From positions 62,334 to 126,333 of the forward strand of contig JAKLKO010000013.1 in assembly GCA_023150615.1 (NCBI GenBank): 64,000 nucleotides of DNA. The letters are read 5' to 3'. The position numbers and the translations under genes are program-made. The notes beneath the pieces were generated by a model, which saw only the letters and a program-made list of their open reading frames with translations, ran no database searches and was not told the DNA's origin. Below are positions 1-64,000 of the stretch, piece by piece (within the stretch, counting starts at the first letter, position 1; each line of letters opens with the position of its first letter). This DNA is from Phycisphaerae bacterium. Its GTDB lineage: Bacteria > Planctomycetota > Phycisphaerae > UBA1845 > UTPLA1.

Positions 1-536
1 CGCTGGTTGACGAGACGGTCGCGGAGCGATTTCGCGCGATCCTGGCGCGAAAGCTCGACGGGCGAGCCCCACAGGTAGAGTTCGCGCTCGCCGGGCTCGA
101 TGCCGAACCAGCGACGGCTGCGAATGCGGGCGGCCTGGTCGGCGGCCTGGCGCGAGCGGTCGATGAAGAACGGAAGCGGTTCGCCGGTCGAGCCGCCGGT
201 GTTGCAGACGTGCAATCCGCCGAAGACGCGGTCGGCGCAGAGGCGGCGGGGATCGGGACGAATCTCGTCCTTTGTGAGGCACGGAAGTCGTTGCAGGTCG
301 TCAATCGTTGCGCGGCGCGGATCGATGCCCGCCGACGCGATGCGTTCGCGATAGAACGGGATGTGGTCGGCGGCGGACTCAAGGAGCTCGCGCAGCCGGC
401 GGGTTTGAAGTCGTCGCAACTGTCCTGCGCTGCACCACTGCGTCAATTCCAGTTCGGCGGCGCGTGCGAGTGTCCGCCGGCCGAGCAGTCGCTCGTGCAG
501 CGGCAGGATCAGGCGTCGGACCAGTGCGGGATGCAT
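1..536 (-). CDS. CapK/PaaK-like adenylate-forming ligase (partial, N-terminal 178 residues)
   Basis: This is the 5' part of a gene that runs off the left edge of the window. The translation starts MHPALVRRLI and contains the motif CNTGGSTGEP, the nucleotide-binding signature of the phenylacetate-CoA ligase/CapK/F390-synthetase family. CapK-type members near polysaccharide genes are thought to activate an acyl or carboxylate group for transfer to a sugar, but the substrate cannot be read here. The ATG at 536-534 lies inside the 3' end of the AsnB gene (28-base overlap), so the two are probably translationally coupled. It is the last visible gene of the EPS cluster. The family is clear; the exact reaction is inferred. 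Confidence 0.8.
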   Translation of the reverse strand, partial: MHPALVRRLILPLHERLLGRRTLARAAELELTQWCSAGQLRRLQTRRLRELLESAADHIPFYRERIASAGIDPRRATIDDLQRLPCLTKDEIRPDPRRLCADRVFGGLHVCNTGGSTGEPLPFFIDRSRQAADQAARIRSRRWFGIEPGERELYLWGSPVELSRQDRAKSLRDRLVNQ

Positions 537-2455
537 GTGTTTGTCAGGGCAGGGGTCGTGGGCGAGTAGGAGCCGGCGGCCGGACGGTGATCGAACCAGT
601 TCTGGAGCATGACGACCGACCAGATGATTGGACCGTGGTTGCGCGTGGCGGCGACGTGATCCTGCCAGAGTCGATCGAACGCGGCGCGGTCGACGTAGGA
701 CCAGACGTTCGCGCTGGCGTCGTTGCGGAGCGCATCGACGTGCGGGCGAATTTCCATGCGCAAGGCGCGGTCGAGCGCGACATCGAAGCCGCGCTTGGGA
801 CGCGTGCCAACGGACGGTCCGAGTCGGCGCTCGACGAAGCGGCGGAGGAGGTACTTACCCGCGCCGCGTCGCAGTCGCATCGTGGGCGGAATGCGGGAAC
901 AGAATTCGATGAACCGGTAGTCGAGCATCGGCGAGCGGACCTCGAGTCCGCAGGCCATCGAGGCCCGATCGACCTTGGTGAGGATTCCGTCGGGCAGTTC
1001 GAAGCGCAGATCAACGTACTGGCTTTTTGCGAGCGGATCCGGGGCATCGCATCTTTCGTAGAGTTCGCGCGGGCGCTGCCACGGGTCGTAACGAGCGAGC
1101 GAATCGGCAAGGTCGGGCGCAAGCAGGTTGCTCCAGGCGTCCGGCCGCATCCGGGCAATGCTGCGCGCGTGCGCATCGGCAGGGTCGACGGCGAGATTTT
1201 CGAGCGTCGCCGCGCCGCGGAGCCAGCGCGGCAGATCGGGCGAGGTCGGGGTGCGGCGGGCCAGCCTGGGCAGCCAGGTCGCGCGGAACCGATGCGGCAG
1301 GCAGCGGCGGACGCGATTCTCCCACAGGTCGAAGCGGTAGCGGCGGTAGCCGGCGAGGGCCTCGTCACCGCCGTCGCCGCTGAGGGCGACCTTGACGTAC
1401 CGCCGTGCGAAGCGCGCCAGAAAGAGCATGGGGATGGCGGAGGGGTCGGCGAACGGCTCGTCGAACACGTCGCGGAGTTCGTCGAGCAGCGCGGCGGGCT
1501 GCGGTCGGACGATGGCCGAGCGATGCTCGGCGCCGGCGCGCCGCGCGGTTTCAAGCGCGGCCGATCGCTCGTCGAACTCCGCCTCGTCGAAGCCGACGGT
1601 GAACGTCGCGGGGGGCTGGGATCGTTCGTCGGCGGCCGCGGCCAGGACGGCGGCCGAGTCGACGCCGCCGCTGAGCAGGATGCCGAGCGGTACGTCGGAG
1701 ACGAGGCGGTGCCGAGTGGCGTCGCGTAGTTGCGCTTCGAGCTCGGCCGACAAGTCCTGCTCGTCGCCGCGTTGCCAGCCCGCGTGACGCAGCGACCAGT
1801 AGGTCTCGCGCTGCGTGCCGGCGGGGCGGCAAATCCATCGCTGCGCAGGTTCGAGCTTGGCGACGTGTCGAAGGGCCGTGCGTGGCGAGGCGATGAAGCC
1901 GAACGCAAGAAAGTCGGCGATGGCGCACGGGTCGATCTCCCGCGGTGCGCCGGCCGCGACGACCGCGTCGAGTCGTGACGCGAAGACGACTCGATCGCGG
2001 TCTTCGTGGACGTAGAGCGGCTTGACGCCGAGTCGATCGCGTGCGAGCAGCAACAGCCGTCGCGGCGCATCCCAGAGTGCGAAGGCAAACATGCCGCGCA
2101 GGGCCTCGAGCGCATCGGCGCCGCGCTCTTCGTAGAGATGCACGACGACCTCGGCGTCGCCGAGCGTGCGGAATCGATGTCCGCGGGCGACGAGATCGGC
2201 TCGCAGTTCGCGGTAGTTGTATACCTCTCCGTTGAACGTGAGCCAGATAGATTCGTCTTCGTTGCAGAGCGGCTGCCGGCTGCCGTCGGGGTCGATGATC
2301 GCGAGTCGGCGATGGCCGAGCACGGCATGGCGGCCGCGGTGAGTGCCGCCGCCGTCGGGCCCGCGATGCTCGAGAATGCGCAACATTTGCGAGAGCTGCG
2401 CGGCGTCGGCATCGCTCGAACCCTGCCAGCGGACAATCCCGGCGATGCCGCACAT
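509..2455 (-). CDS. asnB: Asparagine synthetase-type amidotransferase of the EPS cluster
   Basis: A 648-residue class II glutamine amidotransferase fused to an ATP-pyrophosphatase synthetase domain, the normal length for AsnB. It starts MCGIAGIV with the catalytic Cys2, followed by HRGPDG and NGEVYNY of the glutaminase domain. SGGVDS of the ATP-binding domain lies near residue 260. The family transfers ammonia from glutamine to a carboxylate through an acyl-adenylate. A subgroup is a standard member of exosortase (XrtA/PEP-CTERM) EPS loci, where it may amidate a sugar acid or a protein rather than make free asparagine. The placement between a methyltransferase and a CapK-like ligase favours this subgroup, but the substrate is inferred. 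Confidence 0.88.
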   Translation of the reverse strand: MCGIAGIVRWQGSSDADAAQLSQMLRILEHRGPDGGGTHRGRHAVLGHRRLAIIDPDGSRQPLCNEDESIWLTFNGEVYNYRELRADLVARGHRFRTLGDAEVVVHLYEERGADALEALRGMFAFALWDAPRRLLLLARDRLGVKPLYVHEDRDRVVFASRLDAVVAAGAPREIDPCAIADFLAFGFIASPRTALRHVAKLEPAQRWICRPAGTQRETYWSLRHAGWQRGDEQDLSAELEAQLRDATRHRLVSDVPLGILLSGGVDSAAVLAAAADERSQPPATFTVGFDEAEFDERSAALETARRAGAEHRSAIVRPQPAALLDELRDVFDEPFADPSAIPMLFLARFARRYVKVALSGDGGDEALAGYRRYRFDLWENRVRRCLPHRFRATWLPRLARRTPTSPDLPRWLRGAATLENLAVDPADAHARSIARMRPDAWSNLLAPDLADSLARYDPWQRPRELYERCDAPDPLAKSQYVDLRFELPDGILTKVDRASMACGLEVRSPMLDYRFIEFCSRIPPTMRLRRGAGKYLLRRFVERRLGPSVGTRPKRGFDVALDRALRMEIRPHVDALRNDASANVWSYVDRAAFDRLWQDHVAATRNHGPIIWSVVMLQNWFDHRPAAGSYSPTTPALTNTCIPHWSDA

Positions 2456-2496
2456 GGAACGCGTTCCGGTCGGTGGTTGTGGGGCCGGACGTCGGC

Positions 2497-3240
2497 CTAC
2501 CGGTTGTTATCGGCAGTGCCGCCGACGCGTCGCGGGCGTTTCTGGATCAGAACGGCCTGATTGACGTAGAGCGGGCCGAGCCAGCGTCCGAGGCGATCGA
2601 GCGGGCGGAGCAGGATCGGATTGAGCGGCCCGAGGATGAACGGAACGGCGTGGATGCCGGTGCTTCGGACGATCTGGCCGCCGGCCTCGCCGATCCAGCG
2701 TCGCAATTCGAACCAGCCGGGCCAGTTCTCCAGTCCGTCGTAGGGTCGCAGACGCAGTCGGTTGGCCAGTCGACACGACCAGTGCCACGCGCGGTTCGGG
2801 CAGGTGATGACGAGGAACCCGCCGGTACGGCAGACGCGGAGGAGTTCGTGCACGGCGCGGCGTGGATCGGGCGTGTGTTCGATGCACTCCGACGAGATGA
2901 CGACGTCGAACGCGTCGTTGGAGAACGTCAGCGCGGTGACGTCGCCGGCGATGGCGGCGGCGGGGCATCGCTGCCGGACGTGTCGGAGCAAGCGCGGGCC
3001 GATGTCGAGCGCGACGACGCGTGCGCCACGGGCCGCGGTCGCGTGGCTGAACCAGCCCGTGCCGCAGCCGGCGTCGAGCACGCGGCGGCCCGACAGTTCG
3101 ATTCCGGAGAGCAACGTGCCGAAGACGACTTCGAGTCGGCGCGCGAGGTCGTAGCGGTTCATGACGCGATCGAAGTCGTCGGCGATGCGGTCGTAGAAGG
3201 TCTCGCGCCGCGCCGGGATCGCCGGCGAATCAGCCGACAT
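2497..3240 (-). CDS. Class I SAM-dependent methyltransferase
   Basis: A 247-residue cytoplasmic methyltransferase. The SAM-binding glycine motif is VLDAGCGTGWF, followed by VVALDIG (ribose-binding acidic residue region) and FDVVISSECIEHT, as in UbiE/Methyltransf_11 proteins. The ATG at 3240-3238 was chosen because it gives an 11-base overlap with the upstream GT2 gene; an open upstream extension lies inside that gene and is not credible. Its place between GT2 and AsnB suggests methylation of a sugar, lipid carrier or glycan end group of the exported polysaccharide. The target is not identifiable from sequence. Confidence 0.82.
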   Translation of the reverse strand: MSADSPAIPARRETFYDRIADDFDRVMNRYDLARRLEVVFGTLLSGIELSGRRVLDAGCGTGWFSHATAARGARVVALDIGPRLLRHVRQRCPAAAIAGDVTALTFSNDAFDVVISSECIEHTPDPRRAVHELLRVCRTGGFLVITCPNRAWHWSCRLANRLRLRPYDGLENWPGWFELRRWIGEAGGQIVRSTGIHAVPFILGPLNPILLRPLDRLGRWLGPLYVNQAVLIQKRPRRVGGTADNNR

Positions 3241-4462
3241 GGCTCGGTTCCATTGGCGCCGCGCCGTATGCGCGCACGGTTCGCGTGTTCGGGTTCGGTC
3301 CGGGGGTGCGGGACTCGCGGATCTCGGAGACGACGTAGGGCGGACGGTCGAGGGCGACGGAGTAGAGTCGGCCGACGTACTCGCCCAGCACACCGACGCA
3401 GAGGAGCTGCACCGCGCCGATGGTCGCGACGAGTCCGGCGATCGATGCCCAGCCGGGCACGACGGCACGATTGAACAGCGCGACGATGACGATGTAGGCG
3501 ACATCGAGCAGCGCGAGCGCGGCCAGCGCGAGGCCGAGGATCGTCGCGGCGCGAAGCGGGTAGATCGAGAAACTGAGGCAGCCGTGCGCGGCAAGCCGGA
3601 GCATCGCGCGGAGCGAGAACTTGGATGCGCCGCCGATCCGCGGCCCGGCGTCGTATGTGACGAACTGCGTGGGGAAGCCGAGCCACGGGATCAGTCCGCG
3701 GAGAAACGGCGTGGGTCCGCGGGCGGCGAGGATGGTATCGACGACCGCGCGATCGAGGAGTCGGAAGTCCGCCGTGCCGGGGGCGATCGAGGCTTCGCAG
3801 CAGCGCGAGAACAGACGGTAGAAGCCGCGCGAGGTCCATCGCTTGAGCCGGGGCAGTCGCTCGTCATCGCGTCGGATGGTCTGCACGACCCGCGCGCCCC
3901 TTCGCCAGGCGCGGAGCAGGTCGGGCAGTATTTCGGGCGGGTGCTGGCCGTCGGCGTCCATCGTGATCACCGCGCGGCCGCGGGCGTGCCGCAGTCCGGC
4001 GAGCAGGGCGGCCTGATGGCCGAAGCGCCGGGTCAGTCGCACGACGCGGCCGGTGACCCGGCCGTCGATCAGCGTTCGCTGGGCGGCGGCGGCGGTCTGG
4101 TCGCGACTGCCGTCATCGACGACGACGACCTCGTAGTCGGCGTCGGCGAGGGCGTCGGCGATCCGCGCGAGGACGGTGGGCAGGGCCTGTGCTTCATCGA
4201 GGGCGGGGAGGACGACGCTGATCTCGGGCATCGCGGGCGCTTGCGGCGTCGTTGCGGGCGCGATGTCTCGCGGATCGGGCGCGGCGTCACGGAGGGAATG
4301 GTGGCCGCGCGCGAGTTCGTGAACCTCGGTCGCGAGGGCCCAGCGGGTCCGGCACGACGGGCAGCGCCAGTCGGGCAGTCGTCCCGGCGGCGTTCGGAGC
4401 ACGAGCGCGGTCCGGTCGTTCGGACAGCGGAGTTCGGTCGTCAGGGCGTCGAGCAGGTTCAT
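3230..4462 (-). CDS. GT2 polyprenyl-phosphate glycosyltransferase with N-terminal Trm112-like zinc ribbon
   Basis: A 410-residue protein. Residues about 1-50 carry two CPxC-like pairs (CPNDRTAL and CPSCRTRWAL) resembling a Trm112/small zinc-ribbon fold. Residues about 80-300 form a GT2 domain with VVVDDGSRDQT, TMDADGQHPPE and GGASKFSLRAM, typical of dolichol/undecaprenyl-phosphate sugar transferases such as GtrB/ArnC. Two C-terminal hydrophobic segments fit the usual membrane anchor. The ATG at 4462 overlaps the stop of the upstream ligase gene as ATGA. It probably loads a sugar on a polyprenyl phosphate. The zinc-ribbon fusion is uncommon; see the findings. Confidence 0.85.
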   Translation of the reverse strand: MNLLDALTTELRCPNDRTALVLRTPPGRLPDWRCPSCRTRWALATEVHELARGHHSLRDAAPDPRDIAPATTPQAPAMPEISVVLPALDEAQALPTVLARIADALADADYEVVVVDDGSRDQTAAAAQRTLIDGRVTGRVVRLTRRFGHQAALLAGLRHARGRAVITMDADGQHPPEILPDLLRAWRRGARVVQTIRRDDERLPRLKRWTSRGFYRLFSRCCEASIAPGTADFRLLDRAVVDTILAARGPTPFLRGLIPWLGFPTQFVTYDAGPRIGGASKFSLRAMLRLAAHGCLSFSIYPLRAATILGLALAALALLDVAYIVIVALFNRAVVPGWASIAGLVATIGAVQLLCVGVLGEYVGRLYSVALDRPPYVVSEIRESRTPGPNPNTRTVRAYGAAPMEPSHVG

Positions 4463-5892
4463 CCGCGTGCCCGCAGCGGGCGCGGCACGTCGCCGAGCCG
4501 GCGCAGCAGTCCGATGGGGATCAATTGGCGGCCGCGCGGATCGTCGGCGAGCGGTTGCGCGGCGGCGGAGGCGAACTGCGCCGCGACGGTGGCGGTCAGG
4601 CGCATGTTGCTCAGTTCGCGGCGGAGCGTGGCGCGCAGCGCGACGGCCATGCCGAACATCGCGAACCAGAGATCGAGATAGACCTCGTTGTGGAACAATC
4701 CGTGGATGCAGTAGGCGATCATTCCGAGCAGCAGTCCGCGGGCCCAGTAGTAGCACCAGCGCGTGCGCGGCGGGCCTCGCCGCGCGTAGTGCATGAGCTG
4801 ATACATGCTGGCGATGGCGCCGAGAATCATCGTCAACCAGAGGGCGAAGCCGACGACGCCGAGTTCGACGAGCGACGAGAGCCAGATGTTGTGTGCAGCC
4901 TTGCGGCCGAAGGCGGCGGCGGCGCTGGCGCGTTCGAAGTTGTCGAGTCCGACGCCGATGAGGGGATGCTGCGACAGGAGCAACCACGACGTGCTCCAGA
5001 GCGCGATGCGCGAGCGGGCCGAGTCGTCCTTGCGGTACTGGAGGATGCTGTCGATCCGCGACTGGATCTCATGGCCGGTAGTCATCAGCGCGACGATGCC
5101 GAGCAGGACGACACCGAAGAGGGCCTTGAAACGGTGCTTGCTGGTCCATGCGAAACAGAAGAGCACGGCGGCCAGCGCGACGAAGCCGGCGCGGGAGTTC
5201 GAGCCGATGATCGCCAGGCACATCAGGGCGGCGAAGGTGAGATAGACAAGGCGCCAGCGCGAGTGCGTCACCGAGATGCCGAAATAGAACACCATCGGCA
5301 GGACCATGACGCTCATCAGCGCGAACAGGTTGTTGTCGTAGTTCCGCCCGTAGACCTGGTGCGGGCCGAGCAGCACGACGTTGAGCCCGCCCTTGATTGC
5401 CCAGAACCCGACCGACAGCGCGACCACAACGTAGAGGACGCGGAAGCGCTTGAGATCGGACGCCAGGCCGGTGAGCAGGAACGTGACGAGCGCCATCTTG
5501 AGCAGCCGGCTGTAGGAGGCGGCGGAGTTCTCCGGGCCGAACGGCGCGAGGTAGCGCGTGACGCCGATGTACACGACGAGCGCGGCCATGACGGCCAGCA
5601 GCCAGGACGGCTCGAAGAGCGCGTTTCGCACGAGACGGCGGTCGGCGCCGATGACCACGTTCGTGCCCGGGCGGTAGCGCGGCTCGATGACGAAACGTCG
5701 TACGCCGAGCGCCACCGCGCCGCAGACCATCGGTACGCCGATGATCAACGCATCCTGAAACTCCGGCCGCCAGCAGAGCACCTTCGGCTGCATGAGCGAA
5801 ACGACGTAGTAGACGCAGAGGCCGAAGAACGGTCGGAGGAGGACGATCGGGACGACGGCGAGCAGCAGGCTGACGTAAAGGGCGAAGCGCAT
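4459..5892 (-). CDS. O-antigen ligase/polymerase-like membrane protein (XrtA-type O-glycosylation ligase family)
   Basis: A 477-residue polytopic membrane protein with about ten hydrophobic segments. It begins MRFALYVSLLLAVVPIVLL and continues FFGLCVYYVVSLMQP, like the DUF5935 N-terminus of exosortase-associated O-glycosylation ligases (TIGR03097 as I recall it). SNSRAG and the later periplasmic-loop block HPLIGVGLDNF are typical of Wzy_C/WaaL ligases. Such proteins polymerise or transfer undecaprenyl-linked glycans on the outer face of the inner membrane. A 172-base gap precedes it and the downstream GT2 overlaps it by ATGA, so this gene may begin a sub-operon. Polymerase versus ligase activity is not decidable by sequence. 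Confidence 0.82.
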   Translation of the reverse strand: MRFALYVSLLLAVVPIVLLRPFFGLCVYYVVSLMQPKVLCWRPEFQDALIIGVPMVCGAVALGVRRFVIEPRYRPGTNVVIGADRRLVRNALFEPSWLLAVMAALVVYIGVTRYLAPFGPENSAASYSRLLKMALVTFLLTGLASDLKRFRVLYVVVALSVGFWAIKGGLNVVLLGPHQVYGRNYDNNLFALMSVMVLPMVFYFGISVTHSRWRLVYLTFAALMCLAIIGSNSRAGFVALAAVLFCFAWTSKHRFKALFGVVLLGIVALMTTGHEIQSRIDSILQYRKDDSARSRIALWSTSWLLLSQHPLIGVGLDNFERASAAAAFGRKAAHNIWLSSLVELGVVGFALWLTMILGAIASMYQLMHYARRGPPRTRWCYYWARGLLLGMIAYCIHGLFHNEVYLDLWFAMFGMAVALRATLRRELSNMRLTATVAAQFASAAAQPLADDPRGRQLIPIGLLRRLGDVPRPLRARG

Positions 5893-6064
5893 GTTCGGGT
5901 CGGTGCGTTCGGGTTTCGGGTTCCGCGCAGGCCCGCGGCCGTCGCATCGGTGTTAACGGACGAATCGGGTGGGGGGCTGAAGCCGGGCTTGCTTATCGGA
6001 CGGGGCGGGCCAGCCGTGTTTGGCATGATCCCACTCGGCGAGGTTGGCGCGTCGGTGGGATCCG

Positions 6065-7417
6065 CTATGCGGCGGCAATCCGCAGTTGCGGTACCGCGGG
6101 TCGCGACAACTCGGTCCGGCCGTGCCCGACGGCGAGATTGAGCTGCTCGGCGTACCGCGCCGCCAGGACGTCGCGCCGGACACCGCGCAGAAATTCGGCC
6201 GGTCGGCGGAGCGGTCCGCGGAGCTCACTCCAGCGATCGACTGCCGTTCGCAGTGCCTCGACCGCGCGGTCGCGATGATAACCGTGGCCGATGACGACGT
6301 GGCCGGCGGCGGTCAGAAGTCGTTCGAGCGCCGAGTTCGAATGCACGAGCGCGACGATCGGTCGCTCGGCGGCGAGGTACTCGAAGGTCTTGGCGGGGAT
6401 GCAGAGCCTGCCTCCGGCGTTGGACGGGACGACGAGCAGGAGTGCTGCGGCGGAGCGCATTGCGGCGACGGCGTCGGCGTGTGTCCGATAGCCGCGAGGG
6501 TGATAGAACCCGGAATCGGAAGGGAAGATGAACCGCGATTGTTCTCGCGACACGCTGCCGACGTGTTCGAACACGAATTGCCCGAGCAGTGCCGGCCGCT
6601 CGGCGAGCAAGCGGCGGATGCCGCAGAGAATCGGCTCGATGGTCTGCTCGCGGTAGAACGCGCCGACATATGAGAGGACGAAGCCGGGCCGGATGGGCGG
6701 CGGCGGCGATGCGAAGTCGTCCGCGTCGTATCCGTTGGTGATTGTCGCGCAGCGTGTCGCGTTCAGTCGATGGCGCGCTGCGAAGTCGTCCGCGAAGTCG
6801 TCACACGTCGTGATGATCCGGTCGGCACGGCGCGCGATCATCGTCTCCATCCGCCGCCAGAAGCCGTCCGCGACACGACTCGCCGGACGGTACGCGAAGT
6901 TGGTCGTGATCGGATCGCGCAGGTCGGCGATCCACGGCAGACCGAGCCGACGTTGCAGCACGCGACCGACCAGGTGCACGGAATGTGGCGGACCGGTTGT
7001 GATTACGGCGTCAATGCCGTGTCGGCGGGCGAGCTGCGGCGCGACATGGCACGCGGCCAGCGACCAGAGCAGCGGGATTTCGGGCAGGCCCGCGAACTCG
7101 ACCGCGCGATGCAGACGCCAGTAGATGCGTCGTTCGATCGGCTCGAATTCGGGGCGGTCGCCGCCGAGCGTTGCGCCGAGCCAGCGCGCCACGCCGGCCG
7201 GTTCGAGTCCGAGCACGCGTTCGACGTGCACGCCGGCGGGTACGTCGCGCAGCAGCGAATCATCGCGCAGCGTCTGCCGGTCGTGTCCGGCGCAGAGGAG
7301 CGTCGGCTGCCAGCCCGCACGCGGGAGGTACTTCGCGAGCTTGAGGGCGCGCTGGACGCCGCTGCCGCCGGCGGGCGGGAAGTCGTAGGCGACGATGAGC
7401 GCGCGCCGCATGTTCAT
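6065..7417 (-). CDS. GT4-type glycosyltransferase
   Basis: A 450-residue GT-B fold transferase. The N-terminus ALIVAYDFPPAGGSGVQRA is typical of the WcaI/GT4 group. Later come WIADLRDPIT in the N-domain and, in the C-domain, LSYVGAFY and the nucleotide-sugar-binding region PAKTFEYLAAERPIVAL. It should add one sugar to a lipid-linked EPS repeat on the cytoplasmic side of the membrane. The start is ATG at 7417-7415; a nearby in-frame ATG six bases downstream cannot be excluded. It shares its general plan with the GT4 at 9465-11027 but is clearly a different enzyme. Donor and acceptor are unknown. Confidence 0.85.
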   Translation of the reverse strand: MNMRRALIVAYDFPPAGGSGVQRALKLAKYLPRAGWQPTLLCAGHDRQTLRDDSLLRDVPAGVHVERVLGLEPAGVARWLGATLGGDRPEFEPIERRIYWRLHRAVEFAGLPEIPLLWSLAACHVAPQLARRHGIDAVITTGPPHSVHLVGRVLQRRLGLPWIADLRDPITTNFAYRPASRVADGFWRRMETMIARRADRIITTCDDFADDFAARHRLNATRCATITNGYDADDFASPPPPIRPGFVLSYVGAFYREQTIEPILCGIRRLLAERPALLGQFVFEHVGSVSREQSRFIFPSDSGFYHPRGYRTHADAVAAMRSAAALLLVVPSNAGGRLCIPAKTFEYLAAERPIVALVHSNSALERLLTAAGHVVIGHGYHRDRAVEALRTAVDRWSELRGPLRRPAEFLRGVRRDVLAARYAEQLNLAVGHGRTELSRPAVPQLRIAAA

Positions 7418-7444
7418 GGGGAGTTCCCTGTCTTGCCCGGATCG

Positions 7445-8443
7445 CTAGACGCGCCAACCTCGCGCCAGTTCGCGGATCCGCCACGGCATCCAGCCTTCGT
7501 ACGCACTGCGCGCCCACAGACGCGCGACCTGTCGACGCGCGGCCCACTGCAGGCGGCGTGTCGCCGCCGGCAGTCTGCCGCCCGCGCCGCGGCCGATCTC
7601 GTGCAGCGCGGAGACGATGCCGGACGCCGCCTGTTCGATGGTCGGCTGCCATCCGATCGGGTCGTAGCGGACCGGCGTGCCGCGCGGGTTCCAGATCGTC
7701 TCGTAGCGCTGGCGATTGGTCATCCCGATCGTGGTCCAGCGATGCGCGGCGCCCGGTCCCCAGACGTAGTGAGGACATCCGCAGAGACTCGCGAGATGCA
7801 GGCCGCCCGTCGATCCACCCGCCGCCAGCCGCGATCGCGCGAGGAGATCGACGGCGCGTTCGATCGGTGGCTCGTACCAAGTGACCCGCAGCCCGACGGC
7901 GGTCAGGCGTTCGGCGAGCAGTCGCCACCATTCGTCCGGCAGCGATCGCTGCGGTGCGAGCTGCCGAGCCCGAGGGACGAGCAGAACGTCGAATTCGGTG
8001 AGTCGCGGCTGGCTCCAATCGACGAAGCGCTGCGCGCGGGCATCGCACGGCCAGAGCCGGCCGCAACCGTCGGGCCAGAGGATCATGGCGTCATCGACCG
8101 CGATCTCACTGCGTTGGAGGGCGTCGAGGGTTGCGTCCTGCAGTTGTTTGATGGGGATCGTCCGACCGCACTCATCCACGCGCCGATCTTCGTTGGCATC
8201 GCCAGGCAGCGCGTCGATCGAAATCTCGCGCAATTCGGCGTGACGGTCGGCGTGGTGGGCGAGATCGCGATAGATCAGCGCCCGCCCCGCTCCGTACGTC
8301 ACCACGACGTTTTCGGCACCGGCCTCGTGGAGCAGCCAGCGGATGCGGCCCTGCCAGTTCATCAGCTCCCAGCCGAACTCGCCCCAATAGGGCGGGACGA
8401 GCAGGCGCGACGCCGGCCGGAATTCGTGGGGGTTGGACACCAT
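7445..8443 (-). CDS. Unrecognised polysaccharide-cluster protein with WGEFGWE motif; possible GT-B-like transferase
   Basis: A 332-residue soluble protein. No family can be named with certainty. Near the N-terminus it has LLVPPYWGEFGWELMNW, and around residue 215 LAAGGSTGGLHLASLCGCP. The latter recalls the nucleotide-binding loop of GT9/GT-B enzymes, where a small-residue run precedes a conserved His. No signal peptide or membrane span is seen. It lies between a deacetylase and a GT4, with short gaps on both sides (5 and 27 bases), so it is part of the EPS operon. A glycosyltransferase-fold role is an inference; a dead or regulatory homologue is possible. Confidence 0.6.
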   Translation of the reverse strand: MVSNPHEFRPASRLLVPPYWGEFGWELMNWQGRIRWLLHEAGAENVVVTYGAGRALIYRDLAHHADRHAELREISIDALPGDANEDRRVDECGRTIPIKQLQDATLDALQRSEIAVDDAMILWPDGCGRLWPCDARAQRFVDWSQPRLTEFDVLLVPRARQLAPQRSLPDEWWRLLAERLTAVGLRVTWYEPPIERAVDLLARSRLAAGGSTGGLHLASLCGCPHYVWGPGAAHRWTTIGMTNRQRYETIWNPRGTPVRYDPIGWQPTIEQAASGIVSALHEIGRGAGGRLPAATRRLQWAARRQVARLWARSAYEGWMPWRIRELARGWRV

Positions 8444-8448
8444 CGCTT

Positions 8449-9468
8449 CTACCGAACAGATTCATCGGCCGGTCCGCCGGGCCAGGCTTCGACGACTTGC
8501 GCGAATTCTTCCTCACTGCCGTTCGGGGCCGGGAAACGACTCCAGTCGAGCGGAGGTCGTCCGGCCGGGTTGAGACGCCGTCGCAGGTCGAGCACGACGC
8601 GGTGGCCGAGTTGCTCCGCGATGCGGACCGTCGCCGACGTGTACGCGTCCTTGAGTCCGAAGGGCAGAATCAGCGCGGTCGGCGGACGGCCGGTCCATTC
8701 GTGAAGCAGGTCGCGTGCGGTGGCGATCTCGGCCGCCTGCTGGGCCTCCGTCAGTTGCGAGAGCACAGGGTGCGCGTGGGTGTGGTTGGCGAAGTCGATC
8801 CAATCACGATCGGCCGAGGCGATCTGCTCGGGTTCAAGGTACAGGCGGTGGCGCGCGGCCAGCTCGGCTGCTGAGGTACCGGCGCGGGCAAGGAACTCGT
8901 CGAGAAGTCTCGGAATGACCGCGTGGCGGTAGCAGCGGCGCGTGAACGCGGCGAGCGATTCATCGGGCTGCGTCGTGTCGTCGGTCGGACGCAGTGCGTC
9001 GATGAGGGCGCTGCGGAGCGACGGCCCGTGGCCGTTCGCTTCGAGCCACGCGAGCTTATGCCGCCAGAGCAGGTCGCGGTTCCCGACGACCGACGTGCAG
9101 ACGCCGATGGTCATCGGGATTCCGTGGCGACGCAGGATGGGGGCCGCGACGCGGAGGCTGTCGGCCAGTCCGTCGTCGAAGGTGACGATGACGGCGCGGT
9201 CAAGGGGGTGGCCGCGGTCTATCGTCGCCAGCGCGTTGCGGAGCGCGACGGGCCGGAAATGCGTCGCGAGGTATTCCATGTGGGCGTCGAGTTGCCGGAG
9301 CGTGTGGAACGCCGCGCCACCGTGCGAGAAGGCGTCGGGTCCGTCTCCGACACGGTGATACGCGACGATCGTGAGGAGCGATCGCGCGCGGCGACGCCGC
9401 AGTCGGCGGACGATGCGTCCGGCGGCCGTGTTGAATCGGAAGACGCGAGCAAGCGCGGCGGTCGTCAT
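8449..9468 (-). CDS. Polysaccharide deacetylase (CE4/NodB family)
   Basis: A 339-residue protein with a NodB-type fold. VTFDDGLADS gives the Asp pair, and FANHTHAHPVLSQL supplies the metal-binding His motif. An N-terminal stretch rich in Arg precedes the domain and no clear cleavable signal peptide is present. The ATG at 9468-9466 overlaps the stop of the upstream GT4 gene as ATGA, which decides the start over a TTG two codons earlier. Exosortase-linked EPS loci regularly encode a polysaccharide deacetylase; N-deacetylation of an amino sugar in the polymer is the likely reaction. The compartment of action is uncertain because of the missing signal. Confidence 0.85.
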   Translation of the reverse strand: MTTAALARVFRFNTAAGRIVRRLRRRRARSLLTIVAYHRVGDGPDAFSHGGAAFHTLRQLDAHMEYLATHFRPVALRNALATIDRGHPLDRAVIVTFDDGLADSLRVAAPILRRHGIPMTIGVCTSVVGNRDLLWRHKLAWLEANGHGPSLRSALIDALRPTDDTTQPDESLAAFTRRCYRHAVIPRLLDEFLARAGTSAAELAARHRLYLEPEQIASADRDWIDFANHTHAHPVLSQLTEAQQAAEIATARDLLHEWTGRPPTALILPFGLKDAYTSATVRIAEQLGHRVVLDLRRRLNPAGRPPLDWSRFPAPNGSEEEFAQVVEAWPGGPADESVR

Positions 9469-11027
9469 CGCCAATCAGGCTCCGGCGCCGGCCGGCGTCG
9501 GCGCGCGCGGCATTCGTCGATCAGCGCGGCGAGCTGGCCGGCCTGGTAGCGGCGCGTCAGTGGCCGGAGTGCGGCCTCCGAGCGTTCCGGCCGGAGCGTT
9601 CCATCGTGCCAGCGCCTGAAGATCGTTGCGATCCGTTCGGCGAGCGATTCGACGTCTTCGAGCGGGGCCTGCCAGACACCGTCGAATCCGCGAAGCAGAT
9701 CGGCGGCATCGCCTTCGTTCGGGATCGCGGCGAGGATGGCGCGATTCGCCCCGAGATACTCGTAGATCTTGGCCGAGACGTCGATGTCGGTCCCGGGCTG
9801 GTCGGGTTGGAGCACGACAAGCGCGTCGGCGTCGGCCATCAGATCGATGGCGGCGCGGTGCGGCAGCAGTCCGTGATGGAGGATCGTCCGGCCGTTGCAG
9901 GCTCGCGAGATTAGCTCCGCGTGCGGGCCGGTGCGTCCTGCGAATTCGAGTCGCGCCGCAGATTCGGCGTGCGGATGCGCGTTCAGGAACTTCTGAAACG
10001 CATGGATGAGGGTCGCGGGATTGCGCCGGCCGTAGAGCGAGCCGAGATAGACCAGTCGGAATCGGTCGCCGTGTCGCGGCGTACGGTCGCGAGCGTGCGT
10101 GGTCGTGTGCGACTTGGCGAAGTCGCCCGGATCGAATCCGTTGCGGATGATCCGGAATTTGCCCCGCAGCCTCGCCGGGTAGCGCGAGCGGAATCGCTCG
10201 TTCATCCGCGGCCCGATGCTCACGACGCGGTCGGCGCGGGCGACGATGGCGTGCTCGCAGACACGTGCGACGAGCCTGCCGCCGCACGAGTTGAACTGCG
10301 CCCAGTGAACGTAGTCGATCCAGGGGTCGCGGAAATCGGCGATCCACGGGCGGCGGATCGCATCCTGAATCGCCAGCGCGATCAGGTGATCGCTGAACGG
10401 CATTCCCGAAGAAAAGATTGCGGAGAATCGGTATCGCCGATGCAGGTCGATGGCGAGCCGCCGCGCGGCTGCCAGCCGCCAGATGCCCGCGTCCGGAAAA
10501 CTGAGTTGCCGCCAGAGGTGTTCGATCCGCCACGCCAGGCCGTCGTAGCAGCGATCCGCGTCCAGTCCGACGGTGCGCGTGATCCGCGAGAGTCGCTCGG
10601 CGAACCGGCGCGTTGCGGCCCGTGGCCAGTGATCGACGTGCGCCGGCAGGCGGAAGATCGGCAGGTCGAGCGGCAGGTCGTCGGAGGAGGACTCGTCGCG
10701 TGCGCATCGCGCGTTTTCCGCATCGGCGTCGTCGTCGGCGTCGATCGCGCCGGTGATGACCACGGGCTGCCAGCCGAACTCGCGGAGGTACTTGCAGAAC
10801 TTCCGGACGCGAATCGCGCCGACCGAGGCGACGGGCGGGAAGCGGCTTGCGATGAAGAGGACGTTTCGCGTTTCCGTCAGCTTGTGTGCGAGTTCGCCGT
10901 GGCTCGACTCGTTGCTCGTGTGCGCTCCCGGCGCGTCCGGGGCTTTGACCGGACGCAGTATCTTGCGCGGTGCGCAGCTCGAAGGTAGGAGCGTGCGTCG
11001 TTCGGCGTCGAGGATCGCGGCGATCAT
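9465..11027 (-). CDS. GT4-type glycosyltransferase
   Basis: A 520-residue GT-B enzyme. The Rossmann-like start is at about residue 55 (NVLFIASRFPPVASVGAIR), so the first 50 residues form a low-similarity extension and the true start may be further downstream. WIADFRDPW and FRIIRNGFDPGDF mark the domain junction; KIYEYLGANRAILAAIP is the C-domain nucleotide-sugar site. It resembles the 6065-7417 enzyme in architecture. It probably adds a sugar in repeat-unit assembly. The upstream 152 bases (11028-11179) separate it from the TIGR03087-like gene and show nothing recognisable. Confidence 0.83.
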   Translation of the reverse strand: MIAAILDAERRTLLPSSCAPRKILRPVKAPDAPGAHTSNESSHGELAHKLTETRNVLFIASRFPPVASVGAIRVRKFCKYLREFGWQPVVITGAIDADDDADAENARCARDESSSDDLPLDLPIFRLPAHVDHWPRAATRRFAERLSRITRTVGLDADRCYDGLAWRIEHLWRQLSFPDAGIWRLAAARRLAIDLHRRYRFSAIFSSGMPFSDHLIALAIQDAIRRPWIADFRDPWIDYVHWAQFNSCGGRLVARVCEHAIVARADRVVSIGPRMNERFRSRYPARLRGKFRIIRNGFDPGDFAKSHTTTHARDRTPRHGDRFRLVYLGSLYGRRNPATLIHAFQKFLNAHPHAESAARLEFAGRTGPHAELISRACNGRTILHHGLLPHRAAIDLMADADALVVLQPDQPGTDIDVSAKIYEYLGANRAILAAIPNEGDAADLLRGFDGVWQAPLEDVESLAERIATIFRRWHDGTLRPERSEAALRPLTRRYQAGQLAALIDECRARRRRPAPEPDWR

Positions 11028-11179
11028 GGTCAGGTCCGGGGGGTGGCGGAAGCAGTCGCGTGCGCTCGCGCGATCGCCATCCGCAGGGGTCCTTCAGGTT
11101 TATCGGGCGCGTAGTGGACGATCTGGAGCAGGCCCGAGGTCGGCAGATTTTGCGCGAAGCGTTCTGATCGCAGCCGCGG

Positions 11180-12457
11180 TCAGGCCGCCGCGAACGCGGT
11201 GCGCTGCGGCGCGGGCGTGCCCAGGACAGCCCGCTCGAACTCGACCAGCAGCGGCTCCCACGAATAGCGCGCCAGGACGCAGCGGTGTCCGGCGCGGGCA
11301 TACGCGTCGCAGAGGACGTCGTCGATGAGCAGCTCGACGACCCGCGCGGCGAAGTCGGTGGGGCGGTCGGCGACGAGGAGGTCCCGGCCGGGGGCAGCGA
11401 GCAGTCCGCCGGCCGCGGCGGGCGTGGCGACCACCGGACGCCGGTGGGCGAGGAAATCGAGCACCTTGTTCGGCACGCCGCGCGAGATTCGCAGGGGCGC
11501 GACGCCGACGCGGATCGGCGCGAGCGCGGCGCCGAGGTCTTCGACGCGTCCGGTCACGAGGATTCCGTCCCGGCCGTCCCAGCGTCCGAGGTCGCGCGGC
11601 GGCTGGGGGCCGATGATTCGAAACGTGGCGTTGGGGACGCGGCGGCGGACGATGGGCCAGACGCAGCGCAGAAACCAGCGGACGGCATCGGCGTTGGGCC
11701 GGTAGTGCAGCGCGCCGAGGAATCCGACGACGCGGTCGGCGTCAGAGGCATCGGGCGGCGGATCGAGCGGTACGCGTACCCCGTTGCCGATGACGGTCGT
11801 CGGGCCCGGGGTGCCGTGGGCTGTGAGCAATCGTCGTTCGCGCTCGTGGACGAAGACCGTCAGGTCGGCGCGACGGCTCCAGTCGAACTCGTCGCGGCGC
11901 AGTCGCCGCGCTTCGCATCGCAGAAACCAGGCGCGAGGACCGCGCATCGCGCTGGCGAGGTCGCTCCATTTCTCGCTGTCAGCATCGCAGAAATCGAGAA
12001 TGCGTCGCCGCGCGGGAACCGCGAGCGCGTACGGCGTCATGCTGGAGGAGAACGCGACGGCGGCATCGTACGGGCGATGGGCGGTGAACTGACGAACGGC
12101 GCGGTGCACTGCGGTGAAATCGTACGCGGCGCGCGTCAGGCTGCGGCCGAGCAGGAATCCGACGCCGGCACGGGCCGCCGCCGCGAACCGCGTCCACGGG
12201 ACCGTCGTGACCGAACGGCAGAGGCGTCGCAGCGTTTCGATGTGGCCCGGAGTCGCGGCGGGCTCGATGAACGCGACGAGGTCCACGTCGTGGCGCTCCG
12301 CGAGATGTCGGAGGATTTGGTACGAGCGGATACGATCGCCTTTGTCGGGCGGGTATGGCAGCCGGTGCGCGAGGTAGAGGATGCGGGCGCGCCTCGGCGA
12401 TTCCGACCGCGGCGCGGCGACTGCGATGCGATCTGTCGGCGTGAGAGTGCGCGACAT
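11180..12457 (-). CDS. TIGR03087-like glycosyltransferase of PEP-CTERM/XrtA systems
   Basis: A 425-residue GT4-like protein. The N-terminus ILYLAHRLPYPPDKGDRIRS is the hallmark of the sugar transferase family found with EpsH/exosortase loci (TIGR03087). Later motifs include VIGNGV, VGFLGALHYRPNADAVRWF and the sugar-nucleotide region VPNKVLDFLAHRRPVVATP. The family is strongly tied to exosortase-type EPS gene clusters, so this gene is one of the best single clues to the type of locus. It starts three bases after the FemAB-like gene ends, consistent with one transcript. The sugar transferred is unknown. Confidence 0.88.
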   Translation of the reverse strand: MSRTLTPTDRIAVAAPRSESPRRARILYLAHRLPYPPDKGDRIRSYQILRHLAERHDVDLVAFIEPAATPGHIETLRRLCRSVTTVPWTRFAAAARAGVGFLLGRSLTRAAYDFTAVHRAVRQFTAHRPYDAAVAFSSSMTPYALAVPARRRILDFCDADSEKWSDLASAMRGPRAWFLRCEARRLRRDEFDWSRRADLTVFVHERERRLLTAHGTPGPTTVIGNGVRVPLDPPPDASDADRVVGFLGALHYRPNADAVRWFLRCVWPIVRRRVPNATFRIIGPQPPRDLGRWDGRDGILVTGRVEDLGAALAPIRVGVAPLRISRGVPNKVLDFLAHRRPVVATPAAAGGLLAAPGRDLLVADRPTDFAARVVELLIDDVLCDAYARAGHRCVLARYSWEPLLVEFERAVLGTPAPQRTAFAAA

Positions 12458-12460
12458 CGA

Positions 12461-13585
12461 TCAGCCCGGTATCCAACGTGCGACGCGGCCGCCGAGGGGT
12501 CGCGTGAGCATCAGCGGCATTCGACGCCAGACGCGCCGCGCAATCGCCCAACGCGGACTTGTGGGCGTCAGCTCCGGCGGTGCACGGCCGGGTGCGAGGA
12601 TGTGTTGATATTGCAGCGGTTGCGGTTCGAAGCCGTGGAAGCGCTTGAAGTCCGACGCGCCGGGGTTGTCGCGGCGTGAACGGCCGAAGTCATAGACGCT
12701 CGCACCGCAGCGGACCGCGTCTTCCATCGATGCGCGGTACAGAAAGTTGTTCAGCCCGTATGCGTCGAGCCGCTCATCGGTCCCGACGAAGTAGGGCATG
12801 GCCGTGCCGGCATGCAGGAAGGTGACGAGTCCGGCGGCGGGTCGGCCGTCGAGTCGAACGAGCTGGACGCGGACTGCGGTTCCCAGTTCGTTGACGAGCG
12901 CCTCGAAGAACTGGAGCGGATAGTTGGGCGATGCCAGGCGACGCATCGAACGGCCGTAGAGCTTCCAGACCGTCGCGATGTGCGCCGCGTCGAATTCAAC
13001 GTCAAGCGGGTATTTCGCCGCGGCGCGGCGCGCCGCAGCGCGGGCCTTTCGAGGCAGCCAGTCCGCGACATCGTCGACCCGGTCCGGGAGCGGCCGACGG
13101 TAGGTCGCGTAGCGATCGACGATCGGCCGATCCGGATCGGCGGCGTGACGGGAACGCAGGTCGATGAGTCGTGCGTCCACTTCGGTCATGAGGGCCGCGG
13201 CGCGATCGAGCAGGGCGCGCGCCGTTGCCGCGTCATCGGCGAGGACGCCGCCGTACGTCGCGTAGGGGACGCTGACGAGCATCCGGCCGGCCAGCGGACT
13301 TCGGACAAGCATGAGCGGCAGCACACCGCAGATTCCGCCGCCGCGCAGTGCGACGAGCGAGTGATCGGCGTGTCCGAACACGCGCACGACGGCGCGACGC
13401 CAGCCGTGCGCGTGGCAGATCGTTCCATCGTCGTGTTGCGCGACGTAGGCATCCCAATCGGCGGCGCGATCGCGCGAATGGGCTTCGATGCGGATCGGAT
13501 CAGCGTGAACTGGGGGCGCGGCAGGCCGTGCGGGCGAAGGATCAACCCGCGTCGATTTCGTTGAGCAGGCCAGCGGAACCGGCAT
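12461..13585 (-). CDS. FemAB-like N-acyltransferase, PEP-CTERM/XrtA-associated type
   Basis: A 374-residue protein of the GNAT/FemAB superfamily. Typical blocks are WDAYVAQHDDGTICHAHGW near the N-terminus, LPLMLVRSPLAGRMLVSVPY, and the C-terminal YDFGRSRRDNPGASDFKRF. FemAB-related proteins are constant members of exosortase EPS loci and may attach an aminoacyl or acyl group to a glycan or lipid carrier; no substrate is established here. The ATG at 13585 gives a 44-base overlap with the kinase gene, unusually long, but no better start with a complete N-terminal domain is visible. Confidence 0.83.
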   Translation of the reverse strand: MPVPLACSTKSTRVDPSPARPAAPPVHADPIRIEAHSRDRAADWDAYVAQHDDGTICHAHGWRRAVVRVFGHADHSLVALRGGGICGVLPLMLVRSPLAGRMLVSVPYATYGGVLADDAATARALLDRAAALMTEVDARLIDLRSRHAADPDRPIVDRYATYRRPLPDRVDDVADWLPRKARAAARRAAAKYPLDVEFDAAHIATVWKLYGRSMRRLASPNYPLQFFEALVNELGTAVRVQLVRLDGRPAAGLVTFLHAGTAMPYFVGTDERLDAYGLNNFLYRASMEDAVRCGASVYDFGRSRRDNPGASDFKRFHGFEPQPLQYQHILAPGRAPPELTPTSPRWAIARRVWRRMPLMLTRPLGGRVARWIPG

Positions 13586-14453
13586 TGGCAGCCACCGCGA
13601 TGCAACCCATCACGTGCAGGTTGTTGGATTGGAGCCAGCGAACCGATTGCTTGACAGTCTCCAGACGCGTGCGGTGCATCCGAACGACCATCAGCACGCC
13701 GGTGCAGAGCGATCCGACGACGCCGGCGTCCGACGCCGCCTGCACCGCTGTTGTATCGGCCAGGACGTAGTGATATCTCTCGCGCAGCTCGTCCATGAGC
13801 CGGCCCGCCGTGCGGCTGCTCAGCGCCGCCGTCGGCACTTCATCGCGAACCGATCCGGCCGGCAGGATCCAGAGATTCTCGATCGGCGTGGCGTGCACGG
13901 CCTCGGGAAGCGTCGCACGCCCGGCAAGCACGTCGGCCAGGCCCGTCGCGTGCTCAAGTCCGAACAACCGGCTGAGGCCGGCGGTGCGCAGGTCGGTGTC
14001 GAGCATGAGCACGGCGAGATGGCGGACCTCGGCGAGGGCGATGGCAAGATTGGCGGTCGTGACGGACTTGCCCTCACCGCGGTCGCTGCTCGTGACGGCC
14101 AGGATGCGATGCTCGCCGGTGCTGTTGTGCGACAAGATCCAGGTCCGCAGCGCGCGGTACTGTTCGGCGACGGCGCTGGAGCGGCCGTGGTGGGCGACGA
14201 GCTGCGGGCTATCCAAGCTCGCCCGCGACTTTTTGTCGGCGGGGACGGCCGGTCCGCTGCGCGAATGGCGCGTCGGCGCCTCCGCGCGGTCGAGGGCATC
14301 GGCGATCGGCGTGCGGGTCTTCCGGGCGGGGGTCGATGCGGTGTCGGTGTCGCGCAGCGTGGTCTGAGGCGCGTCGACGATCGGCGCGTGCAGTTGCCGC
14401 GTTTCCCGTCGATGCGTCTCGGCGCGTCTCAGTGCTTCCGCGATGCGACCCAT
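13542..14453 (-). CDS. CpsD/CapB-like tyrosine-kinase (BY-kinase) ATPase lacking a Tyr-rich tail
   Basis: A 303-residue cytoplasmic P-loop protein. Walker A is SSDRGEGKSVTTANLA, Walker A' is VLMLDTDLR and the Walker B-like segment is YHYVLADTT. These match exopolysaccharide/PEP-CTERM-locus tyrosine autokinases. The first 100 residues are a low-complexity extension with MGRIAEALRRAE, a form common in this subgroup. The usual C-terminal cluster of tyrosines is absent; the protein ends AGLLNEIDAG. It follows the Wzz-like gene by 15 bases, so the two likely form the membrane-adaptor/kinase pair controlling chain length and export. Confidence 0.86.
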   Translation of the reverse strand: MGRIAEALRRAETHRRETRQLHAPIVDAPQTTLRDTDTASTPARKTRTPIADALDRAEAPTRHSRSGPAVPADKKSRASLDSPQLVAHHGRSSAVAEQYRALRTWILSHNSTGEHRILAVTSSDRGEGKSVTTANLAIALAEVRHLAVLMLDTDLRTAGLSRLFGLEHATGLADVLAGRATLPEAVHATPIENLWILPAGSVRDEVPTAALSSRTAGRLMDELRERYHYVLADTTAVQAASDAGVVGSLCTGVLMVVRMHRTRLETVKQSVRWLQSNNLHVMGCIAVAANAGSAGLLNEIDAG

Positions 14454-14468
14454 GATTCGTGGCTCCCG

Positions 14469-16220
14469 TCAGTCGTGCCCCGGCGTCACCGCGTCGCCGA
14501 CCGGTTCGGCGAATGTCAGTTGACCTGCGATGATCGGCGCGGCCGCGATCGCCGGCCGCAGTTGCGCCGGACGCGTGAGCGTTCGATAGGCCAGCGCGCC
14601 GGAGCCGACCAGCGTCAACACCAGCACGGCGTACATCGCCGGCAACACGACGACGCGTTGCAGCAGCTTCCGGCGGCGGTCCGCCTGCGTCACGATCTCG
14701 TCGATCGCCTCGAGGACCGGAACGCCGATCGCCTTGCCGATCTGGCCGACGCTGCGGAAGGAGCGGTCCGCCACCTCCGACAGCAGCATGGAGGCGAGCC
14801 CGACCACGACGCCGACGACCAGACAAAACGTCAGCGCCGTCTTCGCCGCGGGCGAGGTCGGCGTGACCACGGTCGCCGGGTTCTTCGCGATGGAAAAGAG
14901 CACGCCGCGGTTGCCGTGCTGCACGGTCAGTACGCGATTGATCGGCTCGATGTTCTGCTTCCACACGGCCACCTCGCCGCGGGCGGCGGCCAGTTGCGAC
15001 TCGAGTGATGCGAACGTCGGCTTCTGCGCCGCGGCTTCGACCTGTTCGGCGTGCAGAGCGTCGATCCGCCCGAGCACGTCTGCCCGACGCTGTTCGAGCG
15101 CCGCGCGGCGGCGCGTCAGCCCGGCGAGCGTCCGTTGCAGGCGCAGCGGTTCGTCGTCGCCGGCGTCGACCTGCACGGTCGGAGGCGCGCTCGCCACGGG
15201 CACGGCGATCGTCGCAGGCGTCTTTGAGAGAGCGATCTGAATCGCGTCGATTTTTTCGCGAAGCGCGATGACGGTCGGGTGCTCCTCGGTCATGCGCCGG
15301 ACCTGCCGCGCCTCCGACAGGTCGCGCTGCACAGTGTCGAGATCGGCCACGAGCCGCGCGACGTGCGGATTCGGCACCACCGTCTGCGATGCGGCCGGGC
15401 GGACGGCGCGCATCGTCGGATTGGCCTTCGCGGCCGTCGCCTCGTCGTAGGCCGTGCGGGCCTCGGCGATCTTCCCCTCGACGCCGTTGATTTCGTTGCG
15501 CAGCGACGCGTCCTCGTCGTGCAGCTTCTGCAATTCGCGCTGGATCGTCTCGGCCGACGCATCATCGACGCCGGGATAGTCGCAGATCATCTGCGCGACC
15601 TGCTGCTCGATCGCGTCGCACTTGCGCTGTGCCTCGGCGGCCTGCTTCTCGAAGAAGTCGCGGACTTCGACGAGTACGCCGTTCATGCGCTGCTGCGCCT
15701 CGCGGATGTACGCGTCGCGCACGCGCGTCAGAACGGCGGGGTAGTCGGTCGCGTCGCGGCCGGAAAGGCTGAGCGTCACGCGCTCGGCGTCGGTGCCAAG
15801 TTCGTCGATGGCGACGTTGAATTCCGACAGCAGGCGAGCGGCGTACGCCGAGCGCCGCGCGGCGATCGGCGTCGCCGGTACGTCGCGGCCCGCGTTGCGC
15901 AGCGGCAGATCCAGCGCCGCAAGCGCGCTGATCCACAGTGCCGGTCGGCGCAGATCGCTCGCCATCGTGGCACGGACCGATTCGACAGCGTCCGTCCAGC
16001 CCTTGCCCATGTTGGCCAGCACGAGGTCGCGGCGGCGGTCGAAGCTCGTCGAGACGCTGTAGGACCGCGGCCAAAGCATCGACAGGCCGAATGCGCCGGA
16101 CGTCACCAGAAGGAAGGGAACGATGAGCCAGCGGCGGCGGTTGCGGACGATGCGCCAGGCCTCGCCCAGCGTGTGGCGAAGGTCGGTGACGGTGAATTCA
16201 TCAGCGTGATGTTCGAACAT
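14469..16220 (-). CDS. Wzz-like polysaccharide chain-length determinant
   Basis: A 583-residue inner-membrane protein. A first membrane span lies near residues 33-53 (LIVPFLLVTSGAFGLSMLW). A long periplasmic part with coiled-coil-forming heptads covers about residues 180-430. Two further hydrophobic segments near the C-terminus are TFCLVVGVVVGLASMLL and VVVLPAMYAVLVLTLVGS. This plan fits the XrtA-system chain-length family (TIGR03007 type), longer than enterobacterial Wzz. It should work with the CpsD-like kinase next to it and the Wza-like lipoprotein, 12 bases from its start, to set polymer length and couple polymerisation to export. Confidence 0.86.
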   Translation of the reverse strand: MFEHHADEFTVTDLRHTLGEAWRIVRNRRRWLIVPFLLVTSGAFGLSMLWPRSYSVSTSFDRRRDLVLANMGKGWTDAVESVRATMASDLRRPALWISALAALDLPLRNAGRDVPATPIAARRSAYAARLLSEFNVAIDELGTDAERVTLSLSGRDATDYPAVLTRVRDAYIREAQQRMNGVLVEVRDFFEKQAAEAQRKCDAIEQQVAQMICDYPGVDDASAETIQRELQKLHDEDASLRNEINGVEGKIAEARTAYDEATAAKANPTMRAVRPAASQTVVPNPHVARLVADLDTVQRDLSEARQVRRMTEEHPTVIALREKIDAIQIALSKTPATIAVPVASAPPTVQVDAGDDEPLRLQRTLAGLTRRRAALEQRRADVLGRIDALHAEQVEAAAQKPTFASLESQLAAARGEVAVWKQNIEPINRVLTVQHGNRGVLFSIAKNPATVVTPTSPAAKTALTFCLVVGVVVGLASMLLSEVADRSFRSVGQIGKAIGVPVLEAIDEIVTQADRRRKLLQRVVVLPAMYAVLVLTLVGSGALAYRTLTRPAQLRPAIAAAPIIAGQLTFAEPVGDAVTPGHD

Positions 16221-16232
16221 CGCGTGGGTTTC

Positions 16233-17015
16233 CTAGAACGATCGCCGCGCCGACGCGTTGACCGGCTGGTCGTAGCGCGCGCCGCTGTCGCGCAGGTCGA
16301 TCGGACTGTTGACGGCGTTGCCGACGAACGGCACCGGGAAGAGCAGCTCGCGCAGCCGCAGTCCGACCCAGGCCAGTGGCGTCGGCGGCACGTAGATCAC
16401 GTCGCCCTCCTGCAGCAGCACGTTATTCTGCGTCTTGCCGTGCTGAATGATCTCATCGACATCGACCACCAGTTCGCGCCGCTCGTTTTCATCGTGACTC
16501 GGCCGGACGACACGGACCTGCGACTTCCATGCGAGAAACGTCGGCTGCGCCAGCGCCAGGGCCTTGAGCAGCGTGTCATTGCCGGTATAGGGGTACGGGC
16601 CCGGTCCGCCGACCTCACCGAAGACGAAGTAGCGTTTGCTGTTCGCCGTGGAGACGCGGACCATCACGTTCGGATTGACGTAGTACCGCGACAGGAGCTG
16701 CTCGAGCTTGTCGGCAATCTCGACCGGCGTCAGGCCCGCGACCTTCACCTCGCCCAGCAATCGCAGCGTGATCTTGCCGTCCGCGCGGACGACCTGGTAC
16801 TCGCCGTCGATCTCGAGCGCCTCGGGCGAGCTGATTTCCAGCCCGTCGGGCGGCTGCACGCGATAGGAACTGGCCGAGACGTTTTGCTCGTAGGCCCGAA
16901 GGAATGCGGAAAGCTGGTCGGGTTTGGGTCCGCAACCGACGGCGGCGCCGATCGGCAGCAGCGCGGCGGCGCGAATTACGGCGCGGGAGATCGGTCGAGG
17001 CAACATCCGTGTCAT
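16233..17015 (-). CDS. Wza-like polysaccharide export lipoprotein
   Basis: A 260-residue outer-membrane-type export protein, first gene of the EPS operon. A signal peptide ends in a lipobox-like AAVGC at about residue 28. Then come Poly_export and SLBB regions: YRVQPPDGLEI, LRLLGEVKVAGLTPVEIADK, YYVNPNVMVRV and VLLQEGDVIYVP. The ATG at 17015-17013 was chosen because it gives an intact signal peptide; longer open extensions have no signal. The protein is shorter than E. coli Wza (about 380 residues), which is common for this group. The 317 bases upstream are shared with the divergent ATPase gene. Confidence 0.88.
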   Translation of the reverse strand: MTRMLPRPISRAVIRAAALLPIGAAVGCGPKPDQLSAFLRAYEQNVSASSYRVQPPDGLEISSPEALEIDGEYQVVRADGKITLRLLGEVKVAGLTPVEIADKLEQLLSRYYVNPNVMVRVSTANSKRYFVFGEVGGPGPYPYTGNDTLLKALALAQPTFLAWKSQVRVVRPSHDENERRELVVDVDEIIQHGKTQNNVLLQEGDVIYVPPTPLAWVGLRLRELLFPVPFVGNAVNSPIDLRDSGARYDQPVNASARRSF

Positions 17016-17332
17016 GGCGTACCGTCCGTGTGGTGCCCAGGTCGCGCCGGGTGCTCTCGGACCCGGCGGCGAACATCTGCCTGATCGACCGCGCGGCCGG
17101 GTCGGTGAACTTACAAGCGTCGTTTTTTGCGCCGGGGCGGCGGAATCGGCCGTTGGGGCGGGCGCGCGCTCCAATGCGCCGGGTCCACGCGCGCCGCGCA
17201 CGTCCGAAAACCCATGCGTTGGCGTCGCGCGACCGGCACTTTTCGCTCGTTCGAGATGGCCTTCGCATCCAGCGTTCGCGAAGCCGACTCCGATAACTGA
17301 CCAGAGCGCGCGCTCGTGCGGAGACCCCCGCC
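17016..17332. other. Divergent intergenic region between EPS operon and ATPase gene
   Basis: These 317 bases separate two divergently transcribed genes and must hold the promoters of both the EPS operon and the ATPase/coiled-coil gene, or at least one shared control region. I could not find a convincing -35/-10 pair in either direction. A short T-run (six T at about 17125-17130) and a short GC-rich inverted repeat around 17270 are the only visible features. Confidence 0.5.
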
Positions 17333-20300
17333 ATGTACTGCGACCATTTCGATCTGGCGCTGCTGCCGTTCAACAACACGCCCGATCCGCGGTTTTTCTA
17401 CAACACGCCGGACCACGAGGAGGCCCTCGCCTCACTGCTCTACGCCGCGACCGAGCGCAAGGGCTACGCGCTCGTCACCGGCGAGGTCGGATCGGGCAAG
17501 ACCCTGCTCAGCCGACTGCTGCTCTCGCGCCTGCCGGCCGGGACGCAGACGGCGGTCATCACGAACTCGCGCCTGAGCGGTGCGGAATTGTTGACGGCCA
17601 TCTGCCGCGAGTACCAACTGCCGCTCGAGCCCGGCGCGACGGTCGCCGAGGCGTCGCACCTGCTGGAGCAGTTCCTGCTTGAGCAATACGCGCGCGATCG
17701 GCTTGTCATCGTCGTGCTCGATGAAGCCCAGAATCTCCCGCCCGACGCGTTCGAAGAGCTCCGCCTGCTCGGAAACCTCGAGGCCGAGGACGCCAAGCTG
17801 CTGCAGGTACTCGTCCTTGGACAACCCGAGCTTCAGGCGACGATTCGCCGGCCGGAGCTGCGCCAACTCCGCCAGCGCCTGTTTCGCACGTTCCACCTTC
17901 GCGCGCTGACGCGCGAGCAGACGGGCGGGTACATCGGGCATCGGCTGGAAGTCGCGGGGGCGACGCGCGAGCTGTTCACGCCCGACGCGATCGACGCGAT
18001 CTACCGCGCCTCGCAGGGCGTGCCGCGCCTGATCAATCAGACGTGCGACAACGCGCTGCTGGCGGCTTTCGGCGCGGGACGCGACCAGGTGACGCACGAC
18101 ATCGTCCGCGAGTGCATCGAAGCGGACGAAGCGCCGGCCATCGCGCCGCGGCTGGCGGCACGGGTTCCGGATGCCGCGCCGACCGAGACCGCCCCGAGTA
18201 ACCCGCCGGCAACGCGTGCGACCGCAATCGGCGACGTGGCGGCCGAGAAGCTGCTGCGGCGCTTGACCGAGATCGAATCGCGGATCGAGAGCCTGACGGA
18301 TCGCGTGCGTTCGCCGCGCGAGAATGAGCAGGTGGCGCACCGCGATCTCCAGAAGATCCGCGCGATCCGCGCGGACGCCGAGGCGATGCTGGCCGAGGCG
18401 GCGTCAGCGGTCGAGTCCATCCGCACGGGTTCGGTGGATGCGCTTCGCGACGGCGCTGCACGGCTGGGTGTGTCGGGCGAGCAGGCGCAGGCCGTTCAGT
18501 CGGCGACGAGCAGCCTCCGCGCGGAGCTGGAAGCAGAGGCGTCGCGGCTGGTGGACGAAATCCGGATGCACGCCGACGCCGAGCGGCGTCGCACGTCCGA
18601 GTTCGTGCGGGCCGAGCAGGAACGCTTGGAACCGCTTCGCAAGGACCTGGACGCACTCGTCAAGAGCGTCCTCGAAGAGGCTCGGACCGCGGACCAGCGC
18701 GCGGTCGAGGCGGCCCGGCACGCCCGTGACAGCGTGGGCGCGTCGGAGTCGGGCGTTGCGGCCCTTTCCGAAGCAGCGCGCCGACGGAGCGAGGCGGCGC
18801 TGACGGGCCTGGCGAACTTCGTGCTCGCGGCGCGGACGCGCTGCGAGTCGGCCTCGGCGCAGGTCTCGCAGTCGTTCGTGGAGGCGAAAGTCGAGATCGA
18901 CGCGGCGCGGGCGCAGCTGGAGAAGGCGCGCCGCGCCGTCGAGAGCGACGCTGAGTCGACGCGCGGCAAACTGCTCGCGCTGGTCGACGAGGCCCGGCGG
19001 GTCTTCGGTACGACGCGCGGACAGCTCGAGGCGTCGATCCGCCAGTTGCAGCAGCGCATCGACGAGCAGAATCGGCGAATCGAGGAATTGCATTGCCAGG
19101 CGGCGGTGACGTCCGGGCGGAGCATCAGCGAGGTGCAGGCGTCGATCGCCGCGGCGGCCGCCGAGGCGCAGCGCGTCCGCTCCGAACTGGAGTCGGCCGC
19201 GGCACTGGCTGTGTCGCGCGTGCAGGAATCGACGCAGCAGATGTCGGCCGCGACGGCTGCGTGCGAGGCCGACGTGGCGGCAATGCGCCGCCAGGCGGCG
19301 TCGGTGCGGGACGAGATCGCGCGTCAACTGGCCGAGGCGCGAACGCAGAGTGAATCGCTCCTGGCCGAGCAGGCGCAGCAGATCGAGACGATTCGTCGCC
19401 GGTCGGCGCAGGCGACCGCCGGCGTGCGCGACGAGGCGGCGTCGATCCGCGAGGCGTTCGCAACGGAACTGGCCGCGATCCGCACGCGGGCGGAGCAGGA
19501 GGCGGAGCAGGCGCTCGCTTCGATCGACCAGCGGCTTGGCGCGCGGAAGTCGCAGGCGACGGAGATTCACGAGCGAATGGAGCAAACGGTGCGGACGATG
19601 CAGGCCCGCGCCCGCGAGCTTCAGGAGCAACTGGAGAAGGACATCGCCCGCATTTCCGGTCCGCTGGAATTCGCGCGGGAAATGAAGGACGGTGTCGGCC
19701 GGCTGACCTCGGCGCGCGACGCGCTGCGGCGCGAGATTACCGAGGATGAGACGCGCGTTGCGACGCTTGTGGAACTGACGCGCAACGAAGTGGAGCGACT
19801 GACCGGCGCGCTCGGGACGCTCCAGTCCGAGCTGCGCAGCGAACTGGCAACGGCGCGCGAGCAGACCGAGTCCGACCGGCGCACGGCCCGCGCCGCGGCA
19901 TCGCGCATGGTCGCCGGGCTGAATTCGCTGCTCGGCCGCGCGACGCGGCGCGTGGAGCAGATCGAGGGCCGCCTGTCGGGCCTCCTGCAGCGCGCCGATG
20001 CGCGGACGGCCGAGTTCTCGCAATTGGCGGAAGACATCTGCCGGCGACTCGACTCGACCATGACGACGCTGCGCGATACGGCGGCGCTCCTGCAGACTCA
20101 GCACGAGGAGCAGGCGTCCCGGTTCCGCACGGAGTTGACGGACGCCGTCGCAAAGGCGCAGGAGGAAGTCGGACTGGTCGAACGCCGCATCGAGACGATG
20201 CTGGTCCAGGTTCGCGCCGCCAGCGCCGAATTTGAATCGCGCGTCACCACGTTGCGAGACTCGGCCGTCGGCGATCTGGACGCGGTCCGCGGCGAGCTGT

Positions 20301-21712
20301 CGCGGACCGTGGCGACTGCCGAGTCGACAGCGGAACTGCTCCGCCAGGAGACGGCGGGCATGCGCGAGGAACTGGCCGGTTCCACGGCGCGGGCGCGACA
20401 GTCGCTGCACGAGGCGATCGAGCGGACGCAGGTCGCCGGCGAGCGGTTGCAGCGCCAGGGCGGCGAAGTCGTCGAGACCGTCCGCGCCGAGCTGGAACGG
20501 TTGGCCGGCGAGTCCGAGACGCTGCGGCTCGAGATCGGCTCAGCTCACGACGAGATCGTGCGCGCCACCGAGGCGGCCGAGTCGCGTTTGCGTCAGACGG
20601 CGGCGGGGATTACTTCGCAGATCGAGTCGCTGCGCGACGCGACGAATCGCGACGCGGAGGGCAACGTGCGGCGGCTGGCGGGGCTGCGCGAGCAGATCGA
20701 AGGCGGGGCGGACCGCGTTCGCACGAGCGCCGCGGCGCTGCTGCAGCAGGTGCAGAGCGGCTCGGACGCGCTGCGGCAGCGCGCCGATGAACTGCTGGCC
20801 GGTGCACAATCCGGCGCTGCGCGAATCTCGGAGGAGGCCGCGGCGCTGCTTTCGGGCGCGCGGACCACGGCCGAGCGCTTCGAGCAGCAGGCCGCCGCTC
20901 TGTTGCAGCGTGCCGAGCAGGCGACCGAGGCGATCCGCGCCGAGGCCGGCGCGATCCGCCAGCGCCTTGACGAGGACAGGGAGCGCTTCTGCGAGACGAC
21001 CGGGGTGCTCGCCGAGAAGGCCGATCGCGCGAACGAGAAGTCCGAGGAGCTGCTGCGCCGAGCCGCGCAGACCGAATCGCAGGCCCGCGAGTTGCTGTCG
21101 ATGCCCACGCGGATCATCGCCGAGGCCGAGCAGCGCTCCGGCGAGTTGCGGAAAATGGCCGACGCCGTCTCGGAGATCATCGAGCGCCTCCGCAACGCCG
21201 GCACGTCGGCGCGGCAGCAGACCGAGCAGGTCCGTCATGCGACGGCCGTCGCGGACGAGCGCATGGCGCAGTTGGCGCAGCACTCGGCGCGCCTCGGCCA
21301 GCTCGTCGGCATCATCCGACAGTTGTACGGCGCGATGGATGCGCGGATCGACCACCTGCGCGAACGACTGGATCGCGCGGACGATCTGTGCCGCTCGATC
21401 CCCCACGAGATCAACTCGCTGCGCGATGCGCTGGGGACCGAGCGGCGGACCGCGCCACACACAGAGTTGCGGGGAGCTCGCGACGGCCAACCGGGCGACG
21501 GTGCGGACGCGAATGATTCGTCCGTCGCCGTGGCCGCAGCGCCGTCGACGTCCAAAGTCCGCACTCGCGCCGCCGCTCCGAAGACCGCGCGGCTGAAGCC
21601 CCCGAACCTCAGCGAACTGGTTCGCAAGAACCAGAAGCTCAACGAGTGGCTCCGCGAGGCCATCGCGGAATCGAAGCAATCCGACGCGCCGTCCGCGAAG
21701 GACGGGATCTGA
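17333..21712 (+). CDS. ExeA-like secretion ATPase (PEP-CTERM locus type) fused to a very long coiled coil
   Basis: A 1459-residue protein in one unbroken frame. Residues 1 to about 270 are an AAA+ ATPase of the ExeA/GspA type, close to the PEP-CTERM-locus secretion ATPase family: start MYCDHFDLALLPFNNTPDP, Walker A GEVGSGKT at 50-57, Walker B LVIVVLDEAQ at 124-133, then QGVPRLINQTCDNALL. Normal family members end here. From about residue 300 to 1370 the sequence is almost wholly Ala/Glu/Arg/Gln-rich with heptad-like spacing, few prolines and no clear membrane span, so an extended coiled coil is expected. The tail is basic and ends in a short segment around LSELVRKNQKLNEWLREAI. It is divergent from the EPS operon and probably works with it. 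The role of the coil is unknown. Confidence 0.85.
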   Translation: MYCDHFDLALLPFNNTPDPRFFYNTPDHEEALASLLYAATERKGYALVTGEVGSGKTLLSRLLLSRLPAGTQTAVITNSRLSGAELLTAICREYQLPLEPGATVAEASHLLEQFLLEQYARDRLVIVVLDEAQNLPPDAFEELRLLGNLEAEDAKLLQVLVLGQPELQATIRRPELRQLRQRLFRTFHLRALTREQTGGYIGHRLEVAGATRELFTPDAIDAIYRASQGVPRLINQTCDNALLAAFGAGRDQVTHDIVRECIEADEAPAIAPRLAARVPDAAPTETAPSNPPATRATAIGDVAAEKLLRRLTEIESRIESLTDRVRSPRENEQVAHRDLQKIRAIRADAEAMLAEAASAVESIRTGSVDALRDGAARLGVSGEQAQAVQSATSSLRAELEAEASRLVDEIRMHADAERRRTSEFVRAEQERLEPLRKDLDALVKSVLEEARTADQRAVEAARHARDSVGASESGVAALSEAARRRSEAALTGLANFVLAARTRCESASAQVSQSFVEAKVEIDAARAQLEKARRAVESDAESTRGKLLALVDEARRVFGTTRGQLEASIRQLQQRIDEQNRRIEELHCQAAVTSGRSISEVQASIAAAAAEAQRVRSELESAAALAVSRVQESTQQMSAATAACEADVAAMRRQAASVRDEIARQLAEARTQSESLLAEQAQQIETIRRRSAQATAGVRDEAASIREAFATELAAIRTRAEQEAEQALASIDQRLGARKSQATEIHERMEQTVRTMQARARELQEQLEKDIARISGPLEFAREMKDGVGRLTSARDALRREITEDETRVATLVELTRNEVERLTGALGTLQSELRSELATAREQTESDRRTARAAASRMVAGLNSLLGRATRRVEQIEGRLSGLLQRADARTAEFSQLAEDICRRLDSTMTTLRDTAALLQTQHEEQASRFRTELTDAVAKAQEEVGLVERRIETMLVQVRAASAEFESRVTTLRDSAVGDLDAVRGELSRTVATAESTAELLRQETAGMREELAGSTARARQSLHEAIERTQVAGERLQRQGGEVVETVRAELERLAGESETLRLEIGSAHDEIVRATEAAESRLRQTAAGITSQIESLRDATNRDAEGNVRRLAGLREQIEGGADRVRTSAAALLQQVQSGSDALRQRADELLAGAQSGAARISEEAAALLSGARTTAERFEQQAAALLQRAEQATEAIRAEAGAIRQRLDEDRERFCETTGVLAEKADRANEKSEELLRRAAQTESQARELLSMPTRIIAEAEQRSGELRKMADAVSEIIERLRNAGTSARQQTEQVRHATAVADERMAQLAQHSARLGQLVGIIRQLYGAMDARIDHLRERLDRADDLCRSIPHEINSLRDALGTERRTAPHTELRGARDGQPGDGADANDSSVAVAAAPSTSKVRTRAAAPKTARLKPPNLSELVRKNQKLNEWLREAIAESKQSDAPSAKDGI

Positions 21713-21728
21713 TATTCGCCCTTGGCCT

Positions 21729-21771
21729 ATCGCTCGATCGACCGCCCACTCGTCCGGTCGAATCGAGCGAT
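21729..21771 (+). terminator. Strong hairpin after the ATPase gene
   Basis: A 16-base left arm (21729-21744) pairs with 21755-21771, with a single bulged A and a 10-base loop. It starts 17 bases after the stop of the ATPase/coiled-coil gene. No T-run follows, so it is a terminator-like or transcript-protecting hairpin rather than a textbook intrinsic terminator. Confidence 0.5.
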
Positions 21772-21796
21772 CCCTGCGCCGCCCAATCGCGCGGGG

Positions 21797-21826
21797 TTCG
21801 ATCCGCGCGGTCCTCGCGGATATCAT
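21797..21826 (+). promoter_or_regulatory. Possible sigma-70-type promoter for the EEP-family gene
   Basis: TTCGAT at 21797-21802 and TATCAT at 21821-21826 are separated by 18 bases, about 65 bases before the start of the exported nuclease-like gene. The -10 is good and the -35 is weak, so this is a low-confidence call. Confidence 0.25.
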
Positions 21827-21891
21827 GAGGCCGCGTGGGATGGCGGACGATTTCCGGCCGGACAGCGCCGGTGCGGGTTGGAGGACGAACC

Positions 21892-23154
21892 GTGTACATG
21901 GGACAGTGGATCGTGGCGGCCGCGCTGGCCGCGGCGCTCTGGGGCGCCGATGCGCCGACGAGTCAGTTCGCCCCGAACGAGGGGCTTCCGCTCATTCGCT
22001 GGCAGGACGCCGTCAAGCACGTGGGCGAGCGGTGCATCGTCGTGGGCAAGGTGGAGCGCGCGCGGAGCAACCGCGGGGGCTACCTGTTGCAGTTCGAGGG
22101 CGAACCGCGAGGCGGCTTCGCCGTCTTCATCCGTCGCGAGCACGTCGGCAGGTTCCCAAAGACGCCCATCCAGCTCTATCCGCGGAAGTGGATCCGCGCC
22201 ACCGGTTTGATCGACGAGTATCGCGGGAAGCCGGAGTTGATCGTCTCCGCGCCGGAGCAGATCGAGGTCTTGTCCGGCGAGCCATCGTTGCCGGAGGCGC
22301 ACGCGGGTTCGGAATGGAAGTTCGACGGCACGGTGACCGTCGGCACGTTCAACGTCCTGAATCTGTTCGACGACGTCGACGATCCGTACACCGCCGACGA
22401 AGGCACTCCGCCGAAATCGCGCGAGGACATGCAGCGGCTCGCCGACACGATCCGCAAGCTGAACGCGGACGTTCTGGCGCTGGAGGAGGTGGAGAATCGC
22501 GGCATTCTGGAGCGGTTCGTGCGCGTGCACCTGTCGGACCTGCATTACGCGCACGTCGTGCACGTCGAGTCGAACGACCAGCGCGGCATCGACTGCGCCG
22601 TGCTCTCGCGATTGCCCGTCGGACCGGTGACGTCGTACCGGCACGTCCCGATCCCGATGAAGGGCGGCGAGGTGACCACGCTGCGGCGGGACCTGCTGCG
22701 CGTGCGGATCGAGCCGCCGGGCGGCGACGCGTTTGACGTGTTCGTCGTCCACTTCAAGTCGAAACGCGGCGAGCGCACGGGCGAAACGTCGCCCGTGCGA
22801 CAGGCCGAAGCCGAGTTCGTGCGCAGGACGTGCGACGAAATCCTGCGGGACGATGCGGCCGCGCGGTTCATCGTCTGCGGCGACTTCAACGACACGTGGG
22901 AGAGCGGGCCGATCCGCACGATTCGAGGCGACGGCGCCGGTGCGCTTGCGTGCTTCGTGGACGAGCTGCCTCCCGCGCAGCGCGTCTCGTACAACCAGGA
23001 GCCGCACCGCAGCGTGATCGACTACATCTTCTGCTCGCCGGCGATGGCGAAGCGCTACGTCGGCAAGTCGTACACGATCCTCGACGGCAGCGTGGCAACG
23101 AGCGGATCCGACCACAATCCGGTCCGTGCAACCTTCCGCGTGCGCTCCAACTGA
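21892..23154 (+). CDS. Exported endonuclease/exonuclease/phosphatase-family protein
   Basis: About 420 residues. After an N-terminal hydrophobic signal (MGQWIVAAALAAALWGADA) there is an OB-like segment (residues about 40-125), then an EEP-fold domain. The EEP blocks are VGTFNVLNLFDD, LALEEVENRG (metal-binding Glu), FVVHFKSKRG, FIVCGDFNDTW and SGSDHNPVRA (the terminal catalytic Asp-His). These fit a metal-dependent phosphodiesterase or nuclease. GGAGG at 21880-21884 lies seven bases before a GTG at 21892, which I prefer; an ATG at 21898 is the alternative start. Periplasmic or secreted nuclease activity is likely, but lipid or sugar phosphate substrates are possible in this fold. Confidence 0.83.
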   Translation: MYMGQWIVAAALAAALWGADAPTSQFAPNEGLPLIRWQDAVKHVGERCIVVGKVERARSNRGGYLLQFEGEPRGGFAVFIRREHVGRFPKTPIQLYPRKWIRATGLIDEYRGKPELIVSAPEQIEVLSGEPSLPEAHAGSEWKFDGTVTVGTFNVLNLFDDVDDPYTADEGTPPKSREDMQRLADTIRKLNADVLALEEVENRGILERFVRVHLSDLHYAHVVHVESNDQRGIDCAVLSRLPVGPVTSYRHVPIPMKGGEVTTLRRDLLRVRIEPPGGDAFDVFVVHFKSKRGERTGETSPVRQAEAEFVRRTCDEILRDDAAARFIVCGDFNDTWESGPIRTIRGDGAGALACFVDELPPAQRVSYNQEPHRSVIDYIFCSPAMAKRYVGKSYTILDGSVATSGSDHNPVRATFRVRSN

Positions 23155-23450
23155 GTCCGAATTCGCCGCCGACGGCGCGGCGGCTCGGCCGGTGGGAAGG
23201 CGAGGTTCTCGGTCATAGAATGGCGGAAAGATTTTTTTGCGATCGCGGAGGGGAACCCGGACGTGGAGCGGCGAAACGTCCGGGAACGCTGAACCGCCGT
23301 TGGCGGGACAGATTCGGGCAGTTGTTTTCAAGCTTTTATTTTTTCTGAAGTTAGGAATCGTCCACGACGCCTTCGGGCAGCGGCCCGAATCGGCGGCGTC
23401 GGATAATGCGGGCGCGTTCGGAAATCAGCGTTTTGCAGGGGTTTCGCGTA
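23155..23450. other. Non-coding region with hairpins
   Basis: No credible gene is seen. A 7-bp GC stem (23165-23171 with 23178-23184) follows the nuclease-like gene and may serve as its terminator, though the nearest T-run (seven T near 23231-23237) is about 45 bases further on. An AT-rich patch lies near 23330-23350. Another hairpin-prone stretch is at about 23368-23402, where GACGCC pairs with GGCGTC around a CGGG/CCCG inner stem. Confidence 0.45.
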
Positions 23451-23480
23451 TTGACACGCCAAAAGGAATGTGGCTAAACT
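23451..23480 (+). promoter_or_regulatory. Sigma-70-type promoter for the first 47-residue peptide gene
   Basis: A perfect -35 TTGACA (23451-23456) and a good -10 TAAACT (23475-23480) are separated by 18 bases. It is the best promoter match in the window. Transcription would begin near 23487 and give a leader of about 175 bases before the peptide gene at 23663. Confidence 0.6.
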
Positions 23481-23486
23481 CGCCCC

Positions 23487-23662
23487 TCGTGTTCAGGCGA
23501 TATGCCTGAGAGGCCTCGTCCTTATGGCGCGGCAAGGCCGGGGCGCACATCGCGAGTGGACCGGGCAGTTCCCAACGGCAGCTCGCGAGGTGTGGTCCAA
23601 GGGCAGAGGATTGCTTCGTTAGTCATTGGATTTGGGAACATGTTTAGGAAAGGGTAAGTCAA
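23487..23662 (+). promoter_or_regulatory. Structured 5' leader of the peptide gene
   Basis: The predicted transcript leader contains an inverted repeat: CGCGAG near 23552 pairs with CTCGCG near 23584, and flanking TGGACC/GGTCCA arms could extend or compete with it. I do not recognise a known riboswitch or RNA family. It could be a regulatory leader or only a structured untranslated region. Confidence 0.35.
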
Positions 23663-23806
23663 ATGGCTTGGCGAATTGGAATTTTCGCTTTCCAGGCGAT
23701 CACGGAGCTCGTGACGAACATCTTCCCGATTCCGCTGATCACCGATTGGTTCTTCGATCCGTTCGATATTCTCCTGAGCGGTCTGCTCACCTGGTGGGCA
23801 AACTAA
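23663..23806 (+). CDS. Small hydrophobic peptide, 47 residues (copy 1)
   Basis: ATG at 23663 and TAA at 23804-23806. AAAGGG ends eight bases before the ATG as a ribosome-binding site. The peptide starts MAWRIGIFAFQAITELVTNI and ends GLLTWWAN. It is strongly hydrophobic, with two Asp-bearing turns around residues 28-35, and could form one or two short membrane helices. Promoter, leader, RBS and isolation support a real gene. It shares ITxLVTxI and F-x-P with the second 47-residue peptide at 24186; with a two-residue offset, 10 of 45 positions are identical. No known family is recognised and the function is unknown. Confidence 0.6.
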   Translation: MAWRIGIFAFQAITELVTNIFPIPLITDWFFDPFDILLSGLLTWWAN

Positions 23807-24057
23807 GCTGAACGGGTAGGAACCACTACTCGCCGGCAAGCGCCGGTCGACATGGGAGGTGCAGCAGCGCTGATTGCAGGTTAGGGCGTAAAGCCTTCGG
23901 ATGATCGGTCGCGTTCCCACGCGACCAGAGGCGGCGAAGACGAGTCCGGCTGTCTCAGGATCATCCGCATCGCTTCGCTCCCCTGTACACCGAGCGCACG
24001 CCGCCTTCCGACCGGTTGCGCCGTCGAGTCGGACTCGTTGCTACTGCTAGCAGCAGC
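23807..24057. other. Spacer between the two peptide genes
   Basis: About 250 bases with no protein gene I can support. It may be the 3' untranslated part of the first peptide transcript. GCCGGC-type short repeats and a CTGCTAGCAG palindrome near 24043-24052 are visible. No tRNA or known RNA motif was found. Confidence 0.4.
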
Positions 24058-24096
24058 AGGACCTGTGTGATCTTCACACGGGTCCTGTTCGCTTTT
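24058..24096 (+). terminator. Intrinsic-terminator-like hairpin between the peptide genes
   Basis: A 13-bp stem (24058-24070 with 24074-24086, one T-G wobble) closes a 3-base loop and is followed by GTTCGCTTTT. This would end the first peptide transcript. Its right arm overlaps the -35 of the promoter-like sequence for the second peptide. Confidence 0.6.
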
Positions 24097-24101
24097 ACAC
24101 T
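24073..24101 (+). promoter_or_regulatory. Promoter-like sequence for the second peptide and perhaps accD
   Basis: TTCACA at 24073-24078 and TACACT at 24096-24101 are 17 bases apart. The -35 lies in the right arm of the hairpin at 24058-24086, so a terminator and a promoter would share the same bases. The leader to the peptide start at 24186 would be about 80 bases. Confidence 0.42.
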
Positions 24102-24185
24102 ACCGCACGACCGGTCGCGGAACGGGCTCTGAATCGCCGGGCCTCCCACGCCGAGATTCGCTCCCGCCGGCCAGGAGTCGCTGCG

Positions 24186-24329
24186 ATGTCGCTCATCCTG
24201 CTCGGTCTCGGGTTCTTCAGTTTCGTGATCACGGACCTGGTGACGCTGATCGTGTTGACCCAGATCGACCTGAACGCATTGTTCGGACCGATCCGTGACG
24301 CGGTCAACCAGTTCCTCGGCGTGGTCTGA
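24186..24329 (+). CDS. Small hydrophobic peptide, 47 residues (copy 2)
   Basis: ATG at 24186 and TGA at 24327-24329. AGGAG at 24173-24177 lies eight bases upstream, a near-ideal ribosome-binding site. The peptide starts MSLILLGLGFFSFVITDLVT and ends NQFLGVV. The first 27 residues form a probable membrane helix; the rest is more amphipathic. It has exactly the same length as the peptide at 23663 and shares the ITxLVTxI core, suggesting duplication. It ends 87 bases before accD and may be on the same transcript. No family is recognised. Membrane localisation is inferred from composition only. Confidence 0.6.
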   Translation: MSLILLGLGFFSFVITDLVTLIVLTQIDLNALFGPIRDAVNQFLGVV

Positions 24330-24416
24330 GCGGCGGCCGTTCCGCGGACCGCGAACACCCAACGCGATCGGGGCGAACCGCGGCGTACCCGTCGGCCCCG
24401 ACGAACAGGTTTCACG

Positions 24417-25217
24417 ATGGCCAAGGTTGACGTTCCGGAAGGCCTGTGGATGCGCTGCACGGGGTGCAGCAAGATGATCTTCCGCAAGGTGCTGGAAGAG
24501 AATCTACACGTCTGTCCCGAGTGCGGCCTGCACTACCGCATCAGCGCACGGACGCGGATCGCGCAACTCGTCGATCCGGACGCCTTCGAAGAGACGACCC
24601 TCCGGCTGACGTCGAGCGACCCGCTCCGCTGGCAGGACTCGAAGCCGTATCCTCAGCGGCTTGCCGACGCGCAGCGCGAGACCGGCCTCGCCGATGCCGT
24701 CATCAGCGGCAAGGGATACATCAAGGGCCGGGCCGCCATCCTCGCCGTCATGGACCCGACGTTCGTGATGGGCTCGATGGGTTCGGTCGTCGGTGAGATG
24801 GTCACGGCCGCCATCGAGCGCGCCTCGGACGAGAACCTCCCGCTGGTCATCGTGACGTGCTCGGGCGGCGCGCGGATGCAGGAGGGGCTTGTCAGTCTGA
24901 TGCAGATGGCCAAGACGTCGGCGGCGCTGGCGCGGCACGATTCCGCTGGAGGGCTGTACATCACCGTGATGACCGATCCGACGACGGCCGGCGTCGCCGC
25001 GAGTTTCGCCTTCCTCGGCGACGTGATCGTCGCGGAACCGGGGGCGATGATCGGATTCGCCGGGCCGCGCGTGATCTGGAACACGGTCAAGACCGAGCTT
25101 CCGGCCGGCTTCCAGACGGCCGAGTTCATGCTCGAGCACGGGTTCATCGATCGCATCGTTCCGCGACACGCCTTGCGGAGTGAGATTGCGCGGATCATCG
25201 ACTACTGCGGCAAGTAG
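24417..25217 (+). CDS. accD: Acetyl-CoA carboxylase carboxyltransferase subunit beta
   Basis: A 266-residue AccD, slightly shorter than E. coli AccD. The N-terminal zinc ribbon is present as CTGCSKMIF and CPECGLHY. The carboxyltransferase domain has FVMGSMGSVVGE, VTCSGGARMQEG and MTDPTTAGVAASFA. Together with AccA it transfers the carboxyl group from biotin to acetyl-CoA, giving malonyl-CoA for fatty acid synthesis in the cytoplasm. accA is not in the window. AGG seven bases before the ATG is a modest ribosome-binding site. The gene may share a transcript with the second 47-residue peptide. Confidence 0.95.
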   Translation: MAKVDVPEGLWMRCTGCSKMIFRKVLEENLHVCPECGLHYRISARTRIAQLVDPDAFEETTLRLTSSDPLRWQDSKPYPQRLADAQRETGLADAVISGKGYIKGRAAILAVMDPTFVMGSMGSVVGEMVTAAIERASDENLPLVIVTCSGGARMQEGLVSLMQMAKTSAALARHDSAGGLYITVMTDPTTAGVAASFAFLGDVIVAEPGAMIGFAGPRVIWNTVKTELPAGFQTAEFMLEHGFIDRIVPRHALRSEIARIIDYCGK

Positions 25218-25251
25218 GCGGACGCGGTTCGACGGCCGCGAAGGGGCCGTC

Positions 25252-26010
25252 GTGCGCGGCGGCATCGCGATCGTCATCGTGGCGTGCGCTGCGGCGGCCT
25301 CGGCGCAGGTCGCCTCGTCCTGGCCGGCTGATCGGCCATCGCCGACTCCCGCCACGCGGCCGGTTTCCACGCAACCACGGTTCGCGACGACTGCGACGGC
25401 CGGAGGTTTCGGCGAGGCGGCGTCGGTCCTGCAATCGGCGGAATCTCTGGTGGCGCAGCTTGGCGACCCGCGGTTTGAACGACGTGAGGCCGCGCAGCGC
25501 CAACTGCGCGAACTCGGCGAGGCAGCGCTGCCGGTCCTGCTGGCACATCTGGCGGACCCGGACGAGGAGGTCGCGCGGCGGATTGCCGACGTGCTGCCGA
25601 TCCCGCGCGACGGCACGCGTCGCGTCGACGTGGCGATGCGATTGCTTTCGACCGGGCGGCGCGAGCACCTGCGACAGGCGGTCGTGATCCTGTTCATGGA
25701 CCCGGCCGCCGTCGTCGAGGAGTTCCGGCGGGCGTCGGCGGCCGAGCGCGGCGTCGCCGCGGCGATGTGCGCGCCGATCCTCGAGCAACTGACGGACCTG
25801 ATCCGCCGCGACGAGTTGCACCGCAAGACGATCGCGGAGACGCGCCGCCGGAATCCGGCGGGGGCGGAGCGCGTCGACGCATCGCACGCCGAGACGCGGG
25901 CGCTGATGGCCGAGACGGCGTACTGGCTGGCGCTCGATGCCCGCGACGAGTACCTCGCGAGCATCGCGGCGACCCAACCCGCCGGCGTGCGGAATCGGGA
26001 CGAGCCATGA
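25252..26010 (+). CDS. Exported HEAT-repeat-like protein
   Basis: About 252 residues starting at GTG 25252, chosen because AAGGGG lies five bases upstream and a signal peptide follows at once (IAIVIVACAAAASAQV). The region about 65-115, LGDPRFERREAAQRQLRELG then LADPDEEVARRIADVL, is the HEAT/PBS-lyase-like repeat frequently seen in planctomycete exported proteins. No catalytic motif is visible. It is 34 bases after accD and overlaps the next membrane-protein gene by ATGA, so the three are likely co-transcribed. A binding or scaffold role is inferred from the repeat only. Confidence 0.72.
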   Translation: MRGGIAIVIVACAAAASAQVASSWPADRPSPTPATRPVSTQPRFATTATAGGFGEAASVLQSAESLVAQLGDPRFERREAAQRQLRELGEAALPVLLAHLADPDEEVARRIADVLPIPRDGTRRVDVAMRLLSTGRREHLRQAVVILFMDPAAVVEEFRRASAAERGVAAAMCAPILEQLTDLIRRDELHRKTIAETRRRNPAGAERVDASHAETRALMAETAYWLALDARDEYLASIAATQPAGVRNRDEP

Positions 26011-27605
26011 GACGCGCGGACGGATCGGGCGCCGATCGCACGTCGGGCGCGTCGCTGTACGCGGGCGGCGGCGGGCTGTGGCTGTGCCTGTTCGCGGCCG
26101 CGCTGACGCTTTTCACGTTCACGCTTGCGCCCGACATCCTGATGATGGACAGCGGCGAGTACCAGGCGGCGGTCTCGCGATTCCCGAATCTCGATCTGGG
26201 CGATGCGCCGCGCGACCTCGTGCGCGTGCACCCCGTCTACCTGGCGGTCGCGAAGCTTGTGTCGCTCGTGCCGGTCGGCCCGTTCGCCGCGCGGGTGAAC
26301 TTCGTCTCGGCGCTCTTCGGCGCGATCGCCGTGGCGAACGCGGGCCTGCTGGTGTGGCTGCTTACCGGCCGGCGGGACGCGGTCGTGCTGGCGGCACTGA
26401 CGCTGTCGCTGGGGCACACGCTGTGGGCGTTCGCGGTCATCGCCGAGGTGATGACGATGGTCGCGGCCATCGCGACGGCCGAGCTGCTGTGCTGGTCGGC
26501 GTGGGCGCGAACGGGTCGAAGTCGCTGGCTTTTGGCGCTGGGGCTGATAAACGGGCTGGGGGTTGCGACGCACCTGCAACTGGGACTGGACACGATCGTG
26601 CACGCCATCGCCTGCGCGGTGCTCCTCGTGCGCGGACGGATCCGCGGAACGCAAGCCGCGGGCATTGCGCTCGCCTGGATGGCGGGCACGCTGCCCTACA
26701 GCGCGATGGTCGCGTACTACGCGGTACACAGCGGCGACTGGGCGGGCACGCTGGCGTCCGCGACGCGCGGCGAGTACGGCGCGGGTCCGCAGCACGTGCG
26801 GGCGTGGACACTGGCCCGTGGCGGGCTGAGCCTGTTGCTGAACTACCCGACGCTGCTGATCGCGCCGGCAATTCCGGGCGCGGCGCGGCTGTGGTCACGG
26901 CGCGGTCGATCGGCCGAAGCGGGGCTGCTCGCGCGCGTCCTTGTCGCGCTGGCCTTTGTGCAATGGTCGTTCGCCATGACGTACCATGTGCCGGATCAGT
27001 ACTCGTTTTTCGTGCCGTTCTACGCGCTGGCGGCCGTGCTGATCGGCGTCGGGTCGCTGCGCGTGTTGTCTCGGCCGCGCTGGCGCTGGGTCCTGTACGG
27101 GCTGGCCGTGCTTCCGGTCGGGGTCTACGCGGTCGCGCCGGACGTGCTGCGGCGCGTCGACGTGCGTTTGTTCACGCGGGCGCTGCCCCATCGCGATCCG
27201 TACGCGTTCTTTCTGCGGCCGTGGAAGACCGGTGATCGCGGGCAGCGCTGGCTCGTCAGGGAGGTCTTCGCGACCATCGAGCCGGACGCGGTGCTGCTGT
27301 GCTCGCCGACGACGGTGTCGATGTTCGAGGTCGCGCAGCGGGTCGACCGGCTCGCGCCCGGCGTGACGCTGGTGGTCGAGGCGCATCGGCTGGCGGCGTT
27401 TCTCAGGACCGATGCGGGCGGCCGGCCGGGTTGGACGCGGCCCGTCTACGCGATCGATGCGGCGGCGAAGGACTTTCCGTGCGTGGTTCGGGAGCATTGC
27501 GACGTCGAGCCGGTCGGGGGGGTCTGGCGGATCGGCGCGCCGCACGATCCGCGGGCGTTCGCGGAGGCGCTTCGGGTCGAACAGGACCGTGTATTGCGGC
27601 GGTAG
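26007..27605 (+). CDS. DUF2723-like polytopic membrane protein (GT-C-like fold)
   Basis: A 532-residue protein with about ten to twelve hydrophobic segments. The first periplasmic loop has APDILMMDSGEYQAAV, matching the DSGE motif of DUF2723/TMEM260-type proteins, which are related to protein O-mannosyltransferases. The C-terminal 130 residues are soluble. The ATG overlaps the previous stop as ATGA. It probably transfers a lipid-linked sugar on the periplasmic side, possibly to protein, but the DUF2723 family has little bacterial biochemistry. Transposase fragments follow its stop, so its 3' neighbour may have been displaced. Confidence 0.75.
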   Translation: MRRADGSGADRTSGASLYAGGGGLWLCLFAAALTLFTFTLAPDILMMDSGEYQAAVSRFPNLDLGDAPRDLVRVHPVYLAVAKLVSLVPVGPFAARVNFVSALFGAIAVANAGLLVWLLTGRRDAVVLAALTLSLGHTLWAFAVIAEVMTMVAAIATAELLCWSAWARTGRSRWLLALGLINGLGVATHLQLGLDTIVHAIACAVLLVRGRIRGTQAAGIALAWMAGTLPYSAMVAYYAVHSGDWAGTLASATRGEYGAGPQHVRAWTLARGGLSLLLNYPTLLIAPAIPGAARLWSRRGRSAEAGLLARVLVALAFVQWSFAMTYHVPDQYSFFVPFYALAAVLIGVGSLRVLSRPRWRWVLYGLAVLPVGVYAVAPDVLRRVDVRLFTRALPHRDPYAFFLRPWKTGDRGQRWLVREVFATIEPDAVLLCSPTTVSMFEVAQRVDRLAPGVTLVVEAHRLAAFLRTDAGGRPGWTRPVYAIDAAAKDFPCVVREHCDVEPVGGVWRIGAPHDPRAFAEALRVEQDRVLRR

Positions 27606-27624
27606 GGGAGGCGTGCAGCCGGCC

Positions 27625-27890
27625 TGGCGTCAAAGTCCCGGTCCGGCGGTTCGCGATGCCCGTGCCGGCCGTAGGCGTCGCCCGGTTTGCGCCCGGGCAT
27701 CTGCGGGTCGGGCTTGGTTGCCCCCCTTGGAGAACGGCGCCGCCTGCCGCTTGCCGCCGCGCGTGGCGTCGTCGAGCAGGTCTTCGAGTTGCTTGATGCG
27801 CGCAGCGACCGGAGAGCATCGGCCGCCGCCCGCACCGAAGACCAGTCCATCCGGCCGAAAGACCCCCGAAAAGCGTTTGCAAAACGCGGG
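27625..27890 (-). pseudogene. N-terminal remnant of an IS66-like transposase, frameshifted
   Basis: On the minus strand, one frame reads RIKQLEDLLDDATRGGKRQ then AAPFSKG, and the next frame continues TKPDPQMPGRKPGDAYGRHG then HREPPDRDFDA. This order is typical of the N-terminal part of IS66-type transposases common in planctomycetes. The two parts are joined by a six-G run (27715-27720) with one extra G, a likely frameshift. The remaining roughly 85% of the transposase is missing, so the element is dead. Family assignment is from motif memory. Confidence 0.6.
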
Positions 27891-27894
27891 GGGG
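27863..27894. repeat. Palindrome near the transposase remnants
   Basis: GCGTTT (27873-27878) and AAACGC (27882-27887) flank GCA, with outer CCCCC (27863-27867) and GGGGG (27890-27894). The TATAAT that follows (27895-27900) has no matching -35. It may be an end of one of the decayed elements or a hairpin. Confidence 0.4.
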
Positions 27895-28025
27895 TATAAT
27901 GCGAGACCGCTACGAGCCCGACCGGCCGCGTGGACCGGTCAACGCGGTAAAGAGATACGATTTGGTAAAAGAGGTTGTCCCGCTGATAGTTGGAATTGAG
28001 CGATTCGCCGCGCGTTTCACTCATG

Positions 28026-28290
28026 CTACGCCGCCTGCGACTTCGTCGCCACTGGGGTACGCCGGTTCTGCAGGATGGCCATCAGCGTCGACATCCGCTT
28101 GTGGCCCCGCACGCGGCGGAAGCGTTGCTCCACCGTCAGCAGGCCGGCCGCCGCCCAGCGTTGCCGCATGTCGCCGTCGCGCCAGCGTTTGACCCGCCGC
28201 GTCAGGTCGCGCGTCACCGACAGCGCGCGCCACATCCGCGAAGTCGTCGACTCCGCCCCGCAGACGCGATCGGGCATTCCGATCCAGCCG
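28026..28290 (-). pseudogene. C-terminal remnant of a mutator/IS256-like transposase
   Basis: The minus strand encodes about 75 residues including DLTRRVKRWRDGDMRQRWA and LLTVEQRFRRVRGHKRMSTL, then a stop at 28026. This resembles the C-terminal end of transposases whose last helix region carries the NVKRWRDG-RW-AA pattern and FRR-KGH. The upstream catalytic part is not present. It is on the same strand as the IS66-like remnant but comes from another family, so at least two insertions occurred here. The family name is by recall. Confidence 0.55.
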
Positions 28291-28446
28291 GGCGAGCTGC
28301 CCTCGTTCGACCTCTGCGATGTGATGAACCAGTACCTGCTCGTCGCCTCCGGCGGCGAGCCCGGCGGTCCCCGCCCGCGTTGCCGGCGGCGAGGATCAGC
28401 GGCACAATGCACCGGCCCGCAGGTCCGCACGGAGGCGCTTCCACTC

Positions 28447-30369
28447 GTGCCCTTCATCCTCGCCGCTCGTCCCGACGACCCCGAACGCGCCCGACGCACC
28501 GCCGACGCGGCTGCGGAACCGCTGCGATCCGCCGGAGCGGTCATCACCCGCCGCATCGAATTCCCCGGCGGCGCGTGCATCGCCTGCGGCTGGCCGGCGG
28601 GCGAGGTCGCGGCGGCCCCCGCAAATACCGCAAGTCCGGCGCCCTCGGCCGCGCGAGAGGCCTCCGGCACAACGTCCGCGCCATCCGCGGTGCGCTCGAC
28701 GATTGCGGCGAATCACGTGCCGGCCGTGGTCGCGCGAGATGCCCGCGTTCACGAATCGTCCGATCTACTCGTCCTGCTCGACGGCTACGTGACCGATGGC
28801 CCGGCCGATCCGCAGGCCATCGCGGCGCGCTTTCGGCAGTCCGGGCCGGAGGTGCTGTATGGCCTCGACGGCTCGTACGTCATCACGGTCATCGAGCCGG
28901 CGTCGCGACGGATTCACGTGCTCACCGACAAGGGCGGCTCGCGGCCGATCTTTGTCGCCGCGCGCGATGATGCAGTGCTCGCCGCGCCCGAGCTGAAGTG
29001 CTTTGCCGCGGACCCGGACCTGCGCGGCGCGCTCAGTCCGGCCGCGCTGCTCAGCCTCGCGATCAACTGCTACGCCCTCGACGAGTGCACGCAATGGCAA
29101 GCGGTCCGGGCGCTCGGCCCGGCGCGCCATGTCGTCATGCAACCCGGCCGCGTCTCGATGTCGCGGTACTGGTCGCCGTCGTTCGGAACGTCTGGTGGCG
29201 CATCGGGCGCGCTCGACCCCGATCTCGTGACCCGCGCTGTCTCCGCGCACCTGCAACCGTTCCGCGCCCCGGCGATCGGCCTGAGCGGCGGCGTCGATTC
29301 GCGCATCCTGCTGGCGATCGCGCGGCGCACGAATGCGCCCGTTACGCTCGTCACCTGGTCGTACGACGACCGCGACGCGCCGGATGGCGACTTTGTCGTC
29401 GCCGCGCGGCTGGCGCAGCGCGCCGGCCTGCCGCATCGGACCGTGCACCTGCGGTGGGACGCGCTCGCCGACGAGGTCGAGGCGATCGTGCACGCCTCCG
29501 ACGGACTGGTCGGTCATCTCGGTGCGTACGCCGACCGGCAGGCGCTCGGCCGGCAACTCGGCGCCGTGCATGACGCCATTCTCTTCGGCGACCAATGCTA
29601 TCGCGGCGAGGAGCGGTGTCGCTCCCTCCGCGCGGCGATAGAGGGCATCGGCCTGACCGAAATCCGCGGCGCGGTCGAGCGCATGACGCGCCTCATCATG
29701 CAGCCCGACGCGGCCGACGCGTGCATCGCCGACTACCGCGCGCGGCTCGACCGGCTCGCGTCGGAGGCCGGTCCGCACGCCGATCCGCACGACCTGCACG
29801 ACCGGCTTTACTGGCAGGTCCGCCTGCCGCGGCTGCTGACCGGGCCGAAGTCGCTGTGGCGCCGGTTCATCGAGCCGGTCAGTCCGCTGCTCGCCGAGGC
29901 GGTGATCCGTGCCGGCGCCGCGCTGCCGGTCGAGCAGCGCGTGCACAAGCGGGCGCTGCGCCGGCTCGTGGCCGACCTCGCGCCCGATCTCGATGAGATC
30001 GCATACGCCCGCATCTCCAGCCGCGTGAAATGGAAGGAGATCTTCCGCCGGGATGGCCGGTTCCAGCGCTACGTCGTCGAGACACTGCTCGATCCGCTGC
30101 CCGTATTCGATCGCTGGTTCAACCGCGCGGCGATCGAGCGCCTGCTTCGCCGCGCCATGACGGAAGCGGCGGGCGCGGTGACGACCGTCGCGCCGGCCAG
30201 GCGGCTCGGTCTCCGACAGCGCGCCCTCGCCGCGATTCTCGCGCCGGCGTTCCGCCCGCCATTGATCCTGAGCCTGCTCTCGATCAAACTCTGGCTCAAA
30301 CAGGCGTCCGAAGGGCCGGGTGCTCCTGTCGATCGCGAAGCCCGCCTTCCTGTGATCGCAACGGCATGA
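28447..30369 (+). CDS. AsnB-like ATP-pyrophosphatase protein without glutaminase cysteine
   Basis: About 640 residues from GTG 28447; GGAGG at 28431-28435 is 11 bases upstream. Longer frames would start inside the transposase remnant and are rejected. The N-terminal part has GLDGSYVITVIEP and the later AsnB-like block FVAARDDAVLAAPELKCF, but begins VPFILAARPD with no Cys2, so glutamine hydrolysis is not expected. SGGVDS at about residues 280-285 is the ATP-binding loop. Related enzymes include asparagine-synthetase-like ligases that form amide bonds in natural products. It overlaps the next glycosyltransferase gene by ATGA. The substrate is unknown; residues about 50-100 are low complexity. 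Confidence 0.75.
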   Translation: MPFILAARPDDPERARRTADAAAEPLRSAGAVITRRIEFPGGACIACGWPAGEVAAAPANTASPAPSAAREASGTTSAPSAVRSTIAANHVPAVVARDARVHESSDLLVLLDGYVTDGPADPQAIAARFRQSGPEVLYGLDGSYVITVIEPASRRIHVLTDKGGSRPIFVAARDDAVLAAPELKCFAADPDLRGALSPAALLSLAINCYALDECTQWQAVRALGPARHVVMQPGRVSMSRYWSPSFGTSGGASGALDPDLVTRAVSAHLQPFRAPAIGLSGGVDSRILLAIARRTNAPVTLVTWSYDDRDAPDGDFVVAARLAQRAGLPHRTVHLRWDALADEVEAIVHASDGLVGHLGAYADRQALGRQLGAVHDAILFGDQCYRGEERCRSLRAAIEGIGLTEIRGAVERMTRLIMQPDAADACIADYRARLDRLASEAGPHADPHDLHDRLYWQVRLPRLLTGPKSLWRRFIEPVSPLLAEAVIRAGAALPVEQRVHKRALRRLVADLAPDLDEIAYARISSRVKWKEIFRRDGRFQRYVVETLLDPLPVFDRWFNRAAIERLLRRAMTEAAGAVTTVAPARRLGLRQRALAAILAPAFRPPLILSLLSIKLWLKQASEGPGAPVDREARLPVIATA

Positions 30370-32207
30370 ACAACACGTCACCGGCAGTTCAACCCGACCC
30401 CACAGACGATCGATTCACCCCGCACCAGTGGATGGCCGTAACGGCCATCCTGCTCGTCGCCGCGGTGACGTTCATCGCCGGCCAGTCGCGGATCGGCCCG
30501 ATGGGCGAGCACGAGTGCCTCGTGGCCGAGACGGCGCGGGAGATGCGCCGCTCGGGCGACTGGATCGTGCCGCACTTCGGCCAGATGCCGCGGATCCGCA
30601 AGACGCCGCTGGCGTACTGGACGGTCGCACTGACGAGCCTGCTGACGGGCGACGTGGACGAGTTTACGGCGCGGATCCCGTCGGCGCTCGCGGCCGTCGG
30701 GACGCTGGCGGTGCTGATCTGGATCGCCCGGCGCCAATTCGGACCGCGGATCGGCGTCGTCACGGGCTTCGTCGCGTTGACGGCCGCCGCGCTGCCGATC
30801 TATGCGCACAGCGCGACGGTCGAGATGCAGCTTACGTTCTGGTGCGCGCTGAGCTACGCGCTGTTCTTCGAGGCCGTTCGCACGCGGGGAACGCCGACAG
30901 GCCGCTGGTGGGCCTACGCGTTCTACGCGTGCTTCGCCATCGCCATGCTCGCCAAGTTCCCCATGGCCGGGATCGTCGTCGGCACGCCGATCGGCGTGTA
31001 CTCGGCGGCGATGCTGATGACGCGGCGCTGGACGATCCGGGACTTGCTTTCGCTGCGAGTCATCGATGGGACGCTGCTGTTTCTACTGATCTGCGCGCCG
31101 TGGCCGGTCCTCGTCTGGCAGCGCGTGCCGGAGGCCACGTGGCAGTGGCAGTCGGAGTTTCTCGATCGCTTCTCGGGCGAGCTGCGCAACACGAAGCCGC
31201 GCGGCTGGTACTACTACGTGCCGCTCGTCGTGGCCTTCGTCGCGCCGTGGTGCCTGTCGATCCCGTACGCGGTCATCGCGCCGCTGCGCGAGCTCGATCG
31301 CCGGCGCCGCGAGGCGCTCTGGCTCGTCTGGTGCTGGCTGGTCATCAGCCTGGCGATCATCAGTGCCGCCGCCTTCAAGCGCGCCCATTACGTGCTGCCG
31401 AGCATTCCGGCGGCGCTGTTGCTCCTCGGCGTCGCCGTCGATGGCTTCTTCTTCGTCCGCGCGCCGCCGTCGCGCCGACAATGCCTCGTCGTGCTCGCGC
31501 TGCTCCTGATCGCGGGCGTCGCCGGCGGCCTGTACGGACTATCTGTCCTGCGGCACGTGGCCCCCGCGTTCGTATCGACCGCCACCGCGGCCGGCGTTGC
31601 CAGCCTGCTGTTCGTCATCGGCGCAGCGCTGGCGTACGCCGGTCGCCGCCCGGCCCTGAGTCTGCTTCAGGTCGGCGCCATTGCCGTCATCGGGCTGGCG
31701 ACGATCGGCGTCAGCCGCTCGCTTGTCCCCGACGAACGCGAGGAGTTTCGCCAGTTCGCCGCCATGCTCGACAAGATCGTCCCGCCCACCGACGAGGTCC
31801 GGTGGGTCGCACGACACCCCGCGCCGGCCGTCTTCTACGGCGGCGGGCGACTCGTCGCGCCGCGGCTCGATGATCCGACGCAACTGCTCAAACAGACCGG
31901 CGGTGACTTTCCACGCGAAGTCGAATGGCTGCACCTGATCGGCACGACGATCCTCGAACGGCTTCGCGACCCGCGCCCGATCTGGCTCATCATGCAGGCC
32001 GACCACTTCGCCATGCTCGACAGCCTCGTCCATGTCCCGGCCTACATCGCGGGCGAGTCGTCCTCCCCGGAACACGAGCACCTCATCCTGCTGACCAACC
32101 GTCCGATCGGCCGACCGGCCGAGGCCCGCACCGCGCCCGCCTCGAAGCGCTCGAGCACCATCGGTCACCGCCCGACGGAAGCGGCGTCGGCCGCGACCGG
32201 CGCATAA
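30366..32207 (+). CDS. ArnT/PMT-like integral membrane glycosyltransferase (GT-C)
   Basis: A 613-residue protein with about eleven hydrophobic segments. The first periplasmic loop has GEHECLVAETAREMRRSGDW then KTPLAYWTVAL, the usual plan of PMT_2/ArnT proteins (acidic catalytic residues in the loop after the first membrane span). Such enzymes move a sugar from undecaprenyl phosphate to lipid A, protein or polysaccharide on the periplasmic side. The ATG overlaps the stop of the AsnB-like gene. The last 50 residues are low-complexity and poorly conserved in appearance. The acceptor is not known; it may act with the neighbouring AsnB-like protein on a surface glycan. Confidence 0.83.
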   Translation: MNNTSPAVQPDPTDDRFTPHQWMAVTAILLVAAVTFIAGQSRIGPMGEHECLVAETAREMRRSGDWIVPHFGQMPRIRKTPLAYWTVALTSLLTGDVDEFTARIPSALAAVGTLAVLIWIARRQFGPRIGVVTGFVALTAAALPIYAHSATVEMQLTFWCALSYALFFEAVRTRGTPTGRWWAYAFYACFAIAMLAKFPMAGIVVGTPIGVYSAAMLMTRRWTIRDLLSLRVIDGTLLFLLICAPWPVLVWQRVPEATWQWQSEFLDRFSGELRNTKPRGWYYYVPLVVAFVAPWCLSIPYAVIAPLRELDRRRREALWLVWCWLVISLAIISAAAFKRAHYVLPSIPAALLLLGVAVDGFFFVRAPPSRRQCLVVLALLLIAGVAGGLYGLSVLRHVAPAFVSTATAAGVASLLFVIGAALAYAGRRPALSLLQVGAIAVIGLATIGVSRSLVPDEREEFRQFAAMLDKIVPPTDEVRWVARHPAPAVFYGGGRLVAPRLDDPTQLLKQTGGDFPREVEWLHLIGTTILERLRDPRPIWLIMQADHFAMLDSLVHVPAYIAGESSSPEHEHLILLTNRPIGRPAEARTAPASKRSSTIGHRPTEAASAATGA

Positions 32208-32270
32208 CTTCTTGCTGTGCCGAACGCTGCAAACGACGGTGCGGCCGGCCATATGCCGGAACGGCCCCAC

Positions 32271-32298
32271 TTGCGGGCCAGCCGTCGCTCGCTAAAAT
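32271..32298 (+). promoter_or_regulatory. Possible promoter for the TPR/alpha-CTD gene
   Basis: TTGCGG (32271-32276) and TAAAAT (32293-32298) are 16 bases apart and about 95 bases before the gene. The -10 is strong, the -35 moderate. Confidence 0.38.
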
Positions 32299-32394
32299 GC
32301 CCTGTTTGCATCTTTTTCGAGGCGCACCGCTTTTGCGGTCGACGAAAACCGTCCCGAATCCATCCGACGCGAGTGAAAGGACTCTGTAACGACC

Positions 32395-33726
32395 ATGATG
32401 GACACTCCCGTTGTCGATCTCAATACCCTCCTCGAACTCCACTCGTGGGACCGCGCGGCGTACGAACAGGTTCAGCGAATCGCCTTCACCGATGACAAAT
32501 CCGGCGAGCAGTTCAAGAGCCGCCTCGGTCAGCTCGAACGCGACGCCATCACGCAGACCGGCGACGTGCCCGCGCTCGCGCTGAAGATCGGACTCGGCCG
32601 CCGACTGCTCGGCGATCCGAAATCCGCGGCCGAATGGCTCGCCAAGGCCCGGCCGTCCGGAATCCGCGACTTCTTCTATGGCCGCGTGCTGCGCGACCTC
32701 GGCCAACTCAATGAAGCGCTTGCCGCCTTCGATCGTGCGGCGTCGGGCGGCTGGGACGCGATGGAGTGCGCCTGCGAGCGGGCCGTTACCCTGCTGATGA
32801 AGCCCGACGTCAGCGCCGCCGAGGCGGTAATCCGCGAGCAATCGACGGCCGGCGCCTCGTCCGGCCTGTGGCACTACGCGATGGGCCGGCTGCACGAGGC
32901 CCGCGGAGAGATCGAATCGGCCATGGACGCCTACGAGCGCGCGGCGCAGCTCGAGCCGGAATGCGGCACGATCCTGTTCCGACTGGCCTTCGTTTCCGAT
33001 CTGTACGGCAACGACGAGCGGGCGCTGGACTTGTACGAAGCGTGCGCATCGCTGCCCGTCGTCTCGGCGAACGCGCTGATGAACCTCGCCGTAATCTGCG
33101 AAGACCTCGGCGACTTCGACCACGCGAAGGCCTGCCTGCAGCGCGTGCTGGCGATCCACCCGAATCACGCCCGGGCACGGCTCTTCCTCAAGGACGTCGA
33201 GGCCAGCCAGAACATGATCATCGACGAGGAGCAGGAGCGGCTCGCGCACGAGCGTTCGACCGTGCTCGAAACTCCCATTTCCGACTTCGAGTTGTCGGTC
33301 CGCGCCCGCAACTGCCTCAAGAAGATGAACATCAACACCCTCGGAGACCTGCTGCGCATCTCCGAGGCCGAATTGCTCGCCTATAAGAACTTCGGCGAGA
33401 CCTCGCTGAACGAGATCAAGGCGATGCTGGCACAGAAGGGGCTTCAACTCGGCCAGCACCTGGATCCGAATCGCGCCCGGCCGGAATTCCGCCGGGCGCC
33501 GGTCCAGGGCAATCCGGAGCAGTTGAGCCGTCCGGTCGCCGAACTCGAGCTGTCCGTCCGCTCCCGCAAGTGTCTCCAGCGGCTCAATATCACGACCGTC
33601 GGAGAACTTTGCTCCCGCACCGAGCAGGAACTCCTGGCCACGCGGAACTTTGGGCAGACCTCGCTCAACGAAATCAAGCGTCGGCTCGGGGAACTCGGCC
33701 TGACGCTGCGGCGAATCAACGATTGA
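32395..33726 (+). CDS. TPR protein with two tandem RNA-polymerase alpha-CTD domains
   Basis: A 443-residue protein. Residues about 60-270 form TPR-like repeats (for example ARGEIESAMDAYERAAQLEP). Residues about 295-353 and 384-440 each match the RNA polymerase alpha C-terminal domain: SVRARNCLKKMNINTLGDLL with NFGETSLNEIKAML, and SVRSRKCLQRLNITTVGELC with NFGQTSLNEIKRRLGELGL. The helix-hairpin-helix NFGxTSLNEIK is the DNA/regulator-binding face in RpoA. No alpha N-terminal assembly domain exists, so it is not a polymerase subunit itself. Such proteins seem to be a planctomycete speciality. A transcription- or DNA-linked adaptor role is likely but inferred. Confidence 0.85.
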   Translation: MMDTPVVDLNTLLELHSWDRAAYEQVQRIAFTDDKSGEQFKSRLGQLERDAITQTGDVPALALKIGLGRRLLGDPKSAAEWLAKARPSGIRDFFYGRVLRDLGQLNEALAAFDRAASGGWDAMECACERAVTLLMKPDVSAAEAVIREQSTAGASSGLWHYAMGRLHEARGEIESAMDAYERAAQLEPECGTILFRLAFVSDLYGNDERALDLYEACASLPVVSANALMNLAVICEDLGDFDHAKACLQRVLAIHPNHARARLFLKDVEASQNMIIDEEQERLAHERSTVLETPISDFELSVRARNCLKKMNINTLGDLLRISEAELLAYKNFGETSLNEIKAMLAQKGLQLGQHLDPNRARPEFRRAPVQGNPEQLSRPVAELELSVRSRKCLQRLNITTVGELCSRTEQELLATRNFGQTSLNEIKRRLGELGLTLRRIND

Positions 33727-33778
33727 ACGCGGGCGCAGCGTGCGGCCGGGGACTCGCCGCGGCGACGATGGACCGTCC

Positions 33779-35083
33779 ATGCAGAACCGCGTCCGACAGC
33801 AGATTCGATCCCTCTATTGCCAGTTCTCCGCCTCCGAGCGCGGCGTGCGGATCGCCGCCGTCGCCGGCGCAGTCACGCTGCTCGGCCTGTTCGTCGGGTG
33901 TCTGGCCGTTCGCGAAACCCGCCCGCCGGACGTCCGCGACGACGCCGCGGCGCCGGCCACGGTCGATCGGATCATCCGCGTGCGGCTGCTCGGCGCGACG
34001 CCGGTCGAAGCGATTCAGCTTGCGGTAGGCTCGCCGCACCGCATTCGCGACGGCGCGACGGGTCGCGTGCTCGCCACCAGCGCGCGGGCATTGCCGCCGG
34101 TCCGCGTCCGCGCCGCAACCGCTCAACCCGGCGCGATCTTGATCGACGCGACGCGTTACGACAGTTCCGACCTGCTCATCGAGCCGCAGGACTCCGGCTC
34201 CGTCCGCGTGGACGACCGCGCCTTCCGCGGGTCGTTGCGGATCCAATCAACCCCCGGCGGCCTCACCGTCACGAACATCCTGGACATCGAGGACTATGTC
34301 CGCGGCGTGCTCCGCGGCGAGCTTCCCCGGAACTTCCATCCGCAGGCGCAGCTCGCCCTGGCCGTCGCCGCGCGAACGTACGCCTTCTATCAGAAGGTCA
34401 CCGCCGGAACGACGCGCGATTACGACGTGCTCGCCGACGAACGCAGCCAGATGTACATCGGTGTCGAGGGCGAGGACCGCGTTGCCTCGTCGGCCGTCGA
34501 TGAGACCCGCGGGCAGGTCTGCTTCGTCCACCAGGACGGGCGGGACCGACTCTTCTGCACCTACTACTCGTCCACCTGCGGCGGCGTGTCGCAGGGCGTC
34601 GGAGATTTCCGGCCGAGCGATCCCCGCGTCCCGCCGCTCGACGGCGGAGTGCGCTGCGATGGTTGCTCGAAGTCGCCGTACTATCGCTGGCCGAGCGTGC
34701 GGCTCTCCAAGGCCGAGATCACCCGCCGCGTCCTCGAGCGCTATCCACGACTGGCCCGTCTCGGCCAGATCACCAAGGTCATCGCCGACGGCTTCTCGCC
34801 CGAGGGCCGCGTCTCGCGCGTCCGACTCATCGGCTCCGGCGGCGCATCGGACACGCTCGTGGGTGAGGACTTCCGGCTGGCGGTCGGCGGCCGCGTGCTC
34901 AAGAGCACCGCGTTCAAGCTCACCGACGAGGGGAAAACCGTCCGATTCTCCGATGGACGCGGCTTCGGTCACGGCGTCGGCCTGTGCCAGTACGGCGCCG
35001 ACGACCAGGCCCGTACGGGTCGGAATTACCGCGAGATCCTCCAGTTCTACTACCCGGGTTCAATCATCAAGACGCTGTACTGA
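33779..35083 (+). CDS. SpoIID/LytB-domain protein (peptidoglycan-active)
   Basis: About 434 residues. A hydrophobic segment near residues 26-46 (IAAVAGAVTLLGLFVGC) anchors or exports it. The SpoIID domain has IEDYVRGVLRGELP, whose Glu is the catalytic residue of SpoIID lytic transglycosylases, then AVAARTYAFYQK, FCTYYSSTCGGVSQ (zinc-binding Cys) and GRGFGHGVGLCQYGA. SpoIID-like enzymes cleave denuded glycan strands; in a non-sporulating planctomycete the enzyme probably remodels the cell wall. The ATG at 33779 was chosen; a GTG at 33740 is possible. It follows the TPR/alpha-CTD gene by 52 bases. Confidence 0.87.
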   Translation: MQNRVRQQIRSLYCQFSASERGVRIAAVAGAVTLLGLFVGCLAVRETRPPDVRDDAAAPATVDRIIRVRLLGATPVEAIQLAVGSPHRIRDGATGRVLATSARALPPVRVRAATAQPGAILIDATRYDSSDLLIEPQDSGSVRVDDRAFRGSLRIQSTPGGLTVTNILDIEDYVRGVLRGELPRNFHPQAQLALAVAARTYAFYQKVTAGTTRDYDVLADERSQMYIGVEGEDRVASSAVDETRGQVCFVHQDGRDRLFCTYYSSTCGGVSQGVGDFRPSDPRVPPLDGGVRCDGCSKSPYYRWPSVRLSKAEITRRVLERYPRLARLGQITKVIADGFSPEGRVSRVRLIGSGGASDTLVGEDFRLAVGGRVLKSTAFKLTDEGKTVRFSDGRGFGHGVGLCQYGADDQARTGRNYREILQFYYPGSIIKTLY

Positions 35084-35212
35084 ATCGCGCATCGCGGAAT
35101 GCGGGCGGCGCGGATGGTCCGCCGCTGCGCGCAGTACCTGGTCGCGGACGATTCAACGCAGCGGGATGCGCGGTCTGGATGGGTGTGGATGAGCCGGCGC
35201 GCGCCGGGCGGC

Positions 35213-36109
35213 CTACATGCCGTGCGTCTTGGGATCGAACACCGACTCGCTCAGGTTGGCCTGGAGCTTGACGTCGGCGTACTCGTATCGACCGAGGAGC
35301 TTGGTGCACTCGCCATCGGCGTAGCAACGCACCGATACCGGGATGCGCCACTCCTGATCGAGGTGGATCAACGCCACGCGATCGGGATAGTCGCCGCCGG
35401 CGCCGGTGTACGGCAGGCGCCGCTCGATGACGTAGGTCGGACGGCCGGCAAACTCTGACTCGCCGAGGTACTTCAGTGACAACTCGCCGCGATCGACCGC
35501 GATGCGGCAGTACTTGATGAGCAGGTCGAGACTGCGCCCGAAGCCGAACTCGTCGATGAACCGCCGCGACGCCGCCTTGGCTTGCCGGCCGTGGATGGGC
35601 TGCTTGAGGCTCTTGATGAACACGCGGGCGATCGCGCCGGGCTGACAGACCGCCATCTCGCGCTCATCGGGATTCGACGCCGCCTCATCGACCCAGCGGC
35701 CCTTGACGTACAGCACGCGCTCGGCCTTGCCGGGGTTCTTGATCCAGTGCATCAACACGCTGTACGGCTCGGCGCGGAAGTTGACGGCGATGACCTGTTC
35801 CGGCGTCATGCCGCTGGTAAGAAGTTCCTGCTTGATGAAGGTGCAGGTGTAATCGCGGATGCTGCGGTAGTGATCGTCGCGGGCGATCTCAAGCGCCCGC
35901 AGCGGATCGGTTCGGACGATGTGATCGAACGAGTTCGCGAGGAATTCTTCCGCCGAAACCTGACCGGCGTTCACGATGTGCGGCACGGTGAGCAGTTGCT
36001 CGGCCACCGGCGAGGAGCTGCGGAGTTCGCTGAAGAGGATCAGGCCGAGCGTCAGGCCGAAGAACAGCCGCACCCGCTGGGGCATCCACCGTTTGATTCG
36101 TTGACTCAT
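35213..36109 (-). CDS. DUF1571-family exported protein
   Basis: A 298-residue protein with an N-terminal hydrophobic segment (VRLFFGLTLGLILFSEL), signal peptide or anchor. The conserved blocks are DYTCTFIKQELLTSGMTPEQ, FRAEPYSVLMHWIKNPGKAE and RVLYVKGRWVDEA, as in DUF1571, a family most common in planctomycetes and predicted to have a LolA-like fold. Such folds bind lipid or lipoprotein acyl chains, but no function is established. It is convergent with the SpoIID gene and has a long upstream region (36110-36518) with a promoter-like sequence. Confidence 0.8.
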   Translation of the reverse strand: MSQRIKRWMPQRVRLFFGLTLGLILFSELRSSSPVAEQLLTVPHIVNAGQVSAEEFLANSFDHIVRTDPLRALEIARDDHYRSIRDYTCTFIKQELLTSGMTPEQVIAVNFRAEPYSVLMHWIKNPGKAERVLYVKGRWVDEAASNPDEREMAVCQPGAIARVFIKSLKQPIHGRQAKAASRRFIDEFGFGRSLDLLIKYCRIAVDRGELSLKYLGESEFAGRPTYVIERRLPYTGAGGDYPDRVALIHLDQEWRIPVSVRCYADGECTKLLGRYEYADVKLQANLSESVFDPKTHGM

Positions 36110-36407
36110 GCGAAGGTACGTCGTCCTTTCGCGCGTCCCGCGGCGCTAAGCCCGCGACGCACCGAATCTTGCGCGCCGCCCCCTCGCGAACCGCCGAACC
36201 ATAGGTTCATCGGACCCGCCGACGAGGGCACTTGAAGTTTCACGACCGCCGCGCGGCGGCAGCCTCAGGTTCTAGATTTCCCATTACCTTGCCGGTTCTT
36301 CGGCCTCGGGTGCGGACCCAGTTCTCACCGCGCTATTGAGAACTCCCGTTATTGGCCTACCGCTGTCGTGTGGGCCTCACCGCTACTTTTTACCGCAACC
36401 AGAATCA
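36110..36407 (-). other. Long leader region of the DUF1571 gene with an inverted repeat
   Basis: No gene is seen. AGTTCTCA (36320-36327) and TGAGAACT (36337-36344) form an 8-bp inverted repeat with a 9-base spacer. The region is visibly less GC-rich than neighbouring genes. If transcription starts below 36408, this is a leader of nearly 300 bases and may hold regulatory RNA structure; no known riboswitch is recognised. Confidence 0.35.
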
Positions 36408-36436
36408 AGGGTAGCACTACCCCCGCGGTTGGTCAA
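36408..36436 (-). promoter_or_regulatory. Promoter-like sequence with a palindrome over the -10
   Basis: On the minus strand TTGACC (36436-36431) and TACCCT (36413-36408) are 17 bases apart. A perfect 14-base palindrome, GGGTAG-CA-CTACCC (36409-36422), overlaps the -10 and looks like an operator half-site pair. The target gene is the DUF1571 gene. Confidence 0.38.
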
Positions 36437-36518
36437 ACCGCATTTTTCAGAACCCGGGATTGTACAGCGTCCCATAACCGCAGAATATCGCAACTCGATA
36501 CGTCGCATGAACTTAGGG

Positions 36519-37139
36519 CTATCGGACCCGATACAGACCGCGCGCTTCGATGTATTCGATCACCCGGTCCGGAAGCAGGTATCGCACCGACCGGCCGGCG
36601 GCGATCCGCATCCGGATATCCGTTGCGCTGATCTCGATCGCTGGCGTTGGGATGACGTCCTTCCGCAGCCGCTCGACGTTCGCATCGCCGAGAACGCGGC
36701 GAAGGGCCGTCAGGTCCGGCTCGGCCCAGCCCGGTCGCCGCGCAGCGACAATCCGGACCGTCTCGACGAGCTGCATTGCCCGGCTCCATGTCGCGAGTTC
36801 CGGCAGCGAGTCCGCGCCGATGATCCAGACGAACTCGCCCGACGGCCCCCAGTCCGCGCGCAACGCCGCAATCGTGTCGATCGTGTAGCTCGGCCCCTCC
36901 CGGCGCAGTTCGACATCGCTCACGTCGAATTGCCCGTCGCCTTCGACGGCCAGTCGGACCATCGCCAGCCTGTCTGCGGCCGGCGCGAGATCGGGCAGGT
37001 TCTTGTGCGGCGGCATCGCGGCCGGGATGAGCAGGACGCGATCCAGCCCGCACTGTTCCGCGACGCTGCGCGCGGAGATGAGATGTCCGAAGTGGATGGG
37101 ATTGAAGCTGCCGCCGTAAAGTCCGATCCGCGTGCTCAT
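36519..37139 (-). CDS. nadD: Nicotinate-nucleotide adenylyltransferase
   Basis: A 206-residue cytoplasmic enzyme that adenylates nicotinate mononucleotide to deamido-NAD. The N-terminus GLYGGSFNPIHFGHL is the nucleotidyltransferase signature; PAAMPPHK and IIGADSLPELATW follow, and ISATDIRMRI near the end is the ISxT/S-IR motif. The length matches the family. The ATG at 37139 overlaps the stop of the upstream lipoprotein gene by ATGA; a longer frame would enter that gene. It is probably co-transcribed with it. Confidence 0.94.
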   Translation of the reverse strand: MSTRIGLYGGSFNPIHFGHLISARSVAEQCGLDRVLLIPAAMPPHKNLPDLAPAADRLAMVRLAVEGDGQFDVSDVELRREGPSYTIDTIAALRADWGPSGEFVWIIGADSLPELATWSRAMQLVETVRIVAARRPGWAEPDLTALRRVLGDANVERLRKDVIPTPAIEISATDIRMRIAAGRSVRYLLPDRVIEYIEARGLYRVR

Positions 37140-37870
37140 GGAAGGCCGCGATCGGCTCGCGCCGTGCGCGTCGTGGCCGCGGCGGGCTGCCACTCGATCG
37201 TCAGTTCGCAGCGCTTGAGTTCGACCGACGCGGAGGCTTGGCCGGAAGAGTCCTTCCCAACCTGCGCATCGACGCGGCCGGACGCGAAGAGGTAGTAGCC
37301 GATCCCCGGTTCGAGCATCTCCTCGAATGCCATCTCGTGCGTGCCGGCCCAGTCGTAGGGACCGGCGCGCGCCTCGCGTGTCGCGAGCGGCTCGCGCCGC
37401 AGCACGCTGCCGTTCGAATCGCTGACGATGAACGACAGATCGACCTTCGCGACGTTGTCCGCGTGCTCGACGGACACCCGCGCACGCTCGGCGAGTTCAG
37501 CCTTCAGCCGGATGATCGCGCGCAGCGGTTTGCTCGAGGCGTTGTCAAAGCAGTAGCCGACCTGAAATGCGCCCCAGGCCGAGCCGCCCGGACCGGACTG
37601 CGCCGAGGCGCTCGCCGTGCCGTTCGACGCCGCGGCGGACTTGCCGCTCGCATCGCCGCCCTGACCCGACGTAAACGTGACCAGGTTCAGCGCTTCGTCG
37701 GTCGGCATGCGCCGCGCGCCGCGCGACACGACCGCCGCGTCGACGTCCGGACGCTCCGACGCCGGCCGGGAGACCGTGACGTCCGTCGCGCCGCCGCAAC
37801 CCGCGAGCCAGACGAACGAAAGCACCCACCGGCTTCCGTGCCGACGGAACGACGAGTGGTTTGCACGCAT
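37136..37870 (-). CDS. Predicted lipoprotein, unknown function
   Basis: About 244 residues. WVLSFVWLAGCGG near the N-terminus is a lipobox (LAGC), so it is likely anchored to a membrane by lipidation. The middle is a Gly/Ala/Ser-rich linker (residues about 65-100); the C-terminal part, around EMLEPGIGYYLFASGRVDAQ, may be a beta-sandwich. I do not recognise a family. The start at ATG 37870 keeps a normal signal peptide; ATG 37882 is possible. It overlaps nadD by four bases, but a shared function is not implied. Confidence 0.65.
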   Translation of the reverse strand: MRANHSSFRRHGSRWVLSFVWLAGCGGATDVTVSRPASERPDVDAAVVSRGARRMPTDEALNLVTFTSGQGGDASGKSAAASNGTASASAQSGPGGSAWGAFQVGYCFDNASSKPLRAIIRLKAELAERARVSVEHADNVAKVDLSFIVSDSNGSVLRREPLATREARAGPYDWAGTHEMAFEEMLEPGIGYYLFASGRVDAQVGKDSSGQASASVELKRCELTIEWQPAAATTRTARADRGLP

Positions 37871-38012
37871 GTTCGCGAGCATAACCACGCCGGTCCGCGC
37901 TGTAAATCGCGTTGCCGGCCGCCGCGCGCTGGCACGCGCCCGCGCAGGGGCATAGAATCGCGAACCGCGTCGGGAACGCGGACTCGAATTCGCTCATCGA
38001 GGTGCTGGCCGC

Positions 38013-39425
38013 ATGGTCGTCGGAGAGTTGTCGCAGGAAGTCGAGCTGCTCGTGATCGGCGGCGGGCCGGGCGGATACGTCGCCGCCGCGCACGCCGCGG
38101 ACCTCGGGATCTCCACGGCGCTGATCGAAAGCGCCGAGATCGCCGGCGGCGTCTGCCTTCGCGAAGGGTGCATCCCATCCAAGGCGCTGCTGCACGTCGC
38201 CAAGATCATCCACGAGGCCACGCACGCCGAGGCCTTCGGCGTCTCGTTTGGCGCTCCGCGCATCGACCTCGACAAGCTCCGAAACTGGAAGAACGGCGTC
38301 ATCCGACGCCTCGGCACCGGCGTCGGCGGAATCCTCAAGAGCCGGCAGATCGACCACTTCACCGGCCGGGCCTCGTTCGAGGATTCCCGCACCGTCCGCG
38401 TCGAAGGCGGCGATGTGTCGCGAATCAAGTTCAAGCACTGCATTCTCGCCACCGGCTCGCGGGCCAAGACCCTGCCCGAGAAAGTCCTGCCGCGCGATTG
38501 TTACTGGGACGCCGCCGAAGCCCTCGCCCTCAAGCAGATCCCCAAGCGGCTGCTCGTCGTCGGCGGCGGCTACATCGGCCTCGAACTCGGCCAGGTCTAC
38601 GCCACGCTCGGCAGCCAGGTTACGGTCGTCGAAGCCCTCGATCAGCTCGTGCCCGGCGGCGACGCCGATCTCATCAAGCCCCTCGCGGCGCGGCTTGCGA
38701 AGCAGTTCGAGGCGATACACACCGGCACAAGCCTCAAAGGTGGCCGGCGCATCTCCGGCGGAGTCGAAGTCGTCTTTAGCGTCGGCGGTAAGGAACGGAC
38801 CGAGGTCTTCGAGAATGTCCTCGTCTCGATCGGACGCCGTCCGAACTCCGACGGCATCGGCCTGGAGAACACGAAGGTCGCCATCAACGAACAGGGGTTC
38901 GTCCGCGTGAACGCGCAGCGCCGCACCGATGATCCGCGGATCTACGCCATCGGCGACGTGGCCGGCGAGCCGATGCTCGCACACAAGGCGTCGAAAGAGG
39001 GCAAGGTCGCGGCCGAGGCCATCGACGGCAGGCCGACGGTGTACGATCCCGCCGCAATCCCTGCCGTCGTCTACACCGATCCGGAGGTCGCCTGGTGCGG
39101 ACTCCAGGAGCGCACCGCCCGCCAGCAGAACCTCGACATCAAGGTCTCGACGTTCCCGTGGGTCGCGTCGGGCCGCGCGGTCGCGATGAGTCGCACCGAC
39201 GGGCTGACAAAGCTGATCTTCGACGCGAAGACGCACCGCCTGCTCGGCGTCGGAATCGTCGGGGCACACGCCGGCGACTTGATCGGCGAGGCCGTGCTCG
39301 CGATCGAAATGGCCGCGGTCGCCGACGACCTCGGCATGACTGTGCATCCGCATCCGGCGACGAGCGAAACGCTGGGCGAGGCGGCCGAGGCGGCGTTCGG
39401 TCGCGCGGTGCACGCGGGGCATTGA
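38013..39425 (+). CDS. lpd: Dihydrolipoamide dehydrogenase (E3)
   Basis: A 470-residue flavoprotein disulfide reductase. It shows the FAD-binding VIGGGPGGYVAAAHAAD, redox pair CLREGC (in GGVCLREGCIPSKALL), NAD-binding VVGGGYIGLELGQ, FAD motif YAIGDVAG and the C-terminal catalytic HPHPATSE (His-Pro and Glu). It reoxidises lipoyl groups of pyruvate or 2-oxoglutarate dehydrogenase complexes. GAGGTG eight bases before the ATG is the ribosome-binding site; TAGAAT at 37953-37958 may be a -10. E1/E2 genes are not in the window. Confidence 0.93.
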   Translation: MVVGELSQEVELLVIGGGPGGYVAAAHAADLGISTALIESAEIAGGVCLREGCIPSKALLHVAKIIHEATHAEAFGVSFGAPRIDLDKLRNWKNGVIRRLGTGVGGILKSRQIDHFTGRASFEDSRTVRVEGGDVSRIKFKHCILATGSRAKTLPEKVLPRDCYWDAAEALALKQIPKRLLVVGGGYIGLELGQVYATLGSQVTVVEALDQLVPGGDADLIKPLAARLAKQFEAIHTGTSLKGGRRISGGVEVVFSVGGKERTEVFENVLVSIGRRPNSDGIGLENTKVAINEQGFVRVNAQRRTDDPRIYAIGDVAGEPMLAHKASKEGKVAAEAIDGRPTVYDPAAIPAVVYTDPEVAWCGLQERTARQQNLDIKVSTFPWVASGRAVAMSRTDGLTKLIFDAKTHRLLGVGIVGAHAGDLIGEAVLAIEMAAVADDLGMTVHPHPATSETLGEAAEAAFGRAVHAGH

Positions 39426-40080
39426 TCCAGCCGGCGCCTGTTCGTGCGGGTTTTCACGATGTTCGAGTGCGGCGCGATCGACGCGACACATCGTCGAAAA
39501 AATGCGCCGTCGACTTGCCTGCGCTTCCCGACCCGGAATAATTGAATGAATCAGTCGTCGGGCTGGCGAGCCGGAACGACTGGATGGCGACGGAAACCGA
39601 CAACTCTCGCAGCGTTGCCGCCGGTCGGTAGAACATGCGATCGAGCACGAATCGATCGGGCGAAGCGAGTGGAGTAACGAATCGTTCGGGTGGCGCAGAG
39701 ACTCGGAAAGACCCTTCGGCGAATTGACCCTCGCACTTCCGCAATTCGCGGGTTGGACAGATTCGAGTACGGATCGGCGGCGTTCCGCCGTTCGGCCCAT
39801 CGCGCAGGGTAAGAAGCACAGTCAGAGATCGAGCGGCCTCGCCGGGCAGCGCTGAATCCGCGCCGTCGGCGGACCGCGCCCGACTTGACTTGCCGCCGCG
39901 CGGCGCACCCGACAGGTGGAGCGGGGGATCGCGAGGACCTCGCAGCGCCAGGGAGGGGAGGGAAGCGAGCGCCCGGAATCGACGGCGTTGGTTCATCCGC
40001 GGATGACCGACGACCGTCTCCGGGCTGTTTCGCGGCGGCTTGCCGGTGCTTTTCGGCTGGGGAGTAGTGAAGGACCGCGG
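39426..40080. other. Long region without a convincing gene
   Basis: An open frame of about 180 codons exists on the minus strand (39454-39996), but its composition is low-complexity and Arg/Ser/Pro-rich, it lacks a ribosome-binding site and matches nothing I know. GC content is lower near 39500-39800 than in the flanking genes. It may be decayed coding DNA or a regulatory region. Confidence 0.35.
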
Positions 40081-40166
40081 GGGCGCTGAGAACGTGCGCC
40101 GGGAGAGCCGTGCAGCGCCCCTGCCACGGGCCGCCGTTCGCGCCGGTCCATCGTCGGCGCGAACGG
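40081..40166. repeat. Two consecutive hairpins between convergent genes
   Basis: GGGCGCTG (40081-40088) pairs with CAGCGCCC (40113-40120). A perfect 12-bp stem follows: 40134-40145 with 40155-40166, loop of nine bases. They lie between the ends of lpd and the methyltransferase gene, so they may act as a bidirectional terminator without T-run or as part of a structured RNA. Confidence 0.45.
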
Positions 40167-40201
40167 TCGCCGCCGCGCCGCGCGGTGTAGACGGCTGATC
40201 C

Positions 40202-40924
40202 CTATGGTCGCGCCCGACTCGGAGCGGCCGGCTGGCTCAACGGCCGCTGGGCGAGCATGCGCACCACGTGCTGCGTGCCGCGACCCGACCAGTCGGCCTC
40301 GAATTCGCCATCCTCATACGCCAGCACGTGCCAGTCGTTGAAGATCCGCAGTAGCTCGTTCGGCCCGTACTTCGAGTCGTCCGGCGGACCGCCCACCTTC
40401 CGGTTCCCGAACCCCTCGATGACGATGAATCCTCCGGGCTTCACGGCCTCCTTGATGCGATCGAGGATCGACTTGGCCGGATTGAAGTAGATGATGCTGA
40501 TCACGTCCCAGCGATCGCGACCGTACTTGTGGCTGAACACATCGGCGCGCTGCGCGTGGATCGACACGCCGGCGTCGCGCGCGCTTCGGACGGCGGCGTC
40601 GATGGCGACGTCGCTGATGTCGATGCCGGTGGTCTCGAGTCCGTGCTCCGCGAGCCGGACGGCGTTGCGCCCCTGACCCATCGCGATATCGAGCGCTTCG
40701 CCGCGGCGTGGCAGTCGATCGAGGCAACGGACGAGAAACGCGTTGGGCGCGGTGTTGAAGACCGGTTGCGTGCTGCTGAAGATCTCGTTCCACCGCGCAC
40801 GGCTGGCGTCGAGTTCGCCGCGCTGCGGCGCGGGCGCGTTGCACGCGACTCCCCAGAGCACGGCGACGGCGAGGGCCGCGCGCACGACGTGTCGAAATCC
40901 CGCTGCGGTCGCTTTCATTCTCAT
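40202..40924 (-). CDS. Exported/lipoprotein-like class I SAM methyltransferase
   Basis: About 240 residues. The N-terminus has a hydrophobic run and a lipobox-like end (AVAVLWGVAC), followed by a methyltransferase domain: LDIAMGQGRNAVRLAEHG, TGIDISDVAID, DVISIIYFNP and GGFIVIEGFG. The motif set is intact, as in tellurite-resistance TehB-like or Methyltransf_25 proteins. A SAM-dependent enzyme behind a signal peptide is unusual because SAM is cytoplasmic. Possible explanations are an uncleaved N-terminal anchor facing the cytoplasm, or an exported protein with another ligand. ATG 40924 was chosen; ATG 40945 is possible. Confidence 0.72.
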   Translation of the reverse strand: MRMKATAAGFRHVVRAALAVAVLWGVACNAPAPQRGELDASRARWNEIFSSTQPVFNTAPNAFLVRCLDRLPRRGEALDIAMGQGRNAVRLAEHGLETTGIDISDVAIDAAVRSARDAGVSIHAQRADVFSHKYGRDRWDVISIIYFNPAKSILDRIKEAVKPGGFIVIEGFGNRKVGGPPDDSKYGPNELLRIFNDWHVLAYEDGEFEADWSGRGTQHVVRMLAQRPLSQPAAPSRARP

Positions 40925-40995
40925 TGCGCACTCCGCGCGTCGCATCGGTCCGTGCCGCAGGCGAACGACGCGCTTCCCGGGACGGTCCGTCGAAA

Positions 40996-42087
40996 TCAGA
41001 GGTTACCGCGCCGCCGTTGCTCTTCCTCGATCGACACGAACAGCGCCCTGAAGTTGCCCTTGCCGAAGCCGCGCGAGCCGTGCCGCTCGATGATCTCGTA
41101 GAACAGCGTCGGCCGATCCGAGACCGGCTGCGTGAAGATCTGAAGCAGGTAGCCCTCGTCGTCGCGGTCGACGAGAATGCCCAGCTCCTGGAGCACGCCG
41201 AAATCCTCCTCGATCTTTCCGACGCGGCTAGCGAGCGCCTCGTAGTACGTGTCCGGCACGCGGAGAAAGTTCACGCCGTTATCGCGCAGCGTGCGCACCG
41301 TGTGGATAATGTCCTTCGTGTTGAACGCGACGTGCTGCACGCCCGGCCCGCGGTAGTACTCGAGATACTCCTCGATCTGGCTCTTGCGCTTGCCCTCGGC
41401 CGGCTCGTTGATCGGGAACTTGACCCGGCCCGAGCCGTTCTGCATCACCTTCGACATCAGCGCGCTGTATTCGGTGCTGATGTCCTTGTCGTCGAAGTGC
41501 TGGAGTTGCGAGAAGCCGAGCACGCGCTCATAGAAACCCGCCCAGTGGTTCATCGCGCCCAGATCGACATTGCCGACGATGTGGTCGATCGCCGCCAGCC
41601 CGACGTTCGGCGGTTTCGGCGCGCTCATCGGCCGGAATCCGGGCAGAAACGGACCGGCGTACCGGCCCCGCGCAACGAACGAGTGGATCGTGTCGCCGTA
41701 GGTGCGGATCGCCGCGATGCGCACCTCGCCCTGCTCGTCCTTCAGCGTCGTCGGCGGCTGCACGACGGTCGCGCCGCGCTTCTTCACCTCGGCGATCGCC
41801 CGGTCCACGTCCGGCACGCGGAACGCGATGTCCTTCACTCCGTCGCCGTGAAGCTGGCAGTGCCGCGCGACCTCGTGGTCCGGCCCCATCGCCGACGTCA
41901 GCACGAACCGCGCCTGTCCCTGCGTCAGCAGGTAGCTCGCGCGGTCGCGACAACCCGTCTCCAACCCTCGATACGCCGTCACCTCGAAACCGAACGTCGA
42001 ACGGTAGTAGTGCGCAGCCTGTCGCGCGTTGCCGACGTAGAACTCGACGTAGTCGATGGCCTCGATCGGTAGGAAATCCGTGGACAT
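40996..42087 (-). CDS. hppD: 4-hydroxyphenylpyruvate dioxygenase
   Basis: A 363-residue enzyme with two vicinal-oxygen-chelate domains. The C-terminal domain holds the iron ligands: His in AIDHIVGNVDLG, His in GVQHVAFNTKDI and Glu in LFYEIIERHG. The C-terminal helix motif GFGKGNFRALFVSIEEEQ is diagnostic of true HPPD. It turns 4-hydroxyphenylpyruvate into homogentisate in tyrosine breakdown or pigment/tocopherol-type synthesis. No other tyrosine-catabolic gene (hmgA, fahA) is adjacent, so its pathway partners are elsewhere. Confidence 0.95.
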   Translation of the reverse strand: MSTDFLPIEAIDYVEFYVGNARQAAHYYRSTFGFEVTAYRGLETGCRDRASYLLTQGQARFVLTSAMGPDHEVARHCQLHGDGVKDIAFRVPDVDRAIAEVKKRGATVVQPPTTLKDEQGEVRIAAIRTYGDTIHSFVARGRYAGPFLPGFRPMSAPKPPNVGLAAIDHIVGNVDLGAMNHWAGFYERVLGFSQLQHFDDKDISTEYSALMSKVMQNGSGRVKFPINEPAEGKRKSQIEEYLEYYRGPGVQHVAFNTKDIIHTVRTLRDNGVNFLRVPDTYYEALASRVGKIEEDFGVLQELGILVDRDDEGYLLQIFTQPVSDRPTLFYEIIERHGSRGFGKGNFRALFVSIEEEQRRRGNL

Positions 42088-42213
42088 GGTCTGCCTCGCG
42101 CGACCCGAGAACGACCGGCCATTATACCGCGCAGCGCTTCCCGCGCGCCACGGGCCGGCGGCGCGGACTGGTCCGGCGCGGCGGGCGCCGGCGGAGGCGG
42201 GTTCGACGGAGGA

Positions 42214-43503
42214 CTACCGCCGCTGCTCAATCGGGACGTAGTCGCGCTTCTGCTCGCCGAGGTAGATCTGCCGCGGCCGGGCGATCTTCTGCTCCTCGTC
42301 GCCGAGCATCTCCAGCCACTGCGCGATCCACCCGCTGGTTCGCGGAATCGCAAACAGCACGGTGAACATCGTGGTTGGGAAGCGCATCGCCTGGTAGATC
42401 AGCCCCGAGTAGAAATCGACGTTCGGATAGAGCTTGCGCGAGACGAAGTAGTCGTCCGACAGGGCGATCCGCTCCAGCTCGAGCGCGATGTCCAGCAGCG
42501 GGTTGCGCCCTGTGACCTCGAAGACCTGGTCGGCCATGCGCTTGATGATCTTCGCCCGCGGGTCGTAGTTCTTATACACGCGGTGGCCGAAGCCCATCAG
42601 CTTGCCGTGACCTTCCTTGACCGACTTGATGAACTCCGGAATGCGGTCCTTTGAGCCGATTTCCTTCAGCATCGTCAGTACCGCTTCGTTCGCGCCGCCG
42701 TGCAGCGGACCGTAGAGCGCGGCGCTGGCCGCCGCGACGGCCGAGTACGGATCCGAGTGCGAGCTGCCCACGCATCTCATGGCCGTCGTGCTGCAGTTCT
42801 GCTCGTGATCGGCGTGCAGGATGAACAGCACGTCCAGCGCCTTCGCGAGGATCGGGTTCGCCGCGTACTTGACCTCCGTCGCCTTCCACATGAGGTTCAG
42901 GAAGTTCTCGGTGTAGCTCAAGTCGTTGTCGGGCAGCGGATAGGGCTGGCCCACGCTGTGACGGAACGACATCGCCGCGAGCGTCGGCATCTTGGCGATC
43001 AGACGGCAGATCTGAATCTCGCGCGAGCGCTGATCGAAGATGTTGTGCGCGTCGGGGTAGAAGGTCGACAGCGCCGCGACCGTGCCGATCAGGATGCCCA
43101 TCGGGTGCGCGTCGTAGCGGTAGCCGTCGAGGAACTTCTTGATGTTCTCGTGCACCATCGTGTGATAGGTGATGTCGTGCAACCACCGGTCCAACTCCGA
43201 CTTCGTCGGGAGCTTCCCGTAGATCAGCAGGTACGCCACCTCGAGGTACGTCGACTTCTCCGCCAACTGCTCGATCGGGTATCCGCGGTAATGCAGGATG
43301 CCCTTGTCGCCGTCGATGTAGGTGATCCGGCTCGTGCAGGCGGCGGTGTTCATGAAGGCCGGGTCGTAGGAGAGCAGGCCGAAGTCGTCCGGACCCGTCC
43401 TGATCTGCCGCAGGTCCGTGGCGTGGATCGATCCGTGCTTGATCGGTATCTCGTACTGTTTGCCCGTCCGGTTGTCGGTGATGCTCAACGATTCTTTGGC
43501 CAT
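42214..43503 (-). CDS. gltA: Citrate synthase
   Basis: A 429-residue citrate synthase of the Gram-negative, type II length. Catalytic regions are LHADHEQNCST, GPLHGGANEAVL, MGFGHRVYKNYDPR and NVDFYSGL, including the two His and the Asp of the active site. An N-terminal beta-type extension like that of E. coli GltA is present (KQYEIPIKHGSIHATDL), which in that enzyme belongs to the NADH-regulated hexameric form. It catalyses the entry step of the TCA cycle. The ATG is preceded closely by GGAG; spacing is short. Confidence 0.96.
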   Translation of the reverse strand: MAKESLSITDNRTGKQYEIPIKHGSIHATDLRQIRTGPDDFGLLSYDPAFMNTAACTSRITYIDGDKGILHYRGYPIEQLAEKSTYLEVAYLLIYGKLPTKSELDRWLHDITYHTMVHENIKKFLDGYRYDAHPMGILIGTVAALSTFYPDAHNIFDQRSREIQICRLIAKMPTLAAMSFRHSVGQPYPLPDNDLSYTENFLNLMWKATEVKYAANPILAKALDVLFILHADHEQNCSTTAMRCVGSSHSDPYSAVAAASAALYGPLHGGANEAVLTMLKEIGSKDRIPEFIKSVKEGHGKLMGFGHRVYKNYDPRAKIIKRMADQVFEVTGRNPLLDIALELERIALSDDYFVSRKLYPNVDFYSGLIYQAMRFPTTMFTVLFAIPRTSGWIAQWLEMLGDEEQKIARPRQIYLGEQKRDYVPIEQRR

Positions 43504-43554
43504 AAGCTCCGATCCAATCTCTTGTATTCCCGCGACGGGGTAATCTCTTGTGAC

Positions 43555-44205
43555 TTATCCGAACAGGTGCACTACCGCTTCGACCAACTCCTCGATGTGC
43601 CGGCCGACAATCCAGATCGGCACGCTCAGCATGCCGACGCCCAGCAGGAGCATGCACGCGCCCGTCGCCGACGGCAATTGCTGAACGCGCGACAGGCGCT
43701 CCTCCAGCAGGGATCGTAGCGCCAAACGCTGCGATTCGGCTTCCGGACTGTGCAATTCCACGTGCACCGTGATGTTCCGCAGGACCGACAGGCTGGTCAC
43801 GTGCAACCGGCCCGATGCGCCGCTCCACGATCCGCTGCGCCACTCGCCGCCCCAGCCCAGTTCGGCGACGCACCGCCGAACCAGCTCGCGGCCGCGGCCC
43901 GATCCGATGTTGTAAATAACCCAACCGGCATGACGACCCGGCAGCAGCGCGAAGAACGCGTACGCCGCCAGACCGGCCTCCAGCACGATCACCCACCACA
44001 GCGCCGCCCGCGCCAACGCCGGGACCGGCGCGACGAGAAACGGGATCATCACGCCCGTCAGCGCGACGAAGTCGTCCCGGCACGACACCAGACGCGGCGT
44101 CGCATGGCTGTTCACCAGTCCCAGCATCAGGAAATAGACCGCCACCGGCGCGACGAACGCGACCAGCAGCAGCACGTTTACGGCAGGATGGGCGTCCTCG
44201 ATCAC
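43555..44205 (-). CDS. Hypothetical membrane protein
   Basis: A 216-residue protein starting at GTG 44205, with AGGGGA six bases upstream. Two to three hydrophobic segments fill residues about 10-90 (NVLLLVAFVAPVAVYFLMLG and later ALWWVIVLEAGLAAYAFFAL); a soluble part of about 85 residues follows, then one more span (CMLLLLGVGMLSVPIWIVG-like). No family is recognised. It is upstream of gltA by 51 bases on the same strand and may be in the same transcript, but no functional link is visible. Confidence 0.6.
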   Translation of the reverse strand: MIEDAHPAVNVLLLVAFVAPVAVYFLMLGLVNSHATPRLVSCRDDFVALTGVMIPFLVAPVPALARAALWWVIVLEAGLAAYAFFALLPGRHAGWVIYNIGSGRGRELVRRCVAELGWGGEWRSGSWSGASGRLHVTSLSVLRNITVHVELHSPEAESQRLALRSLLEERLSRVQQLPSATGACMLLLGVGMLSVPIWIVGRHIEELVEAVVHLFG

Positions 44206-44248
44206 CGGGCATCCCCTGGCGCCGCGGTGCGGACGCGCGACCGGCCCG

Positions 44249-44584
44249 TCAGGGGCTTGAAGGGCGGTCTACGTGTTCTCCGGGCGGCGCGACCTTGCGG
44301 TATCCGAGGTATTTTATCACCTCCAGAACTTCCGTCCACGTCGGGAAGGGCCGGCGGTTCACTCTCTTGTATTCGTCGATTGCGAGCACAAACTCGAATT
44401 GTTCGTCCGTTAATTCCCCCTCCTCGGCCGATCGACGCGAATCGCTCCGCCGCCGACCGGGTCCCCGACGCCGTTCCAGGCCGGACCGCCGATCGACCAC
44501 GGACATCCGCCGGTCCGTTCCGACGCGCCGCTCCTCGGCGGGAGGCGTCCCATCGCCTGAATCTCCGGTCGGCGCGTCCGTCAT
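44249..44584 (-). CDS. Small basic hypothetical protein
   Basis: A 111-residue protein. The N-terminal half is an Arg-rich, disordered-looking stretch (RRSGLERRRGPGRRRS); the C-terminal half has an ordered segment, LTDEQFEFVLAIDEYKRVNR then FPTWTEVLEVIKYLGYRKV, that resembles a winged-helix-like DNA-binding region. I recall similar small planctomycete proteins but no named family. It sits 15 bases after the DUF2007-like gene. A nucleic-acid-binding role is inferred from charge and helix content only. Confidence 0.6.
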   Translation of the reverse strand: MTDAPTGDSGDGTPPAEERRVGTDRRMSVVDRRSGLERRRGPGRRRSDSRRSAEEGELTDEQFEFVLAIDEYKRVNRRPFPTWTEVLEVIKYLGYRKVAPPGEHVDRPSSP

Positions 44585-44599
44585 GAACCCCCGCCTTTC

Positions 44600-45034
44600 C
44601 TACATCTCGTCATCGTCTTCAAACTCATCCTCGTCGTCGAGGTCGTCCTCCTCGTCGTCGTATTCCTCCTCGTCATCGTCATCGTCGTAGTCGTCACCGA
44701 AATCCTCGTCCTCCTCCTCCTCGTCGTCGCGACCCATCTTCGCGGACGCCGCGTACTCCGACGAATCCGAATCCGTCTCCCCCGCGCACAATGACAGAAT
44801 CTCCGACGCGGACTCCAACCGCTGATCCGGAACCATCACTGGAACTCCGACCGATCCCGCCGGTCCCGCGTAGTCATCGTCGCCGACAGAGGCGGGGATC
44901 CCCTGCTCTTTCAGAATCTGGCAGCAGCGCTCCGCTTCCGATCGGGAGGCCGCAAACATCGCGGGCACCATCGGCGTCAGCTCCGCGTCTGACGCTTCCT
45001 GACCGTGCTCGTTCGGTTTCGTGTCCCGTGCCAT
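44600..45034 (-). CDS. DUF2007-like protein with a long acidic tail
   Basis: A 144-residue protein. Residues about 25-80 (MFAASRSEAERCCQILKEQG then VPVMVPDQRLESASEIL) match the small ferredoxin-like DUF2007 signal-transducing family. The last 45 residues are almost only Asp, Glu and Tyr. GAGGAG nine bases before ATG 45034 decides the start over an ATG at 45076, which has no ribosome-binding site. It precedes the basic protein at 44249 by 15 bases; opposite charges of the two products may indicate interaction, which is an inference. Confidence 0.7.
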   Translation of the reverse strand: MARDTKPNEHGQEASDAELTPMVPAMFAASRSEAERCCQILKEQGIPASVGDDDYAGPAGSVGVPVMVPDQRLESASEILSLCAGETDSDSSEYAASAKMGRDDEEEEDEDFGDDYDDDDDEEEYDDEEDDLDDEDEFEDDDEM

Positions 45035-45218
45035 GATCGGCTGCTCCTCGGATCGCGTCTCGCGATCCTCTTCCATCCTCGCGCCTGAGTTTGGTCAGGC
45101 GCCGCGGACCGGTCAAGACCGGCGCTCGCCACACCCGGCGCCCGGATACGACCTCATCCCCTGCATCCTGTCAACACGTCCCGGCGACGCCTCCGACGCG
45201 CGAAAACGTGCCCGTTGT

Positions 45219-46235
45219 TCAATCCCGCTCGCGCGCCCAGAGCACCGCCGCGGCCCACACATCCTCCGCCGGCCCATCGCACCAGACGGTACCCAGCCCA
45301 CGATCCGACAGCTCGGCCGGCGCGGCAAAGTCCCGCCCATTGCGGGCCGACAATTCGCGTGCCAGCCCTGCCAGGTCCAGTGTCGCCCCGTCCAATCGGA
45401 TGCGCCCGGCCGCGCCTTCTTTCGCTGCGTTCGCGACCGGCAGCGACGACGCGGCGGGGTCGGATGCGGCCGCGGACTTCTCCGCATCCGCGGCCGTCGG
45501 CGCGGGGCGCACCGCATCAGCCGCATCCTGCGGCGTCTGCTGCGATGCAACCGCCGCCGCGGGCGTCGATTCGCGAGGTTCGGTCGGCGGCGTGCTTGCC
45601 GGCTTGCTCTCCACGACATCCGCGGCGGACCCGCCGACCGTCAGTTCGATGACGCCGAACCGCCGAACGGGCCGCGCGCCCGCCTGCTTCGCCAGTTCGT
45701 GCAGCGCTTCCTCCAGCGTCCGCGGTCCGGTCATGTGGATCGTCGCCTGTCGTACCCGGAGCGGCTCCGCAATGCTGACGCACACGCGATACGTCCGCGC
45801 CAGTTCGTTGATCGCCGCCCAAAGCGTGACGTCTTCGAGCATCAGCGGCTGCGGCCGCGACGCCTCGCCCGTCGGACTCGCCGCGGCGGTGCGATCGTCC
45901 GCGCGGCCGGCGAGCACGAGCACGCGGTCGGCCTCGAAGCGGCACCGCGCCTCCGCCGCATCGGCGAGATACTGCACGACCTCGATGACCGGCGTGTCCT
46001 CGCCGCGCATCATCACCGTTGCGCCGGCGCACGCCGATTGCGCCGATGGATCGACCACGACGGCCAGCCCGCTCGCGCGCGAGACCTCGTTCAGAGCATC
46101 GACGATGCGGGTGTTCCGCCAGTCGACGCGGATCGGTTTCGTCAGGAGGCGGCGCGCATCCGCGCCGTCCGCACGGTTCCCCGGCGCAGAACAAGCGCCT
46201 GCTGCGACGAAGGCGAGAATGAAACGCCGGGACAT
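45219..46235 (-). CDS. Exported protein with secretin/STN-like short domains
   Basis: A 338-residue protein with a signal peptide (FILAFVAAGACSA). Two blocks look like STN/secretin N0-type modules: RNTRIVDALNEVSRASGLAV followed by VIEVVQYLADAAEARC, and LWAAINELARTYRVCVSIAE followed by LEEALHELAKQAGARPV. A long Ala/Pro/Thr-rich linker (about 215-275) and a short third module follow. Such modules occur in outer-membrane secretins and TonB-dependent systems, but no secretin pore domain is present. It is probably periplasmic; the function is not known. Confidence 0.65.
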   Translation of the reverse strand: MSRRFILAFVAAGACSAPGNRADGADARRLLTKPIRVDWRNTRIVDALNEVSRASGLAVVVDPSAQSACAGATVMMRGEDTPVIEVVQYLADAAEARCRFEADRVLVLAGRADDRTAAASPTGEASRPQPLMLEDVTLWAAINELARTYRVCVSIAEPLRVRQATIHMTGPRTLEEALHELAKQAGARPVRRFGVIELTVGGSAADVVESKPASTPPTEPRESTPAAAVASQQTPQDAADAVRPAPTAADAEKSAAASDPAASSLPVANAAKEGAAGRIRLDGATLDLAGLARELSARNGRDFAAPAELSDRGLGTVWCDGPAEDVWAAAVLWARERD

Positions 46236-46378
46236 GAATCGTTCACCGCGAGACGACTTGCAGTGTCAATGCCGTGATTGTGCGAATCTGCCTACGCCCG
46301 AGTCAAGCCCGCCGCCCGGTACGGACCCGGCCGCCGACGCCGGTGCACGTGGCCGGGCCTCGCACGGATCGCGGCGGA

Positions 46379-46429
46379 AAGCAAACGACACGGGTCGCAC
46401 GCCCCTGCGGCCCGTGTCGTCGCTTGCTT
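46379..46429. repeat. Strong hairpin downstream of the metalloprotease gene
   Basis: AAGCAAACGACACGGG (46379-46394) pairs with 46411-46429, leaving a 3-base bulge and a 16-base loop. It lies 65-115 bases after the metalloprotease stop (minus strand). No T-run follows in the transcript direction, so it may be a stabilising or terminator-like hairpin. Confidence 0.5.
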
Positions 46430-46493
46430 GAACGAATCCCGAGTTGACGCCGACGGGCGGTTGGAACCGGCCGTTCGCCACGAACCGAGCCCG

Positions 46494-49325
46494 CTAACGT
46501 ATCGGCAGCACCGGCACGCGCTCCTCGGGGCGGTCCGACGCCTCGCCCGCGTCCATGCCCGACGATCGGCCGCCCGATCCGGCCGCCCGGTACGTGTACT
46601 CCGCCTCGAGCGCCTTGTCGATCCGCTTCTTGACGTCCATCAGGTGCGCCCGCGACGCCGAATCCAGCGTCCCGCGCTTCTTCACGACGTTCCATTGCTC
46701 CTTGATCCGCTCCGACAGGTCGCTGACGGTCATGCGGGCCAGCGAGCGCGCGTCGGGCGGGACCGACAGATCGGTGCCGAGGACGTAGTTGAGCAACATC
46801 TGGAGGTGTAGTCGTTGCAGGTTCCGCCGAAAGCTGCGGATAAACGGCGCCGCGGACGTACCCTTCCACTCGTCGCGGTCCAGTTCGGACCAGATCGCCG
46901 CCGTGAGCGTGTCGAAGTGCTCGGCGAGGGTGTACGGCTCCTCGTCCTCGCCGAACTTCACCTCCGCGTCGTGGACCCGCGTCACCGTGAACGGGTTCAT
47001 CATGGTGAACAGACAGACGTACTGGCTGACCAGGACGAGGTCATGCACGTTGAATTCCTGCTCGAAATCGAAGTCGTCCGAGTTCCAGTGCCAGAACCGG
47101 CCCGGCGCGAGGTGGTTCAATAGCTTGGCGTCGAACGTGTACGAATCCTCCGAGAACACGTTCTTGACCACGAACTCCAGTGCCGTGCGCTGCCGCTCCG
47201 CCTCGACCGGCTGGATCGGCGGCCGGGCGTTCGGATCGCCCTTGTGGTCGCGGGTCACGACCTGTCCTCCGACGAACCGCGATACGAATGCGTTCACGCG
47301 CGATCGCTCCCATACCAACATCACGAAGGTCCGCCGCAGGCGGCTGAACGAGTCGCCGTCCTTGACGTCCCACTTCATCACGTCGGACAACAGCTTCTTC
47401 GTCAGGTCGATCTGGCGCGACGCGTAGGCCATGACGTCCCTGCCCATGTCCCAGCGATTCGACGTCGGATCGGCCGACAGCACGCCGAACGTGTCCTCGT
47501 CCGTCGCATAGTCGAGCCCTTCCTCGGCCCCGCGCGACGCGATCTTCTTCAGCATCTCGTCCTCGCCCTTGTCGTCCTTGCCGGGTTGGCGATAGCCGTA
47601 CTCGATCGCCCAGTAGTCGTACGGACCGATCGTCCGCGCCGTGTACGAGCCCTGCGTCGCCCCGCGCGGCGCGATGACCGGCGGCGCATATTCCATCACC
47701 GAACCGATCGTCGCCGTATGCGCATCGTCGCACGCGGCCACGTCCTCCATCGACTTCCACGTGCTCGACTTGAAGTTGTGTCGCAGGCCGAGACAGTGGC
47801 CGACCTCGTGCATGACGATGTACTTGATCATCTGGCCGAGGAACTCCTCCTCGTGCTTCGGCCCCAGGCCCTTCGCCTGGAGCGCCAGCCGCGCCAGCGA
47901 GACCTGCGGCAGCACGCCCGCGGCGCAGTCGCACATCGGCCGTCCGCGTTCCGCCAGCTTCGACAGCAGGTGCTCGCGGAACGCCGCCGACTCATCGACC
48001 TTGCGGCGGACGTTTGGCATCAGCGCGCTCCATGTCGTGCGGAACTGCCACTCCGGATGCGCGCGGAAGAAGTCGTTGAGGAACGACTCCGGCGTGCCGA
48101 TGGCCTCGGCCGTGCCCGTGTAGCGCCCGAAGTCCAGCACGTACTCGCGGACCATCGAATCGTCGAAGACGATGTCCGCGTCGAAGATCTGCCCCGTGAG
48201 CGGATGGTCGCGCGACGGCCCCATCGCGAATGCCTGCCCCGTCACGATCCAGCGGAAGAAATTGTAACGCACGTCCTCCGGATCGAGCCGCGCGAACTCC
48301 CCGTCCGCCTCCTGCTGGCGCACCTGCATCGCGTTCACGAAGCCGCACTTCTCGAACGCCTTGTTCCATTCGAGGATGCCTTCGGCGACGTAGCGCCGCC
48401 AGCGGATCGGCACCGTCTTCTCGATGTACCAGACGATCGGTTCCTTCACGGGCGACAGATCGAGGGAGGGATCCGACTTCTGGAGGTTCCAACGGTTGAT
48501 GTATCGATTGAACAGCGTCTTCGCGTCGTACTTCTTGCCCCAGTCGTACCGCACCGTCATGAAGTACCCAACGCGGTCGTCCGCCGGCCGCGGCTTGTAG
48601 TCCGACTTCGGAATGCCCGACAGGCTGTAGTGCATCTGGAGCCGCTGGCCGTATCCGCCCCGGCTCATCACCGCCATCTCGACGCTCAGCTCGACGTTCT
48701 GCGCGAACGACTTGTACGACAGCCACTTGCTCAAAGCGGGATTCGCCGTCCCGCTCCCGTCGAACGCCAGCAGCCCCGAAAAATCGCCCTTGAACAGATC
48801 GCCGAGGTCGATCACCGGATCGCTGTTCTTCAACGTCTTGATCGGGACCGCGCGGACGATCACGTCCGCGTAGCTCCGCTTCACGACGTCCGTCACCGGC
48901 TCCGACGAGTCCTTCGCGTAGCGCGGATCGAGCTGCATCAGGACCAGCGTCTTGTCCTGGCGCTCGAAGTACGCGATCCAGTGATCGAGCTGAAAGCCCG
49001 TGAACGACTCGCCGCCCGAGACGCTCGAGGCGATGAGGAACTGCCGGTTTACGAGCGATGCCGGCACCTGTGCGTAGAGGTCGTCACTCTTCTTGTTGTA
49101 CCAGAGCGTCAGGAACCCCGTTTCGTCGAGGTCGCCGGGCCGCACCTGCTCGAAGTCCTTGCACACCTCCTCGAACTTCGGGAACTCCGGCTTCTCCTCC
49201 GCCGGCTTCGCAGGAGGCTTGCCCTTCTCGCCACCCGCCGGCGGACCGTCCGCTCGCACCGCCGTCCCCGCGCCCAGCCATCCGAGCAACGCCAGAAACG
49301 CGACCATCATTCGCACGCGCACCAT
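46494..49325 (-). CDS. Large exported zinc metalloprotease (DUF5117/DUF5118-type)
   Basis: About 943 residues from ATG 49325, chosen because AAGGAG lies six bases upstream and a signal peptide follows (MMVAFLALLGWLGAGTAV). The zinc site HEVGHCLGLRH is near residues 506-516 (HExxHxxGxxH, metzincin-like). Surrounding blocks such as FLTLWYNKKSDDLY, LVNRQFLIASSVSG and GSVMEYAPPVIAPRG fit the bacterial DUF5117/DUF5118 metalloprotease-like family. A Met-turn candidate follows (SVMEY). It should act in the periplasm or outside; no partner gene is evident. ATG 49346 is an alternative start. Confidence 0.83.
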   Translation of the reverse strand: MVRVRMMVAFLALLGWLGAGTAVRADGPPAGGEKGKPPAKPAEEKPEFPKFEEVCKDFEQVRPGDLDETGFLTLWYNKKSDDLYAQVPASLVNRQFLIASSVSGGESFTGFQLDHWIAYFERQDKTLVLMQLDPRYAKDSSEPVTDVVKRSYADVIVRAVPIKTLKNSDPVIDLGDLFKGDFSGLLAFDGSGTANPALSKWLSYKSFAQNVELSVEMAVMSRGGYGQRLQMHYSLSGIPKSDYKPRPADDRVGYFMTVRYDWGKKYDAKTLFNRYINRWNLQKSDPSLDLSPVKEPIVWYIEKTVPIRWRRYVAEGILEWNKAFEKCGFVNAMQVRQQEADGEFARLDPEDVRYNFFRWIVTGQAFAMGPSRDHPLTGQIFDADIVFDDSMVREYVLDFGRYTGTAEAIGTPESFLNDFFRAHPEWQFRTTWSALMPNVRRKVDESAAFREHLLSKLAERGRPMCDCAAGVLPQVSLARLALQAKGLGPKHEEEFLGQMIKYIVMHEVGHCLGLRHNFKSSTWKSMEDVAACDDAHTATIGSVMEYAPPVIAPRGATQGSYTARTIGPYDYWAIEYGYRQPGKDDKGEDEMLKKIASRGAEEGLDYATDEDTFGVLSADPTSNRWDMGRDVMAYASRQIDLTKKLLSDVMKWDVKDGDSFSRLRRTFVMLVWERSRVNAFVSRFVGGQVVTRDHKGDPNARPPIQPVEAERQRTALEFVVKNVFSEDSYTFDAKLLNHLAPGRFWHWNSDDFDFEQEFNVHDLVLVSQYVCLFTMMNPFTVTRVHDAEVKFGEDEEPYTLAEHFDTLTAAIWSELDRDEWKGTSAAPFIRSFRRNLQRLHLQMLLNYVLGTDLSVPPDARSLARMTVSDLSERIKEQWNVVKKRGTLDSASRAHLMDVKKRIDKALEAEYTYRAAGSGGRSSGMDAGEASDRPEERVPVLPIR

Positions 49326-49621
49326 CGCAGTCTCCTTCGGTCTCATGTCTTCCGCCCTCCACTCGGCCGGGCCGCATGGTCGCGACGCCCGGACCACTGA
49401 TACGTTCTAGTTCGGTTGTCCCGCGCCGGTTGTAAGCACGCCGCGTTCAGACATACAAAGGACCGCTTCGACCGGGGCGTCCCGGCCAGAAAAAGCGGGG
49501 TTCACCGGCCGCGCGGGGTGTCGCCAAGGCCCGCCGGTGGCGCGGGTCCGGGTCTCGGCAGAAACCCGGTCGCAACCGTCGGCGTATATCGGCGGGCTCT
49601 CGGCATCCCCCCAAGCCCGGA
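49326..49621. other. Upstream region of metalloprotease and topA
   Basis: Divergent spacer with no gene. A weak minus-strand promoter (TTGTAT near 49450, TACAAC near 49430) may serve the metalloprotease gene. GC-rich repeats around 49480-49560 show no clear stem of more than eight bases. Confidence 0.35.
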
Positions 49622-49650
49622 TTGACGCCGGCAGGGGCCGTTGCTAGGCT
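49622..49650 (+). promoter_or_regulatory. Promoter-like sequence for topA
   Basis: TTGACG (49622-49627) and TAGGCT (49645-49650) are exactly 17 bases apart, leaving a leader of about 170 bases. An AT-rich stretch just before the gene (49793-49826) with TATAAC at 49810-49815 could be a second, near-leaderless promoter. Confidence 0.4.
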
Positions 49651-49827
49651 TCTCAGCGTTCTCCTGTCCGGTGCAGGCTGGGCCGATTCTTGCGTGGAGT
49701 TCGCGATTTCAGCCGCCGATAAAGGGGGCGGACTGTCCGAACGCCGTGAAACGAGCCTGCGATCTCGCGCCTGCGACGAATCTCGGAAGCGACATAAATA
49801 TTTGTAAGATATAACCTTAAACCTAAT

Positions 49828-52800
49828 ATGGCATCGCGCACCAAGTCCAAGCCCGCTCCCACCGGTAAGGCCCTCGTCATCGTCGAGTCGCCCGCCAAGG
49901 CCAAGACGATCAACAAGTACCTTGGGCAGAGTTACGTGGTGAAGGCCTCCCGCGGGCACGTCCGCGACCTGCCGCCCCGAAAGTACGGCATCGACCCCGG
50001 CCGCAACTTCGAGCCGACCTACGAGATCCTCCCGTCGCACCAGAAGGTCATTGACGAGCTCCGCGACTTGGCCAAGTCGTCCGACGTCGTCTATCTCGCC
50101 ACCGACCTCGACCGCGAGGGCGAGGCCATCGCCTGGCACCTCGCCGCCGCCCTCGAGCTGCCGCCGGAAAAGACGCGCCGCGTCATCTTCAATGAGATCA
50201 CCGAGACTGCCATCCACGACGCGTTCCAGAAGCCGCACGAGATCGACATCGACAAGGTCAACGCGCAGCAGGCGCGGCGCATCCTCGACCGCGTCGTCGG
50301 ATACGAACTTTCGCCGCTGCTGTGGAAGAAGGTCGCGAAGGGCCTGTCGGCCGGGCGCGTTCAGTCCGTCGCCGTCCGGCTGATCGTGGAGCGCGAAGAC
50401 GAGATCCGCCGCTTCGAGCCGCAGGAGTACTGGACCATCGAAGGCGTCTTCACGCCCGATGTCGCGAAGGCCGCCGCGCTTCAGAATCCGTGGCGCGACT
50501 TGCTCGGTTCCAACGGCGGCGACGGCGTCTCGCAGAAGGACCAGCTCGCCTGGCTCGCCGATCGCAACGCGTTCCGCGCCGAGCTGATCGAGGTCGACGG
50601 CAAGCCGTTCAAGCCCGAAGGCCGCATCGATCGCAAGCAACCCGCCGAGAAAATGTTCGCATCCGCCGTCGACGAGGCCCGGCGCATCGTCGAGGCGCTC
50701 GGCCTGGCGATCGAGAAGACCGAGACCGCGGCGTGGGGCGAGTACGCTCGCCTCGGGCTGAGGAAGATTCGGCTCGTCGGCCGGTTCGATCCGGCGAAGG
50801 CCCCCCGCTGCCGTGTCGATGCGATCGAGACCCGGCGCACCACGTCGCGCCCGTCCGCGCCGTTTACGACCGCCAGCCTGCAACAGGTCGCCGCCAACCA
50901 GCTCCGGTTCGCCACGGCGCGGACGATGAAGATCGCGCAGGCGCTCTACGAAGGCATTGACCTGAAGGACGGCGCCGGCCCGGTCGGTCTGATCACCTAT
51001 ATGCGAACCGACTCGACCAATCTCTCGGCCGAGTCCGTGCACGCGGTGCGCGATTTCATTCAATCACGCTTCGGCCCGCGATACTGTCCGGACAAGCCCA
51101 ACCGCTACGGAAGCGCCGAGCGCGCGCAGGAAGCCCACGAGGCCATCCGTCCCACGAACGTGACGCGAACGCCCGAGGCGCTCGCCGGACATCTCTCCGA
51201 AGAGCAGCTCAAACTCTACACGCTCATCTGGAATCGCTTCGTCGCCTGCCAGATGACTCCGGCCGAATGGGATACGACGATGGTGCGCATCCTCGCCGAG
51301 GCCGGCGCCCAGCGTGCGATTTTCAAGTCCGCCGGGCGCGTGCTCGTCTTCGACGGCTTTTACAAGGTGCTCGGCGTGCCGAAGTCCAGCGATGAGCAGC
51401 GGTTGCCGGCGCTCTCGGAGCGGCAGCCCGTCGCGCCGTTCGACATCGCCGCGACGCAGCGTTTCACGCAACCACCGGCGCGCTTTTCCGAAGCGACGCT
51501 GGTCAAGGAACTCGAAGCGCAGGGCATCGGCCGCCCGAGCACGTACGCCTCCATCATCGAGACGATCCAGAGTCGCGGCTATGTCGAGCAGCTCGACCGC
51601 CGCTTCTACCCGACGGCGCGCGGCGAACTCGTCACGCGAAAGCTCGTCGAACATTTCCCCAAGGTCATGGACGTGCGCTTCACGAGCTACATGGAGGACG
51701 AACTCGACAAGATCGAGGAAGCGCACCTGGACTGGATCCACGTCCTGCACGAGTTCTACGACCCGTTCAAAGAATCGCTCGGCCGCGCCCATCAGGAGAT
51801 GCAAGCCGTCCGCGCCGAACCCAGCCCCTACACGTGCGACCTCTGCGGCAAGGAAATGGTCTACCGCTTCGGCCGACAGGGCCGCTTCCTTGCCTGCACC
51901 GGCTACCCCGACTGCACCAACGCCAAGGACGTCGACCGCGATGGCAAGCCCATCGAGCCGGTCTACGCCGAACAACCCTGCGAGTTGTGCGGCCGGCGCA
52001 TGCAGGTCCGCAAGAGCCGCCGCGGGCCGTTCCTCGGCTGCACGGGCTACCCGGATTGTTCCAACACCCGGCCGTGCGATGAGTCGGGCAAGCCGCTGCG
52101 CAAGATCGGCGCCGACGAAATCCGCGAAACCTGCCCCGACTGCAGCTCGCCGATGCAGGTGAAGTTCGCCCGCGGCCGCGCCTTCCTCAGTTGCACGAAG
52201 TATCCGAACTGCAAGGCCACGCGCCCCATGCCCCCGGGCGTCTACGTCGAGCGGCCCAAGCCCGAGGATGCCGGCGTCCCGTGCGACAAGTGCGGCCGGC
52301 CGATGGTGATACGCAAGAGCCGCCGAGGACCGTTTCTCTCCTGCTCGGGCTTTCCGCGCTGTCGAAACGCCAAGCCGATGGACAAGCTCGAAGAGCTCCG
52401 CGCTCTGGCCGCCTCCGGAAACGCGCCCACGCCGCCGTCCGATTCCGGCGCAGCGCGCAACGGCCGAAGCGCCCGCTCGAACGGCGCGCGCGGTGCCGCC
52501 AAGCGCGAACGCGTCGATCCCGCCACGCTTGGGCCGCCGCCCGAGGGATTCGCCTGGACCCGCACCGGCCGTCCCGTCGTCGAGTCTTGGCCGCAGGGCG
52601 CGCTCCGGTGTCCCGATTGCGGCGGGGAGGTGTCGATCAAGAACGGCCGCTTCGGCGCGTTCTTTGGTTGCAGTAAGTGCCGCTTCACCGCCAATCTCCG
52701 CGGCGAGGCCAAGAAGCGCGCCGAGCAGGAAGCGCCGGCCGCGCCGCGACCCAAGCCGATCCCCACCGACGTCTCCTGCCCCGACTGCGGTGAGAAGATG

Positions 52801-52917
52801 GTCCTGCGAATGGGCAAGACCGGCCGATTCCTCGGCTGCTCGAACTACCCCAAATGTCGCAAGACGATGGAAGTCCCACCGGGATTGCTCCGCGAAGTCG
52901 CCGCCACCGCCGAGTAG
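49828..52917 (+). CDS. topA: DNA topoisomerase I with six zinc ribbons
   Basis: A 1029-residue type IA topoisomerase, longer than E. coli TopA (865). Residues about 14-150 are the Toprim domain (LVIVESPAKAKTINKYLG, ATDLDREGEAIAWHL). The catalytic Tyr is residue 391 in GLITYMRTDSTN. From about residue 670 to 1015 there are six Cys4 zinc ribbons (for example CDLCGKEMVYRF with CTGYPDC, CPDCGEKMVLRM with CSNYPKC), against three in E. coli. It relaxes negatively supercoiled DNA. No clear ribosome-binding site precedes the ATG; AT-rich sequence abuts the start. Confidence 0.95.
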   Translation: MASRTKSKPAPTGKALVIVESPAKAKTINKYLGQSYVVKASRGHVRDLPPRKYGIDPGRNFEPTYEILPSHQKVIDELRDLAKSSDVVYLATDLDREGEAIAWHLAAALELPPEKTRRVIFNEITETAIHDAFQKPHEIDIDKVNAQQARRILDRVVGYELSPLLWKKVAKGLSAGRVQSVAVRLIVEREDEIRRFEPQEYWTIEGVFTPDVAKAAALQNPWRDLLGSNGGDGVSQKDQLAWLADRNAFRAELIEVDGKPFKPEGRIDRKQPAEKMFASAVDEARRIVEALGLAIEKTETAAWGEYARLGLRKIRLVGRFDPAKAPRCRVDAIETRRTTSRPSAPFTTASLQQVAANQLRFATARTMKIAQALYEGIDLKDGAGPVGLITYMRTDSTNLSAESVHAVRDFIQSRFGPRYCPDKPNRYGSAERAQEAHEAIRPTNVTRTPEALAGHLSEEQLKLYTLIWNRFVACQMTPAEWDTTMVRILAEAGAQRAIFKSAGRVLVFDGFYKVLGVPKSSDEQRLPALSERQPVAPFDIAATQRFTQPPARFSEATLVKELEAQGIGRPSTYASIIETIQSRGYVEQLDRRFYPTARGELVTRKLVEHFPKVMDVRFTSYMEDELDKIEEAHLDWIHVLHEFYDPFKESLGRAHQEMQAVRAEPSPYTCDLCGKEMVYRFGRQGRFLACTGYPDCTNAKDVDRDGKPIEPVYAEQPCELCGRRMQVRKSRRGPFLGCTGYPDCSNTRPCDESGKPLRKIGADEIRETCPDCSSPMQVKFARGRAFLSCTKYPNCKATRPMPPGVYVERPKPEDAGVPCDKCGRPMVIRKSRRGPFLSCSGFPRCRNAKPMDKLEELRALAASGNAPTPPSDSGAARNGRSARSNGARGAAKRERVDPATLGPPPEGFAWTRTGRPVVESWPQGALRCPDCGGEVSIKNGRFGAFFGCSKCRFTANLRGEAKKRAEQEAPAAPRPKPIPTDVSCPDCGEKMVLRMGKTGRFLGCSNYPKCRKTMEVPPGLLREVAATAE

Positions 52918-52986
52918 ACCTGCGGAGGCAGGACCGAGGCCGCGCCCGGCGACCTCGACCCCGCTTTGCCGCCGCCGGACGAGCAG

Positions 52987-55062
52987 CTACAGCCCGAGAA
53001 GCAGCAGGTCGGTCATGGCCTGCGCGTCGATCAGGTTCACCGTTCCGTCGCCGTTCAGGTCCGCCGCGCAGTACGCGGCATCGACCGGTCCGCCCGAGAT
53101 GATGGCATCGACCACGCCCTGCACGTCCGCGCCGTTGAACGAGCCGTCGCCGGTCGTGTCGCCGCTTCCGCCGGTCAGCACGACGAGGCTCGCGTTGGCG
53201 CTCGTCATCGTTCCGCACGGGCTCGTGACGACGACGTCGTAGTTGCCGCTGTGCGACGGCAGGGCGTACGAGATGAAGTACGTCGGGCCAGCCGCGCCGT
53301 CGATGTTCTCGCCGCCGTAGCGCCACTGGTAACCCGTCGCGCCGGTCGCGGTCACGCTGAGCGTGACTTGCTTTCCACGGCAGACGGTCTGCGACTGCGG
53401 ATGCTCCGTGATGTCCAGCGCGCACGGGACGACGCTCAGCACGACCGTCGTCGACGTGTACGACAAAGCCCAGTCGAGCCCCGGTCCCGGCGGCGGACCG
53501 TCGATCGACGCAAACGTCCCGCTTACGCCGCTGCCGCTGATGATCGTGAACGAGTGCCCGAGCTGCGGCTCGTACGGCGGCACGACCGACACGCGCAGCG
53601 TGCCGTCGAGCACGAAGGCCGCGGCGCCGGTCATGCGGTCGTATTCCGACGGACTCGTTCCGGCCACCTCGACCTCGAGCACGCCGCTGGCGCTCTGCGT
53701 AAACGTCGTCGGCGAGAGCGAGTCGAGAACGCCGACCGACTCGCCCGGGGCGACCGTTCCGCTATTCAGGAAGCTGCCGCGGAGCAGCCCGTTGCCCCGA
53801 ATCGTGTGGTTGACGCCGTTCGTGGCGACGAAACCGGCATCGACGAAGAGCCGCGCGTAGACCACGTCGCCGAGAATCACCTCTCCCGGGCCGCTCAGTT
53901 CGGCGTCCTCGTTGAACACGACGTGCGTGAACGACGGCGTGGCGGTCGGATTGACGCGGATGTACGCGATGTTGTTCAGCCCGCTTCCGCCGACGAGCAG
54001 CGAAGCGCCCGCATCGACGTCCATGCCGATGTACACCGTCGCATCGATGAGCTTCGTATCGCCCGCGGCCGCGTGCACCATGCCGCCGTTCAGCGACGCG
54101 ATCGTTCCGCCCGTCACGATGATGGGTGAGCCGGCCATCGGGCTTTTGAAGTTCACCGTGCCGCCGTCGGCCACGATCTGGCCGTCTTCGTCCTGCGCGA
54201 TGTTGTACATGCCGAAGAAGTCGAGCTGGCAGCCGGCATCGGCCTGGATTGTCCCGTTGTTCGTCTTCGGCTCGCCATCGAGCAGCAGCAGGAACGCCGG
54301 ATCATCCGCGCGAACGATGCCGTCGTTGACCAGTCTTGCCCCGAGCGTGCCCTTGCCGCGGATCGTGTGGCCGGCGCCCTGGGTGAGCGTCACGCTCGGC
54401 GCGGTCGTCAGTCGGGCGCCCCGGCCCATGATCAACTCGCCCGTGCCGTCGAGCAGCGCATTGGCCTTGAAATGCAGGTACGTCGGGTCAACGCCGACGA
54501 AACCGTTGTAGTTGATATGAATCGTGCCGTTGTTCGTAATCGTCGGGCCGTACAGCTCCAGGCTCGACGGGCCCTTGATGCGGATGCCCGCCGGCGCGAC
54601 GGCCTCGTTCGTCACCGGGCCGAGGATCCAGCCGACGCCGGTCGTGTTCTCGTACGTCCCATGATTGATCACCGTGCCGACGATCGACGACAGGTGGTCG
54701 CCGAGGATCGTCCCGTAGTTCGTCACGCCGTTCCACTCGGTGACGGTTAGCGTCCGGCCACTCCAGAAGTCCAAGGTGGCCGACGAGTTTGTAATGAGCA
54801 CGTGCTGGATCGTCGGCGAGATGTTCAGCTCGACGGTGTACGTCCCTGCCATGCCGATCGTGGCCGTCTCGTTCAGCGCATCCGGTACATCGATCGGATT
54901 CCAGTTCGTGGCGATGCTCCAGTGGGGCGAACCACCCATCCAATTCCAGTTGATGCTCTGGCCCTGCGCGGTCGGGGCGAGCGCCGCGGCGGACACGATC
55001 GCCGCGCTGAAGAGACGCGACGCGGACCATCGCCCGGTCTGAATGCAAATGTCCCCGAACAT
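52987..55062 (-). CDS. Exported beta-helix/Ig-like surface protein with dockerin-like C-terminus
   Basis: A 691-residue secreted protein. Signal peptide: FSAAIVSAAALAPTAQG. Residues about 30-480 are a repetitive, Gly/Asn/Thr-rich region with autotransporter-like strand repeats (for example GTGELIMGRGARL, GPGEVILGDVVYA). Residues about 550-635 form an Ig-like domain (TEHPQSQTVCRGKQVTL). The C-terminus has paired EF-hand-like calcium loops, GDTTGDGSFNGADVQGVVDA and ADLNGDGTVNLIDAQAMTDL, the dockerin-like tail abundant in planctomycetes. AAAGGAG precedes the ATG by seven bases. It may sit on the cell surface. No sortase-type or PEP-CTERM signal is seen. Confidence 0.8.
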   Translation of the reverse strand: MFGDICIQTGRWSASRLFSAAIVSAAALAPTAQGQSINWNWMGGSPHWSIATNWNPIDVPDALNETATIGMAGTYTVELNISPTIQHVLITNSSATLDFWSGRTLTVTEWNGVTNYGTILGDHLSSIVGTVINHGTYENTTGVGWILGPVTNEAVAPAGIRIKGPSSLELYGPTITNNGTIHINYNGFVGVDPTYLHFKANALLDGTGELIMGRGARLTTAPSVTLTQGAGHTIRGKGTLGARLVNDGIVRADDPAFLLLLDGEPKTNNGTIQADAGCQLDFFGMYNIAQDEDGQIVADGGTVNFKSPMAGSPIIVTGGTIASLNGGMVHAAAGDTKLIDATVYIGMDVDAGASLLVGGSGLNNIAYIRVNPTATPSFTHVVFNEDAELSGPGEVILGDVVYARLFVDAGFVATNGVNHTIRGNGLLRGSFLNSGTVAPGESVGVLDSLSPTTFTQSASGVLEVEVAGTSPSEYDRMTGAAAFVLDGTLRVSVVPPYEPQLGHSFTIISGSGVSGTFASIDGPPPGPGLDWALSYTSTTVVLSVVPCALDITEHPQSQTVCRGKQVTLSVTATGATGYQWRYGGENIDGAAGPTYFISYALPSHSGNYDVVVTSPCGTMTSANASLVVLTGGSGDTTGDGSFNGADVQGVVDAIISGGPVDAAYCAADLNGDGTVNLIDAQAMTDLLLLGL

Positions 55063-55182
55063 GCTGCTGCTCCTTTCAGGGCGGAATGCTCCGCCGATCT
55101 CAGAAGCGCAGTCGTCTCGTCAGAGAGCCGGGTGAAAATCTCGCCCGGCCGTCACCGGGCTCTTGTCGGCGCGTAACTCCGT

Positions 55183-55212
55183 TTGACGCAAGCGGATACG
55201 AGCTGCTATCAT
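55183..55212 (+). promoter_or_regulatory. Promoter for the downstream methyltransferase gene
   Basis: TTGACG (55183-55188) and TATCAT (55207-55212) are 18 bases apart, about 100 bases before the ATG at 55312. This argues against longer open extensions of that gene. Confidence 0.5.
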
Positions 55213-55311
55213 TTCGCCGATTCGCCGCCCGGCGCGACCGGCTCACGCGGGCCGACGAGGTGTCATCGATCGTCACGCCGGCTCCCGGCCGCGCTCGCCG
55301 GACGCGTCTGC

Positions 55312-56136
55312 ATGCTGCCGCCATTCCAACGTCCGACGCTGCAACAGCTCCCCCCGATTTCGCCGGATCACACCCACGTCTGGTACGAGTATGCCAATGC
55401 GTGGCTCAACTTCCCGCTCCGACGATTCCTCGACTATGGCTGCGGCTCCGGCGGGTTCCTCCGATATGTCGCGCCGCGCTGCGACGCGTGCCACGGTGTC
55501 GAGATCGATCGCGAGAAGGTCCCCGTCGCCGCGAAGATCCCCCGCGTCAGCGTGCAGCACATCGAGCCCGGCCGGCCGCTGCCCTTTCCGGACAACACCT
55601 TTGACACGATCTGCATCCTCGAAGTCATCGAACACGTCGACGATGAACGCGCCGTCCTTGCCGAGCTGGCGCGGGTGCTCGCGCCAGGCGGTCGCCTGCT
55701 TCTGACGACGCCGCACAAGGGACTGCTGACGTTTCTCGATCCCGGGAACTTCAAGTTTCTCGCACCGGCGGTGCATCGGTTCATCCATCGCACCGTGCTG
55801 AGGCAGCGGAGCTACTACGAGAAGCGCTTCGGCGATGCGCGGCGTTCCGAGCAGGGCATGATCGCCGACTTCTCCGTGCGCGAAGAGCCGTGGCATCGGC
55901 ACTACGCCTGCGAGGAGATCCTCGCGCTCGCGCCGTCGTCGCTTCGCCTGCTCGCGTGGACGGCGTACTATCCTGCGTTTCGCGCGCTGTGGACGTTGCG
56001 CCTCGCGTTTCAGGTATGCAGCTTCGGTCTGCTCCGGCGGCTGCCCCCGCCGTTTCGATGGCTCGCGGCCGCGCTCGCCCGCCGCGAGAGCCGCTGGGGC
56101 GATCAGCTCGTGATGATGTTCGAGAAAACGGCTTGA
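55312..56136 (+). CDS. Class I SAM-dependent methyltransferase
   Basis: A 274-residue protein starting at ATG 55312. The SAM site is FLDYGCGSGGFLRYV, followed by GVEIDREKV, FDTICILEVIEHVDDE and LAPGGRLLLTTPHKG. The C-terminal 80 residues contain a hydrophobic stretch (FQVCSFGLLRRLPPPFRWLA) that may contact the membrane. It resembles methyltransferases of glycolipid or polysaccharide pathways. It stands alone on the plus strand between two minus-strand exported protein genes; the target cannot be named. Confidence 0.83.
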   Translation: MLPPFQRPTLQQLPPISPDHTHVWYEYANAWLNFPLRRFLDYGCGSGGFLRYVAPRCDACHGVEIDREKVPVAAKIPRVSVQHIEPGRPLPFPDNTFDTICILEVIEHVDDERAVLAELARVLAPGGRLLLTTPHKGLLTFLDPGNFKFLAPAVHRFIHRTVLRQRSYYEKRFGDARRSEQGMIADFSVREEPWHRHYACEEILALAPSSLRLLAWTAYYPAFRALWTLRLAFQVCSFGLLRRLPPPFRWLAAALARRESRWGDQLVMMFEKTA

Positions 56137-56201
56137 TGCCGCGCGCGCATCCTCCCCCCGCGGTGTTCCTTCGAACGCAGCGATGCGGCGCCAGGCCGGC
56201 G

Positions 56202-57950
56202 CTACTTCGCGCGGTTCGGAATCGCCCCCATCGGCTCGTCGCTGAACTCGACGATGCCCGCGTACGGGCGATTGCTGCTCGCGCCCGGACCGGCCGGGAT
56301 CATCTCCGGATTGTCCGACAGGTACTGCATCTCGAACAACCCGAACGTGTCATCCATGAACGCCGGTCGCGGTAACAACCACACCACCGGGTTGTCCTTC
56401 GCACGTGTCCGGTCGAGCACCATCCACGGCCGGTCGTCGTCGATCGCGTACTCGTCCCAGTCGACGGTTCCGGGCAGCGGCGCCACAAGTCCCGGCAGGG
56501 GCAGGCGCTGGATCGCCCGCGAGTCCGCGCCCGGCGAGACCGGTCGACGCGCGCGGCCCTTGCCCGACTTCGAGCGCTTGGGCGATTCCGCGCCGTCCTC
56601 ACCCACCGTGGCGCGCTGGATCACCGGCGGCGTGATCCGCTCGGACGCGGCGTCGGCTCGCTCCGCCGCGTCCGGTGTCTGGTTGCGTCGCGGCGCATGC
56701 GTCCCGTCCGGACGCGTGGCGCGGTCCGCCGGTCGCTGGGCCACCGACTCATCTGGTTCGACCTCGTTCGAGAACAGCACGTCGAAATCGATCAGGTCCG
56801 GGCGCTGCGGTGCGGTCCGCGACTTCGGTTCGATCAGCGATTCATCGATGTCCGGCAACGTCGGATCGACGCCACGTTCCTCCGGGATCGACGAGCCCTG
56901 CGGCGCGCCCGCCTCGATCTCCGACAGGTCGATCTCGATCTCGGTCGCCGGCTCCGAGTCCTTTTGCGAGACCGGCGTGTCCTCGGGGATCGCGCCCTCG
57001 GCGGCCGGCTCTTCGATGCCTTCGAGCGCCGTCAGGTCCTCCTCGGCCGCGCCCTGCATCGCCTCGCCGGCGAACGGCTGCGCGGCCGTCGCGTCCTGCA
57101 CAACCTGGAGCACGTGGGAGAAGTTCATCCCGACGTTGCCCGCGCGGTCCTCCGCCGCGACGCGGAAGACGATGCCGTGATCGAGCGCTTCGTCCGGGAC
57201 CGTGTAGCTGTACGATCCCTCCGCGAGCAGTTCCTTCTGCAACACCGTCCACTTCGGCGACTCCGCCGACGCGTCAAGCGACATGCCGATCTCGACCGGC
57301 GTCTCACGCAGGTGGAAATCGTGCGCCGTCCAGTGCAGCGTCACCGTCTGCCCCGGCTCGTAGAGGGCCTGGTTCGGCTCCACGACGAGCTGGACGTCCG
57401 GCAGCATCGTGTCGACGTGATAGACGCGCTCCGGCGCGGCGACCGGAAGCGTGGCCGGCTCCTGTCCGGGACCGACGAAGCGAATCCCGTAGTCGCCGTC
57501 GGCGGGCGCGTCGAACCAGAAGTACGGCTGGTTCTGGCCGAAGTAGCCGCCCTTGTTCCACTGGAACCCGTTGTTGTCCGTCCACCAGATCGCCATCCGC
57601 GGCAACTCCTCGGAGTTGTAGCCGCCCGGCTGGCGGATCGGGACCAGTCGCTTGTTCGTGAAGTAGTGCAGCGGATCTTCGGGCCGCGCGCGCGGTACGG
57701 GTGTCAGGTCCGCGGCCGGCTTCATGCTCGAGGGCGCGTCGTACGCCCACTCGGGATAGGTGTTGGGCGGGTCCCACGGCTCGGCCCGGTCCTTCTTGGG
57801 CGAGCGATCCTTGATCGCGAACGGCGCCGGCTGTGAGCAACCCGCCGCCAAGAGGGCCGTCGCGAGGAGCGCGGCCAGGCCGATCGTGCCGCGACGCCAC
57901 CGGCCGCGCGCTGGCGCGCGGCGCACCGCACCGGGTCCGTGTCGAGTCAT
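56202..57950 (-). CDS. Large predicted lipoprotein, unknown function
   Basis: About 582 residues from ATG 57950, for which AAGGA lies eight bases upstream (an ATG at 57956 has too little spacing). The signal ends in LLATALLAAGC, a clear lipobox, so it is a lipoprotein. Residues about 190-270 look like Ig/fibronectin-type sandwiches (LYEPGQTVTLHWTAHD). Residues about 290-470 are an acidic, Pro/Glu-rich linker, probably disordered; a final short ordered region follows (about 500-570). No family is recognised. It is probably a surface or cell-wall-spanning planctomycete protein. Confidence 0.68.
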   Translation of the reverse strand: MTRHGPGAVRRAPARGRWRRGTIGLAALLATALLAAGCSQPAPFAIKDRSPKKDRAEPWDPPNTYPEWAYDAPSSMKPAADLTPVPRARPEDPLHYFTNKRLVPIRQPGGYNSEELPRMAIWWTDNNGFQWNKGGYFGQNQPYFWFDAPADGDYGIRFVGPGQEPATLPVAAPERVYHVDTMLPDVQLVVEPNQALYEPGQTVTLHWTAHDFHLRETPVEIGMSLDASAESPKWTVLQKELLAEGSYSYTVPDEALDHGIVFRVAAEDRAGNVGMNFSHVLQVVQDATAAQPFAGEAMQGAAEEDLTALEGIEEPAAEGAIPEDTPVSQKDSEPATEIEIDLSEIEAGAPQGSSIPEERGVDPTLPDIDESLIEPKSRTAPQRPDLIDFDVLFSNEVEPDESVAQRPADRATRPDGTHAPRRNQTPDAAERADAASERITPPVIQRATVGEDGAESPKRSKSGKGRARRPVSPGADSRAIQRLPLPGLVAPLPGTVDWDEYAIDDDRPWMVLDRTRAKDNPVVWLLPRPAFMDDTFGLFEMQYLSDNPEMIPAGPGASSNRPYAGIVEFSDEPMGAIPNRAK

Positions 57951-58073
57951 GCGCATGGTCCTTGCTGCAAGAGTCGGCGAGAGAAGCCTCCTGAAACAGT
58001 GAGGTTATCGTCGTCGTGCGACTTTCAGTGCAGCCGAAGTGACCGGGCCGGAAGGGTCGCGGACGAAGCGCGA

Positions 58074-58844
58074 TCAAGCGAAGTATCGCACCGCGCGGCG
58101 GAAGATCCGCAGGCCATCGTTATCAGCATTGAGATCGCGGTCGGCGCCGGCGCGCTGCAGGCGATCGTGGAATCGTTCGGGATGCGGCATGAGTCCGAAC
58201 ACCCGTCCGCTGCGATCGCACAGCCCCGCAATGTCGCCCTCGCTGCCGTTCGGATTGAACGGATAGCCCGCCGGCCCGCCCGAGGGGTTGATGTACCGCA
58301 GCGCGACGCAGCCCGCCGTTTTCAGTATTGCCAGCGCGTCCCCGTCCGCCCGGCGCTCGACGATCACCTTTCCCTCACCGTGCGCCACCGGCATCGACAG
58401 CACCTCACCCGCTTCGACCATCACGCACGAAGACGACTCCGCGCGCATCGTCACCCACCGCGCCTCGAAATGCCCCGAATCGTTGTACGTCACCGTCGCC
58501 CGCGGCAGCCCGGCCCCCGGTAGAAGCCCTGCCTTTACCAGCACCTGGAACCCGTTGCAGATCCCGATCAGCAGTCCATCCCGCCCGACGAACTCCTCCA
58601 GCACCGTCATCAGGTGCAGCCGCAGCTGCGTGGCCAGGATCTTGCCCGACGCGATGTCGTCGCCGTAGCTGAATCCCCCCGGCAGGGTCACGACCTGATA
58701 GTCGAGCAACCGCCGCGGACGTTCCAGGATGCGGTTGATGTGGATCCGCTCCGGCTCGGCCCCGGCCAGGCGCCACGCGTGCTCCGTCTCTTCGTCGCAG
58801 TTGATGCCCGCCGCACGCAGGATGAGTACGCGTGGAGTCGCCAC
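58074..58844 (-). CDS. purQ: Phosphoribosylformylglycinamidine synthase subunit PurQ
   Basis: A 256-residue class I glutamine amidotransferase. It starts at GTG 58844 (VATPRVLILRAAGINCDEET). The nucleophile elbow GICNGFQVLVKAG carries the catalytic Cys; the His/Glu pair is in MPHPERFHD. GGFSYGDDIASGKI is typical of PurQ. It supplies ammonia to PurL in purine synthesis. A longer open frame upstream has no matching domain and overlaps the divergent transporter gene, so it is rejected. purL and purS are not in the window. Confidence 0.93.
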   Translation of the reverse strand: MATPRVLILRAAGINCDEETEHAWRLAGAEPERIHINRILERPRRLLDYQVVTLPGGFSYGDDIASGKILATQLRLHLMTVLEEFVGRDGLLIGICNGFQVLVKAGLLPGAGLPRATVTYNDSGHFEARWVTMRAESSSCVMVEAGEVLSMPVAHGEGKVIVERRADGDALAILKTAGCVALRYINPSGGPAGYPFNPNGSEGDIAGLCDRSGRVFGLMPHPERFHDRLQRAGADRDLNADNDGLRIFRRAVRYFA

Positions 58845-58943
58845 GCGCGGGGTATAGCGCGCGGGACCGCCGGCCGCAACATGCCCGCCTACGCACCACC
58901 CCGTTTTGACAGTCGCGCTTCGCGTCTCGACAATCGCGTCGCA

Positions 58944-59861
58944 ATGTGGAGGTCCGTCCTGCTGATCGTCGTCGTGGCCGCACTGACCGGCGCAACCGGA
59001 TTGGCCCGCGCGCGGCTCGCAGACCGCGCGGCGCCGCCGATCGCGCCGTCCGTCAGCCCCGTGCGGATCGTCAGCATGGCCCCCAACCTCACCGAGACCT
59101 GCTTTGCCGTCGGCCTCGGACCACGCCTCGTCGGCCGAACCTCGTACTGCGACTATCCGCCACAAGTCATTGATATTGCTGATGTTGGAGCGCTTCTCGA
59201 CCCCAATCTCGAGCGCCTCCTCCTCCTTCGGCCCGACCTCGTGATCGTCCCCGCCACCGGCCGCGATCTCCGCGGATTCCTCGACGCCGCCGGCATCCGA
59301 TACCTGGCGCTCCCGAACGACACGCTCGAAGACGTTTTCACGTGCATCCGCACGATCGGTCGCCGATGCGGCGTCGAGTCGCGGGCCGAAGCGCTCGAAC
59401 GCGATCTCCGCGGCCGCATCGCGGCGATCGCCCAGCGTCGCCGCCCACGCCGGCCGCTGCGCGTGCTGCTCTGCATCACCGCCAGCCGGTTCCCGATGCC
59501 GCCGCCGTGGGTCGCCGGGCCGAAGTCGTACCTTGGAACGCTCGTCGCGCGACTTCACCACGTCGCCGTTCCGGACGACCTTGATCGCGCCTACGCCGAA
59601 ATCTCACTCGAGCAGGTCCGCGCGACCGACCCCGACGTCATCATCGAATTCCGCGGCCTCGCCGGCGAGCCTCCCGACATCGCGGTCGATCCCGCAGCCG
59701 CGTGGGCGACGATCGGCGACCTCGCCGCGGTTCGTCACCGTCGGATCTTCACGCTGCACGGCGCGCAGCACGTCGTGCCCGGTCCGCGATTCGTCCAGAC
59801 GCTCGAGCAGCTCGCCGTGCTTCTCAACTCGGAGGATGACTCGTCCCGCGCGGGTCGCTGA
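58944..59861 (+). CDS. BtuF/FecB-like periplasmic substrate-binding protein
   Basis: About 305 residues. ATG 58944 gives a clean signal peptide (SVLLIVVVAALTGATGLARA); ATG 58881 is possible. The domain (PF01497 type) shows RIVSMAPNLTETCFAVGLG, VGRTSYCDYPPQ and LLLRPDLVIVPA. No lipobox is present, so it should be soluble in the periplasm. It binds a metal-chelate or corrinoid ligand for the permease and ATPase downstream; cobalamin is the most likely ligand, but a siderophore is not excluded. Confidence 0.84.
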   Translation: MWRSVLLIVVVAALTGATGLARARLADRAAPPIAPSVSPVRIVSMAPNLTETCFAVGLGPRLVGRTSYCDYPPQVIDIADVGALLDPNLERLLLLRPDLVIVPATGRDLRGFLDAAGIRYLALPNDTLEDVFTCIRTIGRRCGVESRAEALERDLRGRIAAIAQRRRPRRPLRVLLCITASRFPMPPPWVAGPKSYLGTLVARLHHVAVPDDLDRAYAEISLEQVRATDPDVIIEFRGLAGEPPDIAVDPAAAWATIGDLAAVRHRRIFTLHGAQHVVPGPRFVQTLEQLAVLLNSEDDSSRAGR

Positions 59862-59866
59862 CGCCG

Positions 59867-60637
59867 ATGCCGATCGAGGCTGAACATCTCAGTGTCACGC
59901 GCGGCCGGCGCACCGTCGTGCAGGATGTTTCGCTCGGTGTCGAGCCCGGGCGCGTCCTCAACATCGTCGGCCCGAACGGCGCCGGAAAGAGCACGCTCAT
60001 GCTGGCGCTGTGCGGGTACCTGCCGCCCGCGACCGGCCACGTGCGACTCGACGGCCGTTCAATCCGCTCGATGTCGCGTCGGGCGGTCGGGCGCCGCATC
60101 GCCTACGTGCCGCAGACCTTTGATGGATTCGCCGGCTTCCGCGTCCGCGACGTCCTCGACTCGGCGCGCTTCGCCCACCGACACCCGCTGGCCGGATCGT
60201 CCGATGACGACGACCGGATCGTTCGCGAAGAAATGGACGCCTGCGAAATCACCGCGCTCGATCGTCGCGCGCTCGCGTCGCTGTCGGTCGGCGAGCGGCA
60301 AAAAGTCCTCCTTGCCGCGGCCTTCGTGCAGCGCACCGACTACCTGCTCCTCGACGAGCCGACGCATGCGCTCGACCCGCGCTATCTCACCGGTCTCGTG
60401 CGACTGCTGCGCGAACACGTCGCGCGCGGCCGGGCGCTGATCGTCATCTGCCACGACTTGAACGTCGCCGCCGCGCTCGGCGGAGACGTCCTCGCGCTGC
60501 GCGACGGACGTTGCCGGTTCCACGGGCCGCTCGCCGACCTCCTGTGTCCCGAGCGGTTGAGCGACGTCTTCGACACGTCGTTCGTCCTGACCGGCGCGCA
60601 GAGCGGCGGCAATCCCTACGTGTCCCCGGCGTTTTGA
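59867..60637 (+). CDS. FecE/BtuD-type ABC transporter ATP-binding protein
   Basis: A 256-residue ABC ATPase. Walker A is GPNGAGKSTL, the signature motif is LSVGERQKVLLA (a variant with V and E), and Walker B is YLLLDEPTHALD, with the switch His in VICHDLN. It starts five bases after the binding-protein gene. It powers import of an iron-chelate or cobalamin-type ligand from the periplasm with the permease that follows six bases after its stop. Confidence 0.92.
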   Translation: MPIEAEHLSVTRGRRTVVQDVSLGVEPGRVLNIVGPNGAGKSTLMLALCGYLPPATGHVRLDGRSIRSMSRRAVGRRIAYVPQTFDGFAGFRVRDVLDSARFAHRHPLAGSSDDDDRIVREEMDACEITALDRRALASLSVGERQKVLLAAAFVQRTDYLLLDEPTHALDPRYLTGLVRLLREHVARGRALIVICHDLNVAAALGGDVLALRDGRCRFHGPLADLLCPERLSDVFDTSFVLTGAQSGGNPYVSPAF

Positions 60638-60643
60638 GCGACC

Positions 60644-61678
60644 ATGCAGACCGGCCGCGCGAATATCCTGTTCCTGACGCTCGGCGGACTGCTCGCCGCG
60701 ACGCTGGTCGCGGCGCCGTTCATCGGCCGCGCAGATGTCCGCGCATCCGACGTCGCAAGCATTCGCTCCGACGCGCTGACCGTCGGCGGCGAGATCTTCT
60801 GGCGACTGCGCGTGCCGCGCGTCGCCATGGCCGCGCTCGCGGGCGCGACGCTCGCCGTCGCGGGCTGCGCCTTTCAGGCCGTCTTCCGCAATCCGCTCGC
60901 TGAACCGTTCACGCTCGGCGTCGCGAGCGGCGCCTCACTCGGTGCGGCGATCGGCTTTCGACTCGGCTGGACCGGCCTTCTGCTCGGGTTCATTCCCACG
61001 CTGACGATCCTCGCATTCGCCGGCGCGATGGGCTCCGCGCTGCTCGTCTTCGCCATCGCCCGACTCCGCGCGGGGACCTCGACCAATACGCTCTTGCTCG
61101 GCGGCGTCTCCATCGGCTTCCTTTGCGCCGCCGTCATCCTTCTGATGCAGTTCCTCTCCGCCGAACCGATCACCAACCAGATCGTCCGCTGGCTCATGGG
61201 CTCGGTCGACAAGTCCGGCATCACCGGCGTGCTCGAGGCCCTGCCGCTCGTCCTGATCGGCGCGGCGATCCTCTGGTACGTCCACGCCGCGCTCGATCTG
61301 CTCATGATGGGTGAGCTTTGGGCCGCCGGTCGGGGCGTGCATGTCACGCGCGTTCGCGACGCCGCCTTCCTCGCCGCGTCGATGATGACGGCGTCCGTCG
61401 TCGCGCAGTGCGGCCCCATCGCCTTCGTGGGGCTGATGATCCCGCACATGGTCCGCGCCCTGGCCGGACCGACTCATCGACGGTTGCTCCCCGCCGCCGC
61501 CATGGCCGGTGCGATCTTTCTGCCCTGGTGCGACGTGCTCGCCGCGAACCTGCTGCACTGGTTGCGCCAGTCACCGCTGCAGATCCCCGTCGGCGTTGTC
61601 ACCAACCTGCTGGGCGGGTTGTTCTTCGTTTATCTGCTGATTTCGCGACGCGAGGAATCCATCGTCGCGACGGAATGA
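60644..61678 (+). CDS. FecCD/BtuC-type ABC transporter permease
   Basis: A 344-residue membrane protein with about ten spans. RLPR-like start WRLRVPRVAMAALAGATLAV, then AFQAVFRNPLAEPFTLGVAS and FVGLMIPHMVRALAGPTHRR are the conserved blocks of FecCD permeases; the last lies at the ATPase contact loop. With the two upstream genes it completes a three-gene BtuFDC-like importer. Its end converges with the retropepsin gene by two bases. Confidence 0.92.
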   Translation: MQTGRANILFLTLGGLLAATLVAAPFIGRADVRASDVASIRSDALTVGGEIFWRLRVPRVAMAALAGATLAVAGCAFQAVFRNPLAEPFTLGVASGASLGAAIGFRLGWTGLLLGFIPTLTILAFAGAMGSALLVFAIARLRAGTSTNTLLLGGVSIGFLCAAVILLMQFLSAEPITNQIVRWLMGSVDKSGITGVLEALPLVLIGAAILWYVHAALDLLMMGELWAAGRGVHVTRVRDAAFLAASMMTASVVAQCGPIAFVGLMIPHMVRALAGPTHRRLLPAAAMAGAIFLPWCDVLAANLLHWLRQSPLQIPVGVVTNLLGGLFFVYLLISRREESIVATE

Positions 61679-61680
61679 CG

Positions 61681-62925
61681 TCAGATGCCTTCGGCCGCCG
61701 TGACCGGGATCGTCACCGGCACGCCGTTCAATCGCACGATGTCGAGCGTCAGCGCCTGCCCCGGCATCGGCGCGAGCGGCAACAACTGGAACAGCGAGAC
61801 CCCCACCACGCTCACCCCGTCGATCCGCTCGATGATGTCGCCCACGAGCAGTCCCGCCTGCTGCGCCGTCGATCCCTCGATCACGAGTCGCACCTCGAGC
61901 CGTCCGTCCTCTCGCCGCAGCGGCACGAAGCCGAAGTCTGGCAGCTTCGCCGCCAGCGCCGCGGCCGTGTCCGGCGTCTCCTCGAGATCGATCCACCCGC
62001 CGCGCGGCGAACAGCGCGTGTGATGCGCCGCCAGCAGCGTCCAGCCCACGAGGCCGTAGTAGCTGTCCGACAGTCCGCCCTGCGTCGGCAGCACGTCGAT
62101 CCGCAGGTTCGCGAACGTCCGCTCGCCGAGCCGCGAATCCGGAAACCGCACCGACCGACCGAGACAGACCGACGACCACGACGCGACCGGCAGCACCGTG
62201 CTCGGCAGCGATGGATCATCCAGCCCGTTCAGCGTCGCGACCTGATTCGTCGTCGCGATCTTCCCCGAGTACGCCGTGTCGAGGATCAGCGGAAGCGGCG
62301 CGCCATCGCGGAAGCCGCCCGTCAGCGCAATCGTCGCAATCCGAACGCCCCACAGCGGCAGGTTGATGTCCACGATCAGAAGATCAATCGCCGTCGCCGG
62401 TCGCTCGAACGTCCCGGCCGAGTACAGCTTCAGCGTCTGCCCGCCGTCGGTGATCTCCCAGTCGAGCTGGTTCATCATCGACGCCCCGAGCACGGCGTCG
62501 ACCTGCAACTCGTTCAATTCCGGCGGAAACCGATCCACCACGATGAACGGGGAATTCGCGAACTCGAAGCCGCCCAGGATCACTTGCGCCGCCGAAAACA
62601 GGAACGGCCCGGCCGGCAGATCGCCCGAGCACGCATCCGATGCCGCGTTCTGTCCATCGAACGGATTGAACGCCGACGGCGTCAGGCCGTACTGCCCCAC
62701 ATGCGCCGCGCTCGTCACACCGAACGGCGAACCGGTGTCGATGAGAATCCGCGCGGCGTTCCCGTTGATCGTCCCCTCGACGATCATCAGCCCGGGAAAG
62801 AGCGTCGTCAGTGTCGCGGGCGCTCCATCCGGATTCAGCAGTGCGTCCGACGGCGCGAGCCAGCACCCCGACGCCGCCGCCGCGCATAGCGCCAGCAGTA
62901 CCGCCACGCGAACTCGGCTTCCCAT
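61681..62925 (-). CDS. Retropepsin-like aspartyl protease lipoprotein with PDZ domain
   Basis: About 414 residues from ATG 62925, preferred because GGAG lies seven bases upstream; ATG 62946 is possible. The signal ends in AAAASGC, a lipobox. Two aspartic-protease-type motifs are present: ILIDTGSPFG near residue 60 and LILDTAYSGK near residue 205, so both lobes of a pepsin/retropepsin-like enzyme may be within one chain. The C-terminus, DIIERIDGVSV, is a PDZ domain. It is likely anchored and active outside the cytoplasm; the substrate is unknown. Confidence 0.76.
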   Translation of the reverse strand: MGSRVRVAVLLALCAAAASGCWLAPSDALLNPDGAPATLTTLFPGLMIVEGTINGNAARILIDTGSPFGVTSAAHVGQYGLTPSAFNPFDGQNAASDACSGDLPAGPFLFSAAQVILGGFEFANSPFIVVDRFPPELNELQVDAVLGASMMNQLDWEITDGGQTLKLYSAGTFERPATAIDLLIVDINLPLWGVRIATIALTGGFRDGAPLPLILDTAYSGKIATTNQVATLNGLDDPSLPSTVLPVASWSSVCLGRSVRFPDSRLGERTFANLRIDVLPTQGGLSDSYYGLVGWTLLAAHHTRCSPRGGWIDLEETPDTAAALAAKLPDFGFVPLRREDGRLEVRLVIEGSTAQQAGLLVGDIIERIDGVSVVGVSLFQLLPLAPMPGQALTLDIVRLNGVPVTIPVTAAEGI

Positions 62926-63075
62926 CTCCGGTCTCCGGATCGTCATCAGGTTACCCGCGCCCACCCGCGACGATGCGCTCTTGCGTCGCCGGATGGATCG
63001 GACCGATTGCCTGACTCGGTCGTCTCGCTTAGTGTAGTCGTCTCGCCTTGCCATCGGCCCGGCATTGACGAAAAC

Positions 63076-63672
63076 ATGGATGAATCTCTTCACACGCCCC
63101 GAGCCCGTTCCCAACGCGCCAGGTGGATCGTCGCCGTCGTGTTCGTTGTCGGCGGCGCGGCGGGCGGATTCTACGCCGCCTTCTCCGGCGGGCTGCCGAA
63201 GCGCTTCGCCGTGGTCGATGACGGAATCCTCTATCGCTCGGCGCAGCCCGGTCGCTCGGCCCTCCGCCGCGTGCGGGAAGATTTCGGCGTGCGAACGGTC
63301 CTCATTCTACGCGATGAATCGCCCCGCGTGGCGGAGGAATGCGAACAGGCGAAGGCCGAGGGCATCCGCCCTGTCCCGATCCCAATCCAGAGCCGTAAAC
63401 CTCTGACGACAAACCAGATAGACGCGTTCTTCCGCCTCGTGGATGATCCCGGCAGCCGCCCCGTCCTCGTTCATTGCGCCGCGGGGCGCCACCGTACCGG
63501 CCTGCTCTGTGCCCTTTACCGCGTTCGCCGGCAGGGCTGGTCTCCGGCCGACGCCCGCCGGGAAATGCTCTCTTTCGGATTCGACACCACCGATCACCAC
63601 GCCCTGCTTCAGCAATTCGATACACTCTGTCCATCGGCCGGGCCGGCGACGCGATCGGCCGGATTGAAGTAG
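63076..63672 (+). CDS. Dual-specificity/tyrosine phosphatase-like protein with N-terminal anchor
   Basis: A 198-residue protein. Residues about 17-39 form a hydrophobic segment (WIVAVVFVVGGAAGGFYAAF), a signal anchor. The catalytic P-loop is HCAAGRHRTG (HCxxGxxR[ST]G), preceded by a conserved DDGILYRSAQPGRSAL block as in planctomycete and cyanobacterial phosphatases. The catalytic domain is expected outside the cytoplasm if the anchor is type II. It precedes the LAB_N gene by 33 bases on the same strand. The substrate may be a phosphoprotein or inositide-like molecule; not known. Confidence 0.82.
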   Translation: MDESLHTPRARSQRARWIVAVVFVVGGAAGGFYAAFSGGLPKRFAVVDDGILYRSAQPGRSALRRVREDFGVRTVLILRDESPRVAEECEQAKAEGIRPVPIPIQSRKPLTTNQIDAFFRLVDDPGSRPVLVHCAAGRHRTGLLCALYRVRRQGWSPADARREMLSFGFDTTDHHALLQQFDTLCPSAGPATRSAGLK

Positions 63673-63705
63673 GCCATCGATCTCTCGCCTTCGTCGGAGG
63701 AATCC

Positions 63706-64000
63706 ATGTCTTCAGATTGCGACGTACTGCCCCTGATGCTCGCCGCGGGAAAGATCAACTACACCGATGCGCTCAAGTCGCTCGCCGATCCGTGGATCCT
63801 CTTCGGTTTCCTTGCGCAGGGCGTTTTCGCGTCCCGGTTCATTGTGCAGTGGTTCGCGTCCGAGCGACGTGGCGAAAGCTACGTCCCCGTCGTTTTCTGG
63901 TACCTGTCGCTCCTCGGCACGACGCTGCTGGCGATCTACGCCATCCACCGTGTCGATCCGGTCTTCATTCTCGGCCAGACGCTCAACATCGCGATTTATG
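63706..64000 (+). CDS. LAB_N (lipid A biosynthesis N-terminal-like) membrane protein, partial
   Basis: The first 98 residues of a gene cut by the right edge. GGAGG at 63696-63700, five bases before the ATG, is a strong ribosome-binding site. The segment FIVQWFASERRGESYVPVVF and LLAIYAIHRVDPVFILGQTL match the small LAB_N membrane domain found alone or fused to LpxB and other glycosyltransferases. It is predicted to be an integral membrane module linked to lipid A or surface-lipid metabolism. Whether it is stand-alone or fused to a glycosyltransferase lies beyond the window. Confidence 0.85.
   Translation, partial: MSSDCDVLPLMLAAGKINYTDALKSLADPWILFGFLAQGVFASRFIVQWFASERRGESYVPVVFWYLSLLGTTLLAIYAIHRVDPVFILGQTLNIAIY

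What the first reader, a model, noticed from the sequence alone, without database searches (positions are those of the whole stretch)
17333..21712. ExeA-like secretion ATPase fused to a coiled coil of over 1000 residues
Seen: an ATPase with intact Walker A (residues 50-57) and Walker B (124-133) continues without stop into about 1070 residues of heptad-like, Ala/Glu/Arg-rich sequence. Known: PEP-CTERM-locus ATPases of this type are about 270-300 residues long. Inference: the coil could be a long scaffold, a spacer or a filament that couples the ATPase to the EPS export machinery encoded divergently next to it.
Basis: partly seen in the sequence, partly recalled or inferred. Interest (0 to 1): 0.85.

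Follow-up and report, generated by a model that had tools for sequence, protein, structure and literature searches.

The report
ATPase with an adjustable, very long rod
In a group of uncultured planctomycetes, the ATPase made next to the exopolysaccharide-export genes carries a rod of 450 to about 1290 residues with a conserved tip; the fusion is real and conserved, its 18-residue repeat is unusual, and what the rod does is not yet known.

Summary
One uninterrupted 1459-residue frame (17333-21712, +) joins an AAA+ ATPase (residues 1-265, Walker A 50-57, Walker B ending in D130-E131) to about 1,100 residues of predicted helix. It is not an assembly join: all 15 other same-family genomes with an ATPase-domain hit have it, always divergent from wza-wzz-kinase-femAB-stp1. 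Related families of the same unnamed Phycisphaerae order have it too, with shorter or longer rods. The coil is under purifying selection (dN/dS 0.03-0.05).

Anatomy: ATPase, flexible linker, rod of very variable length, conserved coil end (CE1), disordered linker, conserved terminal helix (CE2). In this family the rod is not a heptad coil: its hydrophobic period is 3.60 (18-residue repeat), whereas related families mostly show 3.5.

ExeA's membrane segment and peptidoglycan-binding domain were not found. The head is a below-cutoff relative of the XrtA/PEP-CTERM ATPase, with the AAA+ fold of MuB and TnsC. Best explanation: a cytoplasmic, ATP-controlled oligomer whose rod is a length-tolerant tether between head and a tail-bound partner. 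Obligate coupling to EPS export is not shown: family f4 has the locus without the rod, f2 the rod without the locus. New variant of a known kind.

The parts
17333..18127 (+). AAA+ ATPase head, residues 1-265
   Evidence: AAA_22 E 4.4e-23; TIGR03015 240 bits, below its 324.5 cut-off; G50, G53, G55, K56, T57, D130, E131, R182 and R232 invariant in 15 f1 proteins; fold of the f1 homologue L038 matches MuB/TnsC/ORC
17480..17503 (+). Walker A, GEVGSGKT, residues 50-57
   Evidence: sequence; conserved
17702..17725 (+). Walker B, LVIVVLDE, residues 124-131
   Evidence: sequence; D130 and E131 invariant
18128..18337 (+). Flexible Pro/Ala-rich linker, residues 266-335
   Evidence: 11% Pro in residues 271-335; the matching stretch of the L038 model is disordered, 291-325
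18338..20947 (+). Rod, residues 336-1205: 18-residue (3.60) repeat in two phase-constant stretches, about 345-765 and 795-1200, with a phase step near P777
   Evidence: periodicity and phase; autocorrelation at lags 18/36/54; per-position profile 4-4-3-4-3; helical in the L038 model
21104..21106 (+). Nearly invariant Pro1258 in the transition from 18-residue to heptad periodicity
   Evidence: at least 90% conserved in 15 f1 proteins; change of period towards CE1 in the pooled 16 f1 proteins
21080..21448 (+). Heptad coil segment, residues 1250-1372, ending in conserved element CE1
   Evidence: period 3.51 in CE1-anchored windows, n = 16 pooled
21284..21448 (+). CE1, residues 1318-1372
   Evidence: 71% column identity in 1321-1350, 36% in 1351-1380; f1 profile finds C-ends in f7, f2 and f8 at 14-27 bits, best shuffle 3.6
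21449..21592 (+). Linker, residues 1373-1420, predicted disordered
   Evidence: low conservation; low pLDDT in the matching stretch of L038, 926-972
21593..21670 (+). CE2, C-terminal helix, residues 1421-1446 (LSELVRKNQKLNEWLREAI)
   Evidence: L1426, W1439, L1440 invariant and N1433, K1435, L1436 nearly so; helix 973-990 in L038
16233..17201 (-). Wza-type polysaccharide export protein, divergent neighbour
   Evidence: Poly_export E 1.4e-17; adjacent and divergent in every f1 locus with the ATPase
14469..16220 (-). Wzz/XrtA-type chain-length determinant
   Evidence: TIGR03007 E 1.5e-17, below cut-off
13542..14453 (-). Tyrosine autokinase
   Evidence: TIGR01007 123 bits, over its 108 cut-off; TIGR03018 below cut-off
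12461..13585 (-). FemAB-type XrtA-system protein
   Evidence: TIGR03019 284 bits, over cut-off
11180..12457 (-). Glycosyltransferase Stp1 of XrtA systems
   Evidence: TIGR03087 331 bits, over cut-off
4459..5892 (-). Putative O-glycosylation ligase of exosortase A systems
   Evidence: TIGR03097 176 bits, cut-off 188
509..2455 (-). XrtA/PEP-CTERM-type amidotransferase
   Evidence: TIGR03108 615 bits, cut-off 817

Best explanation
A cytoplasmic AAA+ ATPase of the XrtA/PEP-CTERM-locus type that, in one order of Phycisphaerae, has gained a long helical rod ending in a conserved coil end (CE1) and a flexibly attached terminal helix (CE2). Proposed working: the head assembles into an ATP-dependent oligomer, as MuB and TnsC do; the rods associate as straight, 18-residue-repeat coiled coils; CE1 closes the bundle; CE2 captures a partner up to about 150 nm away if the rod is fully extended. 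The rod is a length-tolerant tether, not a precise ruler, and in most members it serves the adjacent EPS-export and PEP-CTERM locus. Shown by computation: fusion, conservation, purifying selection, periodicity, conserved tail, gene neighbourhood, AAA+ fold (of a homologue). Inferred: oligomerisation, rod pairing, partner binding, role in EPS export.
For: Fusion divergent from wza in every f1 genome with an ATPase hit. Middle of the rod 13-25% identical and variable in length (453-1288 residues between linker and CE1), while the head (55-83% over residues 1-240) and CE1 (71% at 1321-1350) are conserved; this pattern is expected of a spacer between two functional ends. CE1 recognisable in f7, f2 and f8 C-ends, including 511-514 aa forms whose model has a single 84-residue helix. 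Core spacing 4-4-3-4-3 and lag-18 autocorrelation (Z 10.5 in the window protein, 30.9 pooled over f1) indicate a coil. No membrane segment seen. Head fold nearest MuB, TnsC and ORC/Cdc6. Exosortase and PEP-CTERM proteins in 38 of 41 genomes searched, own genome included.
Against: f4 keeps the locus with a rodless 384-393 aa ATPase; f2 and several homologues have the rod without adjacent wza, so EPS is not the only context. AlphaFold models the rod of L038 with low confidence (pLDDT 44-73) as three helices of 174-201 residues. That could mean a compact folded bundle, or the known AlphaFold artefact with long and non-canonical coils (PMC11676326). No partner for CE2 was identified and no oligomer was modelled. 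The CE2 profile finds nothing outside f1 clearly above chance.
Confidence: 0.5

Rival explanations
1. Molecular ruler: rod length sets polysaccharide chain length, as the coiled coil of WbdD does for E. coli O9a O-antigen.
For: The gene lies beside a chain-length determinant and kinase, and rod length differs strongly between genera, as serotype-like polymer lengths would. WbdD precedent: PMC5082667.
Against: WbdD carries the chain-terminating activities and is membrane-anchored at about 20 nm; here no such domain or anchor was found, the rod could reach 67-191 nm, and rod length varies 2.8-fold within one family. A separate Wzz-type protein is present beside it.
Confidence: 0.08
2. Filament: head-to-tail or side-by-side assembly into a cytoplasmic fibre that places export sites or shapes the cell.
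For: Straight-coil repeat of near-constant phase over about 400-residue stretches, conserved coil end, and a head fold related to filament-forming MuB and TnsC.
Against: Several MuB and TnsC filament structures in the hits are assembled on DNA; no filament was modelled; variable length within one family fits a tether as well.
Confidence: 0.15
3. The helix lies on a membrane or polymer surface as an extended amphipathic helix, like apolipoproteins or perilipins, and does not pair.
For: Period 3.60 equals the free alpha-helix; basic residues flank the hydrophobic face and acidic ones lie opposite; weak Apolipoprotein match, 19 bits, E 0.0012, far below its cut-off of 90.
Against: The hydrophobic face is narrow and shows the 4-4-3-4-3 core spacing of coiled coils; most sister-family rods at the same place have ordinary 3.5 heptad periodicity; the segment next to CE1 is heptad.
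Confidence: 0.12
4. The rod folds back into a compact antiparallel three-helix bundle of about 25-30 nm.
For: AlphaFold2 of L038 gives three consecutive helices of 201, 175 and 174 residues with short turns.
Against: pLDDT is lowest near the turns (44-47); AlphaFold is known to bend long coils spuriously (PMC11676326); in the window protein the phase is near-constant over stretches of about 400 residues, with one clear step.
Confidence: 0.15

Closest known systems
XrtA/PEP-CTERM system-associated ATPase (TIGR03015)
   Same: Same head over its whole length (profile 1-264 of 269); locus with XrtA-type wza, wzz, kinase, FemAB, Stp1
   Different: Below the family's cut-off (240 against 324.5 bits); adds about 1,190 residues; listed Planctomycetota matches mostly lie in open frames of 270-350 aa
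ExeA/GspA of type II secretion
   Same: Cytoplasmic AAA-type ATPase domain linked to envelope secretion (PMC4098917)
   Different: No membrane segment and no peptidoglycan-binding domain found
MuB / TnsC AAA+ ATPases
   Same: Closest bacterial fold matches of the modelled homologues; ATP-dependent oligomers
   Different: About 14-22% identity; no transposase seen next to it; DNA binding not tested
WbdD coiled-coil ruler
   Same: Enzyme head plus coil in a polysaccharide pathway (PMC5082667)
   Different: Different enzyme; [quoted passage not shown]
Non-heptad coiled coils, including hendecad families
   Same: Stutter-bearing, near-straight geometry; 18 = 14 + 4 (PMC9369452)
   Different: Here an 18-residue repeat runs for about 870 residues in one family whose relatives mostly use heptads

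Membership tests
TIGR03015 XrtA/PEP-CTERM ATPase | Score over the curated cut-off | tested here: not met
   240.3 bits against 324.5; only 3 of 294 phylum genomes have a match that passes
TIGR03015 XrtA/PEP-CTERM ATPase | Full-length alignment with Walker A and B | tested here: met
   residues 1-263 to profile 1-264; motifs
TIGR03015 XrtA/PEP-CTERM ATPase | XrtA-type EPS locus, exosortase and PEP-CTERM proteins in the genome | tested here: met
   one exosortase match, 21 PEP-CTERM matches
ExeA/GspA | Single transmembrane segment | tested here: not met
   no hydrophobic segment of TM strength by Kyte-Doolittle, maximum 19-residue mean 0.93
ExeA/GspA | Periplasmic peptidoglycan-binding domain | tested here: not met
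   only AAA_22 found in Pfam; rod matches weak and unrelated
Coiled coil | Periodic hydrophobic core beyond chance | tested here: met
Coiled coil | Knobs-into-holes packing, oligomer | not testable with these tools
   only monomers can be modelled here
MuB/TnsC-type AAA+ | AAA+ initiator-type fold | tested here: met
   Foldseek E 2.4e-9 to 8xvb, TM-score by target 0.64, for homologue L038, not for the window protein itself
MuB/TnsC-type AAA+ | ATP-dependent filament or ring | not testable with these tools
   needs purified protein
WbdD-type ruler | Chain-terminating enzyme and membrane anchor | tested here: not met
   head is AAA+; no TM found

The most novel reading that the evidence does not exclude
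An AAA+-headed cytoplasmic rod system, found so far only in one order of Phycisphaerae, in which ATP state controls bundles of straight 18-residue-repeat coils that tether or space export sites over 70-190 nm: a new kind of bacterial scaffold whose reach evolves by lengthening or shortening the rod.
Probability: 0.15. Interest if true: 0.85.

Novelty: new variant of a known kind. Interest (0 to 1): 0.55.

Why it matters
It is a conserved natural series of the same ATPase with no rod, a short rod and rods of very different lengths, including a switch of coil repeat between 7 and 18 residues. That makes it testable what a long rod adds to an ATPase of the PEP-CTERM/EPS systems, for whose role I found no experimental description, and supplies a long natural example of an 18-residue coiled-coil repeat.

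Tried and rejected
Assembly join or frameshift artefact: rejected. Chance open frame at high GC: rejected by protein-level conservation and dN/dS. Membership in SMC: the 40.8-bit SMC match lies in the coil, far below its 567 cut-off, and the head is a complete AAA+ domain. Recent tandem duplication as source of the repeat: TRF finds only two tiny arrays. Indels in multiples of the repeat: pairwise indels were inspected, but the alignment itself favours phase-preserving gaps, so no claim is made. Sigma-54 promoter in the intergenic gap: matches in the window do not exceed chance, 18 against 16.5 expected, and none lies in the gap 17202-17332. Same fusion elsewhere in the phylum: 11 loci were inspected, chosen by me from the longer open frames and from short controls, so this is not a census. 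The longer frames showed no coil-like periodicity: disordered-looking tails, or frames where the ATPase match and the extra length look like overlapping non-coding frame; one 485-aa protein has a TM and a repeat at its end that I read by eye as SPOR-like. Solved structures: no sequence match to head or rod. Literature: no paper found holding PEP-CTERM, ATPase, coiled-coil and Planctomycetes together; open-access library only, so this is weak evidence of novelty.
Full report
Observation. The frame 17333-21712 (+) encodes 1459 residues without a stop. Residues 1-265 are an AAA+ ATPase with intact Walker motifs. Residues 336-1360 are rich in Ala, Arg and Glu and nearly free of proline. The own genome has a single copy.

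Conservation. A search of 40 relatives and a neighbourhood analysis show the same fusion in the 15 other family members with an ATPase-domain hit, 1021-1821 aa as called from the first start codon. G002, G013 and G014 carry it on contigs of 3.9-5.5 Mb, so it is not an assembly join. In every one the gene is divergent from wza, with wzz, tyrosine kinase, femAB and stp1 behind it. Families f5 and f7 show the same arrangement with long rods, and f6 with an 823-aa protein; L050, L055 and L065 (f8) have 467-586 aa versions next to wza. The genome-contig scan gave 62 loci. The record titles are mostly uncultured Planctomycetota, many of them Phycisphaerae; exceptions are two Deltaproteobacteria and one Desulfobacteraceae record with ATPases of 264-279 aa and no rod, one record titled Alphaproteobacteria whose protein matches the f8 type, and one titled only 'bacterium'. 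In most loci with readable context wza is divergent. The scan used only two peptide patterns, so more distant members may be missed. The identity of the order is inferred from these titles, one of them UBA1845; the genome search gives no names.

Exceptions that matter. f4 has the EPS locus with ATPases of 384-393 aa. f2 has 791-1473 aa rod proteins not beside wza (L054, L056, L057), in genomes with no detected exosortase or PEP-CTERM match. L058-L060, L062 and L068 are further long-coil homologues away from wza; the neighbours examined show no common theme. In other parts of the phylum, 11 loci picked by frame length or as short controls contained no long coil; this was a hand-picked sample.

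Anatomy. In the f1 alignment the head is 55-83% identical over residues 1-240, the middle of the rod 13-25%, CE1 71% at 1321-1350. CE2 is a short helix near the C-terminus with W1439 and L1440 invariant. A CE1 profile built from f1 finds C-ends in f7 (27 bits), f2 (24 and 16 bits) and f8 (14-21 bits); the best of the shuffled controls scores 3.6. Shuffling removes coil periodicity, so part of this margin may reflect coil character, though no f5 rod appears among the listed matches. CE2 is not detectable outside f1 by profile; f5 and f8 tails contain helices that look similar by eye only.

Periodicity. Sliding Fourier analysis puts the hydrophobic period of the f1 rods at 3.57-3.605, against 3.505-3.52 in f5 and f7. 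Exceptions outside f1 exist: L051 3.63, L057 3.62, L065 3.58, L058 3.55, L108 3.69. Autocorrelation peaks at lag 18 in f1 and at lag 14 in the pooled others. In the window protein the phase is steady at 3.60 from about 345 to 765, steps near P777, and is steady again to about 1200; near CE1 the period becomes 3.51 in the 16 f1 proteins pooled. The per-position profile of 795-1205 has core positions spaced 4-4-3-4-3, an explicit example being AAALLQQVQSGSDALRQR / ADELLAGAQSGAARISEE / AAALLSGARTTAERFEQQ / AAALLQRAEQATEAIRAE (1133-1204). Straightness of such a coil follows from general coiled-coil theory (my knowledge; 18 = 14 + 4 in PMC9369452).

Selection and tree. In two close pairs the rod evolves under strong constraint (dN/dS 0.027 and 0.051). 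An ATPase tree places the f1 rows together, but with weak deep support, long branches and one f2 row drawn among them; I draw no conclusion from it on the order of rod gain or on the direction of the change between 7- and 18-residue repeats.

Structure. AlphaFold2 was run on two homologues, not on the window protein. L091 (514 aa): AAA domain, disordered linker, helix 348-431, two short terminal helices; mean pLDDT 66. L038 (1023 aa): AAA domain at about 75-93, disorder, helices 326-526, 533-707, 714-887, short helices, disorder, CE2 helix 973-990. The rod is low confidence, and AlphaFold is known to bend long coils and to do badly on non-canonical ones (PMC11676326). Foldseek against the PDB gives ORC/Cdc6, MuB and TnsC as nearest folds.

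Interpretation. A conserved head, a conserved tip and a rod that keeps its periodicity but not its sequence or length suggest a tether. Known spacers usually conserve length (PMC5082667), so a precise ruler is unlikely. The neighbourhood points to EPS and PEP-CTERM export, but f2 and f4 show that neither strictly requires the other. Oligomer, partner and cellular role are inference.

Noticed in passing
window 32395-33726 (+): Predicted protein of 443 aa combining tetratricopeptide repeats with two RNA polymerase alpha C-terminal-domain matches; an unusual combination.
   Followed up: no
G128 contig C1: Eight matches to TIGR03015 with the same score and frame length (276 aa) in one genome, which looks like copies in a mobile element.
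   Followed up: no
L058:11823-18626: 2267-residue ATPase-plus-coil homologue in an f5 genome that also has the wza-linked copy; the next gene starts on its stop codon (also in L059), hinting at a coupled partner, which has no Pfam match.
   Followed up: partly
L139:6948-8405: A 485-aa TIGR03015 relative in another planctomycete carrying a TM segment and, by eye, a SPOR-like end: the C-terminus of this ATPase family seems to be extended differently in different lineages.
   Followed up: partly
G017, G024, G028 (family f2): No exosortase and no PEP-CTERM match in three genomes that still carry rod ATPases.
   Followed up: partly
window 21835-23154 (+): Endonuclease/exonuclease/phosphatase-type gene downstream of the fusion; not found by BLAST in the relatives' loci examined.
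   Followed up: partly

Follow-up and report, generated by a model that had tools for sequence, protein, structure and literature searches.

SAM-II and preQ1-II are translation-controlling riboswitches that place a pseudoknot next to the ribosome-binding site. In the ZorO-OrzO system of E. coli O157:H7, small hydrophobic peptides are encoded in duplicate and a structure in the 5' UTR of ~180 nt hides the ribosome-binding site (PMC3919570, PMC8309996). TisB, DinQ, and Ldr are also short hydrophobic peptides controlled by mRNA structure (PMC8309996), and membrane-associated type I toxins carry cationic residues, generally at the C-terminus (PMC8309996). Here we analyzed a 64,000-nt stretch of a Phycisphaerae genome (contig JAKLKO010000013.1, positions 62,334 to 126,333; hereafter, the window), in which small hydrophobic frames lie upstream of accD. 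By sequence comparison, the locus runs from a fixed sigma70-type promoter through a leader with conserved hairpins and one or more peptide frames to a stable 3' fold and a terminator before accD. We propose that it is an operon gated by a pseudoknot, whose products are acidic membrane peptides encoded in tandem and shaped as helical hairpins, with a layout like that of the type I toxin zorO, at a conserved core locus; our judgement on this reading is evenly balanced. No account of this locus was found in the literature.

The first-pass annotation described two frames of 47 codons each, at 23663-23806 and 24186-24329, with plausible Shine-Dalgarno-like sites, and both are present as described (all features of the locus, and accD, are on the plus strand). 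The first, designated type A, is preceded by the Shine-Dalgarno-like sequence AGGAAAGGG (23646-23654) and encodes a peptide of 47 aa with a net charge of -3 and a predicted helix-turn-helix form. The second, designated type B, also encodes 47 aa and lies between the terminator and accD, the gene for the acetyl-CoA carboxylase carboxyltransferase beta subunit (24417-25217; Pfam Carboxyl_trans and Zn_ribbon_ACC). Only four ATG frames of 30-60 aa in the 64-kb window have a GRAVY above 0.8, and both peptides are among them. The upstream neighbour is an exo/endonuclease/phosphatase-like gene (21835-23154). Elsewhere in the window, a 1459-aa frame (17333-21712) starts, judged by translation only, like an ExeA-kind AAA ATPase, and the rest is a very long coiled coil rich in alanine, arginine, and glutamate.

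Across 61 genomes searched, type A homologues were found in three of the same family, all upstream of accD: G003 (E 2.5e-8), G010 (three copies, best 2e-7), and G004 (two copies, best 6e-5). Other family genomes carry, also upstream of accD, hydrophobic frames of 35-39 aa that share the core IDLNPLLDLIFTPLSWAL (type C); these nearly always form a tandem pair, with a start-to-start distance of 170-260 nt. The type C profile matched 14 of the 17 family genomes, which are metagenome-assembled genomes of Phycisphaerae or Planctomycetota, and the remaining three (the window genome, G003, and G010) have type A without type C, so that a type A or type C peptide stands at the locus in all 17. G004 has both types, and G016 has a single copy, at a contig end. 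Two or more tandem frames are usual in the relatives, and the window has one. Conservation upstream of accD in related genomes, which the first-pass annotation had named as its own test, was thus strongly borne out for the first peptide, whose clear homologues and tandem copies in relatives that annotation had overlooked. Outside the family, no convincing match was found in other genomes of the order and none in ~380 other genomes of the class; the type C profile, run over 397 class genomes, recovered the family members and one weak match inside a 639-aa frame, and the accD loci of 15 genomes from other families contained no such frames. Viral contigs gave no match to the peptides, and plasmids gave none to type A.

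Types A and C share a pattern, P followed by D-hydrophobic-hydrophobic-F-x-P, as well as the same place, promoter, and leader. Comparison of their profiles was weak (P 0.0035, probability 9%); sequence alone leaves their homology unproven, and their position makes it likely. Support in the AccD tree was too weak to show whether type A is ancestral. In G004 (7800-9000), two type A peptides stand behind one promoter, together with a type C peptide that has a separate leader and promoter, an arrangement that is possibly intermediate between the two types. Two further copies were noted: a third type C copy in G007 (G007:C259:67023-67118, minus strand), away from accD, with an extended N-terminus (MIPIPFITPSFNVLNLPLIPKLSPDLLYAALIGAIDSNPMLDL...) and no recognisable copy of the leader; and a further type A copy in G010 (8409-8549; MSLKIGTFALQSLLQLVSTYTPILGPFLNWFYTPLDIILSG...), ~1 kb downstream of the first two, beyond a terminator and possibly under a promoter of its own.

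The family genomes keep the peptides in a constant place before accD, which might point to a role in fatty-acid synthesis, with the peptides acting as small regulators or subunits of acetyl-CoA carboxylase and the leader sensing a lipid precursor. We consider this quite unlikely, because a terminator separates the peptides from accD and the extra G007 copy is away from accD. Moreover, the exo/endonuclease-like upstream neighbour is also kept in several genomes, which indicates that the synteny is general.

The tandem copies within a genome differ mostly at synonymous sites: pS is mostly 0.3-0.75 and pN mostly 0-0.09, as counted by a simple method that leaves multiple changes per site uncorrected. 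The copies of G009 differ by 18 synonymous changes over 38 codons and those of G012 by 12 over 36 codons, with identical amino-acid sequences in both pairs. G011 is the exception, with 50% identity between its copies, and the G008 copies have hardly any difference of either kind (pS 0.08), near-identity in DNA that suggests a recent duplication or conversion. For the window type A frame itself, the direct evidence of coding consists of the E-values of its homologues and the G004 pair (pS 0.61, pN 0.09). As synonymous sites have diverged strongly between tandem copies with few changes in protein, the frames appear to be translated and selected, and these comparisons are strong evidence that they are coding and under purifying selection; the first peptide is certainly a gene. 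Mean amino-acid identity is 89% within genomes versus 64-68% between them, and synonymous divergence is roughly similar (0.52 versus 0.57-0.64). This suggests a pressure that keeps tandem copies alike, and partial gene conversion may contribute to their likeness.

Upstream of the first frame lies a promoter (23451-23480) with the -35 hexamer TTGACA (23451), an 18-base spacer, and the -10 hexamer TAAACT (23475). The pattern TTGACA-N18-TAAACT occurs once in the window's genome, and the same or similar hexamers are found in all 16 family genomes with upstream sequence, with a spacer of 16 in G003, TATATT in G010, and TAGACT in G004 as variants. The promoter is ~190-215 nt from the first start codon (~395 nt in G008), and the leader is about 165-170 nt long. 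It begins with two hairpins, P1 (23492-23510; UUCAGGC-GAUAU-GCCUGAG) and P2 (23513-23544; GCCUCG.CCUU AUGGCGCGGC AAGG.CGGGGC), the latter with a conserved GGCGCGG loop. Covariation in 12 genomes supports both: 91.7% of alignment cells are paired, versus 88.2% in shuffles, and five pairs are changed on both sides, a result that none of 500 shuffles equalled and that slid controls fell far below. This test used the realigned P1-P2 part; RNAalifold on the full leader found little, with the hairpins shifted in the alignment. A covariance model of P1-P2 (R1) gave one match per genome, at this locus, in 12 genomes of the family (E between 1e-17 and 2.5e-8; 9e-15 in the window), and the divergent leaders of G004, G005, G006, and G014 were recognised by alignment only. 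Among 114 genomes beyond the family, the model had six weak matches (E 0.005-0.05), none of them followed by a small hydrophobic frame. Searching the window and the relatives' loci against Rfam returned only sub-threshold chance matches, none at the gathering score; one of these, to twister-sister at 23525, was rejected because the core is not kept in relatives.

The structured leader claimed by the first-pass annotation is therefore upheld by comparison of relatives, whereas folding of the window copy alone is unexceptional (z -1.4), as is minimum-energy folding of the leaders generally (mean z -1.5). Programs of this kind do not model pseudoknots. The third hairpin, P3 (23546-23594), carries GUUCCCAA in its loop (23568-23575); in most genomes a hairpin of changing sequence displays GUUCCC in the loop, and the window copy has a weak apical stem and a longer outer stem, UCGCGAG/CUCGCGA. 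The complementary GGGAAC stands just 5' of the Shine-Dalgarno site, in the window within UUGGGAAC (23632-23639), which ends 6 nt before it. GUUCCC and GGGAAC, or wobble variants of them, are complementary in 15 of 15 aligned leaders, a count biased toward pairing since the arm segments were picked for the motif. The core hardly varies, so support from covariation rests on the flanking pairs; the pair next to the core is G-C in six genomes, A-U in three, and G-U in two. In a simple test, a perfect 6-base complement between the leader body and the start region was present in 16 of 17 leaders, with 6.3 expected. From these sequence comparisons, the GUUCCC-GGGAAC pairing is probably a pseudoknot. 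The leader of G008 is ~200 nt longer and has no GUUCCC, so gating of this kind is not universal.

Downstream of the type A frame, the mRNA continues into a structured 3' region (23807-24043), followed by the conserved CTGCTAGCAG hairpin and the intrinsic terminator GCAGGACCTG...GGGTCCTGT (24044-24097). This very stable structure and terminator, overlooked in the first-pass annotation, separate the two window frames. Among the family genomes, the last stop codon and the terminator are 108-301 nt apart, and the 3' region folds more stably than its shuffles in 16 of 16 genomes (mean z -5.2, versus 0.07 for control stretches). In the window, z is -6.7 over 290 nt including the terminator. Without the last 75 nt, the mean z is -3.0, and that of the window copy is -4.4. 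In 10 of the 17 genomes, including the window genome, the 3' end CTGCTAGCAGnnGCAGGACCTG is present as a single copy, always at this locus, and variants of it are found in others. This shared 3' end indicates that the type A unit of the window and the type C units are one homologous transcription unit. The CTGCTAGCAG hairpin (24044-24065), just before the terminator, has a palindromic CUAG loop in most family genomes, which could allow loop-loop dimerisation of the RNA.

Such a 3' region in every genome examined, together with the conserved, locus-specific 3' end and the conserved P2 loop, could mean that the RNA is the main product, that is, a structured regulatory RNA, 500-700 nt long, that contains the peptide frames (a dual-function RNA). 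However, outside the terminator the 3' region differs among genomes in both sequence and length, and selection at the protein level is intense. We regard this alternative as unlikely.

The second window peptide fits the operon less well. Its homologue in G010 scored better than all of 2000 shuffles, and G010 also has a second small frame; a possible homologue is found in G003. Relatives were seen in only these two other genomes and are absent from the type C genomes. The ten identities reported between the two window peptides were reproduced, at a 2-residue offset, but their paralogy is not established: the shuffle p is ~0.009, yet profile-profile comparison gives P 0.57. The first-pass annotation also gave each peptide its own promoter. 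For the first this stands, the promoter being kept in relatives; for the second there is no conserved promoter, and the proposed TTCACA/TACACT (24073/24096) overlaps with the terminator and is not matched in relatives. Type B, after the terminator and before accD, is best seen as belonging to the accD unit.

AlphaFold2 (AF2) predicted two helices with a break between them in both types, at residues 2-20 and 24-46 in type A and 3-17 and 19-36 in type C (mean pLDDT 82; pTM low, 0.39-0.43). The best 19-residue window of type A reaches only 1.2-1.5 on the Kyte-Doolittle scale, so binding may be interfacial rather than transmembrane; composition suggests contact of the peptides with the membrane. 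The impression of unfamiliar, membrane-active-looking peptides in the first-pass annotation held up in the libraries searched: there was no peptide match above cut-off in Pfam or NCBIfam, none in PDB sequences or Rfam, and no match of note in a fold search with type A. In a PHROGs scan of type A, one of eight members matched phrog_2169, 'membrane protein' (9e-4).

With 35-49 aa, a GRAVY of 0.75-1.5, and predicted helices, the peptides have the size and hydrophobicity of membrane-associated type I toxins. They could accordingly be the toxins of a type I system, kept silent by an antisense RNA whose gene lies elsewhere or whose promoter escaped detection; hydrophobic peptides of <60 aa, tandem duplication, and a structured 5' UTR of ~170 nt all recall zorO (PMC3919570, PMC8309996). 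Nevertheless, the net charge is -2 to -4 in nine of ten peptides and 0 in one, acidic where the toxins are cationic. No conserved minus-strand promoter was found, nor did any genome have a linked complement of more than 13 nt. Owing to this lack of a linked antisense promoter or complementary RNA and to the opposite charge, we do not claim membership in the type I class. The locus also has one fixed place in every family genome, whereas type I toxin modules are usually patchy in their spread. Taken together, we rate this explanation as rather unlikely.

The peptides are short, amphipathic or hydrophobic, and present in tandem copies, so they could also be exported antimicrobials or surfactants made without a signal sequence, like leaderless bacteriocins or PSM-beta. 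The direct neighbours examined include no exporter or immunity gene, and the fixed core conservation and slow protein evolution seen here are atypical of bacteriocins. This origin is very improbable.

In the pseudoknot-gated operon that we favour, GUUCCC in the P3 loop would pair with GGGAAC beside the ribosome-binding site, and the pseudoknot would hold back translation. A signal, which might be a metabolite, a protein, an sRNA, or membrane stress, would shift the fold and release translation. Once made, the peptides would enter the membrane as short helical hairpins, probably in oligomers of near-identical copies, and change its state. By analogy, the logic would be that of hydrophobic peptides gated at the ribosome-binding site, such as ZorO and TisB, but at a core physiological locus of the family. 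A bolder version, which we hold only tentatively and think doubtful as it stands, sees a new class of RNA-gated peptide operon: an undescribed pseudoknot leader, which may be a riboswitch of a new class, would control a tandem core membrane peptide with a house-keeping membrane role in planctomycetes. In that version, copies near-identical in protein and diverged in DNA would imply an obligate homo-oligomer. The locus would contribute a small-protein family and a structured mRNA leader that have not been described before, each of them kept across a whole planctomycete family. Its tandem copies, alike in protein and diverged in codons, offer a natural experiment on the duplication of a small membrane peptide, and if the leader senses a ligand, the genes that it controls are already known.

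The likeness to SAM-II and preQ1-II lies in the probable pseudoknot beside the ribosome-binding site; the leader here has a three-hairpin layout and no Rfam match at the gathering score. Compared with TisB, DinQ, and Ldr, the peptides show no sequence similarity in the libraries searched, are acidic, and are predicted to form two helices broken by proline rather than one. ZorO-OrzO is the closest analogue in its working, as both systems combine duplicated small hydrophobic peptides with a structured 5' UTR. Here, in contrast, no linked antisense RNA was found, the peptides are acidic helical hairpins by prediction, the leader has a pseudoknot motif, and the tandem frames, apparently on one mRNA, occupy a fixed core locus.
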